DNA of 64,000 bases, from positions 1 to 64,000 of the forward strand of contig NZ_JAAHHG010000004.1 of the NCBI RefSeq assembly GCF_010692555.1. The letters run 5' to 3'. The position numbers and the translations under genes were made by a program. This document shows, one piece after another, positions 1 to 64,000 of this stretch (position 1 is its first letter; each line of letters starts with the position of its first letter). Below the pieces are notes generated by a model. It was not told the DNA's origin. It made no database searches and saw only the letters and a program-made list of their open reading frames with translations. The stretch is from Okeania sp. SIO3B5 (GTDB lineage Bacteria; Cyanobacteriota; Cyanobacteriia; Cyanobacteriales; Microcoleaceae).

Positions 1-300
1 GAAATCTAAAAACGGCTTGATGATTTTTTAAGTAATGAAGGATTAAAAACTAAATTATTACAAGCTGTTCAAATAGCAGAAATTGTTAAAGCTGAAATTG
101 CTTCAAAAGTCAGTGATAAATTAGTTTCGCATAAACATACTGAGGTTTACCATGAAGCAAAGATCAAACATTTACAAGCCTTACAAAATAATATTTCTGT
201 TCAAGTGGAAATAATTGAGGCTAAGTATAATGAAATAGTAAATAAGCAGCTAAACAAGAAACCGGGTTTATTGCCCGAATTATTGTTTTTTAAACCATGA
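1..300 (+). pseudogene. Decayed fragment of a dynamin-like GTPase
   Basis: The frame ending at the TGA at 298-300 encodes a helical tail that aligns with two parts of the intact dynamin-like protein just downstream. The start (KRLDDFLSNEGLKTKLLQ) matches the segment after its GTPase domain (KRLNYFLTNERLITELEQ), and the end (IEAKYNEI) matches its extreme C-terminus. The region between, including the hydrophobic paddle, is missing. Codon 3 (TAA at 7-9) sits exactly where the paralogue has CAA at 1623-1625, so this copy carries a nonsense change as well as an internal deletion. The gene may begin outside the window. There is no plausible start after the stop. I read it as a dead tandem paralogue. 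Confidence 0.6.
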
Positions 301-626
301 AATTTCACCGATAAATCCAGTTTATGCGTAAGTCTTAATAATGAAACAGTAAGTAGATTTGACTGAATCTAAAGTTAGACTAAACTTTCTGTCCTATCAA
401 TTTATGGCAATTATCCAATCGATGAGTTACACCTACGATCCCCCTAAATCCCCCTTGAAAAGGGGGACTTTGAAGTTCCCCCCTTCTTAAGGGGGGTTAG
501 GGGGGATCTAATATCTGTACCTCACAGATTAAAAAATTGCTATATTTTGTTCTACAGAAAATTAAAAATCTATACTTTCTCAAAATGAAAGTAATCAAAA
601 TTAAACAATAATTGAGGTTAACAACA
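301..626. other. Intergenic region before the first dynamin gene
   Basis: It contains one palindromic repeat (437-508) and an AT-rich stretch from 540 that presumably holds the promoter of the next gene. No ORF or RNA gene is recognisable. A GAGG at 614-617 acts as the ribosome-binding site for the ATG at 627. Confidence 0.5.
437..508. repeat. Palindromic GATCCCCCTAA repeat, copy 1
   Basis: The ends GATCCCCCTAA and TTAGGGGGGATC are inverted. Inside is a second hairpin of C-tracts and G-tracts (CCCCCTT...AAGGGGG). Related copies lie at 2843-2940 and about 12175-12250. It is a REP/MITE-like structured intergenic repeat with no coding capacity. Confidence 0.8.
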
Positions 627-2771
627 ATGCAAAATCAAAATACTGGATTCAACTTAGAAGTAACAAAAGTTCGTCCTTGGTTTGCTGATAAACTTGAAGG
701 AATGGCTCAAATAATTGCTCAATCTGAACAGCAAGCAATAGATAAAGGAGCATCGGGAAAATTAGCATTATCTGCCTTCATAAAGGATTTAGATAAAGAA
801 ATCGAAAGACTAAAAAATGGAAAATTTCGCTTCTTGATTATTGGAGATTTTAATCGTGGTAAGAGTACGATTCTTAACGCTTTTTTTGAAAAAAGTTTGC
901 TACCTATGGGAGTAACTGCTACTACTGCAATTCCTACTTTTGTTAAATATGGTAAACAGGAAAAAGTAGTAGTTCATAAGAAAGATGGTAAAGAAGAACT
1001 TTTGAATTTGGAACAATATAAGAAGAAATACACGCTCAACTCAAAAGAAGTAAAAAGTCTAATAAAGAAGGCATATGATAATTTTATAGGAAACTGGCTA
1101 AATCCTCTAGACTATGCTGAATTTTATTGTCCGATTGAAGTTTTATCAAGAGGAGTAGAATTTATTGATACAGCAGGATTAAATCATACAGAAGAAGAAA
1201 ATAAAAAGACATTTTCGTATATTGAACAATCTCATGCAATTCTTTTCGTTTTAGCCGTAGATCAACAATTTACTAAGGAAGAACAAAAATACCTAAAAAG
1301 GTTACTTGGAATTAAGAAAGAGATTGAGGATAGCGAAAACCAGCCACAATTAATACAAAGTGAAAATATACTTCCAGAAAGCAGAAATACAAAGCAAGTC
1401 AGACCGATTTTTTACTTGATTAATAAATGGGAAACTGTTGAAGAAGATGAAAAGGAAGAAATCCATGAAGTTTTTATTGATAAATTCTGTGAATGTTTAG
1501 ATATAAGTGAAGATGAAGCCACAAAAATGTGGGGAGATACAGTATTTAATGTCTATGCTAAAACAGCTTTAGAAAATTTAAAGCAAGGAAAATCTCTTGA
1601 TGGTACTGGACTTAAGGAATTTCAAAAACGGCTCAATTATTTTTTGACTAATGAGCGATTAATAACAGAATTAGAGCAAGTTGTTAATACAGCAAAAGTT
1701 GTTACAATTGAGGTGCTGTCGAAAGTTGAAGAAAGATTATTTACACTTGAAGATGATGTAAAAACATTGGAAGCAAAAATTGAGAAAACTAAGCCTTGCA
1801 TTGCTGTTATGAAAAAAAGCGTCCAAACTTTAGAAAAGTCTATTATAAGCGACAGAAAAGCTTGTATTGCAGAAGTGGCAGAAGAATATACAAAATATTT
1901 TTCTCAATTAGTATTCAAATTTGAAACCGATTTTACAATGCCTTCAGTATCTGGTCTGAAAGATAATGAGCGTGAACAATATACCAAAGATTTAGAGAAT
2001 AAATTAACAAAATATCGGCAAGAAAAGCTGGAAAATTGGAATAAAATAAGTACGGGTATCGTGTCAGAAACTACTAATGCTTTAAGAGATTCATTTACCA
2101 CAGAAATTAATGACTACAGTCAACAAAGAGATAAGATTAGAGAAATTCTTAATCAAGGAAGTCTTAATGTTAAAAACCAGACAAGTTTATCTATCAATCA
2201 AAGTAGTTCATCAGAAAAATCATCATTAAGTACAGCTGATGCAAATGCAGCACAAAAAATGATTGTGGGAGGTGCTGTAGGAGCAGCAGGTGCTGCCGGA
2301 GCAGGATTTGGGGGAGTGCTATTAGCCAATGGTTTAGGAGCACATATAGTCTTTGCTGGTTTAGCTTTCACCCCTGTAGGATGGGCTTTAATGGGTGGTG
2401 GTGCTATTGCCTTAGTGGTAGGAGCATGGTGGGGAAGAGACAAAGAAGTTAAAGATTTTCAGAAAAAAATGCAGGAAAGAGTCAAAGAAGAGTTTAAAAA
2501 ATTACTAGAAGAAGATAAAGTTTCAGATATTAAAAAGCAAGTCGGAGAATTATTTAACCCCTATGAAAAGTCAGTTAAATTAATGAGAGAGGATGTTGAA
2601 TCTCTAGAAAAATCTCTTGAGAATCTGTTGGAAAAGAAAAGAAAAACTTCAGTTAATACTGAAGCTGAAAAAACACGTTTACAAACTTTCGTACATAATA
2701 TTTCCGATCAATTTCAAACAATAGAAGCAAAATACAATGAGATAGCTTCAGTCCAATCTAAATCAAGTTAA
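627..2771 (+). CDS. Bacterial dynamin-like GTPase (BDLP family)
   Basis: Large GTPase of about 714 residues expected to bind and remodel membranes by GTP-driven assembly. Visible motifs are G1 GDFNRGKS (about residues 73-80), G3 DTAG (about 181) and G4 NKWE (about 266). Long charged coiled-coil helices follow on both sides of a glycine/alanine-rich hydrophobic segment (about 545-602), which corresponds to the paddle or membrane-insertion tip. The length is close to that of the Nostoc BDLP (about 690 residues). I place the start at ATG 627 because GAGG lies 9 bases upstream; a TTG at 612 is possible but lacks a ribosome-binding site. A second, shorter dynamin-family gene follows in the same direction after a repeat-filled gap, a common paired arrangement for bacterial dynamins. 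The cellular target is unknown. Confidence 0.88.
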   Translation: MQNQNTGFNLEVTKVRPWFADKLEGMAQIIAQSEQQAIDKGASGKLALSAFIKDLDKEIERLKNGKFRFLIIGDFNRGKSTILNAFFEKSLLPMGVTATTAIPTFVKYGKQEKVVVHKKDGKEELLNLEQYKKKYTLNSKEVKSLIKKAYDNFIGNWLNPLDYAEFYCPIEVLSRGVEFIDTAGLNHTEEENKKTFSYIEQSHAILFVLAVDQQFTKEEQKYLKRLLGIKKEIEDSENQPQLIQSENILPESRNTKQVRPIFYLINKWETVEEDEKEEIHEVFIDKFCECLDISEDEATKMWGDTVFNVYAKTALENLKQGKSLDGTGLKEFQKRLNYFLTNERLITELEQVVNTAKVVTIEVLSKVEERLFTLEDDVKTLEAKIEKTKPCIAVMKKSVQTLEKSIISDRKACIAEVAEEYTKYFSQLVFKFETDFTMPSVSGLKDNEREQYTKDLENKLTKYRQEKLENWNKISTGIVSETTNALRDSFTTEINDYSQQRDKIREILNQGSLNVKNQTSLSINQSSSSEKSSLSTADANAAQKMIVGGAVGAAGAAGAGFGGVLLANGLGAHIVFAGLAFTPVGWALMGGGAIALVVGAWWGRDKEVKDFQKKMQERVKEEFKKLLEEDKVSDIKKQVGELFNPYEKSVKLMREDVESLEKSLENLLEKKRKTSVNTEAEKTRLQTFVHNISDQFQTIEAKYNEIASVQSKSS

Positions 2772-2842
2772 ATATTGTATGTTTAATTCTTTTCTAAGCA
2801 TAGTTTGCTATAGCAATTCCCACAGTTATGAGGTACATTTAC

Positions 2843-2940
2843 GATCCCCCTAAATCCCCCTTAAAAAGGGGGACTTTGAAGGCTCCCCCCTTTTTATTTT
2901 TAAGCGGATCCCCCCTTACTAAGGGTGGTTAGGGGGGATC
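2843..2940. repeat. Palindromic GATCCCCCTAA repeat, copy 2
   Basis: Same termini as the copy at 437-508 (GATCCCCCTAAATCCCCC at the left, TTAGGGGGGATC at the right), with an expanded middle. It fills most of the gap between the two dynamin genes, so it may influence their co-transcription. Confidence 0.8.
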
Positions 2941-3028
2941 TAAATCCGTTCCAGTCGCAATGACTTGGGTATAGTAATTATCCAGATTTGATATTAACTG
3001 ATGAAACTTGCAAATTATTTTGTTCAAG

Positions 3029-4684
3029 ATGAAATCCTCTCTCACAATTTCAAAATCCCTTCAAACTGCGTGTCAATTTATTGATGCTCAAGAAAATCAG
3101 CAACTTGCAAAAGATGTGGAATTAGTCTGCCAACAATTAGTTAATCCTCACTTTGGAATAGCTGTAGTTGCTCCATTTAATTTTGGCAAATCTACTCTAA
3201 TTAATGCCCTATTAGGTAGAGAAATCATGCCCACAAAAATGATTAGAACTACTGGAGCAGTAATTAGTGTCAAATATGGCAAAACCTTAAAAACTATTAT
3301 TACCCTAAATTCAGGTAGAGTAATCAAAAGTAACGACACAGAAATACTGAAAGAATTTGCTGTTTTGAATCGGAAAGGACAACGTAGAGAAGATGTAATT
3401 TCTGTAGAAGTTTTCTATCCTCATAGATTGCTCAAAAATGGGGTAGAACTTTTTGACTTACCCGGAACAAACGATCGCGAAGAACAAGATACTTTAGTCC
3501 GCGATAAATTATTACAGGTAGATTTAGTTATTCAAATACTTAATGCTAGACAACCTTTTACACAAGGAGAAAAAGAAACACTTCATAATTGGTTATTTAA
3601 TAGAGGTATTAAAACGATTATTTTTGTTCTGAATCGGATGAATGAATTAGAAAGTATAGAGGATAAAAATGAAGTTTATAATGACGTTTATTCAACTACC
3701 AAGACTTTTGAATCTGATTTACCTCAAGGGTTTAAAAAACTCTACCGTGTTGATGCACTCCCTGCTATTAAAGCACAACAAGAAAGAAACATTTGGAAAA
3801 TTATTACAAGTGGCATCATAACTTTTGAATCAACCTTATTTACTATAATTTCTGTTCAAAAAGAAAAGACCAATCAAACTAGATTACTTAGGGTAACTGC
3901 CATAGCATCTCAAGTAAAGTCTGTTTTACAAAAAAAAGCGAATAATTTAACTAAGGAAATTAAAGATGCTGAAGATATCAGAAATGCTGTGATTGAAAAA
4001 GGAAAACAGCGAGAAGAATATTTGAGAAAAGAATTCAAAACAAGAGTAAAAACTTATCGAAATTGGTTATCTTTAGATACCCTTGTCGGAACTTATCAAG
4101 CAAACGCAGCAGAAGCTTTAGAAACAGGGTCGTTTAATAACTGGCAAAATAGCAAATTTAAATCAACTATTCTTAGTTATACTCAATCAATTGAAAATTT
4201 GGCAAATCAATCCTGTGATGAGTTCCATAAAAGCAGACCTAATAGGATTAAAATATCATTTCCTAGTTGTCCTGATGTCTCTTTACCTAAGCGTCAAGAG
4301 AGAGACTTTGGTCAATGGTTTGGCGATATTTTTAATGGTGGAGCAAATCGAAGAAAATTGGATAAAGAATATGAAAGAAAAAAATGGCAAGCTTATAAAA
4401 CTGCTGCTTATAACTATTTATCTAAATTTCGTACAGATACTCTCGCATCTCTCAATAAATATGAAAAAATCGTTGAATCATTAATAGTCTTTACTATTCC
4501 ACCAGAATCATCCACAGTTATCCAAAAACGTTATTATTTAAACGATTTAAACTCTTCACTAAATGCCATTCAAGATATAGAATCCTTAAAAATAGAAACT
4601 AATATTTATAGATTAAACTGGTTAAAACGTTTTAAATTTTTTCTATTGTTTTGTAAAAATTGTCTCTTTCTTCTATTGCAATAA
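3029..4684 (+). CDS. Short dynamin-family GTPase with C-terminal membrane segment
   Basis: About 551 residues from ATG 3029. A TTG at 3008 is in frame, but neither start has a clear Shine-Dalgarno. G1 is APFNFGKST (about 48-56) with Ala instead of the usual first Gly. G3 is DLPG (about 143-146) and G4 reads NRMN instead of NKxD. The middle is helical and charged. The extreme C-terminus is hydrophobic (KFFLLFCKNCLFLLLQ), suggesting a membrane anchor, while the central paddle seen in the larger neighbour is absent. It is likely the partner of the upstream dynamin-like protein in a heterotypic membrane-remodelling pair. The family assignment rests on G1 and G3; the partner role is inferred from adjacency. 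Confidence 0.8.
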   Translation: MKSSLTISKSLQTACQFIDAQENQQLAKDVELVCQQLVNPHFGIAVVAPFNFGKSTLINALLGREIMPTKMIRTTGAVISVKYGKTLKTIITLNSGRVIKSNDTEILKEFAVLNRKGQRREDVISVEVFYPHRLLKNGVELFDLPGTNDREEQDTLVRDKLLQVDLVIQILNARQPFTQGEKETLHNWLFNRGIKTIIFVLNRMNELESIEDKNEVYNDVYSTTKTFESDLPQGFKKLYRVDALPAIKAQQERNIWKIITSGIITFESTLFTIISVQKEKTNQTRLLRVTAIASQVKSVLQKKANNLTKEIKDAEDIRNAVIEKGKQREEYLRKEFKTRVKTYRNWLSLDTLVGTYQANAAEALETGSFNNWQNSKFKSTILSYTQSIENLANQSCDEFHKSRPNRIKISFPSCPDVSLPKRQERDFGQWFGDIFNGGANRRKLDKEYERKKWQAYKTAAYNYLSKFRTDTLASLNKYEKIVESLIVFTIPPESSTVIQKRYYLNDLNSSLNAIQDIESLKIETNIYRLNWLKRFKFFLLFCKNCLFLLLQ

Positions 4685-4699
4685 AGCTGAATTATATAG

Positions 4700-4910
4700 A
4701 ATCCGGTTGAATAATCGTTATTGCGACGAGAGGAAGCAATCTCAGAAGTTTAGGACATTGCTTCCTTCCACTCCGTTACAGTCGCAATGACTTGAATATA
4801 GTAATTATCCGGAATCGTCATTGCGACGATAGGACGCAATCTCTTAAACCCCTGAGATTGCTTCCTTCCACTCCGTTACAGTCGCAATGACTTGAATATA
4901 GTAATTATTA
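4700..4910. repeat. Two tandem copies of an ATTGCGAC...GAAGCAATC palindromic repeat
   Basis: Each about 100-bp unit contains an arm ATTGCGACGA..GCAATCTC, an opposite arm GATTGCTTCC, and the tail CAGTCGCAATGACTTG followed by ATAGTAATTAT. A third, tail-only copy is at about 2950-2985, so the short dynamin gene is bracketed by the same repeat. It resembles the widespread bacterial GTCATTGCGA palindromes. Confidence 0.75.
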
Positions 4911-4924
4911 TGTTTCCTTAATTA

Positions 4925-5137
4925 GGGCTTGCTGATTAAATCTTAAAGCATTTACAGATAAAGGTTTTAGCCTTTTTAGGTCTTTAAAAAGTACGTGGTT
5001 TTCAACTCTTCATGCTCAAAAAGTTAGCATTTATAGCAAGAGTTGGGCAAAAAAAATTACTCCCCTACTCCCCTACTCCCCTACTCCCCTACTCCCCCGC
5101 TCCCCTACTCCTTAGAAAAGACTTTTTCAGCAGACCC
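4925..5137. mobile_element. MITE family A, copy 1 (213 bp)
   Basis: The terminal inverted repeats are GGGCTTGCTGA and TCAGCAGACCC. The element is flanked by a perfect 6-bp duplication TAATTA (4919-4924 and 5138-5143). The right duplication contains the stop codon of the minus-strand ABC exporter. The interior holds a CT-rich minisatellite (about 5055-5112) and no ORF, so it is non-autonomous. The second complete copy is at 25117-25338. Confidence 0.8.
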
Positions 5138-5140
5138 TAA

Positions 5141-7303
5141 TTACATCTGTCGCGCCATCAAATTAGCAAACAACCCCTCCTGATCTGCCAACTCTTCAAA
5201 ACTGCCATGCTGTAATATTTTTCCCCCTTGCAAAACATAAATTCGGTTAGCATTACGAATCGTACTCAACCTATGAGCAATAACTATCCTAGTTACCCCC
5301 AACTGCTCTAAACTCTCAGTTACTATAGCTTGAGTACGATTATCTAAAGCACTTGTCGCCTCATCAAAAATCAAAATTCTGGGCTTCAACACCAACGCTC
5401 GCGCAATTAATAACCGTTGCCTTTGCCCACCCGATAAATTTCCCCCTCCCTCAGACACAATAGTATTCATTTCCATTGGCATTTCTTCGATATCATCTGC
5501 AAAACCTGCCATTTCAGCTGCTTCCCAAGCATCATCCACCGTTATTAACGCCCCGCAAGCAATATTCTCAAAAATAGAAGCACTATTGAGTCGTACATTC
5601 TGCAACACCACCCCTAACTGTCGTCGCACTCTTGATACATCCAAAGTTGATAAGTCGCGCCCATCATAATAAATAGTTCCTGCTTCTGGTGTTTCAAATC
5701 CTAATAGTAACCGTACAATAGTTGATTTTCCACTGCCAGAAGGTCCGACAATAGCAATAAATTCTTCTGCTTCTGCTTCAATAGTAATATCATCAACAAC
5801 AAGTGGACTGTCTGGACGATATCTAAAACTAAGACGATCTAGTTTTATCCTACCGGAAAGTTGCCCTGGATCAGATTTGTTGATGTCTACTTCCGGTGTT
5901 TCTGCTAAAATGGGTTGAGCGCGTTCCCATAATATTGTGATTTCTATAATATTGACGATCGCTTTACTTAAGTTTGTCGCTCCACTAATAAATGTACCGA
6001 ATGCAGTATTAAAAGCTAGAAATTTTCCTATGGATAAACCTGTTTCCTGTGTTTGAATTAAATAAACAGTTAATGTAAACAGTAAAATAGAGCTTACTGT
6101 TGGTAGAGCTGTGTTGAAGGCAGTAACTAGGTCTTCAATAAGTTGGTTGCCGAGCATTAGTCTTACTTGTTGGCTGTATTTTTTTGCCCAATAAGCAAAA
6201 GCACGTTCTTCGGCACCAGCAACTCGTAGTTTTGAGACTCCACCTATGAGTTGCACTGTCAAACCGAATATTTCTCCCGATCTTTCTTGAAAGGAGCGTA
6301 ATTTGCGACGGGCGATCGCTCCTGACCATAAGGTGACAAGACTGGTGAGACAAGCGATGGCAAAAGCGATGAGAGCAAGGGGAAAACTATAGATGAATAG
6401 TAATATTAAATTCAGTAGGGAGAAAAAACTGGTGAATATTGTTGTGAGGATAGTGCTAGTGAGTCGATCGCGAATTTGACTGATGGCAGAAACGCGGTTT
6501 TCTAAGTCTCCTGTGGAATATTCGCGAAAAAAGGCTGGTGTGAGTTTGAGGAGTCGGTCCCATATTGCTGCTTGAATGGTGGAGCTAGATATGGTTTTTA
6601 ATCTGAGAGTGACAAAACCGCGAGTTAATTGAAATATTGTTACTCCAAAACTTGCTGCTAACAAACCTAAACCTATTTCTATTAATAATTTTTCGTTTGC
6701 ATCGGGAATAGCGTTATCAATAATGATGGCTGTAGCTACTGGTGTCAACATTCCTAATAAGGTAGCTATGATTCCAGTGGTAGCAACTATTAGTAAATCT
6801 TTAAATCGACCTCTAAAAGCTAATTTGAAGATGTCGAAGGCTAAAATGTCTCTATTGGGAAAAGGGCGGTAAAAGGTGTAAGCTATTGATGCTAATTCTT
6901 GAGCTGTATCCTGGTTGAGTGGAATGCGGGTAAATTCTATGGGGTCAAAAATTTCATAGTTTGTTGCTTTGAGTAAGGCAACTGGTCGATTTTTGACTTC
7001 GTTATATGCTAACAGAGGTCCACAGTCTTGTTGCCACCATTTATTTGTGAGGGTGACGCGACGGGTGCGAATGTGGGAGGCACTAGCGATCGCTTCGATG
7101 GGGTCTTCCCATCCTGGTTCTGTTTCTTCGGTTTCTATTTTTGGTGTATAATTAACAGTTATGCCTAATGCTCTGGCGACTATACCGAAAGCAATTAATA
7201 GGGGAGTACCTGTTTGGGGTATTTGACTGAATTCCGGTTGCAGCACTGATGCTAATTCTATTAGTGCTTCTTGTGTCTTTTGTCGGTTTAGGTCTTGATT
7301 CAT
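5141..7303 (-). CDS. NHLM-type peptide/bacteriocin exporter, ABC permease-ATPase
   Basis: 720-residue half-transporter. Residues 1 to about 160 form the soluble N-terminal region typical of NHLM-leader exporters lacking a C39 peptidase. A six-helix permease domain (about 165-470) and an ATPase domain follow, with Walker A GPSGSGKST (520-528), signature LSGGQRQR, Walker B ILIFDEATSALD and H-loop IAHRLST. Such proteins normally export ribosomally made peptides together with a peptidase-bearing partner, but neither precursor nor modifying enzyme is visible nearby. A truncated relative of the partner-type exporter lies at 46480-47240. The start is the first ATG; no strong ribosome-binding site is visible. 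A general lipid or drug exporter remains possible. Confidence 0.82.
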   Translation of the reverse strand: MNQDLNRQKTQEALIELASVLQPEFSQIPQTGTPLLIAFGIVARALGITVNYTPKIETEETEPGWEDPIEAIASASHIRTRRVTLTNKWWQQDCGPLLAYNEVKNRPVALLKATNYEIFDPIEFTRIPLNQDTAQELASIAYTFYRPFPNRDILAFDIFKLAFRGRFKDLLIVATTGIIATLLGMLTPVATAIIIDNAIPDANEKLLIEIGLGLLAASFGVTIFQLTRGFVTLRLKTISSSTIQAAIWDRLLKLTPAFFREYSTGDLENRVSAISQIRDRLTSTILTTIFTSFFSLLNLILLFIYSFPLALIAFAIACLTSLVTLWSGAIARRKLRSFQERSGEIFGLTVQLIGGVSKLRVAGAEERAFAYWAKKYSQQVRLMLGNQLIEDLVTAFNTALPTVSSILLFTLTVYLIQTQETGLSIGKFLAFNTAFGTFISGATNLSKAIVNIIEITILWERAQPILAETPEVDINKSDPGQLSGRIKLDRLSFRYRPDSPLVVDDITIEAEAEEFIAIVGPSGSGKSTIVRLLLGFETPEAGTIYYDGRDLSTLDVSRVRRQLGVVLQNVRLNSASIFENIACGALITVDDAWEAAEMAGFADDIEEMPMEMNTIVSEGGGNLSGGQRQRLLIARALVLKPRILIFDEATSALDNRTQAIVTESLEQLGVTRIVIAHRLSTIRNANRIYVLQGGKILQHGSFEELADQEGLFANLMARQM

Positions 7304-7736
7304 AGTATAGCAGGGAATAGGGTAATTAACAGCTTGACATAATCTATGATGATCTGGTATTATCTGTTATAATCTATATTTGATTTTATGCTGCTAGGAT
7401 TCAAAACTGAACTGCACCCAAATAATCAGCAAAAAACGCTACTGGCTAAACACGCGCTTTGTAGCCCGTCATGCTTATAATTGGGGCTTGTGGTTAACTA
7501 AAAACATCCTTAATCATAATGCTGGCAACCCTAATAATAAACTTAAATTTCCCACATCTATCGACCTGCATAAACTTTTGGTAGCAATGGTTAAACCTCA
7601 AAACTATTGGTACTACGAGGTTTCTAAAACAGCGCCTCAATATGCTTTGAGGTACTTGTCCGTTGCTTGGAAACGCTGCTTTAACAGAGTGTCTGGCCAA
7701 CCTAAATTCAAGAAAAAAGGTAGGGATGATAGTTTT

Positions 7737-7757
7737 CCTACGGAATGCTACGCAAAC
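7737..7757. repeat. 21-bp dispersed repeat inserted in frame in tnpB
   Basis: CCTACGGAATGC..CGCAAAC adds seven codons (PTECYAN) between DSF and TLDGS, which are adjacent in ordinary TnpB proteins. Near-identical copies occur at about 13247-13268 and 36963-36984 and, inverted, at 25272-25295 and 40850-40872. Confidence 0.7.
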
Positions 7758-8197
7758 ACTTTAGATGGTTCAATATCGGTAGGCTTTAATCGCATAAAAT
7801 TACCGAGAATTGGATGGATAAAAACCTTTGAAATCTTGCCAGATAATGTTATTCCTAAATCTGTAACTATTAGCAGAAAAGCAAGTCGTTGGTTTGTCAG
7901 CTTTAAAGTAGACTCAGCTTCCAAAATTACTGAGAAATCAGTAGATGTAGTAGGTGTAGATTTGGGTGTAAAATCACGCTTCTTCACTCTCAACTGGTGA
8001 GGTATTCCCTGGTGCTAAATCTTTAAGAAAGTTAGAAGCTAAACTCTCTCGGTTGCAATATTTAAACCGACATAAAACTAAGTTCTCTAGCAATTGGAAA
8101 AAGGCTCAACTTAAGATAGCTCAACTCCATAGCATGCATAGCCAACATGAGAAAAGATACATTGCACAAGCTAACTACTTATTTGGCTAAAAACCAC

Positions 8198-8243
8198 AAC
8201 CCACCCCCATCCCCTCCCGGGAGGGGAGCTAGAGGGGTGGGTG
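8198..8243. repeat. 46-bp AACCCACCCC palindrome inserted in tnpB
   Basis: The arms AACCCACCCCC/CCCCTCCC and GGGAGGGG/GGGGTGGGT form a hairpin. In the protein it replaces the residues before the conserved EDLNVSGM motif by a proline/glycine-rich stretch. Related palindromes occur at about 13473-13513, 27053-27081, 36205-36283 and 36998-37026. Confidence 0.7.
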
Positions 8244-8484
8244 AAGACTTAAATGTATCAGGCATGATGGCAAATCACAAGCTAGCTAAGGCAGTTGGTG
8301 ACATGGGTTTTTATGAGTTCCGTAGACAGTTAGAGTACAAGTGTGAGTTATATGGTTCAGAGTTAATCATTGTGGATAGATGGTTTCCTAGTTCTAAGAC
8401 TTGCAGTAGGTGTGGAACTGTTAAAGAGTCTCTGTTGTTATCAGAGCGTGTTTTCAATTGTGAACACTGCAATTTTAGCTGTGA

Positions 8485-8661
8485 TTGCTCCGCAACGCTA
8501 GCGCGAACGAGACTTGAATGCAGCATGAAATTTAGCTATGGCGGGCAGTTTGCTCCGCAACGCTAACGCGTTTCGCGTCAGCGTTGCGTTACGCCAGTTT
8601 TGCGTTGCGCCAGCTTTGCGTTGCGCCAGCTTTGCGAAGCAAAAGCAAAAGCAAAAGCAAA
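8485..8661. repeat. GCTCCGCAACGCTA-type repeats in the tnpB 3' end
   Basis: TGCTCCGCAACGCTAGCGCG (from 8485) splits the RuvC-III motif. A second, larger block (about 8549-8661) begins with the same words and continues as GCGTTGCG, CAGCTTTGCG and AAAGCA repeats, then returns to tnpB sequence (ACAGCTTGTGGACTGGAT). Confidence 0.65.
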
Positions 8662-9033
8662 CGTCCGTGACAGCTTGTGGACTGGATAACGCCGACGTTG
8701 CCAGGTAGAAGCAGGAATAGAACAGATAATCATAGATTTATATAGATTATCATAGGTTTCTAAGGACGGAAATGTGAAAAAGAGTTTCGACTTAGTTAAC
8801 AATTTGCGCAATTTATCGACATAATACGCTAGTTCTCACCGGGAAGTAGTAACGAGGGTGAAATTTGTATCTTCTGTACTAATCCCTGCTATTCGCATTT
8901 CTGGCAGTCTATCTATATAGGCGTAGACCTATCCTGAAATCCAGCTTCCTACTAGGAACGGCGTAGTAAGGGTTTGAGGACTTTTTTAGTTATGTTAATT
9001 GACAAAGACTTAAATGTAAGTATAGAGTGTAGA

Positions 9034-9125
9034 GATGCGGTTGGCTTGACCGTTTCGGCTGTCGCCGACATGAAAATGCCTGTGGATGAGTAACCGCCGA
9101 CGGCCTCATAAGAAGCAGGAAGTAA
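9034..9125 (+). pseudogene. 3' remnant of another tnpB
   Basis: Reading through shifts gives AVGLTVSA, a roughly 20-bp insertion, CG, an in-frame stop, and ADGLIRSRK followed by TAA (9123-9125). This is the characteristic TnpB tail (VSACGLDNADG...). Only the last about 30 codons remain. Confidence 0.5.
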
Positions 9126-9255
9126 ACATCAACTTGTCGCATCGATGTGACGCTTTGTATCAGTTTTACGAAGCAGATATCTATAGCTGATGCTCAAATC
9201 TCAGAAGTTGAGGAGATGCTCACTCAGTTGAAACAAGAATAAACCAGTCAGGAAT

Positions 9256-9285
9256 GCCGATCGCTACCTCAGCGGTCGGTATTTT
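9256..9285 (+). terminator. Rho-independent terminator-like hairpin
   Basis: A 10-bp stem GCCGATCGCT / AGCGGTCGGT with two G-U pairs, loop ACCTC, followed by ATTTTAT. It lies 14 bases after the stop of the degenerate frame ending at 9242. It may be the relic terminator of a deleted gene. Confidence 0.45.
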
Positions 9286-9795
9286 ATCGTCAACCCACAC
9301 CAATATATATGTAGGGGTGGGTGAAAAAATTGGTTGGTGGGGGTAGGACACGGGGACGCAGGGACGGGGATAAGGGGGTTAACAGGCAAGGGTTTCGACC
9401 ATTTTATCTGAAGAAATTTTCTGCTGAAATTCAAGAAAATTTCAGTAAATTGATCCAAATAAGAGCCAATAAGTAGAGATAAACTAAATATAAAAAGCTC
9501 CTAAGTCTTAGCGTTCCTGACTTTTAGCTTTATTCAGCAAGCCCTATGTAGAAGACCATGGACTCAACAGAAACCTTAGCCCAAATAACAATAGGCCAAC
9601 TCAACTTGTGGCATCCCGGCATAATTGAGATACTAAAAATTTCCAATAGCTGGACTTGAGAGACTAATTTTTATGGGTTCATAAACATGAAACCCGATTT
9701 TTGGGCAGCCCACTCCGCTCAAGTTAATGGCCAAGACCTTCCCCTACTTTAATTTTAGTCAACCATCAACCTTATTAGCAGAAAAAATCTAGAAC

Positions 9796-10722
9796 ATGAT
9801 ATTATTCACCTTAGCTTCTACAACCTCAATTATAGTTGGTAGTATTTTCTTATTGACTGGTATTGCCAAAATTATAGAACCTTGGAAATTTATCCAACAT
9901 ATTGCCAAACTAGATTTAATAAATCCTCAATTAATTATACCGACTTCCCTCACATTTACTGCTATTGAATCAGCTTTAGGAGTTGCTTTAATCTTTAGAG
10001 TTTTACCAACAGTAATTATGCCTGTAAGTATTTTATTATTACTTAGTTTATCAATGCTTACTTACTGGAGTACATCAACTGGTAAAACTGAAGATTGTGG
10101 CTGTTATAATGGTTGGTTAGAAATTACTCCTACCCAAAGTTTAATTCTCAATGTTATTTATATTTTTCTGCTAATATTTGCTGAATTTTTTGGTCAATTT
10201 AAACCTACTGTGTTGTGGCAATGGCTGGTAGTATTAATAACTTTTATAATTAGCTATTCTTTAGCTGCTGGCTCCCTAGAATATATGCAAGAAAATGGTC
10301 GTCCGTATGTTGACTTTACCCCTTTACAAGAAAACAGAAAATGGCAATTAGAATGGCTGGGAGAAGATTCAGAATCTCTTATGTTTGGGTCTGTAATTGT
10401 GGTATTTATGAGTCCTGAATGTTCTCAATGTAAACATTGGTTAGGTGTGTTGAAGTTAGTGCAATGGCAAGATGATTTACCAGCAATAGTAGGATTAATA
10501 GATACTGAAAATATTCAAGAAGGTCAAGATTTTGTAGATCGTTATTTTTTGAATTTTCCTGTTGTTGCAGTAGATAAAAGGTTTTATAAAAAATTGAAGA
10601 TAGAGGTAGTACCTACAGCGGTTGTTTTGAAAGATGGAGTTATTCAAGAAAAATGGATTGGGTTAATGCCAATGTGGTTTATTAATAAAATTAATCAGGG
10701 GCTATCAACAGTATTAAAATAA
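9796..10722 (+). CDS. MauE/DoxX-like membrane protein with C-terminal thioredoxin-like domain
   Basis: 308 residues. Four hydrophobic helices lie in about 5-25, 45-70, 72-92 and 112-134, with a fifth at about 140-160. Between helices the motif DCGC (Cys101, Cys103) matches the MauE family, which supports periplasmic disulfide chemistry in methylamine dehydrogenase maturation. The C-terminal part (about 195-308) resembles a thioredoxin fold with a CSQC motif (Cys209-Cys212) and a cis-Pro-like VVPTAV. A membrane electron carrier feeding a thioredoxin-type domain, comparable to VKOR or CcdA fusions, is likely; the substrate is unknown. No convincing ribosome-binding site precedes the ATG. Flanks are transposon remnants and no methylamine genes are nearby, so the Mau pathway itself is not implied. 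Confidence 0.7.
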   Translation: MILFTLASTTSIIVGSIFLLTGIAKIIEPWKFIQHIAKLDLINPQLIIPTSLTFTAIESALGVALIFRVLPTVIMPVSILLLLSLSMLTYWSTSTGKTEDCGCYNGWLEITPTQSLILNVIYIFLLIFAEFFGQFKPTVLWQWLVVLITFIISYSLAAGSLEYMQENGRPYVDFTPLQENRKWQLEWLGEDSESLMFGSVIVVFMSPECSQCKHWLGVLKLVQWQDDLPAIVGLIDTENIQEGQDFVDRYFLNFPVVAVDKRFYKKLKIEVVPTAVVLKDGVIQEKWIGLMPMWFINKINQGLSTVLK

Positions 10723-10789
10723 TTGGACAAAGTGCAACACAATTAGACATTTACTGTGATATACTAGATTTATATCTAACTTATTAACT

Positions 10790-11235
10790 ATATCTGAAAC
10801 AGAAGGGCTGCTAGGAGTGTCAACAAAAACAATCAAATGAAATCTTTTAAGACTAATATCAAATCCGCCTAATTGCACATAGATACAATAACGTCATAAT
10901 CAGAATTTTAAGCTATTAGACATCTCCAATAATAAAAAATCAAATCAATTATCCTACATAAACAGAACTTACGCAAAGGCACTATATATAGGGTATTGCT
11001 CAGTTACGCTACCGCTAACACACCCTACAAATAGCGCTAATGCGTAAGTCCTGATAAATTATCAATTATTTCCCCCTACTCCCTACTAGAGATTTCTATT
11101 GATTGTGAGGTTATTTAACCGGATTTGATATAAGCTAAAAACAATCAACAAAAAACAATACTTGCCAAACACGCAGGAGTTGCGCGTCATGCCTATAACT
11201 GGGGGTTAGCAACTTGTATTAGTGAAAATACTTAA
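10790..11235 (+). pseudogene. IS607-type tnpA/tnpB fragments split by a MITE
   Basis: Bases 10790-10837 encode ISETEGLLGVSTKTIK, the look of the MerR-type helix-turn-helix at the start of IS607 TnpA. SFKT follows (about 10841-10853). After the inserted MITE come KNNQQKTILAKHAGVARHAYNWGL and a stop at 11233-11235, which is a TnpB N-terminus. The order HTH then TnpB start fits a deleted IS607-family element. The tnpA part is short, so that half is tentative. Confidence 0.5.
10857..11130. mobile_element. MITE family C, copy 1 (274 bp)
   Basis: The ends are TATCAAATCCG and CGGATTTGATA, with a perfect 3-bp duplication TAA (10854-10856 and 11131-11133). It interrupts the tnpB fragment between the SFKT and LKNNQQ codons. 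There is no ORF inside. Confidence 0.75.
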
Positions 11236-11321
11236 AAAGCGGTGCGACCCCGCGATGACCTCAACTCGCTTGCGGAACGCGCACCAAGACATCACAAACT
11301 AGCTACCACCCACCAATAATT

Positions 11322-12080
11322 TTACTGTTGTGCTACAGAATAAGGAAGACTCAAATCTCCTGAACTTACACTATAAACCTTGTAAACCCCAAGCATTGGT
11401 CTGTTTTTATCAGAAGTATTAACCTCCATATAAGCGGTAACAGCATCAAACTGAAAATCTGTTTTACCATTGACTCTCCCCAGTGGAATCAAAACTTTGA
11501 GAGAATTGCTATTAGCAACAACCTCAAAACCAGGGGAGTCCATATACATCGGCATTCCTGGATTAGTCGGAGGCAAAACTACACTAGCATCTTCTTTGCG
11601 AAATTCCTTGACTGCAAGTCCACCTGCTACTTGATCATTAGGAGCTAATACTACCCAGTGAGTATGAAAAATGCGACCATCATTTTTGAAGTTACCATCA
11701 TTATTTTCATCCCAAAGAGGGGTGTCATCAAAATCGGGATGAGTAGTAACAGCTAAAGCAACAACTCCCTCTGTTTTATTAAAGCCTACATCTTCAGGTG
11801 AAAGCGTGGTTGGAAAAACATAACCTAAAACAGGCGCACCGTCTAATTGACCTACAGATGTTGGCATTGTTTCGCCAATAGTACCTTTAACCTGTTGTTC
11901 AAAAACTAAAAGGTTTAAATCTTTGATGTATTTAACATTGGTGGAACTAATTTCGACATCAGCAGAACTGGCAATAGGTGTAACTTGATGTTGAGGTTGT
12001 GCTTTAGCACTTGTAGATAGAGCTAAAGTTAATCCTAGAGCGAGAACACAGACGAGACGAAGGATTTTTTTGATGTTCAT
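11322..12080 (-). CDS. Secreted protein of unknown function
   Basis: 252 residues. The N-terminus (KKILRLVCVLALGLTLALS, then AKAQ) is a classical Sec signal peptide with likely cleavage after AKA near residue 27. The mature part is acidic and beta-rich. It has a histidine/aspartate cluster (THPDFDD, GRIFHTHWVV) and a DENNDGNFKNDG stretch resembling a calcium-binding loop. I do not recognise a characterised family. It is probably periplasmic or extracellular. It stands alone: upstream is a palindromic repeat, and the next gene in the same direction is 250 bp away. The start is ATG 12080 with a weak GGGA upstream. Confidence 0.7.
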   Translation of the reverse strand: MNIKKILRLVCVLALGLTLALSTSAKAQPQHQVTPIASSADVEISSTNVKYIKDLNLLVFEQQVKGTIGETMPTSVGQLDGAPVLGYVFPTTLSPEDVGFNKTEGVVALAVTTHPDFDDTPLWDENNDGNFKNDGRIFHTHWVVLAPNDQVAGGLAVKEFRKEDASVVLPPTNPGMPMYMDSPGFEVVANSNSLKVLIPLGRVNGKTDFQFDAVTAYMEVNTSDKNRPMLGVYKVYSVSSGDLSLPYSVAQQ

Positions 12081-12174
12081 GTTAATTTCCCAAAGTTACA
12101 AAATTACAAAAGAAGAAAGAAAATCTGGGCGTTGCTGAATTGAAGTATGAATGCGCGATTTTTTGGTTCTGGTA

Positions 12175-12250
12175 AACCCCCTAAATCCCCCAAATTTGGG
12201 GGACTTTTAGAGTTTTATTCCCCCCACGCATTGGGGGGTTAGGGGGGCTT
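12175..12250. repeat. Palindromic CCCCCTAAATCCCCC repeat, copy 3
   Basis: CCCCCTAAATCCCCC at the left and GGGGGGTTAGGGGGG at the right are inverted, around AAATTTGGGGGAC. It is a variant of the repeats at 437-508 and 2843-2940. Confidence 0.75.
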
Positions 12251-12331
12251 GCATCATACCCAGAATCAGCAACGCCGAAAATCTGTAGTGGTAGTTTGAC
12301 AACAGCAACTACCACATACACAACAAGTGAA

Positions 12332-13081
12332 TTATACCAACACAGGAGAATGCTCTGTTAATACCTGTTCATTTTCTACCTGAGTTAACCAAGCTTGCCA
12401 AAATAATTTCGCCTGAGTTTCCAACTTCTGGCTATATTTCCCAGTATTGAGACGTAACTTGCTGACATTCACATCAGGTGTAGCAGCAATCTCACAAGCA
12501 TGGCCAATAAACCAATGTTCTAATCCAGAAGTTGTTACTTCAGGATGAAACTGTAGTGCTAGAGCAGACTTTCCCCAGGCAAAAGCTTGATTTTGATAAG
12601 CAGCACTAGCAGCTAAATGCACCGCACCTTCAGGCAAATCAAAAGTATCACCGTGCCAATGTAATACTGCTGTTTCCTCTGGAGCTAGATATTGGAGTGG
12701 AGAACTTTGACCAAACTTAGTTAATTGTATGGGAAACCAACCAATTTCTTTACCATTTCCTTGATAAACTTTTCCCCCCAAGGCTCGCGCCATCAGTTGC
12801 GCTCCCAGACAAATTCCTAATGTCGGTTTATTATTAGCCAGACGTTGTTTAAGTAAATCTAACTCATCACTGACAAAAGGATAATCTTGTTCGTCATCAG
12901 CTCCAATTGGACCCCCCAGAATTATTACTAAGTCTGGAGTTAATGGGTTGATTTTATCTAGAAAACCGGGGGCAGCTTCTAGATACTCAATCGCATATCC
13001 TTTTTCTTTAAGTATAGCATGGAGACTGCCGAGATTTTCAAAAGCAATGTGTCTAATTACGATAGCGTTTTTCATGGTCAT
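12332..13081 (-). CDS. Class I glutamine amidotransferase (GMP synthase-like GATase domain)
   Basis: About 249 residues from ATG 13081 (or 13075). It hydrolyses glutamine to deliver ammonia. Visible are the nucleophile elbow GICLGAQL with the catalytic Cys (about residue 91), the oxyanion segment ILGGP, and the His-Glu pair in FHPE (about 179-181). No synthetase domain is fused, so it belongs to the stand-alone GuaA-like amidotransferases often annotated in glutamine, glutamate or gamma-glutamyl metabolism. An in-frame ATG at 13123 lies inside the left end of a MITE and would add residues of no family likeness, so I reject it. It lies between the secreted protein and an AurF-like oxygenase, all on the minus strand but separated by repeats. 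Confidence 0.85.
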   Translation of the reverse strand: MTMKNAIVIRHIAFENLGSLHAILKEKGYAIEYLEAAPGFLDKINPLTPDLVIILGGPIGADDEQDYPFVSDELDLLKQRLANNKPTLGICLGAQLMARALGGKVYQGNGKEIGWFPIQLTKFGQSSPLQYLAPEETAVLHWHGDTFDLPEGAVHLAASAAYQNQAFAWGKSALALQFHPEVTTSGLEHWFIGHACEIAATPDVNVSKLRLNTGKYSQKLETQAKLFWQAWLTQVENEQVLTEHSPVLV

Positions 13082-13105
13082 AATTTTTGATAGGTTCAAG
13101 TGTGA

Positions 13106-13627
13106 TATCAAATCCGGTAGCATCGGTGTAATAAGATAGTGAATCTGAATTCAGAATCCAGAATTTAGAATTCAGAATCCAGAATCCAGAATTCAGAATC
13201 CAGAATTCAGAATCCAGAATTCAGAATCCAGAATTCAGAATTTCCTACGGAATGCTCCGCAAACAGAATTCAGAACTCAGAAGGGAAGAGAACTCAGAAT
13301 TCTTTCCGCTCTGGGTGAAGATGGAATATTTTTTTATAGAACCCCTGAGTGACATCTCTAAAAATTTAGGCGTACGCTCCTATTACTTAACTTAAGCATA
13401 TATCTTTTCGGAGAAAGACATTTCCAATCATCAAAAATCAAATCAATTATTGTAGAGCGTGTCATCAATTCTTCCCCTCCTGGGAGGGGGAGGGGGAGGG
13501 GCTAGGGGTGGGTTCCCTACTCCTGTACGGGCGAATCGCGATTCGCCCCTACTCCCTACTCCCTCTTTTCTGGAGAGAGCTAAAAGATACGATCGGGGGT
13601 TCTATACCGAATTAAACGGATTTGATA
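13106..13627. mobile_element. MITE family C, copy 2 (522 bp, expanded)
   Basis: The ends are TATCAAATCCGGTAGCATCG and CGGATTTGATA, with a perfect 3-bp duplication TGA (13103-13105 and 13628-13630). The interior has been enlarged by a GAATTCAGAATCCA minisatellite (13145-13241), a copy of the 21-bp CCTACGGAATGC repeat and an AACCCACCCC-type palindrome (about 13473-13513). It occupies the whole gap between the amidotransferase and the oxygenase. Confidence 0.75.
13145..13241. repeat. GAATTCAGAATCCA minisatellite
   Basis: About seven imperfect tandem copies of a 13-15 bp AATTCAGAATCCAG unit lie inside the family C element. The same words appear near 27188-27215 and, inverted, near 40820-40850. 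Confidence 0.8.
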
Positions 13628-13720
13628 TGACAACGTGCAATGAAATCGAATTTTGCAGGGTAAGAATCATCTCACGATATGAGATGAACTGGAATTTTTC
13701 TAGCTAGAAAACCTCCCTAC

Positions 13721-14719
13721 TTATTTTAGCAAACCTTGTCTGGCAAAACTGTCAATACCCTGTTGTGAGTTGAGAACACCTAACTCTTCAGCCAGTGAAA
13801 TCACACCAGAATAGTCAATGCGGCTTAAATTGACCTCGTCCGTCACAGCACAGTCAGCAATGACTTCGCGAGTTTTGGGGAAGCCAATATATTCAAGCAT
13901 TGTTTGCCAAACCTCCAATTCTGAGTTAGCAAACCAGCGCACTGGTAAGGGAAACACATCAGCAAAAAATTCTTGCTGTTGGGGACTCAACTCAGTGTAA
14001 ATACACTGAGCTAGATTTGTAAAAATACTATGATGAGCCATTTCATCCTTTCTGTGAGTATCAACTACTAAACGGTTCATTGGTTGAATATCAGTATCCT
14101 TAGCTAATAAATTTAAGTAGTCGCTAATGAACACTTCCGAAACAGTAGCAGTAGCAATTTGAACTAAGATTTTTTGCCAAGGTTCAGAATATTTCCCTTG
14201 TTCGAGGATCATCTGTTTGACTAAGTTAAAGCTAGGCAACTTGAGTGACTGAAGTCCGCGCTGCTCTCGTGTAATTCGACAAGCTTGCATTACCAGCAAT
14301 ATATGGTAAGCTTCATCTACAAGAGTATCGCTAGCAATTTGTCGCCCGACTCCATTATCAACTCCTGGTACTTCCTGATAGATGATGTGGTTACAAGCAG
14401 GAGAAACAACTTTTGATTCAATATCAACAGTTTTCTCGTTGTAAGCTATCCAACCACAGGAGAGAATTTTTTGCTGTATATTGAATGGTGCTCCCAAGAA
14501 TGCAGGATGGTCTTTAAAGGGTAACAGGTCACTTCGGAAGTCATCTCTAGTTGTGTCAAATGCTAGCTCAGGGTTATTTAAGTCTAGGTTATGACTTTTG
14601 GCTTGTACAACTTGAGCGCGACGCGACCAATTATGCACCATTTTGTTGAGTAGTTTGCGACTATGAGAAATTTCTTGAGTTGGAGTAGTAGATTTTTGGT
14701 TTCTTATTACTATAGTCAT
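13721..14719 (-). CDS. AurF-like diiron N-oxygenase
   Basis: 332 residues. The spacing and identity of metal ligands fit the AurF/CmlI diiron aryl-amine oxygenases: Glu101 (DIESK), Glu136 and His139 in DEAYH, Glu195 (TVSEVF), and His222, Glu226 and His229 in THRKDEMAHH. These positions are almost the same as in Streptomyces AurF as I remember them. The family oxidises aromatic amines to nitro groups, though many cyanobacterial members have no known substrate. AAGGAG 8 bases before ATG 14719 supports the start. There is no biosynthetic cluster around it; the neighbours are a glutamine amidotransferase and a surface beta-propeller protein. The substrate is therefore open, while the fold and cofactor look secure. 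Confidence 0.82.
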   Translation of the reverse strand: MTIVIRNQKSTTPTQEISHSRKLLNKMVHNWSRRAQVVQAKSHNLDLNNPELAFDTTRDDFRSDLLPFKDHPAFLGAPFNIQQKILSCGWIAYNEKTVDIESKVVSPACNHIIYQEVPGVDNGVGRQIASDTLVDEAYHILLVMQACRITREQRGLQSLKLPSFNLVKQMILEQGKYSEPWQKILVQIATATVSEVFISDYLNLLAKDTDIQPMNRLVVDTHRKDEMAHHSIFTNLAQCIYTELSPQQQEFFADVFPLPVRWFANSELEVWQTMLEYIGFPKTREVIADCAVTDEVNLSRIDYSGVISLAEELGVLNSQQGIDSFARQGLLK

Positions 14720-15164
14720 GGTTAATTCTCCTTATCTATTGTGGTCAGTTAATTGAAGTGTGTTTTTGAACATAGATGCACTCAAAAAAAGGTGATAAGT
14801 GTAGGTTAGGTATCAGAATGTTAGCGCAGCTTATCCGTAGGATAAACCCAACATCAACGCTTTGTTATATCATGTCCGGTTAAATAATTAGACTTTGGTG
14901 GAAGGGAGGCAGCTATGCTGGAGGCAGGAGGCAGGAGGCAGAAGGTTTTCTCAAGAGTGTCACCTTAATTTTATACACGCTCCGATGCTACCGGACATGA
15001 TATTATACCCAACCTAAATTTTTAGTGTCAGTTCATATAGAATCTGGTTATACAGTATATGTTGATAATTCTATCCACACTTCAATATTAAATATCCCCA
15101 TCTCCCCATCTCCCCATCCCCTCATCTCCCCATCTCCCTACTCCCTCTTTTCAGGAGATGTCTA
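14720..15164. other. Intergenic gap with a MITE and CT-rich tract
   Basis: It contains the ribosome-binding site of the oxygenase gene (complement of CTCCTTA at 14728-14734), the family B MITE at 14868-15002 and a CTCCCCAT minisatellite at about 15093-15144. Nothing coding is visible. Confidence 0.55.
14868..15002. mobile_element. MITE family B, copy B1 (135 bp)
   Basis: TATCATGTCCGG and CCGGACATGATA are perfect inverted ends, with the 3-bp duplication TTA (14865-14867 and 15003-15005). It carries the GGCAGGAGGCA interior typical of this family. The element at 41090-41218 is its inverted near-copy. Confidence 0.85.
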
Positions 15165-17033
15165 TTAACGATATCGACCTGCAGTAAAACCACCGTGAGG
15201 CATATTCAATCCATCCAATGAGCTAAATACTTTCTCAACCTGATCAGTTTCAGTATCAATCTTGACGATGTAGTTAGAAGCATAACTAGCAACATAAACA
15301 GAATCTTCGTCAGGTGTGACATTCAAACCATGAGCAATGGCAAAATCTGCTGGTAACTCTTCACCTGGTTTGAAACGCTTGATAAATTCAGGTTCGTTAA
15401 TATCGCTAATATCATAGACCGAGATATAGCCATCATCCCCAAAGCTGTTATCCAGGGAATCTTCCTCTGCCACATAGAGCTTGTCACCAGCAATTCCGAG
15501 GTCTGATGGAGAGCGGAAAATACCACTTTCATCAGCAGTGTTGGCAGTCCCCACAACTCGCTCGGCAGTACCCTCAAAGGTATCAAGTAACCACAAACTC
15601 GGACCGACAATATTTTGTCCGGAGGGAGTTAAGGAAGTCGGACCAAACTGCATCGATGCAGTAAAGGCGTAGCGATCGTCTGCCCAAGCGGTATAGTGGG
15701 TGAATGCGCCATTTCCTTCCGGAGAGGTTAATTCTATGGAGTTTCGGAGGTTGAGATTACCATTTCCATCTACAGAATAGATTTCAATATCATCATCATC
15801 GTAGTAATAACCTGTGCCTAAGGCTACGGTGCCAGAAGGATTGAAAGTGACCCCATGAGTTTGATTGGTGGCTTCACCAAATTCAAAGCTATCTCCTGGT
15901 AAGAATTGGTTTGTACTCCGATCAAATCCCCGAATTTTATTATCTGTCCATTGAGTGAGATAGCCGTAAGGTGAGCCTGGTAGCCACGTCGTGCCATGAG
16001 CTTGAGTGTAAGCAGGTTGAGTCCAACTACCGATAGGTTGGCTGGGGTCTACTTGAATGGGAACGTTATATTCAGATGTTGTACCCACGGGTTCTAATGT
16101 TAAGCTATTTAATACGGTCAGGTCGGCTGTATTATTAGACCAGTCAATGCCGTTTATTTCTAATGCAACTAAATTAGCAGAGTCGGTATCTGAGGCATCA
16201 GTTGTGACATAAACTGTTTGTTCGTCAGGAGGTATTAAGACGTGCTGAGGTCTCCCACCAGGATAATTTTCGATGTTTTCCAGAGGTACTAATACTTGCT
16301 CGTCTGTTTTTGTATTGATTAATCCTACTTCTCGCTCCATCATATTTACGAAACCATAGAGTGTGCGGTCAAGCTCGAAGTCTACGCTGAAAACTTGAGA
16401 TGTCCTACCTATATCGTCTATAGAACGTAAATATAAGGTGTGTTCTCCTTCTGTTAAGGCTCCACCATAGAGTTGTTCTAAATCTACTATATCTAATGAG
16501 AAGCTACCATCAGGGTTGAGTGTATCACTGACATCTGTGAAATTATTCCGACGGGGAGTGTTTAGACTGGCTTGGAGGTTCATATCTTGGAGGTTTCCGT
16601 CGTCAATGACAAATCCACTTACAGTGGGATCGGAGGTGATGCCATCGGTATTTGTGCCTCCGTTGAGAATGGTGTCGTTAGCTAGGGAGGCGGTAATTTC
16701 TGGACGCCTGTTAAAGCTAAACATAGAGGAGAAGAAATCAAAAAAGGTTTCACCTGTTAGGGGGTCAATGCTAGATTGTTCTATGTTTGCCTCGTTATCT
16801 GAGGGGATAGGGTTGTCGAATGACTGCTGATTTAGCAGGATGTTATCAAACGGATTCAGGATTTCTTGCCAGGGATGATTGTTATCAATATCAGGTATTA
16901 TGGCATTAGGGTCGTTTCCATTTGGGGGTGGTTGAAATCCTGAAGTAGTGATATAATTTGTTTCCGGGATCGAGAACTGATTGTCTAATTCTGGGTTCTG
17001 GGTTACGTCTAGGTTGGTTTCTTCTGTAAACAT
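15165..17033 (-). CDS. Beta-propeller surface/secreted protein with Ig-like domain
   Basis: 622 residues. Residues 1 to about 105 are Asn/Pro-rich and disordered, with no Sec signal. About 110-225 look like an Ig/cadherin-type beta-sandwich (PEITASLAND...GEHTLYLRSIDD...DFELDRT). From about 225 to the end come repeated blades with NHL/YncE-like phrases (THGVTFNPSG, PHGGFTAG, YVASYASNYIVKID). The composition is acidic and Asn-rich, as in cyanobacterial proteins secreted by type I systems, but no C-terminal RTX nonapeptides are present. The start is ATG 17033 because an in-frame TAA lies just upstream. Its 5' region is the first of three 174-bp tandem repeats, so expression may depend on a triplicated upstream sequence. 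The role is unknown, possibly adhesion or cell surface. Confidence 0.72.
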   Translation of the reverse strand: MFTEETNLDVTQNPELDNQFSIPETNYITTSGFQPPPNGNDPNAIIPDIDNNHPWQEILNPFDNILLNQQSFDNPIPSDNEANIEQSSIDPLTGETFFDFFSSMFSFNRRPEITASLANDTILNGGTNTDGITSDPTVSGFVIDDGNLQDMNLQASLNTPRRNNFTDVSDTLNPDGSFSLDIVDLEQLYGGALTEGEHTLYLRSIDDIGRTSQVFSVDFELDRTLYGFVNMMEREVGLINTKTDEQVLVPLENIENYPGGRPQHVLIPPDEQTVYVTTDASDTDSANLVALEINGIDWSNNTADLTVLNSLTLEPVGTTSEYNVPIQVDPSQPIGSWTQPAYTQAHGTTWLPGSPYGYLTQWTDNKIRGFDRSTNQFLPGDSFEFGEATNQTHGVTFNPSGTVALGTGYYYDDDDIEIYSVDGNGNLNLRNSIELTSPEGNGAFTHYTAWADDRYAFTASMQFGPTSLTPSGQNIVGPSLWLLDTFEGTAERVVGTANTADESGIFRSPSDLGIAGDKLYVAEEDSLDNSFGDDGYISVYDISDINEPEFIKRFKPGEELPADFAIAHGLNVTPDEDSVYVASYASNYIVKIDTETDQVEKVFSSLDGLNMPHGGFTAGRYR

Positions 17034-17034
17034 A

Positions 17035-17556
17035 GCTTTGATTTATTTGATTTTGTCCTTCTTGTGGATTCATTTTTTTCAAGTCAGTAGGCAAATTGCT
17101 TTTCTAACCTATAATCTTGACTTGAGTTTTGTTCCTATTAACTACGATAATCTTTGTTAATTGCTATTAACGAGGATTATTTACTACTAAATTCATCATC
17201 TAGTCATCGCTTTGATCTATTTGATTTTGTCCTTTTTATGGATTCATTTTTTTCAAGTCAGTAGGCAAATTGCTTTTCTAACCTATAATCTTGACCTGAG
17301 TTTTGTTTCTATTAACTACGATAATCTTTGTTAATTGCTATTAACGAGGATTATTTACTACTAAATTCATCATCTAGTCATCGCTTTGATCTATTTGATT
17401 TTGTCCTTTTTATGGATTCATTTTTTTCAAGTCAGTAGGCAAATTGCTTTTCTAACCTATAATCTTGACCTGAGTTTTGTTTCTATTAACTACGATAATC
17501 TTTGTTAATTGCTATTAACGAGGATTATTTACTACTAAATTCATCATCTAGTCATC
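17035..17556. repeat. Three tandem 174-bp repeats upstream of the beta-propeller gene
   Basis: Units run 17035-17208, 17209-17382 and 17383-17556, each starting GCTTTGAT and ending CATCTAGTCATC. Units 2 and 3 appear identical. Unit 1, next to the gene, differs at a few positions, for example CTTCTTGTGG where the others have CTTTTTATGG. The units have no long ORF. They fill the space between the leftward beta-propeller gene and the rightward four-gene system. Confidence 0.92.
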
Positions 17557-17586
17557 AAATATTTGGAATTATAAAAAACAAAAATA

Positions 17587-17623
17587 GTTATTCATTTTTC
17601 TTGATGATTTTAAGATGAATAAC
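17587..17623. promoter_or_regulatory. Inverted repeat, possible operator of the four-gene system
   Basis: GTTATTCAT (17587-17595) and ATGAATAAC (17615-17623) are a perfect 9-bp inverted pair with 19 bases between. They lie about 90 bp before the first gene of the plus-strand set, in very AT-rich DNA. A TATATT at about 17695 could be a -10 element. A role as repressor site or stem-loop is inferred only from position. Confidence 0.4.
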
Positions 17624-17708
17624 AGTTATTTTTTGATTAATTAAAATTTTAAATAGTATGTTATCCTAGTAAAAATGAAAAATAAAAATAGACTATATAT
17701 TAAAGGCC

Positions 17709-19217
17709 ATGGACTCTAATTTACTGAATATCTTCAATAAAGAATTAACTTCTCAACAACAGGAATGGTACAAAGTTTTAGCTGAATATATTATTCATCA
17801 AGCAAAGAATACTCCCCTAACCATTACTGAGTTAACAACAAAATTAGTGGGAACTCGTTCAATGTCTGAAGATACTGCTAAAGATTTTGCTGAGTCTCTT
17901 ATTTCTAGAGGAAGGACTGCTAAAGTATCTGCTGCTACATTAACAAAAGAATTGGAGAACAATGGATTAATTGAAAAAGGACCGGTTGAGACAGATAAAA
18001 ATTCAGCAAGAAGATTTTTGGATAATTTAGAAAAAAAAAAATTAATTACAATAGATCATTGTTCAGGTAGAAGTGGCAATATATGTACTCTTAATTTCTA
18101 TATTTATAGCGGACAGACTTTAGAAGGTGTTGTTCCTGCGCAAAATCCTCTATATATCAAAAGAAATGCTGATAGTATTTGTGAAGAATACTTAACTTTT
18201 GGCATGATGAACAATCAAAGCCGAGCTTTTTTAAAGATTAAATCACCACGATATACAGGAAAAACTTCTTTATTGATACGTTTAAGAGAATTTGCTAAGA
18301 AAAAAGATGCCGCAGTGGGTTTGATTGATTTAGAGGGTCATCAATTTTCATATGAACTATTTATAGATGGTGAAAGCAATGAGGAAAACAAAGAAAAATA
18401 TCAGCAATTTTTAGACACTTTTAAAAGAGTTGTAGAACAAGAGTTTAATTCTCACCTGAATTCTTACAGACCAGGTTTTTCTTCGCCTAAATGGGGCAAT
18501 ATTTCTCTTGCAGAAAAATTTACTGAAGATTTAGAAGAAAAAATTTTCAGTCCTATACAGAAACCGAAAGTTTTACTCATAGATGGTATTGATATAATTC
18601 TAGGAACACATCTACAAGATCCTTTTCTTCGGATATTAAGAACTTGGTGTGAGCAAAAAATGAAGAGACTTAAAAATAGTTCTTCTATTATTTTTCCTAA
18701 TATTATTATTGCATTTTCAACAGAATCTTACTTTGATAGGGAGTCTCCTTTGCAAAATGTGGGTACAGAAATCGAACTTCCTAAATTTACAGACGATCAG
18801 ATCCTTAGTTTAGCTGGATTATATGGTTTAGTTTGGCATGATGGCTCAGAAAGTGCAAGTTCCTTAAAACATTTTTTAAGTGGAAATCCTTATTTAATTA
18901 ATATGGCTCTTTATGAAATAAGTAGAAAAAATATTGATTTAGAAACCTTTAAACAACAAAAATTGTTTCCTAATAGTCGTTTCTTAAAACATCTCCGTAA
19001 GATTGTAGAGAAGATTGAAAAATGTAAAGAATTAGAACAAACTTTTTGTAATTGGCTTCAACAACAAGACTCATATCTTGATGAAAAATCGAAAATACAA
19101 TTAGCTAAATTAGGAGCAATTGAGTTTGAAAATGAGAATAATATGATCCAACCCAAAATACCTTGTCAGCTCTATGAACAATATTTTAAGCAGCAATTTT
19201 TAAATCAAAATTCCTAA
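17709..19217 (+). CDS. AAA_35-type P-loop ATPase with N-terminal winged-helix-like domain
   Basis: 502 residues. About 1-140 are helical with a winged-helix look (LTKELENNGLIEKGPV...ARRFLDNLEKKKLITI). About 150-500 form an AAA_35-like STAND/AAA ATPase: the lead YIKRNADSICEEYL, Walker A SPRYTGKT (179-186), and Walker B VLLIDGIDII with the acidic residue before the second Ile. In cyanobacteria such ATPases are often signal-transduction or conflict regulators. It opens a set of four close, co-directional genes; the next starts 9 bp after its stop. AAAGG lies only 2 bases before the ATG, so the ribosome-binding site is poor. Its likely job is to sense or assemble with the following fusion protein, which has a related ATPase domain. 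Confidence 0.75.
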   Translation: MDSNLLNIFNKELTSQQQEWYKVLAEYIIHQAKNTPLTITELTTKLVGTRSMSEDTAKDFAESLISRGRTAKVSAATLTKELENNGLIEKGPVETDKNSARRFLDNLEKKKLITIDHCSGRSGNICTLNFYIYSGQTLEGVVPAQNPLYIKRNADSICEEYLTFGMMNNQSRAFLKIKSPRYTGKTSLLIRLREFAKKKDAAVGLIDLEGHQFSYELFIDGESNEENKEKYQQFLDTFKRVVEQEFNSHLNSYRPGFSSPKWGNISLAEKFTEDLEEKIFSPIQKPKVLLIDGIDIILGTHLQDPFLRILRTWCEQKMKRLKNSSSIIFPNIIIAFSTESYFDRESPLQNVGTEIELPKFTDDQILSLAGLYGLVWHDGSESASSLKHFLSGNPYLINMALYEISRKNIDLETFKQQKLFPNSRFLKHLRKIVEKIEKCKELEQTFCNWLQQQDSYLDEKSKIQLAKLGAIEFENENNMIQPKIPCQLYEQYFKQQFLNQNS

Positions 19218-19226
19218 ATTAGAATT

Positions 19227-22200
19227 ATGAGTACTGAAAACTTTTTTAACTGTGAAGGTGGATGGGAAACTAATCCACATAATTATGTATCAAGAAAAGC
19301 AGACCGAGAATTGTTAGATTACTGTTTAAACTTTCAACTAAGAAATCCCGTTTTTTTCCTTCTAGCTCCTAGACAAATGGGAAAAACGACTTTAATGAAC
19401 CAGATTATATCTCAACTAGAAGAAGAGGAAAAAATAGCCACTATTTCTATAAATGTTCATCTTTGGGATTATATTAATGAAGAAGAACTATTTAATACTT
19501 TGTTATTTAGAATAGTAACAGCAGTACCTCAGCTCAAAAATATTGAAAGTGAAATAATAGAGTCTTGGAACAAGTATCCAGGAATTATCTTCTCAGAACG
19601 TTTTTTACATATTTTATCAGTAAAAATTTATCCGAAATTAAAAAATGTCAAACTCATTATTTTTATTGATGAAGTTCAATCTTTAGTCAGATTAAAATTA
19701 CAAGATAAGTTTATTAGATTTTTGAAAACTTTTGCTGAATTCAATAATGAAATCAGAAATAAACTAAATTTTGTTTTAATTGGAGTTGCTAAACCTTCCG
19801 AGTTTACACTTAATGCGGATATAAGATTTAATGGAAAACAAATAGAGTTAGAGGGTTTATCAGGTGAATGTCTGCCTTTACAAAAAGGGTTAAAAGCTAT
19901 TACAACAGAACCCAGTCAAGTTATAAAAAGGGTTTTGTTTTGGACAGGTGGACAACCTTTTTTAACTCAGTATATGTGTTATTTATTACTGGATGATTAT
20001 TTTTATATTAGCCAAGATTTTGAAAAAGCGGTTGATGGTTTTATTCGAGATAAATATATAAAAAATTGGAGAAGTAAAGATAAACAGTCTCATTTAACAG
20101 GGATAGAAAACTACTTTGTTAAATTTGAAGATAGTCAAATTGATCGCCAACTTCAACTTTTAAATTATTATTATCGAATTTTAATTAATGGACCACAAAA
20201 GTTGGAAAGTAAAAATGTTCTTCAAGAAGATTTATTAATGTCTGGGTTAGTTGTTAAGGTGATTGAAAACAATCAATATTTCCTGAAAGTTGCTAATCCT
20301 ATTTATGAAAATATTTTCAACGCTGAATGGACTGATGAAATTCGTAAAATCTTGAATTTAGCTAGTGTAACAAATGCAAATCGATCGGCACAAACAGAAT
20401 TAAATATTGCGGAATTAGATAACTTTGGTGCGATTAACAAATGCTTCACAATTTTGCAGCAAGAACTGAAGCCATTTGTCAAGCAAAGAATGGATAAATA
20501 CTTAGGAAATAATTGGCGAAATCATCGTGAAGTTAGAATGATTGTTCGTCCTCCCGATGATAAATCTCCCATCACAATTATTGATTACCAAAAATTATTA
20601 ACTCTCATTATTAAATATTGGGAGGATGTTTTTATTAATGTCTTTAATAATAGAGACAAATGTGAAATTGAAGCACTATTACAATTTGGCGATCAGGAAG
20701 AAAAACAAAGGGCTGATTTTGAAGATGATTTTACAGTAAAAGTTCTCAATACTATAGCCTATTTACTCAGTACAACTGGTCATAAAAGTAAAGTAAAAAC
20801 AATTGATGAATTAATGATGAATAAATACCCTCAAAAGCAAAAGAGGAATTATTATCTAATAAGTAATAGAGAAAATACTTTAGGCTATGAGAAGTACATA
20901 GAACAGGAGAATAATATAGGAGAAACAGATATAGCTAGTCGTATTACTAATATTCTCAATCAACGTCATCCTCGTACTAAAAAAGTGAGAAAGCTGATTA
21001 AAAAACTTAACTTCTTACTATCTGAATTAGAGAATATGGAAACAGTTTATAGTCGGTTGATTAATACCATTAATGACCCATCAGTTACGACAAAGTTGCG
21101 TGAATTATTTCAGATTTTTGTGGGAATTAATAGAAAAATTCAAGAAGTTAAACAAACATTAACTAAACTAGATAAGAGATTTTCTCGTGAAAATTTGACT
21201 ATTACTTTTGTTGGTAGTGCAGGCCAAGGGAAAAGTCGTTTTATCCAAACTTTAACAGGATTAACAAAAACAGAAGTTCCTGATGGAACGATTCATAACT
21301 GTACAGAGGTCAAAGTAATAATTGCTCATTCTACTAATCATCAAACTCGTGGCGAAGTTTATCTTCATACTCCAGAATCTTTTATTCAAGAAAATATCGC
21401 TCCTTATTATCCAATGCTTAATTTAGGCAAGGCACCAACAACATTAGATGAATTTATTAATCATCCTTTGCCTAAGTTAAAAAATCCCGATGCCAGAGCT
21501 AAAGTTTATTATGAATATTTAGAAAAATGTAAGAATCATTACTCTGAATATCAGGCTTTACTCCAAGAAAATTCTCCTAAACCTATTGGTAAAGATGAAA
21601 TCAGAAAATATGTGGCTCAAACTGATGAGAATAATGATAGAACTAATTTTAGCTATTTAGCAGTCAAAGAAGTAAAAATTTACTGTCAATTTCCTCATGA
21701 AGATGTGAGGCAAATTACTTTAATCGATCTGCCGGGATTAGGGGATACAGTATTAGGATATAGGGAAACTTTACGGAGAAGTCTAGGACAAGATGTAGAT
21801 TTTGCTCTCTTTGTTAATATGCCTAAAGGGAGAGTTTTACAGGAAGAAGACTATGAACTTTTTGATACTGCTAATCAAGCTTTACCTGAATTACCAATTG
21901 AAAAATGGTCATTTTTTATCTTAAATGAAGTGAAAAATCCGCCACCGGGGTTAGGTATAGCAGATAATCGTCAAGTTTGTGAAGAAACTAAACGTCGCAT
22001 TGACAAAGAACGACAAATTCAGGTAGCTAAATGTATGATTGCTGATTGTGCAGATACTAATGAAGCTTCTAATGTATTATTGGAAGTTTTAAATTACTTA
22101 GAAACTCATATTTTAGAGTTAGACGATCGCTCTGTATCGATCGTTAATAAATCTATTGAACAATTAGAAAAAGAAATTAAAACTTTCCTAGAAAAAGCAC

Positions 22201-23144
22201 GTCAAGCATTCAGAGTTGCTCCTAAATATCAAAATGAGAATATGTTATTTTACGAGCTTGCAGACAAACTAACACGCAAAATCAGTAAAAACTTACACAA
22301 ATTAACTCAGGAAATACGTCCTCAGACTTTGATCGTAGAAGAAAATAAAAAGGATACGAAATTTTTTCAAACAGCTACCAAAAATATTATCAAAAAATGT
22401 CTTGAAGACACAGGGGTTCATTCACCTGAGCAAATTGATTATATACGTTTTGACATGGAATCAGGAACAGGATGGATTAGTGTTTTAGAGCGTTGTATAG
22501 ATGAATTAAGAACTTATATTAGCAATAAATTTAACTCTTTTGATAGTGATTTTCAAATGTATGTAGAACAAGTAAAAAACCAAATTGCTGATGCTTTAAC
22601 TGATACCGATCTAGGCAATATAACTACTGCTAGAGGGATAGATTTTTTGGAATTTATGACCAGAGAAATTCCTGAATACCTTCCTACTCTTAAAGTAGCA
22701 TTTGAAAAATTAGTTTCTTTTAAAATGACTTATGAACATCATTTAGAATATCTGATTCTCCAAGCTTTAGAAGAAGAATTAAATCCTAACCCTGGTGATG
22801 TATTTAACCCTATATTTAACCCTGCAGGAAAATCAGATGAAGAAAATATTCAGATAATTCACAAGATTCTAGTTGTGAAACATCGCAATACAATTTCTAA
22901 ATGTAGACAAGCTTTAGAAAAGCTAGAAGGTATGCCTAGTATAATTATCTATGGTAGAGCCAATCGCTTTGTAGATGAAGTTATTCGTTCTGAGGGGATA
23001 AGGAATGATTGGCTAGTTCTACTTCAGGAATGGAGTTCACAAGTTTTCCCAGATCACTTTGGGAAGGGAATTAGTCAAGAGAAACAAGAATGGGAAAACT
23101 CGATTCAAAAGGCTTTTTCTCTTAGTACATTAGAGAAAGTTTGA
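19227..23144 (+). CDS. AAA_35 ATPase / HEPN-like / dynamin-type GTPase fusion
   Basis: 1305 residues. Residues 15-360 are an AAA_35 ATPase, with Walker A APRQMGKT (47-54) and Walker B LIIFIDEVQ (Asp148-Glu149). Residues about 385-545 resemble the Swt1-type HEPN module (INKCFTILQQELKPFVKQRM...IKYWEDVFINVF...VKVLNTIAYLLSTT), but the usual R-x4-6-H catalytic pair is not evident. About 590-1050 hold a dynamin-like GTPase, with G1 GSAGQGKS (663-670) and G3 DLPG (834-837); G4 is uncertain (LNEVKN). The remainder is helical. No membrane segment is visible. An ATPase sensor and a dynamin motor in one chain is unusual. Close linkage to the genes on both sides suggests one complex. The domain calls are good; the HEPN call is tentative. 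Confidence 0.75.
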   Translation: MSTENFFNCEGGWETNPHNYVSRKADRELLDYCLNFQLRNPVFFLLAPRQMGKTTLMNQIISQLEEEEKIATISINVHLWDYINEEELFNTLLFRIVTAVPQLKNIESEIIESWNKYPGIIFSERFLHILSVKIYPKLKNVKLIIFIDEVQSLVRLKLQDKFIRFLKTFAEFNNEIRNKLNFVLIGVAKPSEFTLNADIRFNGKQIELEGLSGECLPLQKGLKAITTEPSQVIKRVLFWTGGQPFLTQYMCYLLLDDYFYISQDFEKAVDGFIRDKYIKNWRSKDKQSHLTGIENYFVKFEDSQIDRQLQLLNYYYRILINGPQKLESKNVLQEDLLMSGLVVKVIENNQYFLKVANPIYENIFNAEWTDEIRKILNLASVTNANRSAQTELNIAELDNFGAINKCFTILQQELKPFVKQRMDKYLGNNWRNHREVRMIVRPPDDKSPITIIDYQKLLTLIIKYWEDVFINVFNNRDKCEIEALLQFGDQEEKQRADFEDDFTVKVLNTIAYLLSTTGHKSKVKTIDELMMNKYPQKQKRNYYLISNRENTLGYEKYIEQENNIGETDIASRITNILNQRHPRTKKVRKLIKKLNFLLSELENMETVYSRLINTINDPSVTTKLRELFQIFVGINRKIQEVKQTLTKLDKRFSRENLTITFVGSAGQGKSRFIQTLTGLTKTEVPDGTIHNCTEVKVIIAHSTNHQTRGEVYLHTPESFIQENIAPYYPMLNLGKAPTTLDEFINHPLPKLKNPDARAKVYYEYLEKCKNHYSEYQALLQENSPKPIGKDEIRKYVAQTDENNDRTNFSYLAVKEVKIYCQFPHEDVRQITLIDLPGLGDTVLGYRETLRRSLGQDVDFALFVNMPKGRVLQEEDYELFDTANQALPELPIEKWSFFILNEVKNPPPGLGIADNRQVCEETKRRIDKERQIQVAKCMIADCADTNEASNVLLEVLNYLETHILELDDRSVSIVNKSIEQLEKEIKTFLEKARQAFRVAPKYQNENMLFYELADKLTRKISKNLHKLTQEIRPQTLIVEENKKDTKFFQTATKNIIKKCLEDTGVHSPEQIDYIRFDMESGTGWISVLERCIDELRTYISNKFNSFDSDFQMYVEQVKNQIADALTDTDLGNITTARGIDFLEFMTREIPEYLPTLKVAFEKLVSFKMTYEHHLEYLILQALEEELNPNPGDVFNPIFNPAGKSDEENIQIIHKILVVKHRNTISKCRQALEKLEGMPSIIIYGRANRFVDEVIRSEGIRNDWLVLLQEWSSQVFPDHFGKGISQEKQEWENSIQKAFSLSTLEKV

Positions 23145-23185
23145 TCGAATTAGAATTATATCAATTAAATCAAGGGTAAATCACT

Positions 23186-24217
23186 ATGGAATTGGAAATC
23201 GCGGACAAAGAAAAACTACCCAAACCAAAGGTAAAGTTAAGCGTGGCCTCGCTGGGACCAAGTGGAGTGGGTAAGACCTCTATTTTAGCTGTTATCAACA
23301 AATATTTTCAAAGTGATTTCACCAGAACTGACTTTAAGGTGATCATCGATCAAGAAAGTTTTGCAACCATCAAAGAGCATGAGGAAGGACTGGAGGATTT
23401 AGTCAAAGATTTTGATGCAGTATCTCGAGGACTACCATCTACTGAGGATGCAAAAAATATTAACTTTATTCTTGTTAGAGATAAATGGAGATCGAGAGAT
23501 GCTTTAGGATTAGAGTTTTTGGATATTTCTGGGGGATGGTTACAGAAAGATTCATCAAGCAAATATTACCAAAAATATTTGGATCAAGTAGTAAATAGTG
23601 GTGCAGTTATTATTCCTATTGACACCTTAGCTTTAATGGAGGAAGACGGAAAATATCATCAACAGCTAAACGATCCTGAATCAGTGACTAAAATGATTGC
23701 CAGAGCTTATGATAATTTACCAAAAGATGAAGAAAGATTAGTACTTTTTATTCCCGTAAAATGCGAAACTTATGTCAAAACTGAGAGAAATATGGAGCGA
23801 TTAGTTAAAGAAGTTCACAAAGGGTATGCAAAATTAATTTATGATGTTCTACGTCCGAAAACAAATGTAGCAGTAGTTATTACTCCAATACAAACCGTTG
23901 GTTGTGTAGTTTGTGGAGGACCAGATATTGATATTGAGACTAGAGAGTTGAAAGGATGGCTTTTAAACAAGACTAGATTTGATGCTCCAATGGAATCTCA
24001 ATGGGAAGATCAACCCCTACGCTATATCATGCGTTTTCTCATTCATCAATATATTAAACAACAAAGAACAGGTTTGTTTGGTCAAGCTTTTTATTCCTGT
24101 AACGATCTTTTGAAAGCAAATAACGATCTATATGAAGCTTTACGTCGTTTTTCTCAAGGTCGAATTAAAACTCCACCATTTGAGATTATCCAAGGTCATG
24201 ATTTATTAAAAATTTAA
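23186..24217 (+). CDS. TRAFAC-like P-loop GTPase
   Basis: 343 residues. The P-loop GPSGVGKT lies at 24-31, a G3-like LDISGG at about 112-117, and VKCE (191-194) may serve as the NKxD-like G4. It resembles the small GTPases found in NTP-dependent conflict operons (double-GTPase type) more than Ras-like or translation GTPases. There are no transmembrane helices. AAGGG lies 9 bases before ATG 23186, and the gene starts 41 bp after the fusion gene. It may act as the switch controlling the fusion protein. An ABC or kinase identity is unlikely because the signature motifs are absent. Orthology to a named family would need a profile search. Confidence 0.72.
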   Translation: MELEIADKEKLPKPKVKLSVASLGPSGVGKTSILAVINKYFQSDFTRTDFKVIIDQESFATIKEHEEGLEDLVKDFDAVSRGLPSTEDAKNINFILVRDKWRSRDALGLEFLDISGGWLQKDSSSKYYQKYLDQVVNSGAVIIPIDTLALMEEDGKYHQQLNDPESVTKMIARAYDNLPKDEERLVLFIPVKCETYVKTERNMERLVKEVHKGYAKLIYDVLRPKTNVAVVITPIQTVGCVVCGGPDIDIETRELKGWLLNKTRFDAPMESQWEDQPLRYIMRFLIHQYIKQQRTGLFGQAFYSCNDLLKANNDLYEALRRFSQGRIKTPPFEIIQGHDLLKI

Positions 24218-24262
24218 TAGATAATAATAGGCAAAAATTTATAAAACACCTGGAATAAATTA

Positions 24263-25117
24263 ATGATGAATATTTTCGTTCGTAGTCGTGGAGTTGAAGC
24301 TAACACAGATTATACATGGGTAGAAGTTACAGAAACAACCCAAGAAGTTATTGATAACTTTCCTGATTTGTTTCAGGATGAATCTACCAATTTAATTTAT
24401 AGTGAAAAACCGTCCGTGGTTTTATCTCGTAGAAATAGTAAATTACTGTTACTTATTACTGCTATTCAACCTACTGATAGAGGAGATTTCTATAAGCGAC
24501 AGATTCGTATTTCTGTCGGTTGGATAGGTGAAGATTCTGCTGACAATGAAGAGGCTTTTCGCCTGTTAGCAGCTCGTGCTTTGGACGATGAAGAAAACCC
24601 AGAATTAACTGTGGAAATTGCTGAGGCTATACCTTTAGGCGGTATTTATGGTTTTGAAGCCGATTTTAATAAATTATTAGGTTTAATTGCATCCTGTCAA
24701 ATTCAACATAAAGTTGATAGTCAACAATTAACAGAACAAGAGGAAAAATTTAACAAACTCGCACAAATATCTCCTGATACAAAACAGTCTTTAGTGCAAA
24801 TAATTAGACAATTTAAGTTACCAAAACGAGAAGGAGTGTTAGTTGTGTTTACAACTAATAAAAGAGAAGGAAGTCTCAGACAAGCGGAGGTTTGGCGAGG
24901 AATTTCATCCTTAGTAGAATCACCACATTGGAAGGCTTATTATCCTTTTCCTGACCCAATTCCGGCTGAAATTGCTGAGGGTTTGAATTATCAATTTACA
25001 CTTTTTCAGTTATTAAAATGTATTAATTCATCTTGGGGTAATTGGCTAATTGATAGCATAGAAAATCAAGTTAATCATAAACTTGAATCAAATAATATAG
25101 ATAACCTAAATAAATAG
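24263..25117 (+). CDS. Unknown protein, fourth member of the NTPase gene set
   Basis: 284 residues and soluble. I do not recognise a family. The N-terminal half is beta-rich (TWVEVTETT, KLLLLITAI, IRISVGWIG), and residues about 130-200 are helical. The presence of LLLLITAI and VLVVFTTNKREG strands suggests an alpha/beta fold, with no catalytic motif. It starts 45 bp after the GTPase gene; ATG 24263 or 24266 can serve. Its stop codon TAG is formed by the last two bases of a MITE target duplication plus the first G of the element. Before insertion the frame would have continued about ten codons (NLNNLFGLKYKNI). It is probably the GTPase's partner or adaptor, inferred from position only. Confidence 0.65.
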   Translation: MMNIFVRSRGVEANTDYTWVEVTETTQEVIDNFPDLFQDESTNLIYSEKPSVVLSRRNSKLLLLITAIQPTDRGDFYKRQIRISVGWIGEDSADNEEAFRLLAARALDDEENPELTVEIAEAIPLGGIYGFEADFNKLLGLIASCQIQHKVDSQQLTEQEEKFNKLAQISPDTKQSLVQIIRQFKLPKREGVLVVFTTNKREGSLRQAEVWRGISSLVESPHWKAYYPFPDPIPAEIAEGLNYQFTLFQLLKCINSSWGNWLIDSIENQVNHKLESNNIDNLNK

Positions 25118-25338
25118 GGCTTGCTGATTAAATATTAAAGCATTGACTGATATTGGTTTCAGCCTTTTTGGGTCGAAAAAAGTGCGCATATTTTCGGTCT
25201 AAAGAGCTGCATAAAGCTAGTATTTTGGGACGATTATTCTGACTACTTCTTCTATAATTCCCATTCCTCCTGTTTGCGGAGCATTCTGTAGGAAATTCTG
25301 GCTCCTGCCTTTACCAAAAAACTTTATTCAGCAAACCC
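25117..25338. mobile_element. MITE family A, copy 2 (222 bp)
   Basis: The ends are GGGCTTGCTGATTAAAT and TTTATTCAGCAAACCC, with a perfect 6-bp duplication TAAATA (25111-25116 and 25339-25344). Its left part is near-identical to the copy at 4925-5137. It also carries an inverted CCTACGGAATGC-type repeat (about 25272-25295). It fills the gap to the next gene; nothing else is visible there. Confidence 0.85.
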
Positions 25339-25419
25339 TAAATAATTTATTTGGATTAAAATATAAAAATATATAAACCTCAAAATACTTTTTGTATGAG
25401 TTTTTTAAGGTTTGTATTT

Positions 25420-25866
25420 TTAAGTCAGACGTTTATATTCATCTATTAATGGCAAAAGCTCCTCTACATACTCTGGTACAGTTGCTTGATGTGTTTGTAA
25501 ATTACTTTTTTGTCCTTGGAGATTTCCTGTAAAAACAAGTTTATAATTTGTATCAGGAACAAAAACTATACTCCAAGCGCTTAATTCTTGGTTGGCCTTG
25601 TTTTTTTTCATAAATGTAATGTATTGAAGATCTGCTATATCTTCTCCAAAAGTATCTTTAGCTGTTTGTTCAAAATTAGATATCATAGGAGCAATAACTT
25701 TAGTATCCATACTTCCACCTTCACCAGGTACTTGAGATTTAGCTATACTACTAGCGTTTAATAGAAATGCTATTCCATCAATATAATTTTTTAGTTCCGC
25801 ACAAGAATCAAGAATAGTCTGCATAGCGTTAAGCACCTCTTGGGAATTTGTATATTCCTTTAGCAT
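25420..25866 (-). CDS. Small hypothetical protein
   Basis: 148 residues, soluble and acidic, with no recognised family. The N-terminal half is helical (SQEVLNAMQTILDSCAELKNYIDG), followed by a beta-rich middle (ELSAWSIVFVPDTNYKLVFTG). A strong AGGAGG lies 7-8 bases before ATG 25866, so it is very likely expressed. It is convergent with the four-gene system and separated from it by a MITE, so membership in that system is doubtful but worth testing by co-occurrence. Confidence 0.65.
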   Translation of the reverse strand: MLKEYTNSQEVLNAMQTILDSCAELKNYIDGIAFLLNASSIAKSQVPGEGGSMDTKVIAPMISNFEQTAKDTFGEDIADLQYITFMKKNKANQELSAWSIVFVPDTNYKLVFTGNLQGQKSNLQTHQATVPEYVEELLPLIDEYKRLT

Positions 25867-26365
25867 AATAAAATCCTCCTAGAAATAAGTTAATTTAGAA
25901 TTTGTATTTAACTGGACTTCGTGGTTATCTTTTCGTTATCCACGTCGAAAAATAGGGTGCATCTCAGATATGCGATTAGTAGAAATACCCAATCAAAAAC
26001 TATCAGACACCACAGGCAGCAGGTAGTTCTGTCGAGTCAGAGGCAGCAGTTACCGGGAGCGCAGTTACCAGGCAATGCCCCTAATTTTCTCAAACATCGT
26101 TGTACTGATATCAATACTTATCTCAGTATTTTTACTTATTGCATAATTGAGATCCACCCGAAAAATAGTATCAGTGATACTACCCATTATTCTCAAGACC
26201 GAAGATCCTATAAGATATTGGCCCCAATGACCTGTATCTTTATTAGACATTGAGAAATTTATTATCTCACATTCTAGGTTTTTCAAGGAAAAAATCCTGA
26301 GTATGAGAATATTGAAAGTGTTTAATAACTTCTATTTCCAAGTATTGCACTACCTGGCAGGGGAG

Positions 26366-26404
26366 TTGTCGATTATCGACATCCACGATCGACAATTTTT
26401 TTTG
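26366..26404 (+). terminator. Hairpin with T-run, possible small-RNA terminator
   Basis: TTGTCGAT (26366-26373) pairs with ATCGACAA (26388-26395) and is followed by a run of T. Within the 5' arm, TTGTCGATTATCGACA is itself a palindrome, so two foldings compete. No plus-strand gene ends nearby, so it either terminates an unrecognised small RNA or is a relic. Confidence 0.5.
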
Positions 26405-26448
26405 AAAAAATAACAAAATCATCAAAATTAGTCAGGGCAAGCTATTTA

Positions 26449-26628
26449 TGTCATGTCCGGTTGAATACTTACACTTTGGAGGAGGTAAGGCAGCGGGAGC
26501 TGGAGGCAGGAGGCAGAAGTGGTGCGACCCCGCGTCGGCGTCAGACGCAAGGGAATGCGCACTCCTGTGAGGAAAGAAAAGATTAGAAGGGAAAAGGTTT
26601 TTTTATCACTGATTATCCGGACATGATA
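26449..26628. mobile_element. MITE family B, copy B3 (180 bp)
   Basis: The ends are TGTCATGTCCGG (one mismatch) and CCGGACATGATA, with the duplication TTA on both sides. Its interior has been invaded by a GGTGCGACCCCGCG-type palindrome at 26521-26562. Confidence 0.75.
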
Positions 26629-26672
26629 TTACCATCAACGAATACTAAGATCGACGAAAATATTTTCAGTTC

Positions 26673-26689
26673 TTGTCGATTATCGACAA
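26673..26689. promoter_or_regulatory. Perfect palindrome TTGTCGATTATCGACAA
   Basis: A 17-base palindrome. Sixteen of the bases recur at 26366-26381, about 300 bp away. Two copies of the same symmetrical word in one gap suggest a binding site or a shared mobile repeat. A TATAAT-like word follows at about 26704. Confidence 0.35.
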
Positions 26690-26991
26690 TATTTAGCAAT
26701 GAGTATAATAATAGATCCATCCATATTTATATTTAACAATGTAGATGAACATCCGATATGTCTAATACCAATTTTATAAATGTTTGCTACAAATAGGTAG
26801 GGTACTTCTTAGGAGTCAGGAGTCAGGAGTCAGGAGTCGTATGGGAATAGATTTAATACCAGTTTTTAGGTCATAAATTCTCTTTTTTGTCAAAGGGACA
26901 TTTCCTGCAATTTTTTTTTATTGCACTTATTATTCGTAACATTCTTTTTTCAAAATGGTATAATGGCCAAGACAAATAGAAAATGTACTTA

Positions 26992-27155
26992 TATCATGTC
27001 CGGTTGAACAGTTATAAATAAATAACGACTTAGGAGTCAGTCCTCAGGAGTCAACCCACCCCTAACCCCTCCCAGGAGGGAAGACTGAAGTTGGAAGAAG
27101 AATAACTGGAGTTGAAGGAGAAAGTTTTTTATCACGCTCTTATCCGGACATGATA
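26992..27155. mobile_element. MITE family B, copy B4 (164 bp)
   Basis: TATCATGTCCGG and CCGGACATGATA ends, with the duplication TTA (26989-26991 and 27156-27158). The interior includes an AACCCACCCC-type palindrome (about 27053-27081). Confidence 0.85.
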
Positions 27156-27270
27156 TTAGGGTTTATTGAATAAAGTATGAGGGGTAGGAGTCAGAATTCA
27201 GAATCCAGAATTCAGGAGGAACGGGGAATTATAGAGGACACAAAACCTCTCGATCAAAAATTAATTATAG

Positions 27271-28935
27271 TTAACCACACTTCTTCAGATAAATTTTAGC
27301 AACGCGATCGCTAGGATTTTTTTGTAAACAGTTATTGAACAAAGATTTTGCTGACTCAATTTCTCCTGCATAGTAGTGAATCAAAGCTGCTTCAAAAATT
27401 TGCTTCGTTTCCAATTTGGCCTGCTTTTGGTCATTAGGATCGGCCTCAAATACCTCAAATACCCCGACCTTTCTAGATTTTCCCCGAACTTGCACTTGAG
27501 CGATCGCTCGCATAGCATACTTCATCGGTTCCTCCAGACAAGCTAAAGTGTGATGAGAAATTAGAAGCGGAGTATTATATGCTTTTGTTAAATGCTGGAG
27601 GCGGGAACCGAGATTAACTGTATCACCAATGGCAGTAGTATCAATACGAGAGTTACCACCTACCGTTCCTAACATTAACTTCCCTGTATTAATCCCAATG
27701 CCAATTTCGATAGGTAGGCGGTCTGGTCGTTGTCGAGTTAAGTTATATTCAGCCAAGATTTTCAACATAGTCACTGCTGCATTCACTGCAGAATCGGCAC
27801 TTTCTTCAAACAGTGCCATAATTTCATCACCAATATATTTATCAATAAAACCACCATTTTCAATAATTGCAGGTTCCATACGTCGGAGATAGCTATTGAT
27901 AAACTTAAAGGTATCTTCTGGAGTCATCTGTTCTGAACGAGTTGTGAAAGCACGGATATCGGCAAACAAAACTGACATCTCCTTCTGAACAGATTCCCCT
28001 AGCTGAATCTCAGTAATACTTTTGTGAGCAAGGGATTGGAGAAATTGACGGGGAACAAACCTGGATAAAGCTTCATTGAGTTCAAACAATTCTCTTGTAT
28101 ACTGCTCTCGTTCAGCTTCAGCTTGTTTACGACCGCTAATATCTTGGAAAGTGGCGATCGCCTGAGAAATTTGGCCTGTTTCATCTCGAATAGGTGTCGT
28201 CAAGACTTCGAGCGGGATAATCCGATCTGGGTGATGAATTTCCATATCCTCACAATGAACTGTTTCTCCCGCCAGCGAACGCACAATTGGCAGTTGATCT
28301 GAAGGATACAATTCCTTGGTTTCTGCTTGATAAACGTTAAAAGTATCCGAAAGTTGCTCAATCTTGCAATCTGGTAAAACCTCTAACTTGAGTAATTCCT
28401 TAGCTTTATGATTGGCATAGGTAAGTTTCCCGGTCACATCGTGAACCGAGACACCAATTGGTATTGCCTCCAAAAACTGAGTCAGGCGACGTTCGTTTTC
28501 TCGCAGTTGAGCATTTTGTTGTTCGAGTTGTTTCATCCGCAAGTACTTACCGAGTGCCTCCTTAATTGTCAGATTGAGATCCGTCGTATCCCAGGGTTTA
28601 GTAATATAACGGTAGAGATTAGCTGAATTAACAGAATTCCCCACTGCCTCTACTCCGGCCTGACCCGTCAGCATAATCTTCAAGATATCTGGATACAGAA
28701 GATGAATCTGGCTCAGGAGTTCATCTCCTTTGATACCAGGCATTAATTGATCGGAAATCACTACAGCAACTTCTATTCCTTCAGTCTGCAATTCCTCTAA
28801 AATTTCGAGTGCCTCTTCACCACTTTCAGCCGCTTCAATACTATAATTGTCACCAAAGTTTCGTTGTAACTCTTCAGAGAGACTTTCCAAAACCATCGGT
28901 TCGTCATCGACCAAAAGAATTGCTATTTCGTTCAT
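27271..28935 (-). CDS. Response regulator-PAS-class III adenylate cyclase
   Basis: 554 residues. The receiver domain (1-125) has phospho-acceptor Asp62 and Lys113. A PAS domain (about 150-268) and a short coiled coil precede the class III cyclase domain (about 300-500). That domain has metal-binding Asp326 (FADIRAF) and Asp370 (YIGDE), Lys366 and Asp438 as ATP-selecting residues, and Asn441 and Arg445 (NLGSR) for the transition state. All needed residues are present, so cAMP production under two-component control is expected. A short TPR-like C-terminus follows. The gene lies 22 bp after a single-domain response regulator whose receiver is closely related. Earlier the two probably overlapped (ATGA) before a 26-bp duplication separated them. 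Confidence 0.9.
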   Translation of the reverse strand: MNEIAILLVDDEPMVLESLSEELQRNFGDNYSIEAAESGEEALEILEELQTEGIEVAVVISDQLMPGIKGDELLSQIHLLYPDILKIMLTGQAGVEAVGNSVNSANLYRYITKPWDTTDLNLTIKEALGKYLRMKQLEQQNAQLRENERRLTQFLEAIPIGVSVHDVTGKLTYANHKAKELLKLEVLPDCKIEQLSDTFNVYQAETKELYPSDQLPIVRSLAGETVHCEDMEIHHPDRIIPLEVLTTPIRDETGQISQAIATFQDISGRKQAEAEREQYTRELFELNEALSRFVPRQFLQSLAHKSITEIQLGESVQKEMSVLFADIRAFTTRSEQMTPEDTFKFINSYLRRMEPAIIENGGFIDKYIGDEIMALFEESADSAVNAAVTMLKILAEYNLTRQRPDRLPIEIGIGINTGKLMLGTVGGNSRIDTTAIGDTVNLGSRLQHLTKAYNTPLLISHHTLACLEEPMKYAMRAIAQVQVRGKSRKVGVFEVFEADPNDQKQAKLETKQIFEAALIHYYAGEIESAKSLFNNCLQKNPSDRVAKIYLKKCG

Positions 28936-28976
28936 ACTGACTCAATCGCTAGTTAGTTCATACTGACTCAATCGCT
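28930..28976. repeat. 26-bp duplication between the two regulator genes
   Basis: GTTCATACTGACTCAATCGCT occurs at 28930-28950 and again at 28956-28976, giving a 26-bp period. One copy carries the start ATG of the cyclase gene, and the other the TGA that ends the response regulator. Confidence 0.85.
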
Positions 28977-29353
28977 GTTGTAATGATTTTAATCAACTCT
29001 TCTTCCAGCCACGGTTTATAGATACAGGAGTAAAGATTAGCTTCTTCCTTGGCTCGCTGAATCGCCGACTCATCAGCTTGCCCAGTTAACATAATTGTTT
29101 TAATATTACCAAATCGCTGATAAACTTGAACTAAAAACTCATCTCCTCGCATTCCAGGCATCAGCCAGTCAGAGACAATCACCACAATTTTGACCCCTTC
29201 CTCATCTAGCTCTTCGATAATTTCTAGGGCTTCCTCGGCACTTTCGGCAGCCTCGTACACAAATCGCTCGCCAAAGTGACGGCTAATTTGTTCCTGGAGG
29301 GTTTCTAGGATAACAGTTTCATCATCAACACACAGAATTGCTGTCTCAGTCAT
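28958..29353 (-). CDS. Single-domain response regulator
   Basis: 131 residues, receiver domain only. Acidic pocket residues are in VDDE (10-12), phospho-acceptor Asp62 is in SDWLMPG, and Thr and Lys are in LTGQ and YKPW. It is about half identical to the receiver of the cyclase gene that follows (same EAAES.EEALEI.EEL pattern), so the two arose by duplication. It likely relays or competes for phosphate in the same pathway. No output domain is present. Confidence 0.88.
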   Translation of the reverse strand: MTETAILCVDDETVILETLQEQISRHFGERFVYEAAESAEEALEIIEELDEEGVKIVVIVSDWLMPGMRGDEFLVQVYQRFGNIKTIMLTGQADESAIQRAKEEANLYSCIYKPWLEEELIKIITTAIESV

Positions 29354-29724
29354 AATATTATATTCTAGGAGTAAGTGGCCAATTTTTAGGAAGTTAAATA
29401 TGCTACAATTTTAAATTATATAAGTATAGCGCTACGCGCTAGGGAATAGGGAATAGGGAATAGTAAACTTTTAGAGGGTTTTTCCTGCGGAAAAGCTCCG
29501 CTAACTAAAGGGTTTAGAAATGTCCTAACCTTAATGTGTAGCGCTATAATAGGACTTACGAAACAACTCTATCTGTAAGGTTCATTGCAACCAAGATTAT
29601 ACCACACTACCGGACATGATATGGCTATTTTTTGTTCCCCCTGTTGCCTGTTGCCTGTTGCCTGTTACCTGTTACCTGTTACCGAATAATTAATAGACAT
29701 CTCCAATAATAAAAAATAAAATCA

Positions 29725-29971
29725 TATCATGTCCGGTAGCATCGGTATTGTATAGCGAAAGTAAGGAAGAAGGAAGAGGGAAGAGGGAAGAAGGAAGAGG
29801 GAAGAAGGAAGAAGGAAGAGGGAAGAAGGAAGAAGGAAGAGGGAAGAAGGAAGAAGGAAGAGGGAAGAAGGAAGAAGGAAGAAGGAAGAAGGCTTAAAAG
29901 ATTGAAAAAACTTAAACTTCCTGTAGATATTCTCCCTTGGTTTTACACAAACAATACTAGCGGACATGATA
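29725..29971. mobile_element. MITE family B, copy B5 (247 bp) with GAAGGAAGAGG core
   Basis: The ends are TATCATGTCCGGTAGCATCG and CGGACATGATA, with the duplication TCA (29722-29724 and 29972-29974). About 130 bp of the interior (29763-29893) is a GAAGAAGGAAGAGG minisatellite. Confidence 0.8.
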
Positions 29972-30364
29972 TCAATTATCCCAAAGAAATTATCAATTAT
30001 TCCCCTCCAATGTTAATATTTTTCCCCTAACTAATCAGAAAATTTGGCCGTAGCAGATAGTCTAAACTTTTGCCTCTCTTGGTGCGCGTTCCCTTGTGAC
30101 TAGCCTCCTCCGGAGGAGCTAAAGCTTTTCATGTCGCGCAGCGAAACGTCGTCGCGGGGTCGCACCGCTGTTGCCTTTCGGAGCTGTTGCCTATCATCAC
30201 CATCAGACTGGAGGTAAGGCAGAAGGCAGGAGGCAGGAGGCAGGAGGCAGAAGGAAAGAAAAGGTTAGAAGGGAAAAGGTTTTTTATCACTGATTATCCG
30301 GACATGATATGACTCCTGACTCCTGACTCCTACCCTCACCCATCAGACTTTTGAGCGCAAACCC

Positions 30365-30504
30365 TAATTATCAATTATCAATTATCCATTATCCATTATC
30401 AATTATCCATTATCAATTATCCATTATCAATTATCCATTATCCATTATCCATTATCCATTATCAATTATCAATTATCCATTATCCATTATCCATTATCCA
30501 TTAA
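30365..30504. repeat. Heptamer tract (ATTATCC/ATTATCA)n
   Basis: About 20 head-to-tail 7-bp units (CCATTATC and CAATTATC variants), resembling the short tandemly repeated repetitive sequences of filamentous cyanobacteria. No spacers are present, so it is not CRISPR. Confidence 0.9.
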
Positions 30505-30528
30505 TGAACTGTTGCCTTGCGCGTAACG

Positions 30529-33500
30529 CTATAACTCAATAGGAATAGCTACAGTAAAAGTGGTTTTGCCTGGAACAGATGTAAAATCAATCTTTCCCTG
30601 ATGTTTATTGATAATATTTTTGACAATCTCTAACCCTAAACCACTACCTTCTCCGGCAGGTTTAGTAGTAAAGAAAGGCTGAAAGATTTTATCCTGAATC
30701 TCTAGGGCAATACCAGCTCCAGAATCTGTGATTCCCACAACAATATTTTGATTTTCCACCCGCACTTCAATATCTATTTTTCCCTTTCCATCCATCGCTT
30801 GAATTGCATTGTGAATCAAGTTTGTCCATACTTGCACCAGTTCATCAGCATAGCAAAGAATTTCTGGAATATTTTGATAGTGGCGAATCACTTTCACACC
30901 CTTTTTTAAATAGTTGTGGTAAATCTCCAGTACGGTTTCAATACCGTCAGTAATCACTGCTGGTTGTTTTTCTCCACTGTGATCGTAACGGGCGTAACTC
31001 TTGAGGGCAAAGACAATTTTTGAGGCTCTTTCCACAGCGTTGGAGATATTTTGACTGTTGGTGTAGAGGCGAGCGATATCGTAGGCAATTTGTACAATTT
31101 CGTGGACTTGGGGAGTTTGTAACAAAGATATTTGAGATTCAACACTATGATGTAATCCGGCTTCGGTTAGTAGGTGAGATAGTTGTTTGGCATTGGTAAT
31201 ATTATGAGACTCAAGTTGTTTAGTGACTGTGCGCTTAATTTGACGTTTTTCCCTGGTACTGAGACTGGGTTGCTTACTCACAGCAAGTTGTAGGAAACTG
31301 AAAAATTTGGTTTGTTGTTGTGGGTTGAGCAGGGGTAAAAGTTGAGGTAATTCAGAGAAAGATTCTTCTAGCGCTTTGTCGGTGTTACCTATGGCGGCAC
31401 GAATGGCACCCAAAGGGGTGTTAATTTCATGGGCAATTCCGGCTACCAGTTGTCCTAGAGCTGCCATTTTTCCGGACTGAATTAATTCATCTTGGGTGGT
31501 TTTGAGTTCTTGTAAAATTTGGGTGAGTTGTTGATTTTTTTGTTGCAATTCCTCTGTGCGTTCAGTAACTTGTTGTTCGAGAGTGCGGTTGTAGTTTTCT
31601 AGTCGGTTGTAAAGTTGGGCATTTTCTATGGAGATAGCAGCTTGGGCAGTCAGGAGGTTGAGAATTTCTATGTGTTCTGGGGTGAAAGCTTCTGCGCTCA
31701 AATGATTTTCTAGGTAGAGAATGCCAATCAGTTTTCCTTGATTAATAATAGGAGTACAACAGAGGCTTTTGGGTGGCTGTTGAATCAGGTAAGGATCTGC
31801 GGTGAAGGTTTTGTCTTGTTTGACATTGTTGACGATCGCGATATGTTGAGTTCGTTTGACGGTATTAATGATGCTAATGGGTAAGTTGTCGGTTTTGTCA
31901 AGGGTAATAGTTGATAGGTCACATTTTGTCCGGTCGCATTTGGCAGCTATTTCCAAATTGTCGGATTTGTTCAAAATTAAGGCTCCTGTGTCAGCTCCGG
32001 CGTTTTCTAGGACGATGTGCATTATTTTACAGAGTAAGGTATTGAGTTCGATTTCCTCAGAAAGAGCATGAGAGGCTTTGATTATGGTTGCCAGGTCAAG
32101 ATTGTCAGAAATTCCGCTTGAGGTATCGGTGATGGTTTGCGTTGTCTTCAGAATCATTGTTTCACCTTTTGATTGGGAAATTTGATTGTTGAGAATAGGA
32201 GCAAGTAGTTGAGGATATATTTGTTCTAGTTGGTCAGTTTTAGCTTTAGCCCCCCAATGAGCATAACAATAGTATGCTTCCTGCATATAGGTAGCAGCGA
32301 TTTTTTCTTTCCCCCAATTCAGGTAAAATTTGGCTGCCAATTCATTCCCTAATGCCTCTTGTTGCAGATATTCGTTTTCTTTAGCGAGGGCAATAGCGCG
32401 GTCGTACAATTCTATAGCTTCTAACGTTTTTCCCGAAATTCGAGCAATTTCTGCTTCTACCAAACAACACAAATGCAGAAAATTTTCCGGACAATTCTGT
32501 GCCCAAATGGCAAGTTGTTTTTGATAAGTCGAGATTTTTTCCCCATATTCTAATTTTTGACTATCTGTTGCACTGGAATAAAGTGATGTCATCAGTAGTG
32601 CATAAATAAATAAATGATGGGCATAAGGAAGCAGTCCTTGAGGTGCAACGTTAATAATTTCTGCATCAGCCTCCAGGCAACATTCTAAGGCTTCCTCTAA
32701 TCGCTCTTCAATGAATAGAATTTGAGTTTTCAATATCTTATAAATGCAAATGACTTGCCAGTTTTTATGCTGGTTACATTTTTGCAAATATTCAGATTCT
32801 ACTAACTCGGTTGTTGTTCCCATCAATTGCGAAAAGAGCATCTGACCGCCCATGAACAGGTCGATCGCCCACTGATTTTTGTATTTTTGAGTGAAGGCTA
32901 ATGATTCGCTGATTTCTTTCTGTAGTTTTTCTAGGGGAATACCTTGATAAAAGCGGCAATACATATTATGACCAAAAGCATAAGCTGCATATTGCAAGTT
33001 GCTTGATTCTAAACCGACTCTATAAGATGAAAGATAATCTTCTGTTGCTACTTTGAGAGGATGAGACCAATGTCTGAGAGAACTACCAATCATCAAATAA
33101 GCAACACTCTCAGCAGATTTATTATTAAAGGTTTGAGTTAACTTGATAGTTGCATCTAGCAACTTATCTGTATTTTGATAATTATTCAGAGCATATCCTC
33201 GCAAACCACCAAAGGCAGGATAGATATATCCAACTTCTGGTGTATTTCCGTAGTTCAAGCATAGGTTAACTGCTTTGGCGCAAATGACAGACCATAATCT
33301 TTGATGAGAACGATAGGTTGGTGGTCCCAAAGTAATTAACAGCTTGATTGCCATTTTTTGTTCTGGTTGAGTCATTACAGGCAATTCAGTTAGGGAAGTA
33401 AATGGTAGATTTTTAAAGGTTTCTGTAGCGATCGCCAGTTCTACATTTATTACTTGTTCAAAATTGTCTTCGGGAAGGTCTACATTAATTAATGCCAGAC

Positions 33501-36144
33501 CTCGGCGGCCTGCTTGAATAGCTTCTGGATATTTTGCTTGCAGGGTGTATTGGATAATTGACAGATTATATATTTCAGCTTTTTCCATAGGAGTATGAGC
33601 ATTTTGCAATATGCGTTCTATCCACATTTCAGCGGTTTCGATGTTGCCATTCAAATATTCAACTTCTGCTCTTTCTTTATATAGAGAAAAGCTGAGTTGA
33701 TAATTGTGTCGCCAGCAGTCATCGGGTAAAAGTTCGATTCCTACTTGGATGTAGCTCAAAGCTCCCGCATAAGCTGTGGAGGCTTTGGCTTTAGTTCCTG
33801 CACTTAAATTGAGTTTAGCTAGCTCCTCTCGTTGTAGTAGTTTGGTTATTAATGTTCGACCAATATTTAGATGGTTGACGATTTCAAAAATTCTCTCTTC
33901 CTGTTCGGTAGCTGATAATTTTTCCATAAGTAAGGTGCCAATTTCAAGATGTGTGGCTTGTTTTTTCTCTTCAGAAATCAATGAATAAGCTGCTTGTTGA
34001 ACGCGATCGTGCAAAAAGCGATAGTTTACTGAAATTGTTTGGTGTTCTTTTTTTTCGTTCTGTATTCGGTGGAAAAATTTATAGTTCTGACTTTCGGGAA
34101 TGATAAATCCTTCTTGCAGTCCTCGCCACAAATCTGTTGCTACTTGTTCCTGAGTGCTTTCGCATACTACTGCTAAAGTTCCTAAATCAAATTGGTTACC
34201 AATACAAGCTGCTAGTTTCAATACTGCTTGAGTTGCTGGTGGTAGTTTCTTTAACCGTCCTACCATAAATGTTACTACATCATCCGTCAGCACCAACTGC
34301 CATACCTCGGTCAAATCACACTGCCAGTATCCCGTTTCCACCTCGAAGGTGATATAACCATCCTCATGCAAACCTCGCAAAAATTGAGTTGTAAAAAATG
34401 GGTTTCCCTTAGTCTTTTGATACACTAACTCAGATAAAGGTACAGCAATTTCTACAGAACACAGCAATGTATCGGCAACTAAACGAGTGACATCCACCTC
34501 ATCCAAAGGAGCCAGAGTTAGGGTATCAATCTTCGCACCCTGTTTACTAATTTCATCCAGAGTCAGCATCAATGGATGAGCAGGGAAAACCTCGTTATCG
34601 CGATAAGCTCCCAACACCAGCAAATAACCTGTTTCCGAATCGTCCATCAGTAATTTCAACAGGTTTAAGGAAGCCGAATCCGCCCACTGTAGATCGTCCA
34701 AAAAGATAACCAGGGGATGTTTTTTGGTAGCGAACACTTGCACAAACTTACCAAACAACAAGTTAAAGCGATTTTGCCCTGCATTGCCAGAAAGTTCGGG
34801 AACTGGAGGTTGTTTGCCAATAATCCGTTCGAGTTCCGGAATGACATCGATGATGACTTGTCCGCTTTCTCCGACAGCTTTGAGGATTTTTGCCCGCCAA
34901 TTGGTTAAATCTGCATCCGACTCGCCGAGCAATTGCCCCATCAAATTTCGGAAAGCTTGCACGAAAGCGGAAAAGGGAATGTTGCGGTTAAACTGGTCAA
35001 ATTTACCTTTGATAAAATAGCCGCGTTGCTTAACTATAGGTTTGTGAACCTCGTTGACAACGGCTGTTTTCCCAATCCCTGAAAATCCTGCCACCAGTAA
35101 AAGTTCTGAGTTGCCAGCTTTCTGTACGCCTTCCTGTCTCCCCTTTTCCCCATCTCCTTGACTAACTCGTTCAAATGCTGCTAATAATTGGGCAACTTCC
35201 CGTTCCCGTCCATAGAGTTTTTCTGGGATGAGGAAGCGATCGCAAATATCCTGCTCTCCCAACTTAAATTGGATAATATCTCCCCTAGTTTTCCACTGTG
35301 TCAAGCATTGCTCTAGATCGCGTTTTAAACCCAAAGCACTCTGATAACGTTCTTCTGGATTCTTTTTCATTAATCTAAGCACCACTGCCTTCAAGGCTTC
35401 CGGGATTTCCAACTGCTCGCTGCTCGCGGGAAACTCCACTTCTTGCGCAATGTGGCAATGTACTAATTCCATGGGATCGTTAGTTTCAAAAGGTAACTTC
35501 CCGGTTAAGAGTTCAAAAAATGTCACACCAAGGGAATAAAAATCTGTGCGATAGTCGATACCTCGGTTCATCCGTCCGGTTTGTTCTGGAGAGATGTAGG
35601 CAAGGGTTCCTTCGAGAACATTGGGATTGATAAATTGTTGTTGTTCTTTTGGCAGTAAACTGGAGATGCTGAAATCTATTAGTTTGACTTGGAAGCTTTC
35701 GGGGTGAATCAAGATGTTCCCTGGTTTGATGTCTTTGTGGATGATGCGTTTTTGATTGAGGTAATGTAGAGCTTCTGCTAGTTGGATAGCAACGATCAGA
35801 AATTTAGTGAGACTTCGGTCTGAGTACTGCCAGTAGTTAGGGAGAGAAATTGCTTCATTATCGGGCATAACCAAGGCATAACCATGACCATAATCTTCTA
35901 AGGCTAGGGGTTGCACCACCGCAGGGTGTTCTAAATGACGGGCGATCGCATATTGATTGCGGAACTGAACTAACTCATTAAAATTGGGATAGGGGTTCCG
36001 TAAAACTTTGATAATCACAGGTTGGCGTTTCATGTCGCGCAGGGAATAGTCAGTTGTATCAGTTTCTCTAATTGCTTTGTAGACAAGGGTGCGAGTTCCG
36101 ATATAAATTTGGTCGGTTTGTTGATAATTAGTTAAGTTCAGCAT
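30529..36144 (-). CDS. Giant Ser/Thr kinase-ATPase-GAF-histidine kinase (HstK family)
   Basis: 1871 residues. The Ser/Thr kinase domain lies at about 10-285, with Lys46, catalytic Asp138 in HKDIKPGN, and Asp157 replacing DFG as DFS. An AAA ATPase follows, with P-loop GFSGIGKT (353-360) and DDLQWAD Walker B. A long helical, TPR-like region runs from about 680 to 1320, then a GAF domain (about 1350-1500) and a histidine kinase core with His1572 in IAHEINTP. Its ATPase boxes include NLIHNAIQAM, DSGAGI and GSGLGLEI. The domain order matches the dual Ser/Thr-His kinases of heterocystous and filamentous cyanobacteria. It has no transmembrane segment and no receiver. Two paralogues lie at 47428-53967 and at the right edge of the window. 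The signal is unknown; the GAF domain suggests a small ligand. Confidence 0.92.
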   Translation of the reverse strand: MLNLTNYQQTDQIYIGTRTLVYKAIRETDTTDYSLRDMKRQPVIIKVLRNPYPNFNELVQFRNQYAIARHLEHPAVVQPLALEDYGHGYALVMPDNEAISLPNYWQYSDRSLTKFLIVAIQLAEALHYLNQKRIIHKDIKPGNILIHPESFQVKLIDFSISSLLPKEQQQFINPNVLEGTLAYISPEQTGRMNRGIDYRTDFYSLGVTFFELLTGKLPFETNDPMELVHCHIAQEVEFPASSEQLEIPEALKAVVLRLMKKNPEERYQSALGLKRDLEQCLTQWKTRGDIIQFKLGEQDICDRFLIPEKLYGREREVAQLLAAFERVSQGDGEKGRQEGVQKAGNSELLLVAGFSGIGKTAVVNEVHKPIVKQRGYFIKGKFDQFNRNIPFSAFVQAFRNLMGQLLGESDADLTNWRAKILKAVGESGQVIIDVIPELERIIGKQPPVPELSGNAGQNRFNLLFGKFVQVFATKKHPLVIFLDDLQWADSASLNLLKLLMDDSETGYLLVLGAYRDNEVFPAHPLMLTLDEISKQGAKIDTLTLAPLDEVDVTRLVADTLLCSVEIAVPLSELVYQKTKGNPFFTTQFLRGLHEDGYITFEVETGYWQCDLTEVWQLVLTDDVVTFMVGRLKKLPPATQAVLKLAACIGNQFDLGTLAVVCESTQEQVATDLWRGLQEGFIIPESQNYKFFHRIQNEKKEHQTISVNYRFLHDRVQQAAYSLISEEKKQATHLEIGTLLMEKLSATEQEERIFEIVNHLNIGRTLITKLLQREELAKLNLSAGTKAKASTAYAGALSYIQVGIELLPDDCWRHNYQLSFSLYKERAEVEYLNGNIETAEMWIERILQNAHTPMEKAEIYNLSIIQYTLQAKYPEAIQAGRRGLALINVDLPEDNFEQVINVELAIATETFKNLPFTSLTELPVMTQPEQKMAIKLLITLGPPTYRSHQRLWSVICAKAVNLCLNYGNTPEVGYIYPAFGGLRGYALNNYQNTDKLLDATIKLTQTFNNKSAESVAYLMIGSSLRHWSHPLKVATEDYLSSYRVGLESSNLQYAAYAFGHNMYCRFYQGIPLEKLQKEISESLAFTQKYKNQWAIDLFMGGQMLFSQLMGTTTELVESEYLQKCNQHKNWQVICIYKILKTQILFIEERLEEALECCLEADAEIINVAPQGLLPYAHHLFIYALLMTSLYSSATDSQKLEYGEKISTYQKQLAIWAQNCPENFLHLCCLVEAEIARISGKTLEAIELYDRAIALAKENEYLQQEALGNELAAKFYLNWGKEKIAATYMQEAYYCYAHWGAKAKTDQLEQIYPQLLAPILNNQISQSKGETMILKTTQTITDTSSGISDNLDLATIIKASHALSEEIELNTLLCKIMHIVLENAGADTGALILNKSDNLEIAAKCDRTKCDLSTITLDKTDNLPISIINTVKRTQHIAIVNNVKQDKTFTADPYLIQQPPKSLCCTPIINQGKLIGILYLENHLSAEAFTPEHIEILNLLTAQAAISIENAQLYNRLENYNRTLEQQVTERTEELQQKNQQLTQILQELKTTQDELIQSGKMAALGQLVAGIAHEINTPLGAIRAAIGNTDKALEESFSELPQLLPLLNPQQQTKFFSFLQLAVSKQPSLSTREKRQIKRTVTKQLESHNITNAKQLSHLLTEAGLHHSVESQISLLQTPQVHEIVQIAYDIARLYTNSQNISNAVERASKIVFALKSYARYDHSGEKQPAVITDGIETVLEIYHNYLKKGVKVIRHYQNIPEILCYADELVQVWTNLIHNAIQAMDGKGKIDIEVRVENQNIVVGITDSGAGIALEIQDKIFQPFFTTKPAGEGSGLGLEIVKNIINKHQGKIDFTSVPGKTTFTVAIPIEL

Positions 36145-37104
36145 AGTTTACGATAGGTAATTAGTTCAAGCTCTACAATTAACGAAGTCAGAAGTCAGAA
36201 GTTAACCCACCCCCGCCCCTCCCCAACCCACCCCCGCCCCAACCCACCCCCGCCCCTCCCAGGAGGGGAGCCAGGAGGGGAAGTGGGGAATTTAAGTCCT
36301 GCTCCAAAAATATTTCGCCTTAAAAGGCGGGGTGGCGCAACCCAATTATTTTGATAAATAAAAATTTAGTTATCACAGGGAAGCTAGGTTGAAGAAGGCA
36401 GAAGAGAAAAATGCTTATGGATAGCCTTCGACAAGCCACTTTGTGTGTATAAACCCCAAACAATTTGAAGCACCCTTGTTGATGGTGGGGTATTAAACTT
36501 GTTACAGAAAAGATAAATTATCTAAATTGTAACGTTTATTTGATTCTCTGTCAATAGTTTTGTGAAAGTGGAAGTGAAAGTGGAATGGGCATCTTGCCCG
36601 TTCCCTAAATAGTTGGGAGTAGGGGAGTGGGGGAGTGGGGGAGTAGGGGAGTGGGGGAGTGGGGGAGATTAAAGGCTTGAAGTATAGCAATGTGCGCTGG
36701 CATATTTACAAATTACCCGTTCCTGATATTTTCCTTTATTTGATTATCTGTCAATAGTTTTAGTTTTGTGGAATGGGCATCTTGCCCGTTCCCTAAATAG
36801 TTGGGAGTAGGGGAGTAGGGGAGTGGGGGAGTGGGGGGAGTGGAGGAGTAGGGGAGTAGGGGAGTGGGGGAGTGGGGGAGATTAAAGGCTTGAAGTATAG
36901 CAATGTGCGCTGGCATATTTACAAATTACAATAACTGTCCAATAGTTAAAAGCCTGAAATTATTCCTACGGAATGCTTGCGCAAACGGTTTTTTATTCCC
37001 CTCCTGGGAGGGGTTAGGGGTGGGTTGCCTTTTGCCTGTTGCCTGTTGCCTGCGCACAGGGCTATATATATAATATCAACGGCATTCCTAAAATCTGAAA
37101 AACT
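36145..37104. repeat. Repeat-filled gap with a duplicated ~200-bp block
   Basis: Blocks at about 36536-36714 and 36735-36929 share ATCTGTCAATAGTTTT-like starts, a GGGCATCTTGCCC hairpin, TAAATAGTTGGGAGTAGGGG, a GGGGGAGTG minisatellite and the end GCTGGCATATTTACAAATTA. Upstream lie AACCCACCCC palindromes (about 36205-36283). Downstream are the CCTACGGAATGC repeat, another such palindrome (36998-37026) and TTGCCTG repeats. No gene is present. Confidence 0.7.
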
Positions 37105-40100
37105 ATGACTAACAAATTTAAGAGTTTTATTGCACTAGCAAAGCAGAGGTACAGAATAACACTTACTTCTGTTGAGCAACAGTTATTAAAGGCTATTGTT
37201 AAAGGAGAGGTAGCTGATTATCAAGTTAAATCCCCAGAACTTACTTTGCTGAAGGAACAGTTAGACTTAGAACTGTTAAAAGAACAGTTAAAACAGTTAG
37301 AGGATGTAGAAAAATTAGAAGATTTGGAAGGTTTAGACTTAGAAAAGTTAAAGGAGTTAGAAAAGTTAGAACATCCAGAACAGTTAAAACAGTTATTAGC
37401 AGCGATCGCTAAAGAAAAGGAATTTAATAATCCATCTACAGCAGAATCATGGGGAGAAAAGCGGATATTATCGGCTAAGTTTATTGAGTGGTTATGTACG
37501 GATGTGGAAGCTTTTAAATATTTTACTAATCATGGTTTACAGGTTTGTGGAGCTAAGATTTCGGGGAAATTAAATCTTGAGTTTGTTAAATTTGAAAGTT
37601 TATTGTGTTTCACAGAATGTGTTTTTACAGAAAAAGTTACTCTTAAGGGAGCGAAGGTAGAAGAAGTCAAGTTTGATGGTAGTCATGTTGTTGGTATTGA
37701 TGCTGAATTGATTGAAGCGAGAGGCAGTTTATATCTGGAAAATGGCTTTCAGAGTAAGGGTGAGGTAAATCTATCTGGAGCTACTATTGGTGGTGTACTC
37801 TCTTGTATTAGGTGTCTTTTTTCTAATAAAGAAGGAACTGCGCTCTTTGCTGAAAGAATAAAAGTCAAAGGTTCTGTCTTTCTGAGAAATGGTTTTAAAG
37901 CTGAGGGTAGAGTCAGTCTATCAGGAGCTACTATTGGTGGTCAACTCTCTTGCAGTCAAGGTCATTTCTCTAATAAGGAAGGAACTGCGCTTTTTGCTGA
38001 AAGTATAGAAGTCAAAGCTGATGTCTTTCTGAGTGATGATTTTAAGGCTGAAGGTAGAGTCAGTCTATCAGGAGCTACTATTGGTGGTCAACTCTCTTGC
38101 AGTCAAGGTCATTTCTCTAATAAAGGAAAAGATGCACTTATTGCTAATAATATAGAAGTCAAAGGTTCTGTTTTTCTAAGTAATGATTTCAAGGCTGAGG
38201 GAGAAGTCAGCCTATCTGGAGCTACTATTGGCGGTCAACTCTCTTGCAGTGGAGGTCATTTCTCTAATAAGGAAGGAACTGCGCTTTTTGCTGCAAGTAT
38301 AGAAGTCAAAGCTGATGTCTTTCTGAGTGATGATTTTAAGGCTGAAGGTAGAGTCAGTCTATCAGGAGCTACCATTGGTGGTATACTCAATTGTTTTAAA
38401 TGCCATTTCTCTAATAAGGAAGGAACTGCGCTCTTTGCTGAGAGTATAGAAGTCAAAGATTCTGTTTTTCTGAGAAATGGTTTCAAGGCTGAGGGAGAAG
38501 TCAGTCTATCAGGAGCTACTATTGGTGGTCAACTCTCTTGCAGTCAAGGTCATTTCTCTAATAAAGGAGGAAATGCGCTCAATGCTGACAATATAGAAGT
38601 CAAAGATTCTGTTTTTCTGAGAAATGGTTTCAAGGCTGAGGGAGAAGTCAGTCTATCAGGAGCTACTATTGGTGGTCAACTTAATTGTAGTGGAGGTCAT
38701 TTCTCTAATCCAGGAAAATATGCGCTCAATGCTCATAGCATAGAAGTTAAAGGTGATGTTTATCTCAGTAATGATTTCAAGGCTGAGGGTGCAGTAAGTC
38801 TATCTGGGGCTACTATTGGTGGTCAACTTTCTTGCAGTGGAGGTCATTTCTCTAATAAAGGAAAAGGTGCGCTTTTTGCTGCAAGTATAGAAGTTAAAGG
38901 TGATGTTTATCTCAGTAATGATTTCAAGGCTGAGGGTGCAGTAAGTCTATCTGGAGCTACTATTGGTGGTATACTCAATTGTTTTAAATGCCATTTCTCT
39001 AATCAAGAAGAATATGCGTTCTTTGCTCAACGTATAGAAGTTAAAGGTTCTGTCTTTCTGAGAAATGATTTCAAGACTGAGGGAGAAGTTAGTCTATCTG
39101 GAGCTACTATTGGCAGTCAACTTGATTGTAGTCAAGGTCATTTCTCCAATAAAGGAAAAAATGCACTCAATGCTGAGAATATAGAAGTCAAAGGTGATGT
39201 CTATCTCAGTAATGATTTCAAGGCTAAAGGTGAGGTAAACCTAGCTGGATCTACTATTGGTGGTATACTCTCTTGTCGTGGAGGTCATTTCTCTAATCCA
39301 GAAAAATACGCGCTCGATGCTCAGAATATAGAAGTAAAAACTAACATCAGTCTAACTAATGGCTTCAAAGCAGAAGGCAAAGTAGATTTAACAGCAGCAA
39401 ATATTAAAGGAAATCTTGACTGCACCAATGGCAACTTTTCCAACGAAAAAGGAACTGTTTTATCTGCCGAAGGAATCAATGTTGACGGAGATATTTTATT
39501 AGACAAAGGAACTTTTGAAGGGAATATTTACTTAGTTAGTGCCAGAATTGACGACACATTAAGTATGGTCAAAATTAAACAAAAAAAAGTAACTTTCCCC
39601 CTATATCTACGCCTCCTAAATCCTTTCATTAAAAATATAAATAACAATCAAATTACATCACTACTTCAAAAAGAATATCAAAGAATAGAATCTCACTACA
39701 TGAAAATAGACCTACAATTTGCCAGAATAGGTCGCCTCAAAGACGACGAACAAAGCTGGCCTCAAAAGAACAATATCAACCTTGATGGATTTATTTATCA
39801 GAAACTTGGAACAGACGATAATATTAAAGTTCTTAAAGATGCCAAAACCCGCCTCAAATGGCTGAGACTGCAACCAGAATTTTTCCCTCAAACATACGAA
39901 CAACTAGCCGAAGTCTTAAAAAAAGAAGGCGATCCAGATGCCGCTACAGAAATATTAATCCATAAAGAAAGAGACATTAGACCAAAACTCAACAGATTAA
40001 GTAAATTTTGGAATTACTTTCTAGACATCACAATTGCCTATGGCTATAAACCCACAAAAGCCTTAGTTTGGAGTTCTATTTTTATATCCATTGGTTGGAC

Positions 40101-40458
40101 TTCATTTGCTTTAGGCCATTACAATTGTTCCAACTCAATATCCAATAATAAATGCCTATTTTCACCAGCTTCAGAAATCAGTCCATATACCGAAGAAACT
40201 AACAATAAAACCATTGATATAGACTATCCAGAATTTAACCTCTGGTTATATTCATTAGACACATTCATCCCCATAGTTGACCTACATCAACAAACATATT
40301 GGCTGCCAAATTCTCAAAAAGGTAAAGAAATTCCATTAATATTATTCAAAGTAAAAGCAGGTCGCTTATTAAGATGGTACTTATGGGTTCACATAATCTT
40401 TGGTTGGATATTAACATCCCTCTGGGTAGCAGGTTTCAGTGGTTTAGTTCGTGGTTAG
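37105..40458 (+). CDS. 49-residue-repeat beta-helix membrane protein, paralogue 1
   Basis: 1117 residues. The N-terminus (about 30-110) is a Leu/Glu/Lys-rich coiled coil (LEKLKELEKLEHPEQLKQL). Then about 12 tandem 49-residue repeats run to about residue 800. Each has VSLSGATIGG, a Cys strand, GHFSN, an AL.A..IEVKG strand, VFL and FKAEG. This periodicity implies a long right-handed or pentapeptide-like beta-helix. A helical segment (about 830-960) follows, then two membrane helices (near ALVWSSIFISIGWTSFAL and RWYLWVHIIFGWILTSLWVA). The topology suggests a long beta-helix rod anchored in the membrane by its C-terminus. It is the first of a tandem pair; upstream sequences of the two genes are also alike. 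The function is unknown. Confidence 0.78.
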   Translation: MTNKFKSFIALAKQRYRITLTSVEQQLLKAIVKGEVADYQVKSPELTLLKEQLDLELLKEQLKQLEDVEKLEDLEGLDLEKLKELEKLEHPEQLKQLLAAIAKEKEFNNPSTAESWGEKRILSAKFIEWLCTDVEAFKYFTNHGLQVCGAKISGKLNLEFVKFESLLCFTECVFTEKVTLKGAKVEEVKFDGSHVVGIDAELIEARGSLYLENGFQSKGEVNLSGATIGGVLSCIRCLFSNKEGTALFAERIKVKGSVFLRNGFKAEGRVSLSGATIGGQLSCSQGHFSNKEGTALFAESIEVKADVFLSDDFKAEGRVSLSGATIGGQLSCSQGHFSNKGKDALIANNIEVKGSVFLSNDFKAEGEVSLSGATIGGQLSCSGGHFSNKEGTALFAASIEVKADVFLSDDFKAEGRVSLSGATIGGILNCFKCHFSNKEGTALFAESIEVKDSVFLRNGFKAEGEVSLSGATIGGQLSCSQGHFSNKGGNALNADNIEVKDSVFLRNGFKAEGEVSLSGATIGGQLNCSGGHFSNPGKYALNAHSIEVKGDVYLSNDFKAEGAVSLSGATIGGQLSCSGGHFSNKGKGALFAASIEVKGDVYLSNDFKAEGAVSLSGATIGGILNCFKCHFSNQEEYAFFAQRIEVKGSVFLRNDFKTEGEVSLSGATIGSQLDCSQGHFSNKGKNALNAENIEVKGDVYLSNDFKAKGEVNLAGSTIGGILSCRGGHFSNPEKYALDAQNIEVKTNISLTNGFKAEGKVDLTAANIKGNLDCTNGNFSNEKGTVLSAEGINVDGDILLDKGTFEGNIYLVSARIDDTLSMVKIKQKKVTFPLYLRLLNPFIKNINNNQITSLLQKEYQRIESHYMKIDLQFARIGRLKDDEQSWPQKNNINLDGFIYQKLGTDDNIKVLKDAKTRLKWLRLQPEFFPQTYEQLAEVLKKEGDPDAATEILIHKERDIRPKLNRLSKFWNYFLDITIAYGYKPTKALVWSSIFISIGWTSFALGHYNCSNSISNNKCLFSPASEISPYTEETNNKTIDIDYPEFNLWLYSLDTFIPIVDLHQQTYWLPNSQKGKEIPLILFKVKAGRLLRWYLWVHIIFGWILTSLWVAGFSGLVRG

Positions 40459-40555
40459 GGAAAAAGGCAGCTATGCTGGAGGCAGAAGGCAGAAGGGAAT
40501 ATTGGTTCAAGGCCAGAAGTTTTTTTTATAACTGATTATCCGAACATGATATTAT

Positions 40556-40753
40556 CTATTGTCCAATAGTTATTGCTGTGCTGAGAAAGCGTTGGCGGAG
40601 GATGGTGGCGGCAGCTATATCGCTGTGTTTGGCGATTATTAATATTCTATTTATCTATTGTCCAATAGTTATTGCTGTGCTGAGAAAGCGTTGGCGGAGG
40701 ATGGTGGCGACAGCTATATCGCTGTGTTTCGGGATTATATCAAATCCGTTTAA
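40556..40753. repeat. Two tandem 99-bp repeats
   Basis: Units start at 40556 and 40655 with the palindrome CTATTGTCCAATAG and continue TTATTGCTGTGCTGAGAAAG through GCTATATCGCTGTGTTT. A third start lies at 41073, and variants with GCGATCGC occur at about 45613-45800. Confidence 0.85.
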
Positions 40754-41053
40754 TTCGGTATAAAAAAATATTCCATCTTCACCCAGAGCGGAAAGAATTC
40801 TGACTTCTCTTCCCTTCTAAATTCTGAATTCTGGATTGCAGAATTGCTGTTTGCGGAGCATTCCGTAGGAAATTCTGATTCACTATCTTACAGCGCTTTT
40901 CATATGAGTGAACCACAATATTCTTTTTAGCTAGGGAGTAGGGAGTAGGGAGTAGGGAGTAGGGAGTAGAAAAATACTTTTGGGTTGCCCACACTAACTG
41001 TAGTCTATCCATGTGAAAAGCGCTATATTACACCGATGCTACCGGATTTGATA
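40738..41053. mobile_element. MITE family C, copy 3 (316 bp) hosting a nested MITE
   Basis: TATCAAATCCG and CGGATTTGATA ends, with the duplication TTA (40735-40737 and 41054-41056). It is inverted relative to the copy at 13106-13627 and shares its GCATCGGTGTAATA end, CTATCTT and ATTCTG interior. Family D is inserted at 40891-41025. Confidence 0.8.
40891..41025. mobile_element. MITE family D (135 bp) nested in family C
   Basis: The ends are CAGCGCTTTTCATATG and CATGTGAAAAGCGCTA, flanked by TA on both sides (40889-40890 and 41026-41027). The family C copy at 13106-13627 keeps the uninterrupted sequence CTATCTTATTACAC (on the complement), which is an empty site proving insertion. The TA duplication resembles IS630/mariner-type mobilisation. 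Confidence 0.75.
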
Positions 41054-41089
41054 TTATTAATATTCTATTTATCTATTGTCCAATGGATA

Positions 41090-41218
41090 ATATCATGTCC
41101 GGTAGCATCGGAGCGTGTATAAAATTAAGGTGACACTCTTGAGAAAACCTTCTGCCTCCTGCCTCCTGCCTCCTGCCTTCCTTCCGCCAAACCCTAATTA
41201 TTCAACCGGACATGATAT
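41090..41218. mobile_element. MITE family B, copy B2 (about 129 bp)
   Basis: TATCATGTCCGGTAGCATCG and ACCGGACATGATA ends. The sequence is the reverse complement of copy B1 (14868-15002) through most of its length. The flanking triplets are TAA and TTA, so the duplication is imperfect. Confidence 0.75.
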
Positions 41219-41275
41219 TACCCGTTCCCTAACTTTTGCACAAACGATTTTTAATTTATGATTAAAAGTCTCCAT

Positions 41276-41515
41276 CCCCCTGTCTCCGTGTCTCCGTATC
41301 TCTGTATCTCCGCGTCTCCGTGTCTCCGCGTCTCCACGTCCCCGTGTCTCCGCGTCTCCGTGTCTCCGCGTCTCCACGCCCCCGTGTCTCCCTGTCTCCC
41401 TGTCTCCGTGTCTCCCTGTCTCTGCGTCTCCGCATCCCCGCGCCCCCCTGTCTCCGTGTCTCCCTGTCTCCCTGTCTCCGTGTCTCCGCGCCCCCCTGTC
41501 TCCGTGTCTCCTTAA
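41276..41515. repeat. CT-rich decamer minisatellite (GTCTCCGTGTCTCC)n
   Basis: About 24 imperfect 10-bp units of TCTCC[G/C]TG. It creates long open frames in several phases on both strands, which are artefacts of the periodicity. Confidence 0.9.
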
Positions 41516-41596
41516 AGAGGGGGAGCATAAATGTACCTGATATTTATGAGAAATGCTGTATATAGTATCAACTGCATTCCTAAAATCTGAAAAACT

Positions 41597-44500
41597 ATGA
41601 CTGACAAATTTAAGAATTTTGTTGCACTAGCAAAGCAGAGGTACAGAATAACACTTACTTCTGTTGAGCAACAGTTATTAAAGGCTATTGTTAAAGGAGA
41701 AGTAGCTGATTATCAAGTTAAATCCCCAGAACTTACTTTGCTGAAGGAACAGTTAGATTTAGAACTGTTAAAAGGGTTAGAGGATGTAGAAAAATTAGAA
41801 GATTTGGAAGATTTAGACTTAGAAAAGTTAAAAGAGTTAGAAAAGTTAGAACACCCAGAACAGTTAAAACAGTTATTAGCAGCGATCGTTAAAGAAAAGG
41901 AAATTAATAATCCAGCTATAGCAGAATCATGGGGAGAAAAGCGGATATTATCGGCTAAGTTTATTGAGTGGTTATGTACGGATGTGGAAGCTTTTAAATA
42001 TTTTACTAATCATGGTTTACAGGTTTGTGGAGCTAAGATTTCGGGGAAATTAAATCTTGAGTTTGTTAAATTTGAAATTTTATTGTATTTCACAGAATGT
42101 GTTTTTGTAGAAAAGATTATTCTGAAGGGAGCGAAGGTAAAAGAAGTCAAGTTTAATGGTAGTCATGTTGTTGGTATTGATGCTGAGTTAATTGAAGTTA
42201 GGGGCAGTTTATATCTGGAAAATGGCTTTCAGAGTAAGGGTGAGGTAAAGTTATCTGGAGCTATTATTGGTGGTATACTCTCTTGCATTAGGTGTCTTTT
42301 TTCTAATAAAGAAGGAGATGCGCTCAATGCTGAAAGAATAAAAGTCAAAGGTTCTGTCTTTCTGAGAAATGGTTTTAAAGCTGAGGGTAGAGTCAGTCTA
42401 TCTGGATCTACTATTGGTAGTCAACTTTCTTTTAGTCAGAGTTATTTATCTAATAAAAAAGGAACTGCGCTCAAGGCTGAGAATATAGAAGTCAAAGGTT
42501 CTGTCTTCCTGGGTGATGGCTTCAAGGCTGAGGGTAGAGTCAGTCTATCTGGAGCTACTATTGGTGGTGTACTCTCTTGTATTAAAGGTCATTTCTCTAA
42601 TCCAGAAGGAACTGCACTCTTTGCTCAAGGTATAGAAGTCAAAGGTGCTGTATTTCTGAGAAATGATTTCAAGGCTGAGGGTGAAGTCAGTCTATCTGGA
42701 GCTACCATTGGTGGTCAACTTAATTGTAGTCAAGGTTATTTCTCTAATCCAGAAGGAACTGCACTCTTTGCTCAAGCTATAGAAGTCAAAGGTTCTATCT
42801 TTCTGAGAAATGATTTCAAGGCTGAGGGTATAGTCAGTCTATTAGAAGCTACTATTGGAGGTGAACTTAATTGTAATCAAGGTCATTTCTCTAATAAAAA
42901 AGAAACTGCACTCAATGCCAATAATATAGAAGTCAAAGGTGCTGTCTTCCTGAGTGATGGCTTCAAGGCTGAGGGTAAAGTCAGTCTATCTGGAGCTACC
43001 ATTGGTGGTCAACTTAATTGTAGTCAAGGTTATTTCTCTAATCCAGGAGAGTATGCGCTGTTTGCTCAAGCTATAGAAGTCAAAGGTTCTATCTTTCTGA
43101 GAAATGATTTCAAGGCTGAGGGTGAGGTAAGTCTATTAGAAGCTACTATTGGAGGTGAACTTAATTGTAATCAAGGTCATTTCTCTAATAAAGAAGAGAC
43201 TGCACTCAATGCCAATAATATAGAAGTCAAAGGTGATGTCTTTCTGAGCTACCACTTCAAGGCTGAGGGTAGAGTCAGTCTATCTGGAGCTACCATTGGT
43301 GGTCAACTTAATTGTAGTCAAGGTTATTTCTCTAATCCAGGAGAGTATGCGTTGTTGGCTCAAGCTATAGAAGTCAAAGCTGATGTCATTCTGAGCTACC
43401 ACTTCAAGGCTGAGGGTATAGTAAGTCTATTAGAAGCTACTATTGCTGGTCAACTTTATTGTAGTCAAGGTTATTTCTCTAATAAAGAAGGAACTGCGCT
43501 CAATGCTGACAATATAGAAGTCAAAGGTGATGTCTTTCTAGGGTATGGCTTTAAGGCTGAGGGTAGAGTCAGTCTATCTGAAGCTACTATTGGTGGTGAA
43601 CTTTATTGTAGTCAATGTCATTTCTCTAATAAAGGAAAATATGCACTCAATGCTCAGAATATAGAAGTTAAAACTAATGTCTTTCTGGGGTATGGCTTCA
43701 AGGCTGAGGGTGAGGTAAGTCTATCTGGAGCTACTATTGGTGGTAAACTTAATTGTAGTCAATGTCATTTTTCTAATCCAGGAGAGTATGCCCTCGATGC
43801 TGAGAATATAGAAGTCAAAGCTGATGTCATTCTGAGCTACCACTTCAAGGCTGAGGGTGAGGTAAGTCTATCTGGAGCTACTATTGGTGGTAAACTAGAT
43901 TGTAATCAAGGTCATTTCTCTAATCCAGAAAAAAATGCCCTCGATGCTGAGAATATAGAAGTTAAAACTAATGTCTTTCTGGGGTATGGCTTCAAGGCTG
44001 AGGGTGAGGTAAGTCTATCTGGAGCTACTATTGGTGGTAAACTTAATTGTAATCAAGGTCATTTCTCTAATCCAGAAAAAAATGCCCTCGATGCTCATAA
44101 TATAGAAGTTAAAACTAATGTCTTTCTGGGGTATGGCTTTAAGGCTGAGGGTGAGGTAAGTCTATCTGGAGCTACTATTGGGGGTAAACTTAATTGTAAT
44201 CAAGGTCATTTCTCTAATCCAGAAAAAAATGCCCTCGATGCTCAGAATATAGAAGTTAAAACTAATATCAGTCTAACTAATGGCTTCAAAGCTGAGGGTG
44301 AAGTAGATTTAACAGCAGCAAATATCAAAGGAAATCTTGACTGCACTAATGGCAACTTTTCCAACGAAAAAGGTAATGTTTTATCTGCCGAAGGAATCAA
44401 TGTTGACGGAGATATTTTATTAGATAAAGGAACTTTTGAAGGAAATATTCACTTAGTTAGTGCCAGAGTAGACGACACATTAAGTATGGTCAAAATTAAA

Positions 44501-45379
44501 CAAAAAAAAGTAACTTTTCCCCTATATCTACGTCTCCTACATCCTTTCATTAAAAATATAAAAAATAATACAATTGCATCACTACTTCAAGAAGAATATC
44601 AAAGAATAGAATCTCACTATATGAAAATAGACCTACAATTTGCCAGAATAGGTCGCCTCAGAGACGACGAACAAAGCTGGCCTCAAAAAAACAATCTCAA
44701 CCTTGATGGTTTCATTTATCAGAAACTTGGAACAGACGATAATATTAAAGTTCTTAAAGATGCAAAAACCCGCCTCAAATGGCTGAGACTGCAACCAGAC
44801 TTTTTTCCTCAAACCTATGAACAACTAGCCGAAGTATTAAAAAAAGAAGGCGATCCAGATGCCGCTACAGAAATATTAATCCATAAAGAAAGAGATATTA
44901 GACCAAAACTCAACAGATTAAGTAAATTTTGGAATTACTTTTTAGATATCACAATTGTCTATGGCTATAAACCTACAAGAGCTTTGCTTTTGAGTAGTAT
45001 TTTTATATTCACTGGTTTTTATTTATTTAGTACAGGTTATGAGAATTGTTTAAATTCAATATCCAATAATAAATGCCTATTTTCACCAGCTTCAGAAATT
45101 AGTCCATATACTGAAGAAACTAACAATAAAACCATTGATATAGACTATCCAGAATTTAACTTCTGGTTATATTCATTAGACACATTTATCCCCATAGTTG
45201 ACCTACATCAACAAACATATTGGCTGCCAAATTCTCAAAAAGGTCAAGAAATTCCATTAATATTATTCAAAGTAAAAGCAGGTCGCTTATTAAGATGGTA
45301 TTTATGGGTTCACATAATCTTTGGTTGGATATTAACATCCCTTTGGGTAGCAGGTTTCAGTGGTTTAGTTCGTGGTTAG
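41597..45379 (+). CDS. 49-residue-repeat beta-helix membrane protein, paralogue 2
   Basis: 1260 residues, same architecture as the preceding paralogue. It has an N-terminal Leu/Glu coiled coil, about 15 repeats of 49 residues (VSLSGATIGG...FSN...IEVKG...FKAEG) and near-identical C-terminal helical and two-helix membrane regions. The length difference of 143 residues equals three repeats (147) minus a 4-residue deletion in the coiled coil. Repeats diverge between paralogues: here many read VSLLEATIGGELNC or FLGYGFKAEG, alternating in pairs, which points to block duplication of two-repeat units. No ribosome-binding site is clear, but the 25 bases before both ATGs are nearly identical. The function is unknown. 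Confidence 0.78.
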   Translation: MTDKFKNFVALAKQRYRITLTSVEQQLLKAIVKGEVADYQVKSPELTLLKEQLDLELLKGLEDVEKLEDLEDLDLEKLKELEKLEHPEQLKQLLAAIVKEKEINNPAIAESWGEKRILSAKFIEWLCTDVEAFKYFTNHGLQVCGAKISGKLNLEFVKFEILLYFTECVFVEKIILKGAKVKEVKFNGSHVVGIDAELIEVRGSLYLENGFQSKGEVKLSGAIIGGILSCIRCLFSNKEGDALNAERIKVKGSVFLRNGFKAEGRVSLSGSTIGSQLSFSQSYLSNKKGTALKAENIEVKGSVFLGDGFKAEGRVSLSGATIGGVLSCIKGHFSNPEGTALFAQGIEVKGAVFLRNDFKAEGEVSLSGATIGGQLNCSQGYFSNPEGTALFAQAIEVKGSIFLRNDFKAEGIVSLLEATIGGELNCNQGHFSNKKETALNANNIEVKGAVFLSDGFKAEGKVSLSGATIGGQLNCSQGYFSNPGEYALFAQAIEVKGSIFLRNDFKAEGEVSLLEATIGGELNCNQGHFSNKEETALNANNIEVKGDVFLSYHFKAEGRVSLSGATIGGQLNCSQGYFSNPGEYALLAQAIEVKADVILSYHFKAEGIVSLLEATIAGQLYCSQGYFSNKEGTALNADNIEVKGDVFLGYGFKAEGRVSLSEATIGGELYCSQCHFSNKGKYALNAQNIEVKTNVFLGYGFKAEGEVSLSGATIGGKLNCSQCHFSNPGEYALDAENIEVKADVILSYHFKAEGEVSLSGATIGGKLDCNQGHFSNPEKNALDAENIEVKTNVFLGYGFKAEGEVSLSGATIGGKLNCNQGHFSNPEKNALDAHNIEVKTNVFLGYGFKAEGEVSLSGATIGGKLNCNQGHFSNPEKNALDAQNIEVKTNISLTNGFKAEGEVDLTAANIKGNLDCTNGNFSNEKGNVLSAEGINVDGDILLDKGTFEGNIHLVSARVDDTLSMVKIKQKKVTFPLYLRLLHPFIKNIKNNTIASLLQEEYQRIESHYMKIDLQFARIGRLRDDEQSWPQKNNLNLDGFIYQKLGTDDNIKVLKDAKTRLKWLRLQPDFFPQTYEQLAEVLKKEGDPDAATEILIHKERDIRPKLNRLSKFWNYFLDITIVYGYKPTRALLLSSIFIFTGFYLFSTGYENCLNSISNNKCLFSPASEISPYTEETNNKTIDIDYPEFNFWLYSLDTFIPIVDLHQQTYWLPNSQKGQEIPLILFKVKAGRLLRWYLWVHIIFGWILTSLWVAGFSGLVRG

Positions 45380-46479
45380 GGAAAAAGGCAGCTATGCTGG
45401 AGGCAGAAGGCAGGAGGCAGGAGGCAGAAGCTACAGCATATTTCGGGCAAATGAGGTACAGATTAAATGATGAAAATCATGTAGCGTGGGCATCTTGCCT
45501 GCGTTTAGGCATCTTGCCCGCTTCGGGGTGTACCTCATAACAACGGGAAGCGCTGTATATCAGGTTGCATTAATTAGGGTTTGCTGAAAAAGGCTGTGTT
45601 TCGCGATTATTGATATTTTATTTATCTATTGTCCAACAGTTATTGCTCTGCCGATTCGCGATTATTGATATTCTTTTATCTATTGTTCAATAGTTATTAC
45701 TGTGAACAGAAAGCGATCGCTGTGTTTGGCGATTATTACTATTGATCTATTGTCCAATAGTTATTACTGTGAACAGAAAGCGATCGCTGTGTTTCAGGAT
45801 TTTCGGCTTCAGTAGTTAGCCCTGTAAGGGCAAATGCCATTCGCCCCTACTATGATCTACTGAAATGAAAAACGCTGTAATTAACCACAATACAAAAAGA
45901 CAGTATAGATAATCTAGTCATCTTTAGATGACTTAAGCTATTAGTCAAGGATTTCAATCCTTGGCTTGGGGAGGTTGGCGAGCCATCAGGTATAAAGTTG
46001 TGTGGCTTTGTTATCCGCCAATCCGCCAAGAAATAAATTTCTTGGCTCACAGCAGAAGTCATCTAAAGATGACTAAAGATAGCTGATTTATTATGGCTAA
46101 TTAAAATGAAGGCAGAAGGCAGAAGTGACAGCATATTTCAGGCAAATGAGGTCCAGATTAAATGATGAAAATATTGTAGTGCGGGCATCTTGCCCGCTTC
46201 GGGGTGTACCTCATGGGCAACGGGAAGCGTTGTATATTAGGTCGCATTAATTAACCATAATACAAAAAGACGGTGATAGATAACCTAGTCATCTTTAGAT
46301 GACTTAAGCTATCAGCCAAGGATTTCAATCCTTGGCTTTTAAAGGGTTTCAGGCTGTAGAAATGTCCTAACCTTAATGCGTAGCGCTATATCATTAATAC
46401 TCCCATCTCCCCATCCCCCCATCCTCCCATCCCCCCATCTCCCCATCCCCCCATCTCCCCATCCCCCCATCTCCCCAAA
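45380..46479. repeat. 1.1-kb repeat mosaic
   Basis: Two copies of a block ACAGCATATTTC..GCAAATGAGGT to GTACCTCAT..CGGGAAGCG lie at about 45432-45582 and 46127-46255, each with inner inverted arms ATGAGGTAC/GTACCTCAT and a GGGCATCTTGCCC hairpin. CTATTG-CAATAG repeats lie at 45613-45800. Hairpins AGTCATCTTTAGATGACT and CCAAGGATTTCAATCCTTGG occur at 45914-46075, with a second set at 46289-46341. A CATCCCCC tract lies at 46394-46478. No gene is visible. Confidence 0.7.
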
Positions 46480-47240
46480 CTACCCCTCAGAACTAATCAA
46501 CTCCCGATACACTCCCTCTTCCTCCAACATTTCCTCATGAGTGCCGCGCTGCACCACCTCGCCATATTCCAAAACAATAATCTCATCACAATCACGAATA
46601 GTACTCAAGCGATGCGCCACAATAATACAACTACACCCCCGACTCTGCAAATTATCAACAATTATTTTCTCTGTTTCCGCATCCAAAGCACTCGTTGCCT
46701 CATCCATTACTAATATTGTGGGATTATTTACCAAAGCACGAGCAATTTCTAACCTCTGTCTTTGACCCCCACTTAAGTTTCCACCTCCCTCCAATAACTC
46801 ACCATCATATCCACCAGGAATAGCCATCACTGCTTCATGGATAACAGCATCCTGACAAGCTTTCATCAGTTGAGTCGTTGATATTGTCGGGTTCCACAAA
46901 GTTAAATTATCCCGCACCGTGCCACCAAATAAAAATATTTCTTGTTCCACCATCGACAGAGAATTAGTTAATACTGTAGGCGAAATATCCTCTCTGGGAA
47001 CACCATCAAACAAAATTTCTCCCTCCCACGGTTGATACAAACCACAAATTAATTTAGCGATCGTCGATTTTCCTGAACCACTGCCACCAACTAATGCTAT
47101 CTTTTGCCCTGGTTGCAACGACAAATTCAAATCTATGACTAAAGGTGGATCTACCTGTGAATAGCCAAATGTAATATTCCTCAATTCTACATAACCCTTG
47201 AGTTTTGAATCTTCAAATACTTGCTCAGTCTCCCCCCTTC
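46480..47240 (-). pseudogene. Decapitated NHLM-type exporter, ATPase domain only
   Basis: The frame reads VFEDSKLKGYVELRNITFGY, then Walker A GGSGSGKST, Q-loop EQEIFLF, signature LSGGQRQR, Walker B ILVMDEATSALD and H-loop VAHRLST. It ends with the usual C-terminal helices. The first residues are the linker that normally follows the permease domain, but upstream of about 47240 the sequence turns into C-tract and CCACACTCC repeats, so peptidase and permease parts are missing. A TTG at 47184 could start an isolated ATPase of 234 residues, but it would lack membrane helices. It looks like the remnant of the partner of the exporter at 5141-7303. Confidence 0.7.
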
Positions 47241-47261
47241 CAAAGGGGGGATGGTGAGTTT

Positions 47262-47427
47262 ACCCTTCCCACACTCCCCACACTTCCCCCCCTTCCCACC
47301 CTTCCCACCCTTCCCACACTCCCCACACTCCCCACACTCCCCACACTCCCCACACTTCCCACACTTCCCACACTCCCCACACTCCCCCACTCCCCACACT
47401 CCCCACACTCCCCCACTCCCCTACTCC
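47262..47427. repeat. (CCCACACTC)n minisatellite
   Basis: About 15 imperfect 9-bp units lie between the truncated exporter and the stop codon of the giant kinase gene. They begin exactly where the exporter homology is lost. Confidence 0.9.
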
Positions 47428-50400
47428 CTACCTCCCCCCCACGGGTAAGGTGATGATGAATTCACTTCCTTCTCCTAGTGTTGAATTAACTTGAATTATA
47501 CCACCATGTTTTTCTACCACAATTTGACGAACGATCGCCAATCCTAAACCTGTCCCTTTTCCTATTTCTTTAGTCGTAAATAGATGCTCAAAAATCTTGG
47601 CTTTCACTTCCTCTGACATTCCCTTACCATTATCAGCGATCGTAATTTTCACCTGTTCATCTACCAGTTGCGTCTTAATAGTAATTCGATTAGGATTGGT
47701 TTTAATCTCAGCAAAATCTCGTCCTTGATTAGATTCATCCAAAGCATCAATAGCATTAGCGAGAATATTCATAAATACCTGATTTAATTGCCCCGGAAAA
47801 CAATTAATAGCTGGCAGATTTTCGTAGTCTGTGACAACTTCAATGGCCGGACGATGTTGGTTAGCTTTGAGGCGATGGCGTAAAATTAGGATGGTGCTCT
47901 CAATCCCTTGATGTAAGTTAAATTTCTGTTTTTGATTATTATCGGCACGGGAGAAAGTACTGAGACTTTTGCTAATTGATTTAATGCGATTGCCTGCATC
48001 TTTCATAGATCTGACTAATTTGGGTAAATCTTCTCGTACATATTCTAGCTCGAACTCTTCTAGTTCTTTCTGAACTTCCTTCCCCGGATGGGGAAATTTA
48101 TTTTCGTAGAGAGCGATCGCCCCCAACAGATCCTTGCTGTAATCTTCGACAGTACTAATATTACCCACAATGGAACCCAGAGGATTATTAATCTCATGGG
48201 CAACCCCTGCTACTAAATTGCCCAATGCTGACATTTTTTCACTTTGCACGATTTGTAACTGTGCTTGTTGCAATTCCTGAAGAGCTTGTTCGAGTGCTTG
48301 AGATTTTTGCTTGATGGCAGTTTCAGACCGTTTGCGACAGGTGATGTCTCGAAAATACCAAATTCGTCCCCAATATTCTCCATCAGATGAGTTGACTGGA
48401 GATGATGTCCTTTGGATAACTCTGTTATCTTTAAGATGGAGTTCGCAGTGGCTGGATTCATTGATATGTTCGTATAGATACAAAACTCTATTTAAAAAAG
48501 CATCTGGTTCTACCGTTTGATTCATTGAATAAGCAAGCATCGAAGGATAGTCGCCAACATTTTGTAATTCTGGTGGAATTTTCCATATATCTAGAAATCG
48601 CTGATTATAATAATTAATTTCGTAGTTATGACTGACTACTAAAATTCCATCTAAAGAAGATTCCCGCTGTGCTTCTAGGAAAGCTTTATTTTGCCGTAAT
48701 TCCATTTCTGCTTGTTTAACTTCGTTGAACAGGCGAGCATTGTAGACCTCCGTAGCTTTTTTTTCAGCTTGAATTTGATGGCATTCAATGGCGATTCGAG
48801 CTAGATAGGTTGCTACTTCTATCAGTTTGCGGTCGTGGGGAGTCAGACTACTAGGTTGAGTTTGATACATTGCCAAAGTAGCTAATACTTGTCCCTCTGC
48901 ACCTAAAATTGGAGTGGATGTACAAGACCGCAAACCGTAGTCTAGAGCCACACGATAGTCTGCCCACAGGGGGTCGGTAGCAATATCTTCAACCATTACA
49001 GAGGCTTTGTAATAAGCAGCTGTACCGCAGGAACCTACATTTGGACCTATTTTAATTCCATCTACTAAAGTGTTGTAGGCATTTGGGAGACTAGGAGCCG
49101 CAGCATTTCGCAATCGTCCTTCAGCATCAAGAAATAAAAAAGAACAGTAAGCTGGATGGTGAGATTGTTCTTCAATATACAGTGCAGTTTCTTCTAACAC
49201 TTTGTTTAAAGGCAATTCTTGAGTAATCAATTCCAAAATTCGTTTTTGACCATTGGAGAGGGCAATAATTTCTGCTAACTCTTGAGATTTTTGCTGGGCA
49301 TTTTGGAGCGAGCATTCCAGTTCTGTAGCAAAATCCTTGACTTCTTGATAAAGATGAGAATTTTGAATGGATATAGCTGCTTGGGTACAAAGGAAGTTAA
49401 GCATGAGAATACGATCGCTCGTAAAGAGCTTACTGGTAAATTGATTCTCCAAATACAGTATACCAATCAATTTTACCTGATTAATCAGAGGTAAACACAA
49501 GACACTGTTTGGTTGTTGTTGGTTCAAATATTCATCAACTATGGGCAAATTGGTTTTACTATCATTAATGACTACCATTGCTTGGCTATTTTTGACATAC
49601 CGAATTAGATGAATGGGCAAGTTAGTATTGGCATCCAGAGAATCTGCACAAATCTCAGTCACATTCGATGTTGCAGTAGCGACAATCTGCCATACACCCT
49701 TAGAATTAGGTAATACTAAGGCACAGCGATCGCCACCAGAGTTTTGCAAAATAATTTGAGTGAGTTGACGCAATAGATCGTGAAAATCAATGGTGCTGGA
49801 GATGCTTTGAGCAGCTTTGAGGAGCGCAGCAAAATCTAGAGTTGTATTGATGCTTGTACCGGATGAATTGGTTTTCATTGAGGTATAGCTTGAATTATTA
49901 GCATTACAGATGCTTGCTAGAGTTTCTAGTACATTCAAGGGTTGGGTGTTGCACTGGAGAATAGGGCGCAGTAAATTGGGATAACGATATTCTAGATCGG
50001 CAGTTTTAGCTTTAGCTCCCCATTTGGCATAGCAATAGTATGCTTCCTGCATATATCCAGCCGCAACTTTTTCTTTCCCCCAATTCAGATAGAATTTAGC
50101 AGCTAGTTCGTTCGCTAGAGCTTCCTCTTGGATATAACTATTTTCTTTTGCTCCGGCGATCGCGCGGTCATAGAGGTCAATTGCTTCCAACTTACAGTCC
50201 ATGACTCGACAACGCTCCGCTTCAACTAATTGATATTGATGCAATACATTCATTGGGGCATGATCGGCCCAAACCTGCATTTGCTTCTGATTTTCCACCA
50301 CTTTTTCTAAGAATTCTGCTTGTTTTTCCTCTGAAATAGTGTGACAGACAGCTAATCTGACCAAAGAATTGTAAAAGTGACTTTGCCGAAAAATTAACTG

Positions 50401-53400
50401 ACCTAGACCTGCATATAAATATTTTTCTGACATATAAATATAGTCAAATATTTGACTGGGACTGTCAAAAAAACAATAGGATTGAAGTTTAATAACTGCA
50501 ATATTTAGTAATGAAATAGCATCCTTATTTTTCAGATGAATTGATAACATTTGATCCTCATTATAGGTTGTATAAACAAAGTGATGATTCTCTTCTTTTT
50601 GTCCTAATAAATTCAATATAGACTTTAAATATATATTATTATAAACTACAAATCTATTTTGATTTATTTTTTTTAAAGTAAGTGTTGATGTTTGAAGTTG
50701 TTGTTTTAAATCTGATAAATTTGCCCCCAAAAAATATGAATAATAACCATGAAAATATAATGAAAAAGATGCGAATTCTAAATCCCCTGACTCTAAAGCA
50801 ATAGAATAAGTTTCTAAAAAGGGGTCAAGTGATTCTTTAGTATGCTCTTTCCAGTGTCGAACATTGCCGTTGAAAGTTTCAATAACCTTAGCTGCCACTT
50901 CTTTAGTATAAAATTTTTCTAATAGATTAATGCTTAGTTTGCCAAACTGGTAACCAGAATCAATATCTTTTGTGATAGTACACAAAATAAACCCATAGAT
51001 TACATAAGCAAAAGAAGATAAAGGAGCATTGCCATATTGATTAGATAATTCAATTTGTTTCAAAGGCATGAGCAAAAATAAATTTGGGTTACTTTGATAG
51101 GCAAGTGTCATTACGCTTGACAAAATTAGCATGATGGAAAGCTGTTCTTCTTTCTGCATTATTGGCAAGTCAATTATACATTCAATTGGTTTGTTTGCCA
51201 GTAGTTCTTTAGTTTTTTCTAATGCCTCTTCTACATATTTGTCATCAGGATTATCGGGAAATTCTACTCCTAGTTCTTTTAAGAAAACTAATGCAGTCTC
51301 TACCGCTTTCGTAGCATTGCCTTGTGCGCCATGAGTTTGAATTTTAGCATCAATTGTTTTTACTCGTTCTAGAGGTGTTTGAGATTGCTGTGAAACAACT
51401 TCAAAGAAGTAATCAAATTGTTCAAATTGACCACTTAGGTAGGCTGTTTCTGTGGCAGATTCATAAAGTGATAAGCTTAGATTATATTGACTTTGCCAAC
51501 AGGAATTAGACAATAAGCTAATACCTGTTGTGAAATAATTAAATGCTGCCCCATAAGCTGTTGCCAACTTAGCCTTACGCCCTGCTTCACAATTGAGTTG
51601 TGCCAGTTCAGTTCGTTCTTTGGGACAGGTAATTAGGGATTTTCCAACATTGAGATGATTGACAATATCGAAAAGTTTTTCTTCCCGCGTAGTTGGTGAC
51701 GCATTTTGCAGAAGAAGTTGCCCAATTTGCAGATGAGTAATTTGTTTTCTATCTTCAGGAATCAGAGAATAAGCTGCTTGCTGAACGCGATCGTGGAGGA
51801 ATTTATAATTGACAGTTTGTGACTCTTGTTCCGCCTCCTGAATTGACTGTCCTAGATAAAATTTATAAATTTCACTTTGGGGCAAAATTAATCCTGACTG
51901 TAATGCTTTCCATAGAGATGTTGCTACCTCTGTTTGTAACTGCTCAGAAACGATCGCCAAGGTATTTAAATCAAACTGATTGCCAATACAGGCAGCTAAT
52001 TTGAGAATATTTTGCGTACTTACTGGCAATTTCTGTAACTGCAACCCCATAAATTCTACCACGTCATCCGTCAACGCTGCTTCTCTTACTCGGACAATAT
52101 CGCACTGCCAATACCCTGCTTGCAGATCGAAGGTAATCAGTTTTTCTTGATGTAATGCGTTGAGAAACTGCGTCGCAAAAAATGAATTTCCCTGAGTTTT
52201 CTGAATTACCAACTCCGTCAATGGTTGCGCCAATAAAACTGCACAATTTAGGGTATCCGCTACCAAATGATTGAGACTATCTTTACTTAAAGGTTGTAGC
52301 GTAAGTGTATTAATCGTTGCTCCAGCTTTCTCCACTGCATCCAAAGTCAGTATCAACGGATGCGCAGCAAATACTTCATTATCCCGGTAAGCACCAATGA
52401 GTAGCAGATAACCCATTTCTGAGTCTGACATCAGCAGTTGCATGAGGTTCAATGATGCTGAATCTGCCCACTGAAGATCGTCTAAAAATATCGCTAAGGG
52501 ATGTTCGGGTTTCGTAAATAATCGAATGAATTTTTGGAATAGCAAATTAAACCGATTCTGGGCGGCATTTCCTGATAATTCTGTGGCGGGAGGTTGCACT
52601 CCAATAATCCGTTCTAACTCGGGAATGACATCAATAATGACTTGTCCATTATCACCAACTACATTAAGAATCTGCGTTTTCCAAGTTTGTAACTGGGCAT
52701 CACTTTCACTAAGTAACTGCCCTATTAAATCTCGGAAAGCTTGGACAAAAGCAAAAAAGGGAATGTTGCGATTAAATTGGTCAAATTTACCTTTAATGAA
52801 ATAACCACGCTTTCGGACAATTGGTTTGTGAACTTCGTTGATAACTACTGTTTTACCAATGCCAGAGAAACCTGCGACGAGCATCATTTCTGCTCTTCCC
52901 TTGCTAAGGAGGGACTGGGGGGGATTACTGACTCTTTCAAATGCTGCTAATAAAGTTTTAACTTCATTTTCTCGTCCGTACAGTTTTTCAGGAATAGTAA
53001 AGCGATCGCACAAATCCCTTTGAGCAATAGGGAAACTCTTAATACTGCCTGTTTCTTGTAGTTGAGTCAAACAAGTTTCTAAATCAAATTTTAATCCCAA
53101 AGCACTTTGATAGCGGTCTTCTGCATTCTTCGCCATCAATTTCTGGACAATTTCTGCGATAACTGGGGAAATTTCTGGATTGATTTGATTAACTAATTTT
53201 GGCTGTTTGACTAGATGACAATGTATCAATTCCATGGGTTCTTCTGACTGAAATGGTAGTTCTCCTGTCAGTAATTCATAAAATGTTATGCCCAAGGAAT
53301 AGAAATCTGTCCGAGAGTCAATGCCTCGATTCATTCGACCAGTTTGTTCAGGAGAAATATAAGCTAGGGTTCCTTCTAATACGTTAGGATTAAATAGGGT

Positions 53401-53967
53401 TTGAGTTTCTCTTGGTAATAGAGAAGCAATGCTAAAGTCGATTAATTTAACTTGTTTAGTTTTAGGGTTAATTAAAATATTGGCTGGTTTGATATCTTTA
53501 TGAATAATTCGTTCGCGGTAGAGAATATGTAAGGCATTGCACAGAGCGATCGCTATTTCTAAAAAATCTTCTAAATAGCTTCTATCTTTCTGTTGAATCC
53601 ATTCTTTTAGAGAAATTGCCCCAAAATCTTCCATCACCAAGATATAGCTATTATGATAGGGTTCTAGGCTATAGGTTTTAATTATTTCAGAGTAGTTGAG
53701 ATTTCTGGCAATGGTATACTGATTGCGAAATTGTACTAACTCGCTGAAGGTGGGATACTCATTTTTCATTAGTTTGATGACCGCAGGTAATTGGTCATTA
53801 GTACAGACTACCTGATAAACTAAAGTGCGAGTTCCATCATAAATTGTTTGTCTAATTTGATAGTTAAGAATTTTCTGCTTGGGATTAAGATAATTGTTTT
53901 GGGTGGGGTTATTCATGGCTATTTTGGTTTGAGATTTGATGAGTCTGAAGGCCATGGGAAAGTTCAC
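47428..53967 (-). CDS. Giant Ser/Thr kinase-ATPase-GAF-PAS-histidine kinase (HstK family)
   Basis: About 2179 residues. The Ser/Thr kinase domain spans the first 300, with HKDIKPAN as catalytic loop and DFS. An AAA ATPase (GFSGIGKT, DDLQWAD) and a helical TPR-like region follow. Then come two GAF domains (about 1330-1480 and 1510-1680), a PAS domain (about 1720-1850) and a histidine kinase core with His1924 (VAHEINNP) and [14 protein letters not shown] boxes. It differs from the copy at 30529-36144 by the extra GAF and PAS. A GTG at 53967 overlaps the stop of the upstream gene (GTGA); ATG 53955 or 53916 are alternatives. The overlap makes it the second gene of an operon with the response regulator-histidine kinase. 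It is probably soluble, and the signal is unknown. Confidence 0.9.
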   Translation of the reverse strand: MNFPMAFRLIKSQTKIAMNNPTQNNYLNPKQKILNYQIRQTIYDGTRTLVYQVVCTNDQLPAVIKLMKNEYPTFSELVQFRNQYTIARNLNYSEIIKTYSLEPYHNSYILVMEDFGAISLKEWIQQKDRSYLEDFLEIAIALCNALHILYRERIIHKDIKPANILINPKTKQVKLIDFSIASLLPRETQTLFNPNVLEGTLAYISPEQTGRMNRGIDSRTDFYSLGITFYELLTGELPFQSEEPMELIHCHLVKQPKLVNQINPEISPVIAEIVQKLMAKNAEDRYQSALGLKFDLETCLTQLQETGSIKSFPIAQRDLCDRFTIPEKLYGRENEVKTLLAAFERVSNPPQSLLSKGRAEMMLVAGFSGIGKTVVINEVHKPIVRKRGYFIKGKFDQFNRNIPFFAFVQAFRDLIGQLLSESDAQLQTWKTQILNVVGDNGQVIIDVIPELERIIGVQPPATELSGNAAQNRFNLLFQKFIRLFTKPEHPLAIFLDDLQWADSASLNLMQLLMSDSEMGYLLLIGAYRDNEVFAAHPLILTLDAVEKAGATINTLTLQPLSKDSLNHLVADTLNCAVLLAQPLTELVIQKTQGNSFFATQFLNALHQEKLITFDLQAGYWQCDIVRVREAALTDDVVEFMGLQLQKLPVSTQNILKLAACIGNQFDLNTLAIVSEQLQTEVATSLWKALQSGLILPQSEIYKFYLGQSIQEAEQESQTVNYKFLHDRVQQAAYSLIPEDRKQITHLQIGQLLLQNASPTTREEKLFDIVNHLNVGKSLITCPKERTELAQLNCEAGRKAKLATAYGAAFNYFTTGISLLSNSCWQSQYNLSLSLYESATETAYLSGQFEQFDYFFEVVSQQSQTPLERVKTIDAKIQTHGAQGNATKAVETALVFLKELGVEFPDNPDDKYVEEALEKTKELLANKPIECIIDLPIMQKEEQLSIMLILSSVMTLAYQSNPNLFLLMPLKQIELSNQYGNAPLSSFAYVIYGFILCTITKDIDSGYQFGKLSINLLEKFYTKEVAAKVIETFNGNVRHWKEHTKESLDPFLETYSIALESGDLEFASFSLYFHGYYSYFLGANLSDLKQQLQTSTLTLKKINQNRFVVYNNIYLKSILNLLGQKEENHHFVYTTYNEDQMLSIHLKNKDAISLLNIAVIKLQSYCFFDSPSQIFDYIYMSEKYLYAGLGQLIFRQSHFYNSLVRLAVCHTISEEKQAEFLEKVVENQKQMQVWADHAPMNVLHQYQLVEAERCRVMDCKLEAIDLYDRAIAGAKENSYIQEEALANELAAKFYLNWGKEKVAAGYMQEAYYCYAKWGAKAKTADLEYRYPNLLRPILQCNTQPLNVLETLASICNANNSSYTSMKTNSSGTSINTTLDFAALLKAAQSISSTIDFHDLLRQLTQIILQNSGGDRCALVLPNSKGVWQIVATATSNVTEICADSLDANTNLPIHLIRYVKNSQAMVVINDSKTNLPIVDEYLNQQQPNSVLCLPLINQVKLIGILYLENQFTSKLFTSDRILMLNFLCTQAAISIQNSHLYQEVKDFATELECSLQNAQQKSQELAEIIALSNGQKRILELITQELPLNKVLEETALYIEEQSHHPAYCSFLFLDAEGRLRNAAAPSLPNAYNTLVDGIKIGPNVGSCGTAAYYKASVMVEDIATDPLWADYRVALDYGLRSCTSTPILGAEGQVLATLAMYQTQPSSLTPHDRKLIEVATYLARIAIECHQIQAEKKATEVYNARLFNEVKQAEMELRQNKAFLEAQRESSLDGILVVSHNYEINYYNQRFLDIWKIPPELQNVGDYPSMLAYSMNQTVEPDAFLNRVLYLYEHINESSHCELHLKDNRVIQRTSSPVNSSDGEYWGRIWYFRDITCRKRSETAIKQKSQALEQALQELQQAQLQIVQSEKMSALGNLVAGVAHEINNPLGSIVGNISTVEDYSKDLLGAIALYENKFPHPGKEVQKELEEFELEYVREDLPKLVRSMKDAGNRIKSISKSLSTFSRADNNQKQKFNLHQGIESTILILRHRLKANQHRPAIEVVTDYENLPAINCFPGQLNQVFMNILANAIDALDESNQGRDFAEIKTNPNRITIKTQLVDEQVKITIADNGKGMSEEVKAKIFEHLFTTKEIGKGTGLGLAIVRQIVVEKHGGIIQVNSTLGEGSEFIITLPVGGR

Positions 53968-55235
53968 TTTTCCTTAATTGGTAAAGTAATGATAAATTCT
54001 GTTCCTTCTCCCCATTTAGAGTTAACTTTAATTATACCACCATGTTTTTCTACAACAATTTGACGAGCGATCGCTAACCCTAATCCTGTTCCTTTGTCTA
54101 TTCCTTTAGTCGTAAATAGATGTTCAAAAATCTTGGCTTTTACTTCTTCAGACATTCCTTTGCCATTATCAGCGATCGTAATTTGCACCTGTTCATCTAC
54201 CAATTGTGTCTTAATGGTAATTCGATGAGGAGCGGCTTGAATTTCTGTATCTCTTCCCCCTTCAGATTCATCTAAAGCATCAATGGCATTAGCTAGAATA
54301 TTCATAAACACCTGATTGAGTTGCCCAGGAAAACAAGTAATTTCCGGAATATTGCCGTAGTCGGTAAAAATTTCAATGGCGGAACGATTTTTGTTACCTT
54401 TGAGGCGATGGCGTAAAATTAGGATGGTACTATTAATGCCTTCATGCAAGTTAAAAGGTCTTTTTGTATCGCTATCAGCGCGGGAGAAAATGCGAAGACT
54501 TTTGCTAATTGATTTAATGCGATCGCTAGCATCTTTCATGGAATTGACTAACTTGGGCAAATCTTCTCGTATATAGTCTAGGTCGCTCGCTTCGAGTTCC
54601 TCTTCAATTTCCGCACCAGGTTGAGGAAATTTATCGCGATAGAGATCTATTATACCGAATAGATTGTTAATGTAATCTTGTGTGAAACTGACATTGCCGA
54701 CAATGGAACCAATAGGATTATTAATTTCATGGGCTACCCCAGCCACTAATTGTCCCAGTGCCGAGAGTTTTTCCTGTTGTACCAATTGCACTTGAGCTTT
54801 TTGCAGCGCCTGAGTGCGTTCATTGACCTGTTGTTCTAAAGTATCTGTCAGTCGCTTCAATCGCCAGTGGACTTTGACGCGAGCTAAAACTTCCGCTTCT
54901 TCAAAGGGTTTGGTGATGTAATCGACTGCACCTAATGACAAACCTTTGACTTTGCTTTCAGTATCAGCTAGAGCCGTCATAAAAATGACTGGAATTCCTT
55001 TAGTTGCTTGATTTGCCTGAAGACGACTACAGGTTTCAAAACCATCTATTTTCGGCATCTCAATGTCCAGCAATATCAGGTCTGGATGGTGGCGTTGCAC
55101 TTGGGATAGAGCATCTTCACCATCAGCTGCCATGCGTACTTTATAGCCCTCAGCTTTCAAGGCTTTTGACAACACAGACAAATTAGTGGAGTTGTCATCC
55201 ACAATCAAAATAAATGGTTGGGTTGGATTTGGCAT
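53964..55235 (-). CDS. Receiver-histidine kinase (response regulator with kinase output)
   Basis: 423 residues. The receiver (1-125) has Asp57 (LLDIEMP) and Lys109. A coiled coil leads to HisKA with His169 (VAHEINNP) and an ATPase domain ([24 protein letters not shown]). The histidine kinase part is strikingly similar to the C-terminus of the giant kinase encoded immediately downstream, so the two share a duplicated module. It overlaps that gene by 4 bases (GTGA), which indicates translational coupling. It probably works in a phosphorelay with the giant kinase. Confidence 0.92.
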   Translation of the reverse strand: MPNPTQPFILIVDDNSTNLSVLSKALKAEGYKVRMAADGEDALSQVQRHHPDLILLDIEMPKIDGFETCSRLQANQATKGIPVIFMTALADTESKVKGLSLGAVDYITKPFEEAEVLARVKVHWRLKRLTDTLEQQVNERTQALQKAQVQLVQQEKLSALGQLVAGVAHEINNPIGSIVGNVSFTQDYINNLFGIIDLYRDKFPQPGAEIEEELEASDLDYIREDLPKLVNSMKDASDRIKSISKSLRIFSRADSDTKRPFNLHEGINSTILILRHRLKGNKNRSAIEIFTDYGNIPEITCFPGQLNQVFMNILANAIDALDESEGGRDTEIQAAPHRITIKTQLVDEQVQITIADNGKGMSEEVKAKIFEHLFTTKGIDKGTGLGLAIARQIVVEKHGGIIKVNSKWGEGTEFIITLPIKEK

Positions 55236-55652
55236 TGGTTTCTGTTCCTGATTAAACTAGGTAAGGCTTGCTGATTAAATATCAAAGCATTGATATCATG
55301 TCCGGTTGAATAATTAGACTTTGGTGGAAGGAAGGCAGGAGGCAGGAGGCAGGAGGCATAAGGTTTTCTAAGGAAGGCAGGAGGCAGGAGGCAGGAGGCA
55401 TAAGGTTTTCTAAGGAAGGCAGGAGGCAGGAGGCAGGAGGCATAAGGTTTTCTAAGGAAGGCAGGAGGCAGGAGGCAGGAGGCATAAGGTTTTCTAAGGT
55501 AGACTGACACAGCTAAAACTGTGCACTCTTATTTTTATTTCTAGGTGTCTTTATCTCCCCTACTCCCCTACTCCCCCACTCCCCCACTCCCCTACTCCCC
55601 CACTCCCCCACTCCCCTACTCCCCTACTCCCTAATGCACCATTTAAGGTGTG
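55236..55652. repeat. Interrupted family A MITE plus 42-bp minisatellite
   Basis: A family A left end (GGCTTGCTGATTAAATATC, from about 55265) is broken after GCATTGA by a family B left end (TATCATGTCCGG, from about 55293). The B element's interior has become four 42-bp units (55329-55498, each ending AAGGTTTTCTAAGG). A CTCCCCTACTCC tract (about 55555-55632) follows. The right end of the B element is not present. Confidence 0.75.
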
Positions 55653-58600
55653 TCAGTCCCCTAGGTAGCGTTGGATAAATGCCCGCAGTTGTTTGATTTC
55701 GCAAGCTTCTGCCAGGCGGGTCAATTCTTGGCTAAAGGCAGTAGTATTAGTATCCTGAAGTTGTTCAGCGATTTCGATGATGCCATCAAGTTCTCCATCT
55801 TGAGCTAATTCCCAGATTTGCTGCAATATTTCTGTTTCAGGTGGCTGAATTTCACTGACAACAACCTGAAGATTCTGTTTTTCAGTGTTATTGGTGTCAT
55901 AAATCCAATCTAATTGCAGATATTTTTGCAGGAGTTCTAGTAAAGTTTCAGCTTGCACTGGTTTGGGTAAGAAATCATTCCCCCCGGCATCTAGGCTTTT
56001 GTGGCGATCAATATCAAAAACACTGGCGGAAGAGACGAGAACAGTTTGGTTTTGCAGTTGGGGATGGGATACCCCTTCGGAGTCAGTTCCTGAACGCAAC
56101 TTATGTAAAAAATCAAACCCATTCATTACAGGCATGGATAAATCAGTAATAATTAAATCCGGCGATGTTTTCAGTACCTGTTCGATACCCTCTTTTCCAT
56201 TGTTAGCTTCGATAATTTCAAAGCCGATGGGTTCAAGAAGATTAATTAATACGGAACGATTTTCCCAACGATCATCAATGATCAAGATTTTGCGTTTTTC
56301 GCCTTCGTAACCCTGAATTACGCCTTGTTGCATGACTCTCAAAGTGTCTGCCCAATTTTCCACTTCAGGCAGTTCTACTTCCCAACAGAAGGTGCTACCT
56401 TCACCTAAAACACTTTGAACCTGGATTTCACTTTGCATCAACGCCACAATTTGATTGGTAATCGTTAGTCCGAGTCCTGTGCCTTCTGCTTGCTTTTTAC
56501 TATCACCAACTTGCTCAAAAGGCAAGAAGATTTTTTCAATTTGTTCTGGAGTCATCCCCACCCCAGTATCTTCTATCTGAAAGCGAATTTTATCTTTTTT
56601 TTGCGGGTTTAATACCCCACCGTCTACACGGTGCTCAAAATTGTTTGGGGAAGTAATCCCCATGCAATTTTCCCTCTCTTGGTCAGCATTCCCTCTCTTG
56701 GTCGGCGTTCCCTTGCGACTGGCGTCGTCGCGGGGTCCGACCGCTTGCGCCTGGCGGCGACGCGGGGTCTGACCGCTCCTGACTCCTGACTCCTGACTCC
56801 TGGCTCCTTCTTGAACCCCGATGGATTCAACCTGAAAAGTCACGCTACCGCGATCAGTAAATTTAATGGCATTGCCCAGAAGGTTGATCAAAACCTGACG
56901 CAAACGTTTTTCATCAACCCAAACACCCGTAGGTAATTGAGAGCTGACTTGAAAATTAAAGGTAATCCCTTTTTGTTCAGCACGAATGCGGATGATTTCG
57001 ACAACACTTTCCAACAAGGAAGGCAGATGAATAGCTGTAGGATGCAGTTCCAATTTTCGGGCTTCGATTTTGGCGAGGTCCAATATATCGTTAATTAGGT
57101 TCAGCAAGTGATAACCTGATTGGTAGATAATATCGATGCCGTTTTGCCCTTTTTGGGTGAGAGGTTCGCTGCGTTTTAATATTTGGGCGTAGCCAAGAAC
57201 ACCATTGAGTGGAGTGCGTAACTCGTGACTCATGTTGGCAAGGAATTCACTTTTGGCTTGGTTGGCCCTGTCAGCATTTTCTTTTGCTTGCTGAAGTTCC
57301 AAACTGGCTTCCTGAATTTCCTGAAATTTATCTTGCAGAACACTGGCCATGAGTTGAAAATTACTAGACAGAGTTTCAATTTCAGTAATTGAACTGCCTG
57401 GAATTTGTAGAGATTGATGTTCTGTGAGTTTATCCGGTAAATTGCTGGTGAGATTTGCAAGTTGCAGTAAAGGTTTGACTAGACTGCTACTAATGGGTTT
57501 TGCTAAAAGAGGTGCCAGGATAGCGATCGCTATCAGAATAGCGAAGCTTTTGGTATAAAATCCCTCAAGTTTGACCAAATGGGAAGCAACCGGTGTTTCA
57601 ACCGCCACTATCCATGGAAGAACACCATCAATAGCGCTCTTGTAGACATAAAATGACTTTTTCCACAGTATGACTTTAGCCTTGTTGGGAATATTCGGCA
57701 CCCAAAGGTGGCTATTTTGATCGAGCCGATGAATTTCACCATTCCGGTCTCGATCGAAGGGTTTCCCTACTTTCAGCTCTTCGCGAGTGCTAGTAATAAC
57801 CCGGTCTTGTTGGTCTAGTAAACTCACTAGCTGAGTTGATTTAGACTGACTGGATAGCCATCTTTTTTTCAGGGTACTTACATCAATTTCTGCAACAAAT
57901 TGACCCATTAGGTTGTCATCTTGCCAAATTGGTATACTTTGAAAGATTGTCGGCGAATCGGATATCATCATCACCTCAGAGAGCATTGGTTGTTTTGCTG
58001 TGAATAAAGCCTGAAGTGTTAAACTGTTTAGTTGAGTAACATTTTGATTGGCGTTTTTGACTATAGTTGAATTGAGAATCTGCCCATCTGTGTTTATAAT
58101 GTAAAGATTGCGGCAATCAGGAACGGTTTGTTGAGCAATTTGAATTATTTCCTGGAGCTGGGAACGGTTTGAACTATTCCGGAACGGATAGCTATCTTGA
58201 ATATTGGATGCGAGTGCTTGCAACTTTTCCAGGTTGTGCTCATACCAGTTCTGTAGATCGGAACTGACATTTTTGCTGGTGTCTTCTAGGCGAACTAAAA
58301 CGTTTTTCTCTTGAGTAGAGGTAGCATCTTGACAGTTCCAAATGGTCAGTAATATTGCTGGTAGCAAGACAAAAGCCACTAGCAAATTAAGGAGAGTCTG
58401 CTCAAAGGCATGAGTTTTAATCTTCTTGACACTAAACCATTGAGCAATGGGTGTGTGAGTCAGAATCAGACTGGCAATTAAGGCATTGCAAATTTGATTG
58501 AGTGGATTTTTCAAAGAAATGAATAAAATACTTTGAGGGGGAATTTTCGCGACAAAGATATATAGAAACCAGAGGAGTGGAAATCCGATAATTCCCCAAT

Positions 58601-58955
58601 AAAAAACATCGAGGAGTAATAAGTTGCTGTTACGCCGTCGCAGTCCCCAACCGACAAAAATTGCTTCCAGGGTGTAGAGAATAAAGGCAGAGGGGTGGTG
58701 CCACAGCAAAATTGTATAGGAGCTGGAAATCGCGGCAGCGATAGTGCCCCAAGTAAACCCGTACAGTCTGACTACCAGCATGGTGAAAATACTGCCAAAT
58801 AGCCAGTCTATATGGGGAATTATGGGGATTTTGAAGTAATTCCCCAGATACCCTGCCAACAGCAGGCAGAGCAAAACAATTGTCGTTTTTAACCGATGTT
58901 GGGACTGATTTTTGTTTCTTTGTGAGTTCCATGATTCTGAAATGTTTGCTGTCAT
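55653..58955 (-). CDS. Membrane hybrid histidine kinase with repeat-derived insert
   Basis: 1100 residues. Several membrane helices form the N-terminal part (about 25-210). An extracytoplasmic dCache-like sensor (about 215-465) ends at a further helix (about 468-490). A HAMP-like linker, coiled coil and HisKA ([10 protein letters not shown]) follow. The ATPase domain has [15 protein letters not shown] and GTGLGLTI. A receiver with Asp in ITDLSMP and a helical C-terminal tail (about 1035-1100, HPt-like position) complete the chain. About 70 residues rich in Arg and Gly ([10 protein letters not shown] to VLNPQKKDK) interrupt the ATPase domain between two conserved strands; they derive from dispersed repeats but keep frame. 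AAGGA lies just before ATG 58955. The kinase is probably still active because the motif boxes are intact. Confidence 0.88.
56597..56812. repeat. Dispersed repeats inserted in frame in the kinase gene
   Basis: The segment contains GACTCCTGACTCC repeats, two GCGGGGTC palindrome arms and CAAACAATTTTGAGCACC to GGTGGGGTATTAAAC, a word also found at 36452-36498. It has no stop in the kinase frame and splits FQVESIG from [10 protein letters not shown]. Confidence 0.7.
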
Positions 58956-59098
58956 TTTTTCCTTGATTAGTATTAAAATTTAGTATTAAAATAGAGTTAG
59001 AGTGAATTTTGCTAGTGCCGCTACGGGAAAGTCAAAAGTCAAAAGTCAAAAGTCAAAAGTCAAAAGCATTGATTGGTAAGGCTTTTAGGATTTTGTAA

Positions 59099-59244
59099 TA
59101 TCATGTCCGGATAATAGCGTGATAAAAAAACCTTTTCTCTTCTCACCTTTTCTTTCCTTCTGCCTCCTGCTATCCTAGATAACTAAAGCCTCCTGCCTCC
59201 TGCCTTACCTCCTCCAAAGTGTAAGTATTCAACCGGACATGATA
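59099..59244. mobile_element. MITE family B, copy B9 (146 bp)
   Basis: TATCATGTCCGG and CCGGACATGATA ends, with the duplication TAA (59096-59098 and 59245-59247). It is an uninterrupted version of the copy at 59436-59693. Confidence 0.85.
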
Positions 59245-59435
59245 TAACTGGTTAGTTATTTCTGCTTTAGACTTAGTTCCAGTTATTCTTTCATATTTTT
59301 ATATTGTATTATTTAAAATAAAGAGTTTTTTATCTTTTCCCTTATGGGTTTAATACCCATACAATCTTCCCTTCTGCCTTCTGCCTTCTGCCTCCAGCAT
59401 AGCTGCCTTCTTCAAGAGTTTAAGGAAATTGTTTA

Positions 59436-59693
59436 TATCATGTCCGGATAATAGCGTGATAAAAAACCTTTTCCCTTCTAACCTTTTCTTTCCTTCTGCC
59501 TCCTGCCTCCAGCATAGCTGCCTTACCTCCTCCAAAGTGTAATATCATGTCCGGTTGAACAGTTATAAATAAACGATGAAGGAGTCAGGAGTCAGGAGTC
59601 AGGAGTCAGTAGGGAAGAAAGAAGAAGAAGGAGAAAGTTTTTTTTATCACGCTATTATCCGGACATGATATAAGTATTCAACCGGACATGATA
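59436..59693. mobile_element. MITE family B, copy B10, with a second B element nested inside
   Basis: The outer ends are TATCATGTCCGG and CCGGACATGATA, with flanks TTA and TAA (imperfect). Inside, at 59543-59670, lies a complete 128-bp B element with its own perfect duplication TAA (59540-59542 and 59671-59673). Copy B9 preserves the unbroken sequence AAAGTGTAAGTATTC at this point. Confidence 0.85.
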
Positions 59694-59768
59694 TAATACC
59701 CATACAATCTTCCCTTCTGCCTTCTGCCTCCAGCATAGCTGCCTTCTTCAAGAGTTTAAGGAAATTGT

Positions 59769-62700
59769 TTACTGCAGGGGAAGAACGATTGTAAATTTTG
59801 TTCCTTTTCCAGGAGTTGAGGCCACATCAAGATTTCCTCCATGTTTCTGTTCAATAATTTGACGGGCGATCGCCAACCCTAAACCTGTTCCTTTCCCTAC
59901 TGCTTTAGTTGTAAATAAATGGTCAAATATCTTGGCTCGAATTTCTTCATTCATCCCCTCACCATTATCAGCAATAGAAATTTTAACTCCTTGATTTTCT
60001 ACTGAAGTTGTAATTGTAATTTGATTATTATTGGCCTCAATTTCTGCAAAACTTAAACCTATATTAAATTCGTCTAATGCATCAATAGCATTGGCTATAA
60101 TGTTCATAAAAACCTGATTTAATTGACCGGGAAAACAATCAATTTTTGGTAAATCTCCATAATTTATAATTACTTCAATAGCAGGACGTTTTTCGTTAGC
60201 CTTGAGGCGATGTTTGAGAATTAAAATTGTACTATCAATACCTTCATGAATATTAAAAGGTACTTTATAATCTCGATCTGCACGAGAAAAAGTACGCAGA
60301 GAAGTACTAATATTTTTTAGCCTCTCGCAGGCTATAGTCATAGAATCAATTATTTTAGGTAAGTCTTCTAAACTATAATCCAAATCTATTTCTTCCGCAT
60401 GGTTAACAATTTCATCGCTCTTGTTGGTCAAACTTTCTTGATATAGTTGTAAATGTTCAATAATATCTGCAATAGTAGGTTTAACTTGTTCGAGACTAGC
60501 AGAAATAAAGCCTAAAGGATTATTCATTTCATGACCTACTCCTGCCACTAAATTACCCAGTGCCGACATTTTTTCACTCTGGATAATCTGTAATTGAGCT
60601 TGTTGTAAATCATTCAATGCTTGCGCCAATGCTTGTGATTTTTGCTGTAAGGCAAGTTCAGCTTGTTTGCGTTCAGTAATATCTCGCATCACAACAACCG
60701 CACCGACTTTATTGTTCCAAGGATCGAAGATTGCTTGGCCACTTGCTAACAAAATTCTTTTAGCACCCTGCTTCGGCACAATTACCATTTCTGCATTTTC
60801 GACTATTTCTCCTTGCCAAGCACGAAACAGAGGAATTTCTGCAGTTGACAGGAGAGTTTGACCATCAGGTTGATAGAGAGCGAAGTGTTCTGCCCATTCT
60901 TCTGGCGGTAATGATTTTACTGGTAAGCCATGAAAATCACGAGTTGCTTGATTAAATAATATTAATTTACCACTAGCATCACAGACAACAATTCCATCTG
61001 TAATATTTTCAACGATCACATTTAAAAACTCTCGCTCTTTAGCTAGAGATGTTTCAGCTTTTTGAAGTTCTCGTAATGCGGTTTGTTGTTCGGTAATATC
61101 TCGTAGAATTGTTAAGCCATGCAATTTACCTTTATACATAAAAGGTACTGCTTTGACTTCAACATCAAAAAAACTACCATCTTTACGTCTACCAATTGCC
61201 TGAGTATAAAATTCTTTGCCTGCTCTTAAAGCTGTTAAATAGTTATCGAATAGATAAATATAATTTGGGTGTATAAAATCTGCTGGTGTTGTTTGGAACC
61301 ATTCTTCTTGATCGTAACCATGCATCTGATAAATAGTTGGATTAGCTGCCACTAATTTTCCTGTTTCTAAATCGCAAATTGATAACCCATCATTAACGCT
61401 TTCAAAGATACTGCGATATTCTTCTTCCTTTTGAGCAATTTCTCTAGTTTTTTCTTGCTGTTGAGCGTAGAGTTTAGCATTTTCTAAAGATATGGCTGCT
61501 TGAGCAGAAAGTAAGTTAATTACTTGCAAACGTTCAGATGTAAAGACTCCAGAAGTTAAGTTATTTTCTAAATATAAAATCCCCACTAAATTTTCCTGAT
61601 GAACCATAGGAATACAAAGCACGCTCTGGGGTTGATTTTTGAGCATATATTCTCCTATTAAACCGGGAATATTTGTTTGACAATTATTGATGAGAACTGT
61701 TTGTTGAGTATTTTTGACGTAATGGATAATTTTGATGGGAATATCTGGAGAATTATCTAATAATTGTGAAGCAAGAGTTGTTTGTATTTCCTGTTGAGAA
61801 ACTAAAGTAATTGCTTTGACTTGCCAAGTACGATCTTGAGGCAGCATCAGCACAGCTTTTTTTGCACCAGAGTTTTCAATGATAATACGAGTCAGACTGG
61901 CAATGAGTTGCTCTAATTCCAGAGAAGAGGAAATAGCTTGAGCAGCTTTAAGTACAGAAGTAAAATCCAGAATATCGGAAATCTTATTGCTGCTAGTGCT
62001 ATTAGTATAAGTTGATGATAACATCTGATTCAAACCAATAGTTTCTGTTGGCTTTAACTGGTGGCGTTGTTGTTGTAGGATGGGTTGGAGTAATTGGGGG
62101 TAAAGTTTTTCTAGCTCATCAGTTTTGGCTTTTGCTCCCCACCGAGCATAACAATAATATGCTTCTTGCATATAGCCTGCAGCCACTCTTTCTTTACTCC
62201 AATCTAAGTAAAATTTCGCGGCAAGTTCATTAGCGAGTGCTTCTTCTTGAATGTATTCGTTTTCTTTAGCTCCAGAAATAGCTTTGTCATATAGCTCAAG
62301 AGCTTTTGTTTTTTGTCCTAATACTCGGCATTTTTCCGCCTCCACCAAATCGACCTTATGTTGATAATTCATCGGAGCATAAGAAGCCCAGTTTTGCTGC
62401 ATTTGAGCTTGATTCTGTTCTACTTGCTCGAATAGTTCTGCTGTTTCCTCTGATGATGAACTCAAAATGGCTAAAGCAGTCAAAGAATCATAGAAATAAA
62501 AAGCAGGTTCACCAACAGAACCCGTGCCTACTTCAAAATAAGGTTTAATCTCAACCGCATAATTTTGAGCTGACTCAATTTCGCCAAACAGGTAGCACAA
62601 CATCAACTTCGATAAATAGAAGAAATACAACCCATATAAATCATTTGCTTCAAGCATTTGGGGCAATAATTCCGCTTCTTGAAGTGCTTCTCCAGATAAT

Positions 62701-64000
62701 TTAGTCGGATGCTCTGCAGCACCCATCAAATTCAACGTAGACTGCCAATAAAGTCGGCAGTAATTAGCCGATGTCAATTGATTGAATTGCACCAAAGCCT
62801 TGCAGAAGGTGGACATTTCCTGTTGCAAGGTGGGCAGCAGTTCATTACACCAAAAAGAATCCAGGCAAAAAATGTGAGCCGTATATCCAGCAAACTCTAC
62901 ATTTCCAATCTCTAGGGCAGTGTCATAACCTTCTCGCGTAACAGGCAGCATTGTTCGCATATGGAATTTGCGGTGCAAAATACATGAACCTACCGCAGTT
63001 GCTACTTCTGGTTGAATAGCTTTGGCATTCAGCTTAGAAATAACCTGGAGTGCTAACTGACCAAACTTGACTCCAATATCAACATTGTGAAAGAGCTTGC
63101 AACAGATCAAGCCATAACAAGAATAACTGTATGCTGAAGCAGGTGTATTTCCGTATGCAATGGATAGCTTAATTGTGGTGCAAACCAATAAGGGAAACAG
63201 AGAGGGAGTAGAAAGATAAACAGCAGGCATAATACCGTTAGCAATCTGCACGATGGCTATTTGTTTGGCATCAGTCATCTCAGGCAGTTCTGCCAAGTCT
63301 TCAATATTTCGATCGCCAATTTGTCGCTCTATCTCGGCGATCGCCTGTTGAATATCGTCTTCGGTAGGGGTTTCCGGAAAGGTAACTCCCAATTTTTGTA
63401 AGAATTGTCGGGCAATAGCAACCGCTTGTGTCAGTTTATTCTGGGAAGCACTAGCTTGAATTTTAATTCGGTAAACATTCACTCGATCTAGTAAAGAGTG
63501 TGCCTGAGTAATTACCGTTTTAATAAACTTTTCCATTGCCTCAAAGTCACTACGAAGAAAAGCCAGTTCAGCCGCCAAGTTATGAAATGCTAAACTGACT
63601 TCATATTGCTGTTGCCAAGCTTTTTCTGTGAGTAAAGATAAACCTGTTTCAGCATATTCACTACCTGCTTGATAGGCAGTGACACTTCTTGCTTTGCGAC
63701 AGGCAATTAGGTTGAGTTGGGCTAATTCTTCTCGCTCTGTTTGTTGGGTAATTAAAGAAGTTCCGTAATTTAATTGATTTACCAACTCAAAAATACGGTC
63801 AACTCTTGCTTCTGGGGAAATTTGTTGTAAAAGCAGTTGTCCTATGTTATAATGAGTCCTCTGTTTATGCTCATCAGGAATTAGGGAATAAGCCGCTTGC
63901 TGTACTCGATCGTGTAAGAATTTATATTTAGCTAATTGTTTACTGGTATTTTCATTTCCCACTGCCAAGCGATCGCTCTTTTCTCCCTGATAAAACTTAT
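59769..64000 (-). CDS. Giant HstK-family kinase, C-terminal portion (runs off the right edge)
   Basis: The frame stays open to base 64000 ([16 protein letters not shown] lies before the first TTG), so at least 1410 residues are present and the Ser/Thr kinase and ATPase parts lie outside. Seen here: [15 protein letters not shown] and the TPR-like helical region (to about 610), a GAF domain (about 640-810), two PAS domains (about 815-935 and 945-1080), and a histidine kinase core with His in [24 protein letters not shown] and GTGLGLAI. The architecture is a GAF-PAS-PAS variant of the other two giant kinases. The next downstream gene in the same direction is the hybrid kinase, about 800 bp of MITEs away. 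Confidence 0.9.

Follow-up and report, generated by a model that had tools for sequence, protein, structure and literature searches.

RESULTS

Four Clustered NTPase-rich Genes in the Window

The window, the whole stretch of 64,000 nucleotides of Okeania sp. SIO3B5 that was analyzed, contains four open reading frames that lie on the + strand between positions 17709 and 25117 and are separated by gaps of 9, 41, and 45 bp. An earlier note, made from the letters alone, had described four close co-directional genes encoding two AAA_35-type ATPases, one of them fused to a dynamin, with a separate TRAFAC-like GTPase and an unrecognized protein. This description holds, with profile matches and a predicted dynamin fold bearing out the ATPases and the fusion, the GTPase being placed by its relatives, and a profile search with the window copy of the last protein returning no Pfam match. 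A search of the four window proteins against NCBIfam gave nothing useful, and no useful sequence relatives were found in the PDB for gene 1, the N-terminal part of gene 2, or gene 4.

Gene 1 (17709..19217, + strand, 502 aa) encodes a STAND-like ATPase that matches AAA_35 with an E-value of 3.9e-47 and carries the P-loop SPRYTGKT at residue 179, the N-terminal ∼135 residues falling outside the match. Gene 2 (19227..23144, + strand, 1305 aa) is a fusion of an AAA_35-type ATPase, a Swt1-like HEPN domain, and a dynamin-like GTPase. The ATPase domain (19350..20033, + strand) matches AAA_35 over residues 42-269 with an E-value of 2.7e-11, and its P-loop APRQMGKT (19365-19388) includes Lys-53, which, like Lys-669 in the dynamin part, is a P-loop lysine as had been proposed.

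The central domain of gene 2 (20439..20771, + strand; residues 405-515) matches HEPN_Swt1 with an E-value of 1.7e-8 and 35.2 bits, above the cutoff of 27.5. In the other eight sequences of the alignment, comprising the two sister loci L041 and L201 (both RNEEAH) and six Swt1-like HEPNs, the RN-x3-H motif is kept throughout, whereas the window copy reads GDQEEKQ at this position (20688-20708, residues 488-494). Because Rx4-6H forms the HEPN active site (PMC3710099), the window domain is predicted by this published criterion to be inactive as an RNase, and we rejected an active RNase in the window copy. The HEPN-like module recognized earlier is thus real as a domain, but the RNase hallmark attached to it is not retained here.

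The C-terminal part of gene 2 (20907..23141, + strand) comprises a GTPase domain and a long helical stalk, with the P-loop GSAGQGKS at 21213-21236 (Lys-669) and the G3 motif DLPGLGD at 21726-21746. It matches Dynamin_N over residues 659-864 with an E-value of 5e-5, below the profile cutoff, and its assignment as a dynamin is settled by the predicted fold. The AlphaFold model of the window core (pLDDT 85.6) finds BDLP (2j69) as its top PDB match, with an E-value of 1e-13 and a probability of 1.0, followed by SynDLP and IniA and then, slightly lower, the DLP1/2 pair, the E-values spanning 1e-13 to 1e-9. Global TM-scores are low (0.26), which could be explained by a different conformation of the stalk. 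Across an alignment of 25 dynamin sequences the P-loop residues Gly-103, Gly-108, Lys-109, and Ser-110, the switch residue Thr-133, and Asp-274 and Gly-277 of the G3 DxxG are invariant; the canonical TKxD is missing at its expected place, where only an asparagine is invariant.

Gene 3 (23186..24217, + strand, 343 aa) encodes a TRAFAC GTPase with the P-loop GPSGVGKT at 23255-23278, the G3 motif LDISGG, and VKCE at the likely NKxD position. Against DO-GTPase2 (PF19993) the window protein scores 18.4 bits (E-value 0.0018), below the cutoff of 27, but 27 of the 28 members of the gene 3 family match this profile at E ≤ 0.1, the best with 8.4e-13. Gene 3 is assigned through these relatives as a DO-GTPase2-like GTPase, and we call it divergent because the window copy falls below the cutoff while its relatives match. 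A possible counterpart of the conserved glutamate described for the Walker B region of DO-GTPase2 directly follows DxxG in about one-third of the gene 3 alignment, the window copy having a glycine there, and the family profile can be aligned with the G domains of Rab and FtsY.

Gene 4 (24263..25117, + strand, 284 aa) belongs to a new protein family with a conserved N-terminal domain of ∼220 residues (residues 1-230 in the window copy) and a variable C-terminal tail. Its predicted model is good (pLDDT 85.7), and the top PDB matches include FLCN, the longin of Lst4, KICSTOR, and TagF of the type VI secretion system. These matches are weak, with E-values of 2.5e-3 to 0.2, probabilities of 0.1-0.77, and TM-scores that do not exceed 0.37 for the best-ranked structures, so that a longin-like N-terminal domain is tentatively a lead and not an assignment. 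Several of the nearest solved structures are longin-type GTPase regulators. A viral-structure search with gene 4 gave no significant match.

Elsewhere in the family, gene 4 is normally a predicted single-pass membrane protein. A transmembrane segment, a strongly hydrophobic stretch of 19 residues after the N-terminal domain, is found in 36 of the 39 scorable copies that have no AAA_35 neighbors; the window copy lacks it. Past this helix the tail may be absent, form a coiled coil, or carry WD40 (L044) or He_PIG Ig-like domains, of which one copy (L215) has five (E-value 3.6e-55). Gene 4 was also considered as a GAP1 protein and rejected, the GAP1-N2 (PF20013) profile finding no match in genomes G000, G157, and G320 or in two plasmid records, and the general Pfam scans, which alone covered GAP1-N1, being negative as well.

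The Conserved Unit Comprises Three Genes

Across all loci read there are 40 complete trios of a dynamin, gene 3, and gene 4, every one of them co-directional and in the same gene order. Both gaps are at most 130 bp in 33 of the 40, with medians of 22 and 18 bp. Given this constancy of order and strand, the arrangement in the window is not due to chance. In nearly all neighborhoods a dynamin-like protein of ∼725 residues is followed by gene 3 and then gene 4, and in most complete trios neither an AAA nor a HEPN part is attached to the dynamin. The conserved unit is therefore made up of gene 3, gene 4, and the dynamin portion of gene 2, and we rejected the four genes as the unit because gene 1 and the AAA-HEPN part are missing from most relatives.

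With gene 4, the most diagnostic part, as the census query, the family was found in 24 of the 386 cyanobacterial genomes sampled. The dynamin profile finds 30 of the 386, including all 24. Among the six dynamin-positive genomes that gave no gene 4 match, one holds a trio whose gene 4 is short (L130), one a dynamin accompanied by a large protein and a DO-GTPase1 protein (L128), and one a dynamin alone, without genes 3 and 4 (L129); two loci stop at contig edges (L131 and L132) and the last is broken (L133). The large third protein of L128 is related to that of L137 (22% over 787 columns), and as a GAP1 candidate it too was rejected after the GAP1-N2 search and the Pfam scans were negative. Giant kinase/ATPase genes stand between the dynamin and the GTPase in genomes of the same genus (L210, L211, and L213), and we judge them to be insertions since the close relatives L214 and L217 lack them.

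Co-conservation in other genomes, the point on which the earlier note had staked its reading, is thus found. The larger arrangement recurs in L041 and L201 and, decayed and without the HEPN domain, in L221, the hosts being other genera of the family of the window organism, although the constant unit has three genes and not four. The earlier note missed that the core mostly comes without ATPases and HEPN and that most gene 4 copies are predicted to be membrane proteins.

AAA_35 Genes Are an Accessory Layer

Among the loci read, AAA_35 genes occur in the operon at five only: the window, L041, L201, L221, and L062. L041 and L201 each contain gene 1, an AAA-HEPN-dynamin fusion (1300 and 1306 aa, respectively), gene 3, gene 4, and a fifth gene in which AAA_35 is fused to a vWA-like region. 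The vWA assignment comes from a profile match in the AAA-vWA gene of L062 (E-value 9e-4), the sole AAA_35 gene at that locus; in L041 a degenerate MIDAS can be seen by eye. The window operon is without the fifth gene, a distant relative of which lies elsewhere in the same genome. L221 has a homologue of gene 1 upstream of an AAA-dynamin fusion, as L041 and L201 have upstream of theirs. An additional AAA fragment stands in front, the gaps at L221 are wide, and the L221 fusion gave no HEPN match.

The presence of AAA_35 genes goes with loss of the membrane anchor. None of the gene 4 copies at the five AAA_35 loci has a transmembrane segment, compared with the 36 of 39 at other loci (Fisher p = 5e-5, a value that ignores relatedness and comes from a small sample, the five loci lying on two branches). 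In the dynamin tree the AAA_35 loci form two separate, fully supported groups, one of the window, L041, and L201 and the other of L221 and L062, and the latter is nested in a clade with 0.998 support that has AAA-free members. This placement indicates that AAA_35 gain and anchor loss either arose twice or moved as a cassette. AAA_35 is thus an accessory addition to the core.

Indications That the Core Moves between Genomes and Phyla

Plasmids of, among others, Nostoc, Stanieria, and Calothrix carry copies of the dynamin, and one Nostoc plasmid (L138) bears the trio. Outside the cyanobacteria, Nonomuraea has the dynamin with gene 3 (8e-95) and gene 4 (2e-16), and a linear plasmid of Streptomyces has the dynamin, gene 3 (1e-27), and a gene 4-like protein (hhalign E-value 9e-6), which probably makes up a trio. 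A Lachnospiraceae contig with a distant dynamin and three gene 3 relatives was the single find of a scan of genome contigs with gene 3 alone. The same dynamin family also adjoins DO-GTPase1-like proteins in L128 and L137, and on plasmid pNsp_h (L140) a vWA gene and three DO-GTPase-like genes are oriented divergently to a dynamin.

Within the family of the window organism (Microcoleaceae) the dynamin is present in 23 of 62 genomes, and these lineages are scattered over the dynamin tree. The window genome itself holds, besides the window trio, a plain trio (contig C331), a further dynamin (contig C666), and a further gene 4 (contig C721). The plasmid copies, the occurrence in Actinomycetota, the several copies per genome, and the scattered tree positions together indicate that the core is a mobile bacterial operon that moves horizontally. 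A phage or viral origin was rejected, since no relative was found in phage records or viral contigs.

Searches for Known Defense Genes

PADLOC profiles gave only weak, mostly short matches to the P-loops of the four window proteins, the best having an E-value of 3.6e-5 over 34 residues, and no match covered most of any window protein. The neighborhoods were tallied as raw counts from one set of 104 proteins. At a threshold of 1e-10, PADLOC found at most two members per family among the 25 families listed, chiefly PD-T4-6, and the Pfam tally held mainly housekeeping families, with kinases also seen. Nearness to known defense islands, which the earlier note had proposed as a check, is therefore not supported in this set. 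The likeness to NTP-dependent conflict systems has fared better, being supported by the DO-GTPase2-like switch, the vWA fusions of the sister loci, the variable tails, and the patchy, plasmid-borne distribution.

DISCUSSION

The three-gene operon has apparently not been described before. In the openly accessible journal literature we found no link between a dynamin and a DO-GTPase, no description of gene 4, and no AAA_35-HEPN-dynamin fusion, and the word "dynamin" does not occur in the account of DO-GTPase conflict systems by Kaur et al. 2020 (PMC7159879). The parts nevertheless are of known kinds, and the logic of the operon resembles a known kind of system.

That kind is the DO-GTPase/GAP1 conflict system, in which GAP1 is often fused to C-terminal transmembrane segments and sometimes to cadherin domains (PMC7159879). 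Like these systems, the trio has a DO-GTPase-type switch with its partner directly downstream, and the partner pairs a constant N-terminal part with a variable C-terminal part that can include transmembrane and Ig/cadherin-like modules. Also shared are the vWA proteins of the sister loci, a predicted action at the membrane, and the build of a constant core with optional modules, here the gene 4 tails, AAA_35, HEPN, and vWA. In contrast, the trio has no recognized GAP1, GASH, or FNIII component, gene 4 forms a family of its own, and a dynamin is the third constant component.

Bacterial dynamins are mostly known as single genes or pairs. The window protein shares with BDLP, SynDLP, DynA, IniA, and the DLP1/2 pair a GTPase domain and a long helical stalk, but it differs in its sequence (∼12% identity), in having a small GTPase and gene 4 encoded close by, in the fusion of the window copy to AAA_35 and HEPN, and in the lack of a canonical TKxD. 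Defense systems of the Eleos/LeoA type likewise have a dynamin-like GTPase, and PADLOC LeoBC and LeoA weakly match the P-loop region (E-values of 0.03-0.07); there is, however, no full-length match and no common partner was seen, so that these weak matches do not amount to membership. For gene 1 and the N-terminal part of gene 2, the known counterparts are cyanobacterial AAA_35/STAND-like proteins and Swt1-like HEPN-AAA fusions, including HEPN-AAA+ of the Ava_2192 type, such HEPN fusions to AAA+ ATPases being known from restriction-modification operons (PMC3710099). Those fusions have another AAA family as far as tested, whereas here the unit is fused to a dynamin and has lost the HEPN motif.

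There is about an even chance that the trio is a switch-controlled membrane-remodeling module that would serve, in the manner of a DO-GTPase-type conflict system, in surveillance of membrane-perturbing attack. By analogy both to DO-GTPase conflict systems and to DynA of Bacillus subtilis, which delays lysis after phage infection and has a role in phage resistance (PMC8844932), protection against membrane-perturbing invaders, be they phage or other mobile elements, would be the most likely use.

The main rival to defense is membrane maintenance, with the module repairing or remodeling the plasma or thylakoid membrane under envelope stress; the gene 4 tail would sense the envelope, the dynamin would patch it, and AAA_35 would provide energy-dependent control. 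This is in keeping with the appearance of BDLP and of SynDLP, a cyanobacterial membrane remodeler that binds thylakoid lipids (PMC10104851), among the top structural matches, with the many loci that sit among housekeeping genes, and with a DO-GTPase that adjoins psp genes and is tied to membrane stress (PMC11237479). The patchy presence (30 of 386 genomes), the plasmid carriage, and the occurrence in Actinomycetota are, however, unusual for such a function, as are differing tails and the presence within one genome of several copies from separate branches of the tree, and we consider it rather unlikely.

It is improbable that the operon is a polarity, motility, or secretion module in which genes 3 and 4, as an MglA/MglB-like GTPase and its longin/roadblock regulator, position the dynamin in filamentous cells. 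Such a module would share with MglA-MglB and Rag-FLCN a small TRAFAC/Ras-like GTPase adjoining a possibly longin-fold protein, and the FLCN, Lst4, KICSTOR, and TagF matches of gene 4 and the alignment of the gene 3 profile with Rab and FtsY point the same way; yet the likeness is weak and structural only, with no sequence match, no motility, pilus, or secretion family is prominent in the neighbor tally, and plasmid carriage and variable tails fit badly. Still less probable is abortive infection centered on the HEPN domain, with AAA_35 sensing triggering the RNase and the dynamin secondary, which could draw on the above-cutoff Swt1-like match, the RNEEAH of L041 and L201, and the precedent of HEPN-AAA+ fusions (PMC3710099), but is weakened for the window by its GDQEEKQ and meets a domain that is missing from nearly all core loci and gave no match in the L221 fusion.

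Returning to surveillance of membrane-perturbing attack, the core may act as a three-protein relay. The variable tail of gene 4, on the far side of the membrane helix, would detect a trigger, and the cytosolic, tentatively longin-like N-terminal domain would regulate gene 3. As a DO-GTPase2-like switch, gene 3 may license the dynamin-like GTPase, which we infer to be the direction of signaling, and the dynamin would assemble on the membrane and reshape, seal, or rupture it. In the window variant gene 4 has no anchor, AAA_35 and HEPN have been added to the dynamin, and a second AAA_35 protein is encoded upstream, which suggests that sensing has probably shifted to the cytosolic STAND-like AAA_35 ATPases, with the HEPN domain possibly having a non-catalytic role in interactions or RNA binding. 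It is possible, although doubtful, that the operon stands for a new mobile class of bacterial immunity. Its sensor, either transmembrane or cytosolic, would use a DO-GTPase switch to set off a membrane-remodeling or membrane-rupturing dynamin, and the anchored gene 4 would be exchangeable for dynamin-fused AAA_35 sensors.

These data define a three-gene unit, plasmid-borne and present in at least two phyla, in which a dynamin comes with a putatively regulatory GTPase and a partner resembling a sensor, and they make the trio a concrete, testable case of switch-controlled membrane remodeling in bacteria. If the defense reading is true, the DO-GTPase conflict systems would gain a branch with a dynamin, and Mx-type dynamin immunity a bacterial counterpart.

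Neighboring genes and further dynamins in the window genome

An AurF-type p-aminobenzoate N-oxygenase relative (window 13721-14719; PF11583, E 1.7e-50) is encoded 3 kb away on the upstream side of the four-gene operon, on the opposite strand. Distinct from this operon, two ordinary bacterial dynamins lie side by side at the window start, the first of 719 amino acids (612-2771; Dynamin-like_hel_bact, E 5.9e-57) and the second recognized by a Dynamin_N match within a 559-amino acid frame (about 3158-3637); the window genome has 22 Dynamin_N matches in total. Its contig C721 encodes an AAA_21 ATPase together with a DUF4276 protein, a pair of the OLD/PARIS-like type, and a gene-4 paralogue follows downstream of them (locus L040, 150-3308).

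Relatives of the operon dynamin at other loci

The dynamin and gene 3 are separated by giant kinase-AAA-GAF-histidine kinase genes of 1770-1860 amino acids in three genomes of the same genus (L210 5406-15300, with an additional, broken second copy; L211 6734-19396; L213 8026-18964), and window 30529-36144 is a gene of the same kind. At L133, a gene of the operon dynamin's family is split across two frames (8726-10637) with photosystem genes adjoining, and is apparently a pseudogene.

At two further loci, the dynamin adjoins a DO-GTPase1-like gene followed by a large protein (L128 12687-15779, 1030 amino acids; L137 11412-14390, 992 amino acids). These two proteins are kin to each other, with no Pfam recognition and no known family, and are possible counterparts of GAP1, the partner protein of DO-GTPase conflict systems. 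A further dynamin-DO-GTPase arrangement is found on Nostoc plasmid pNsp_h (L140 1-10652), where a cluster comprising three DO-GTPase-like genes, a vWA gene and genes for uncharacterized proteins of 812 and 387 amino acids lies in divergent orientation to the dynamin.
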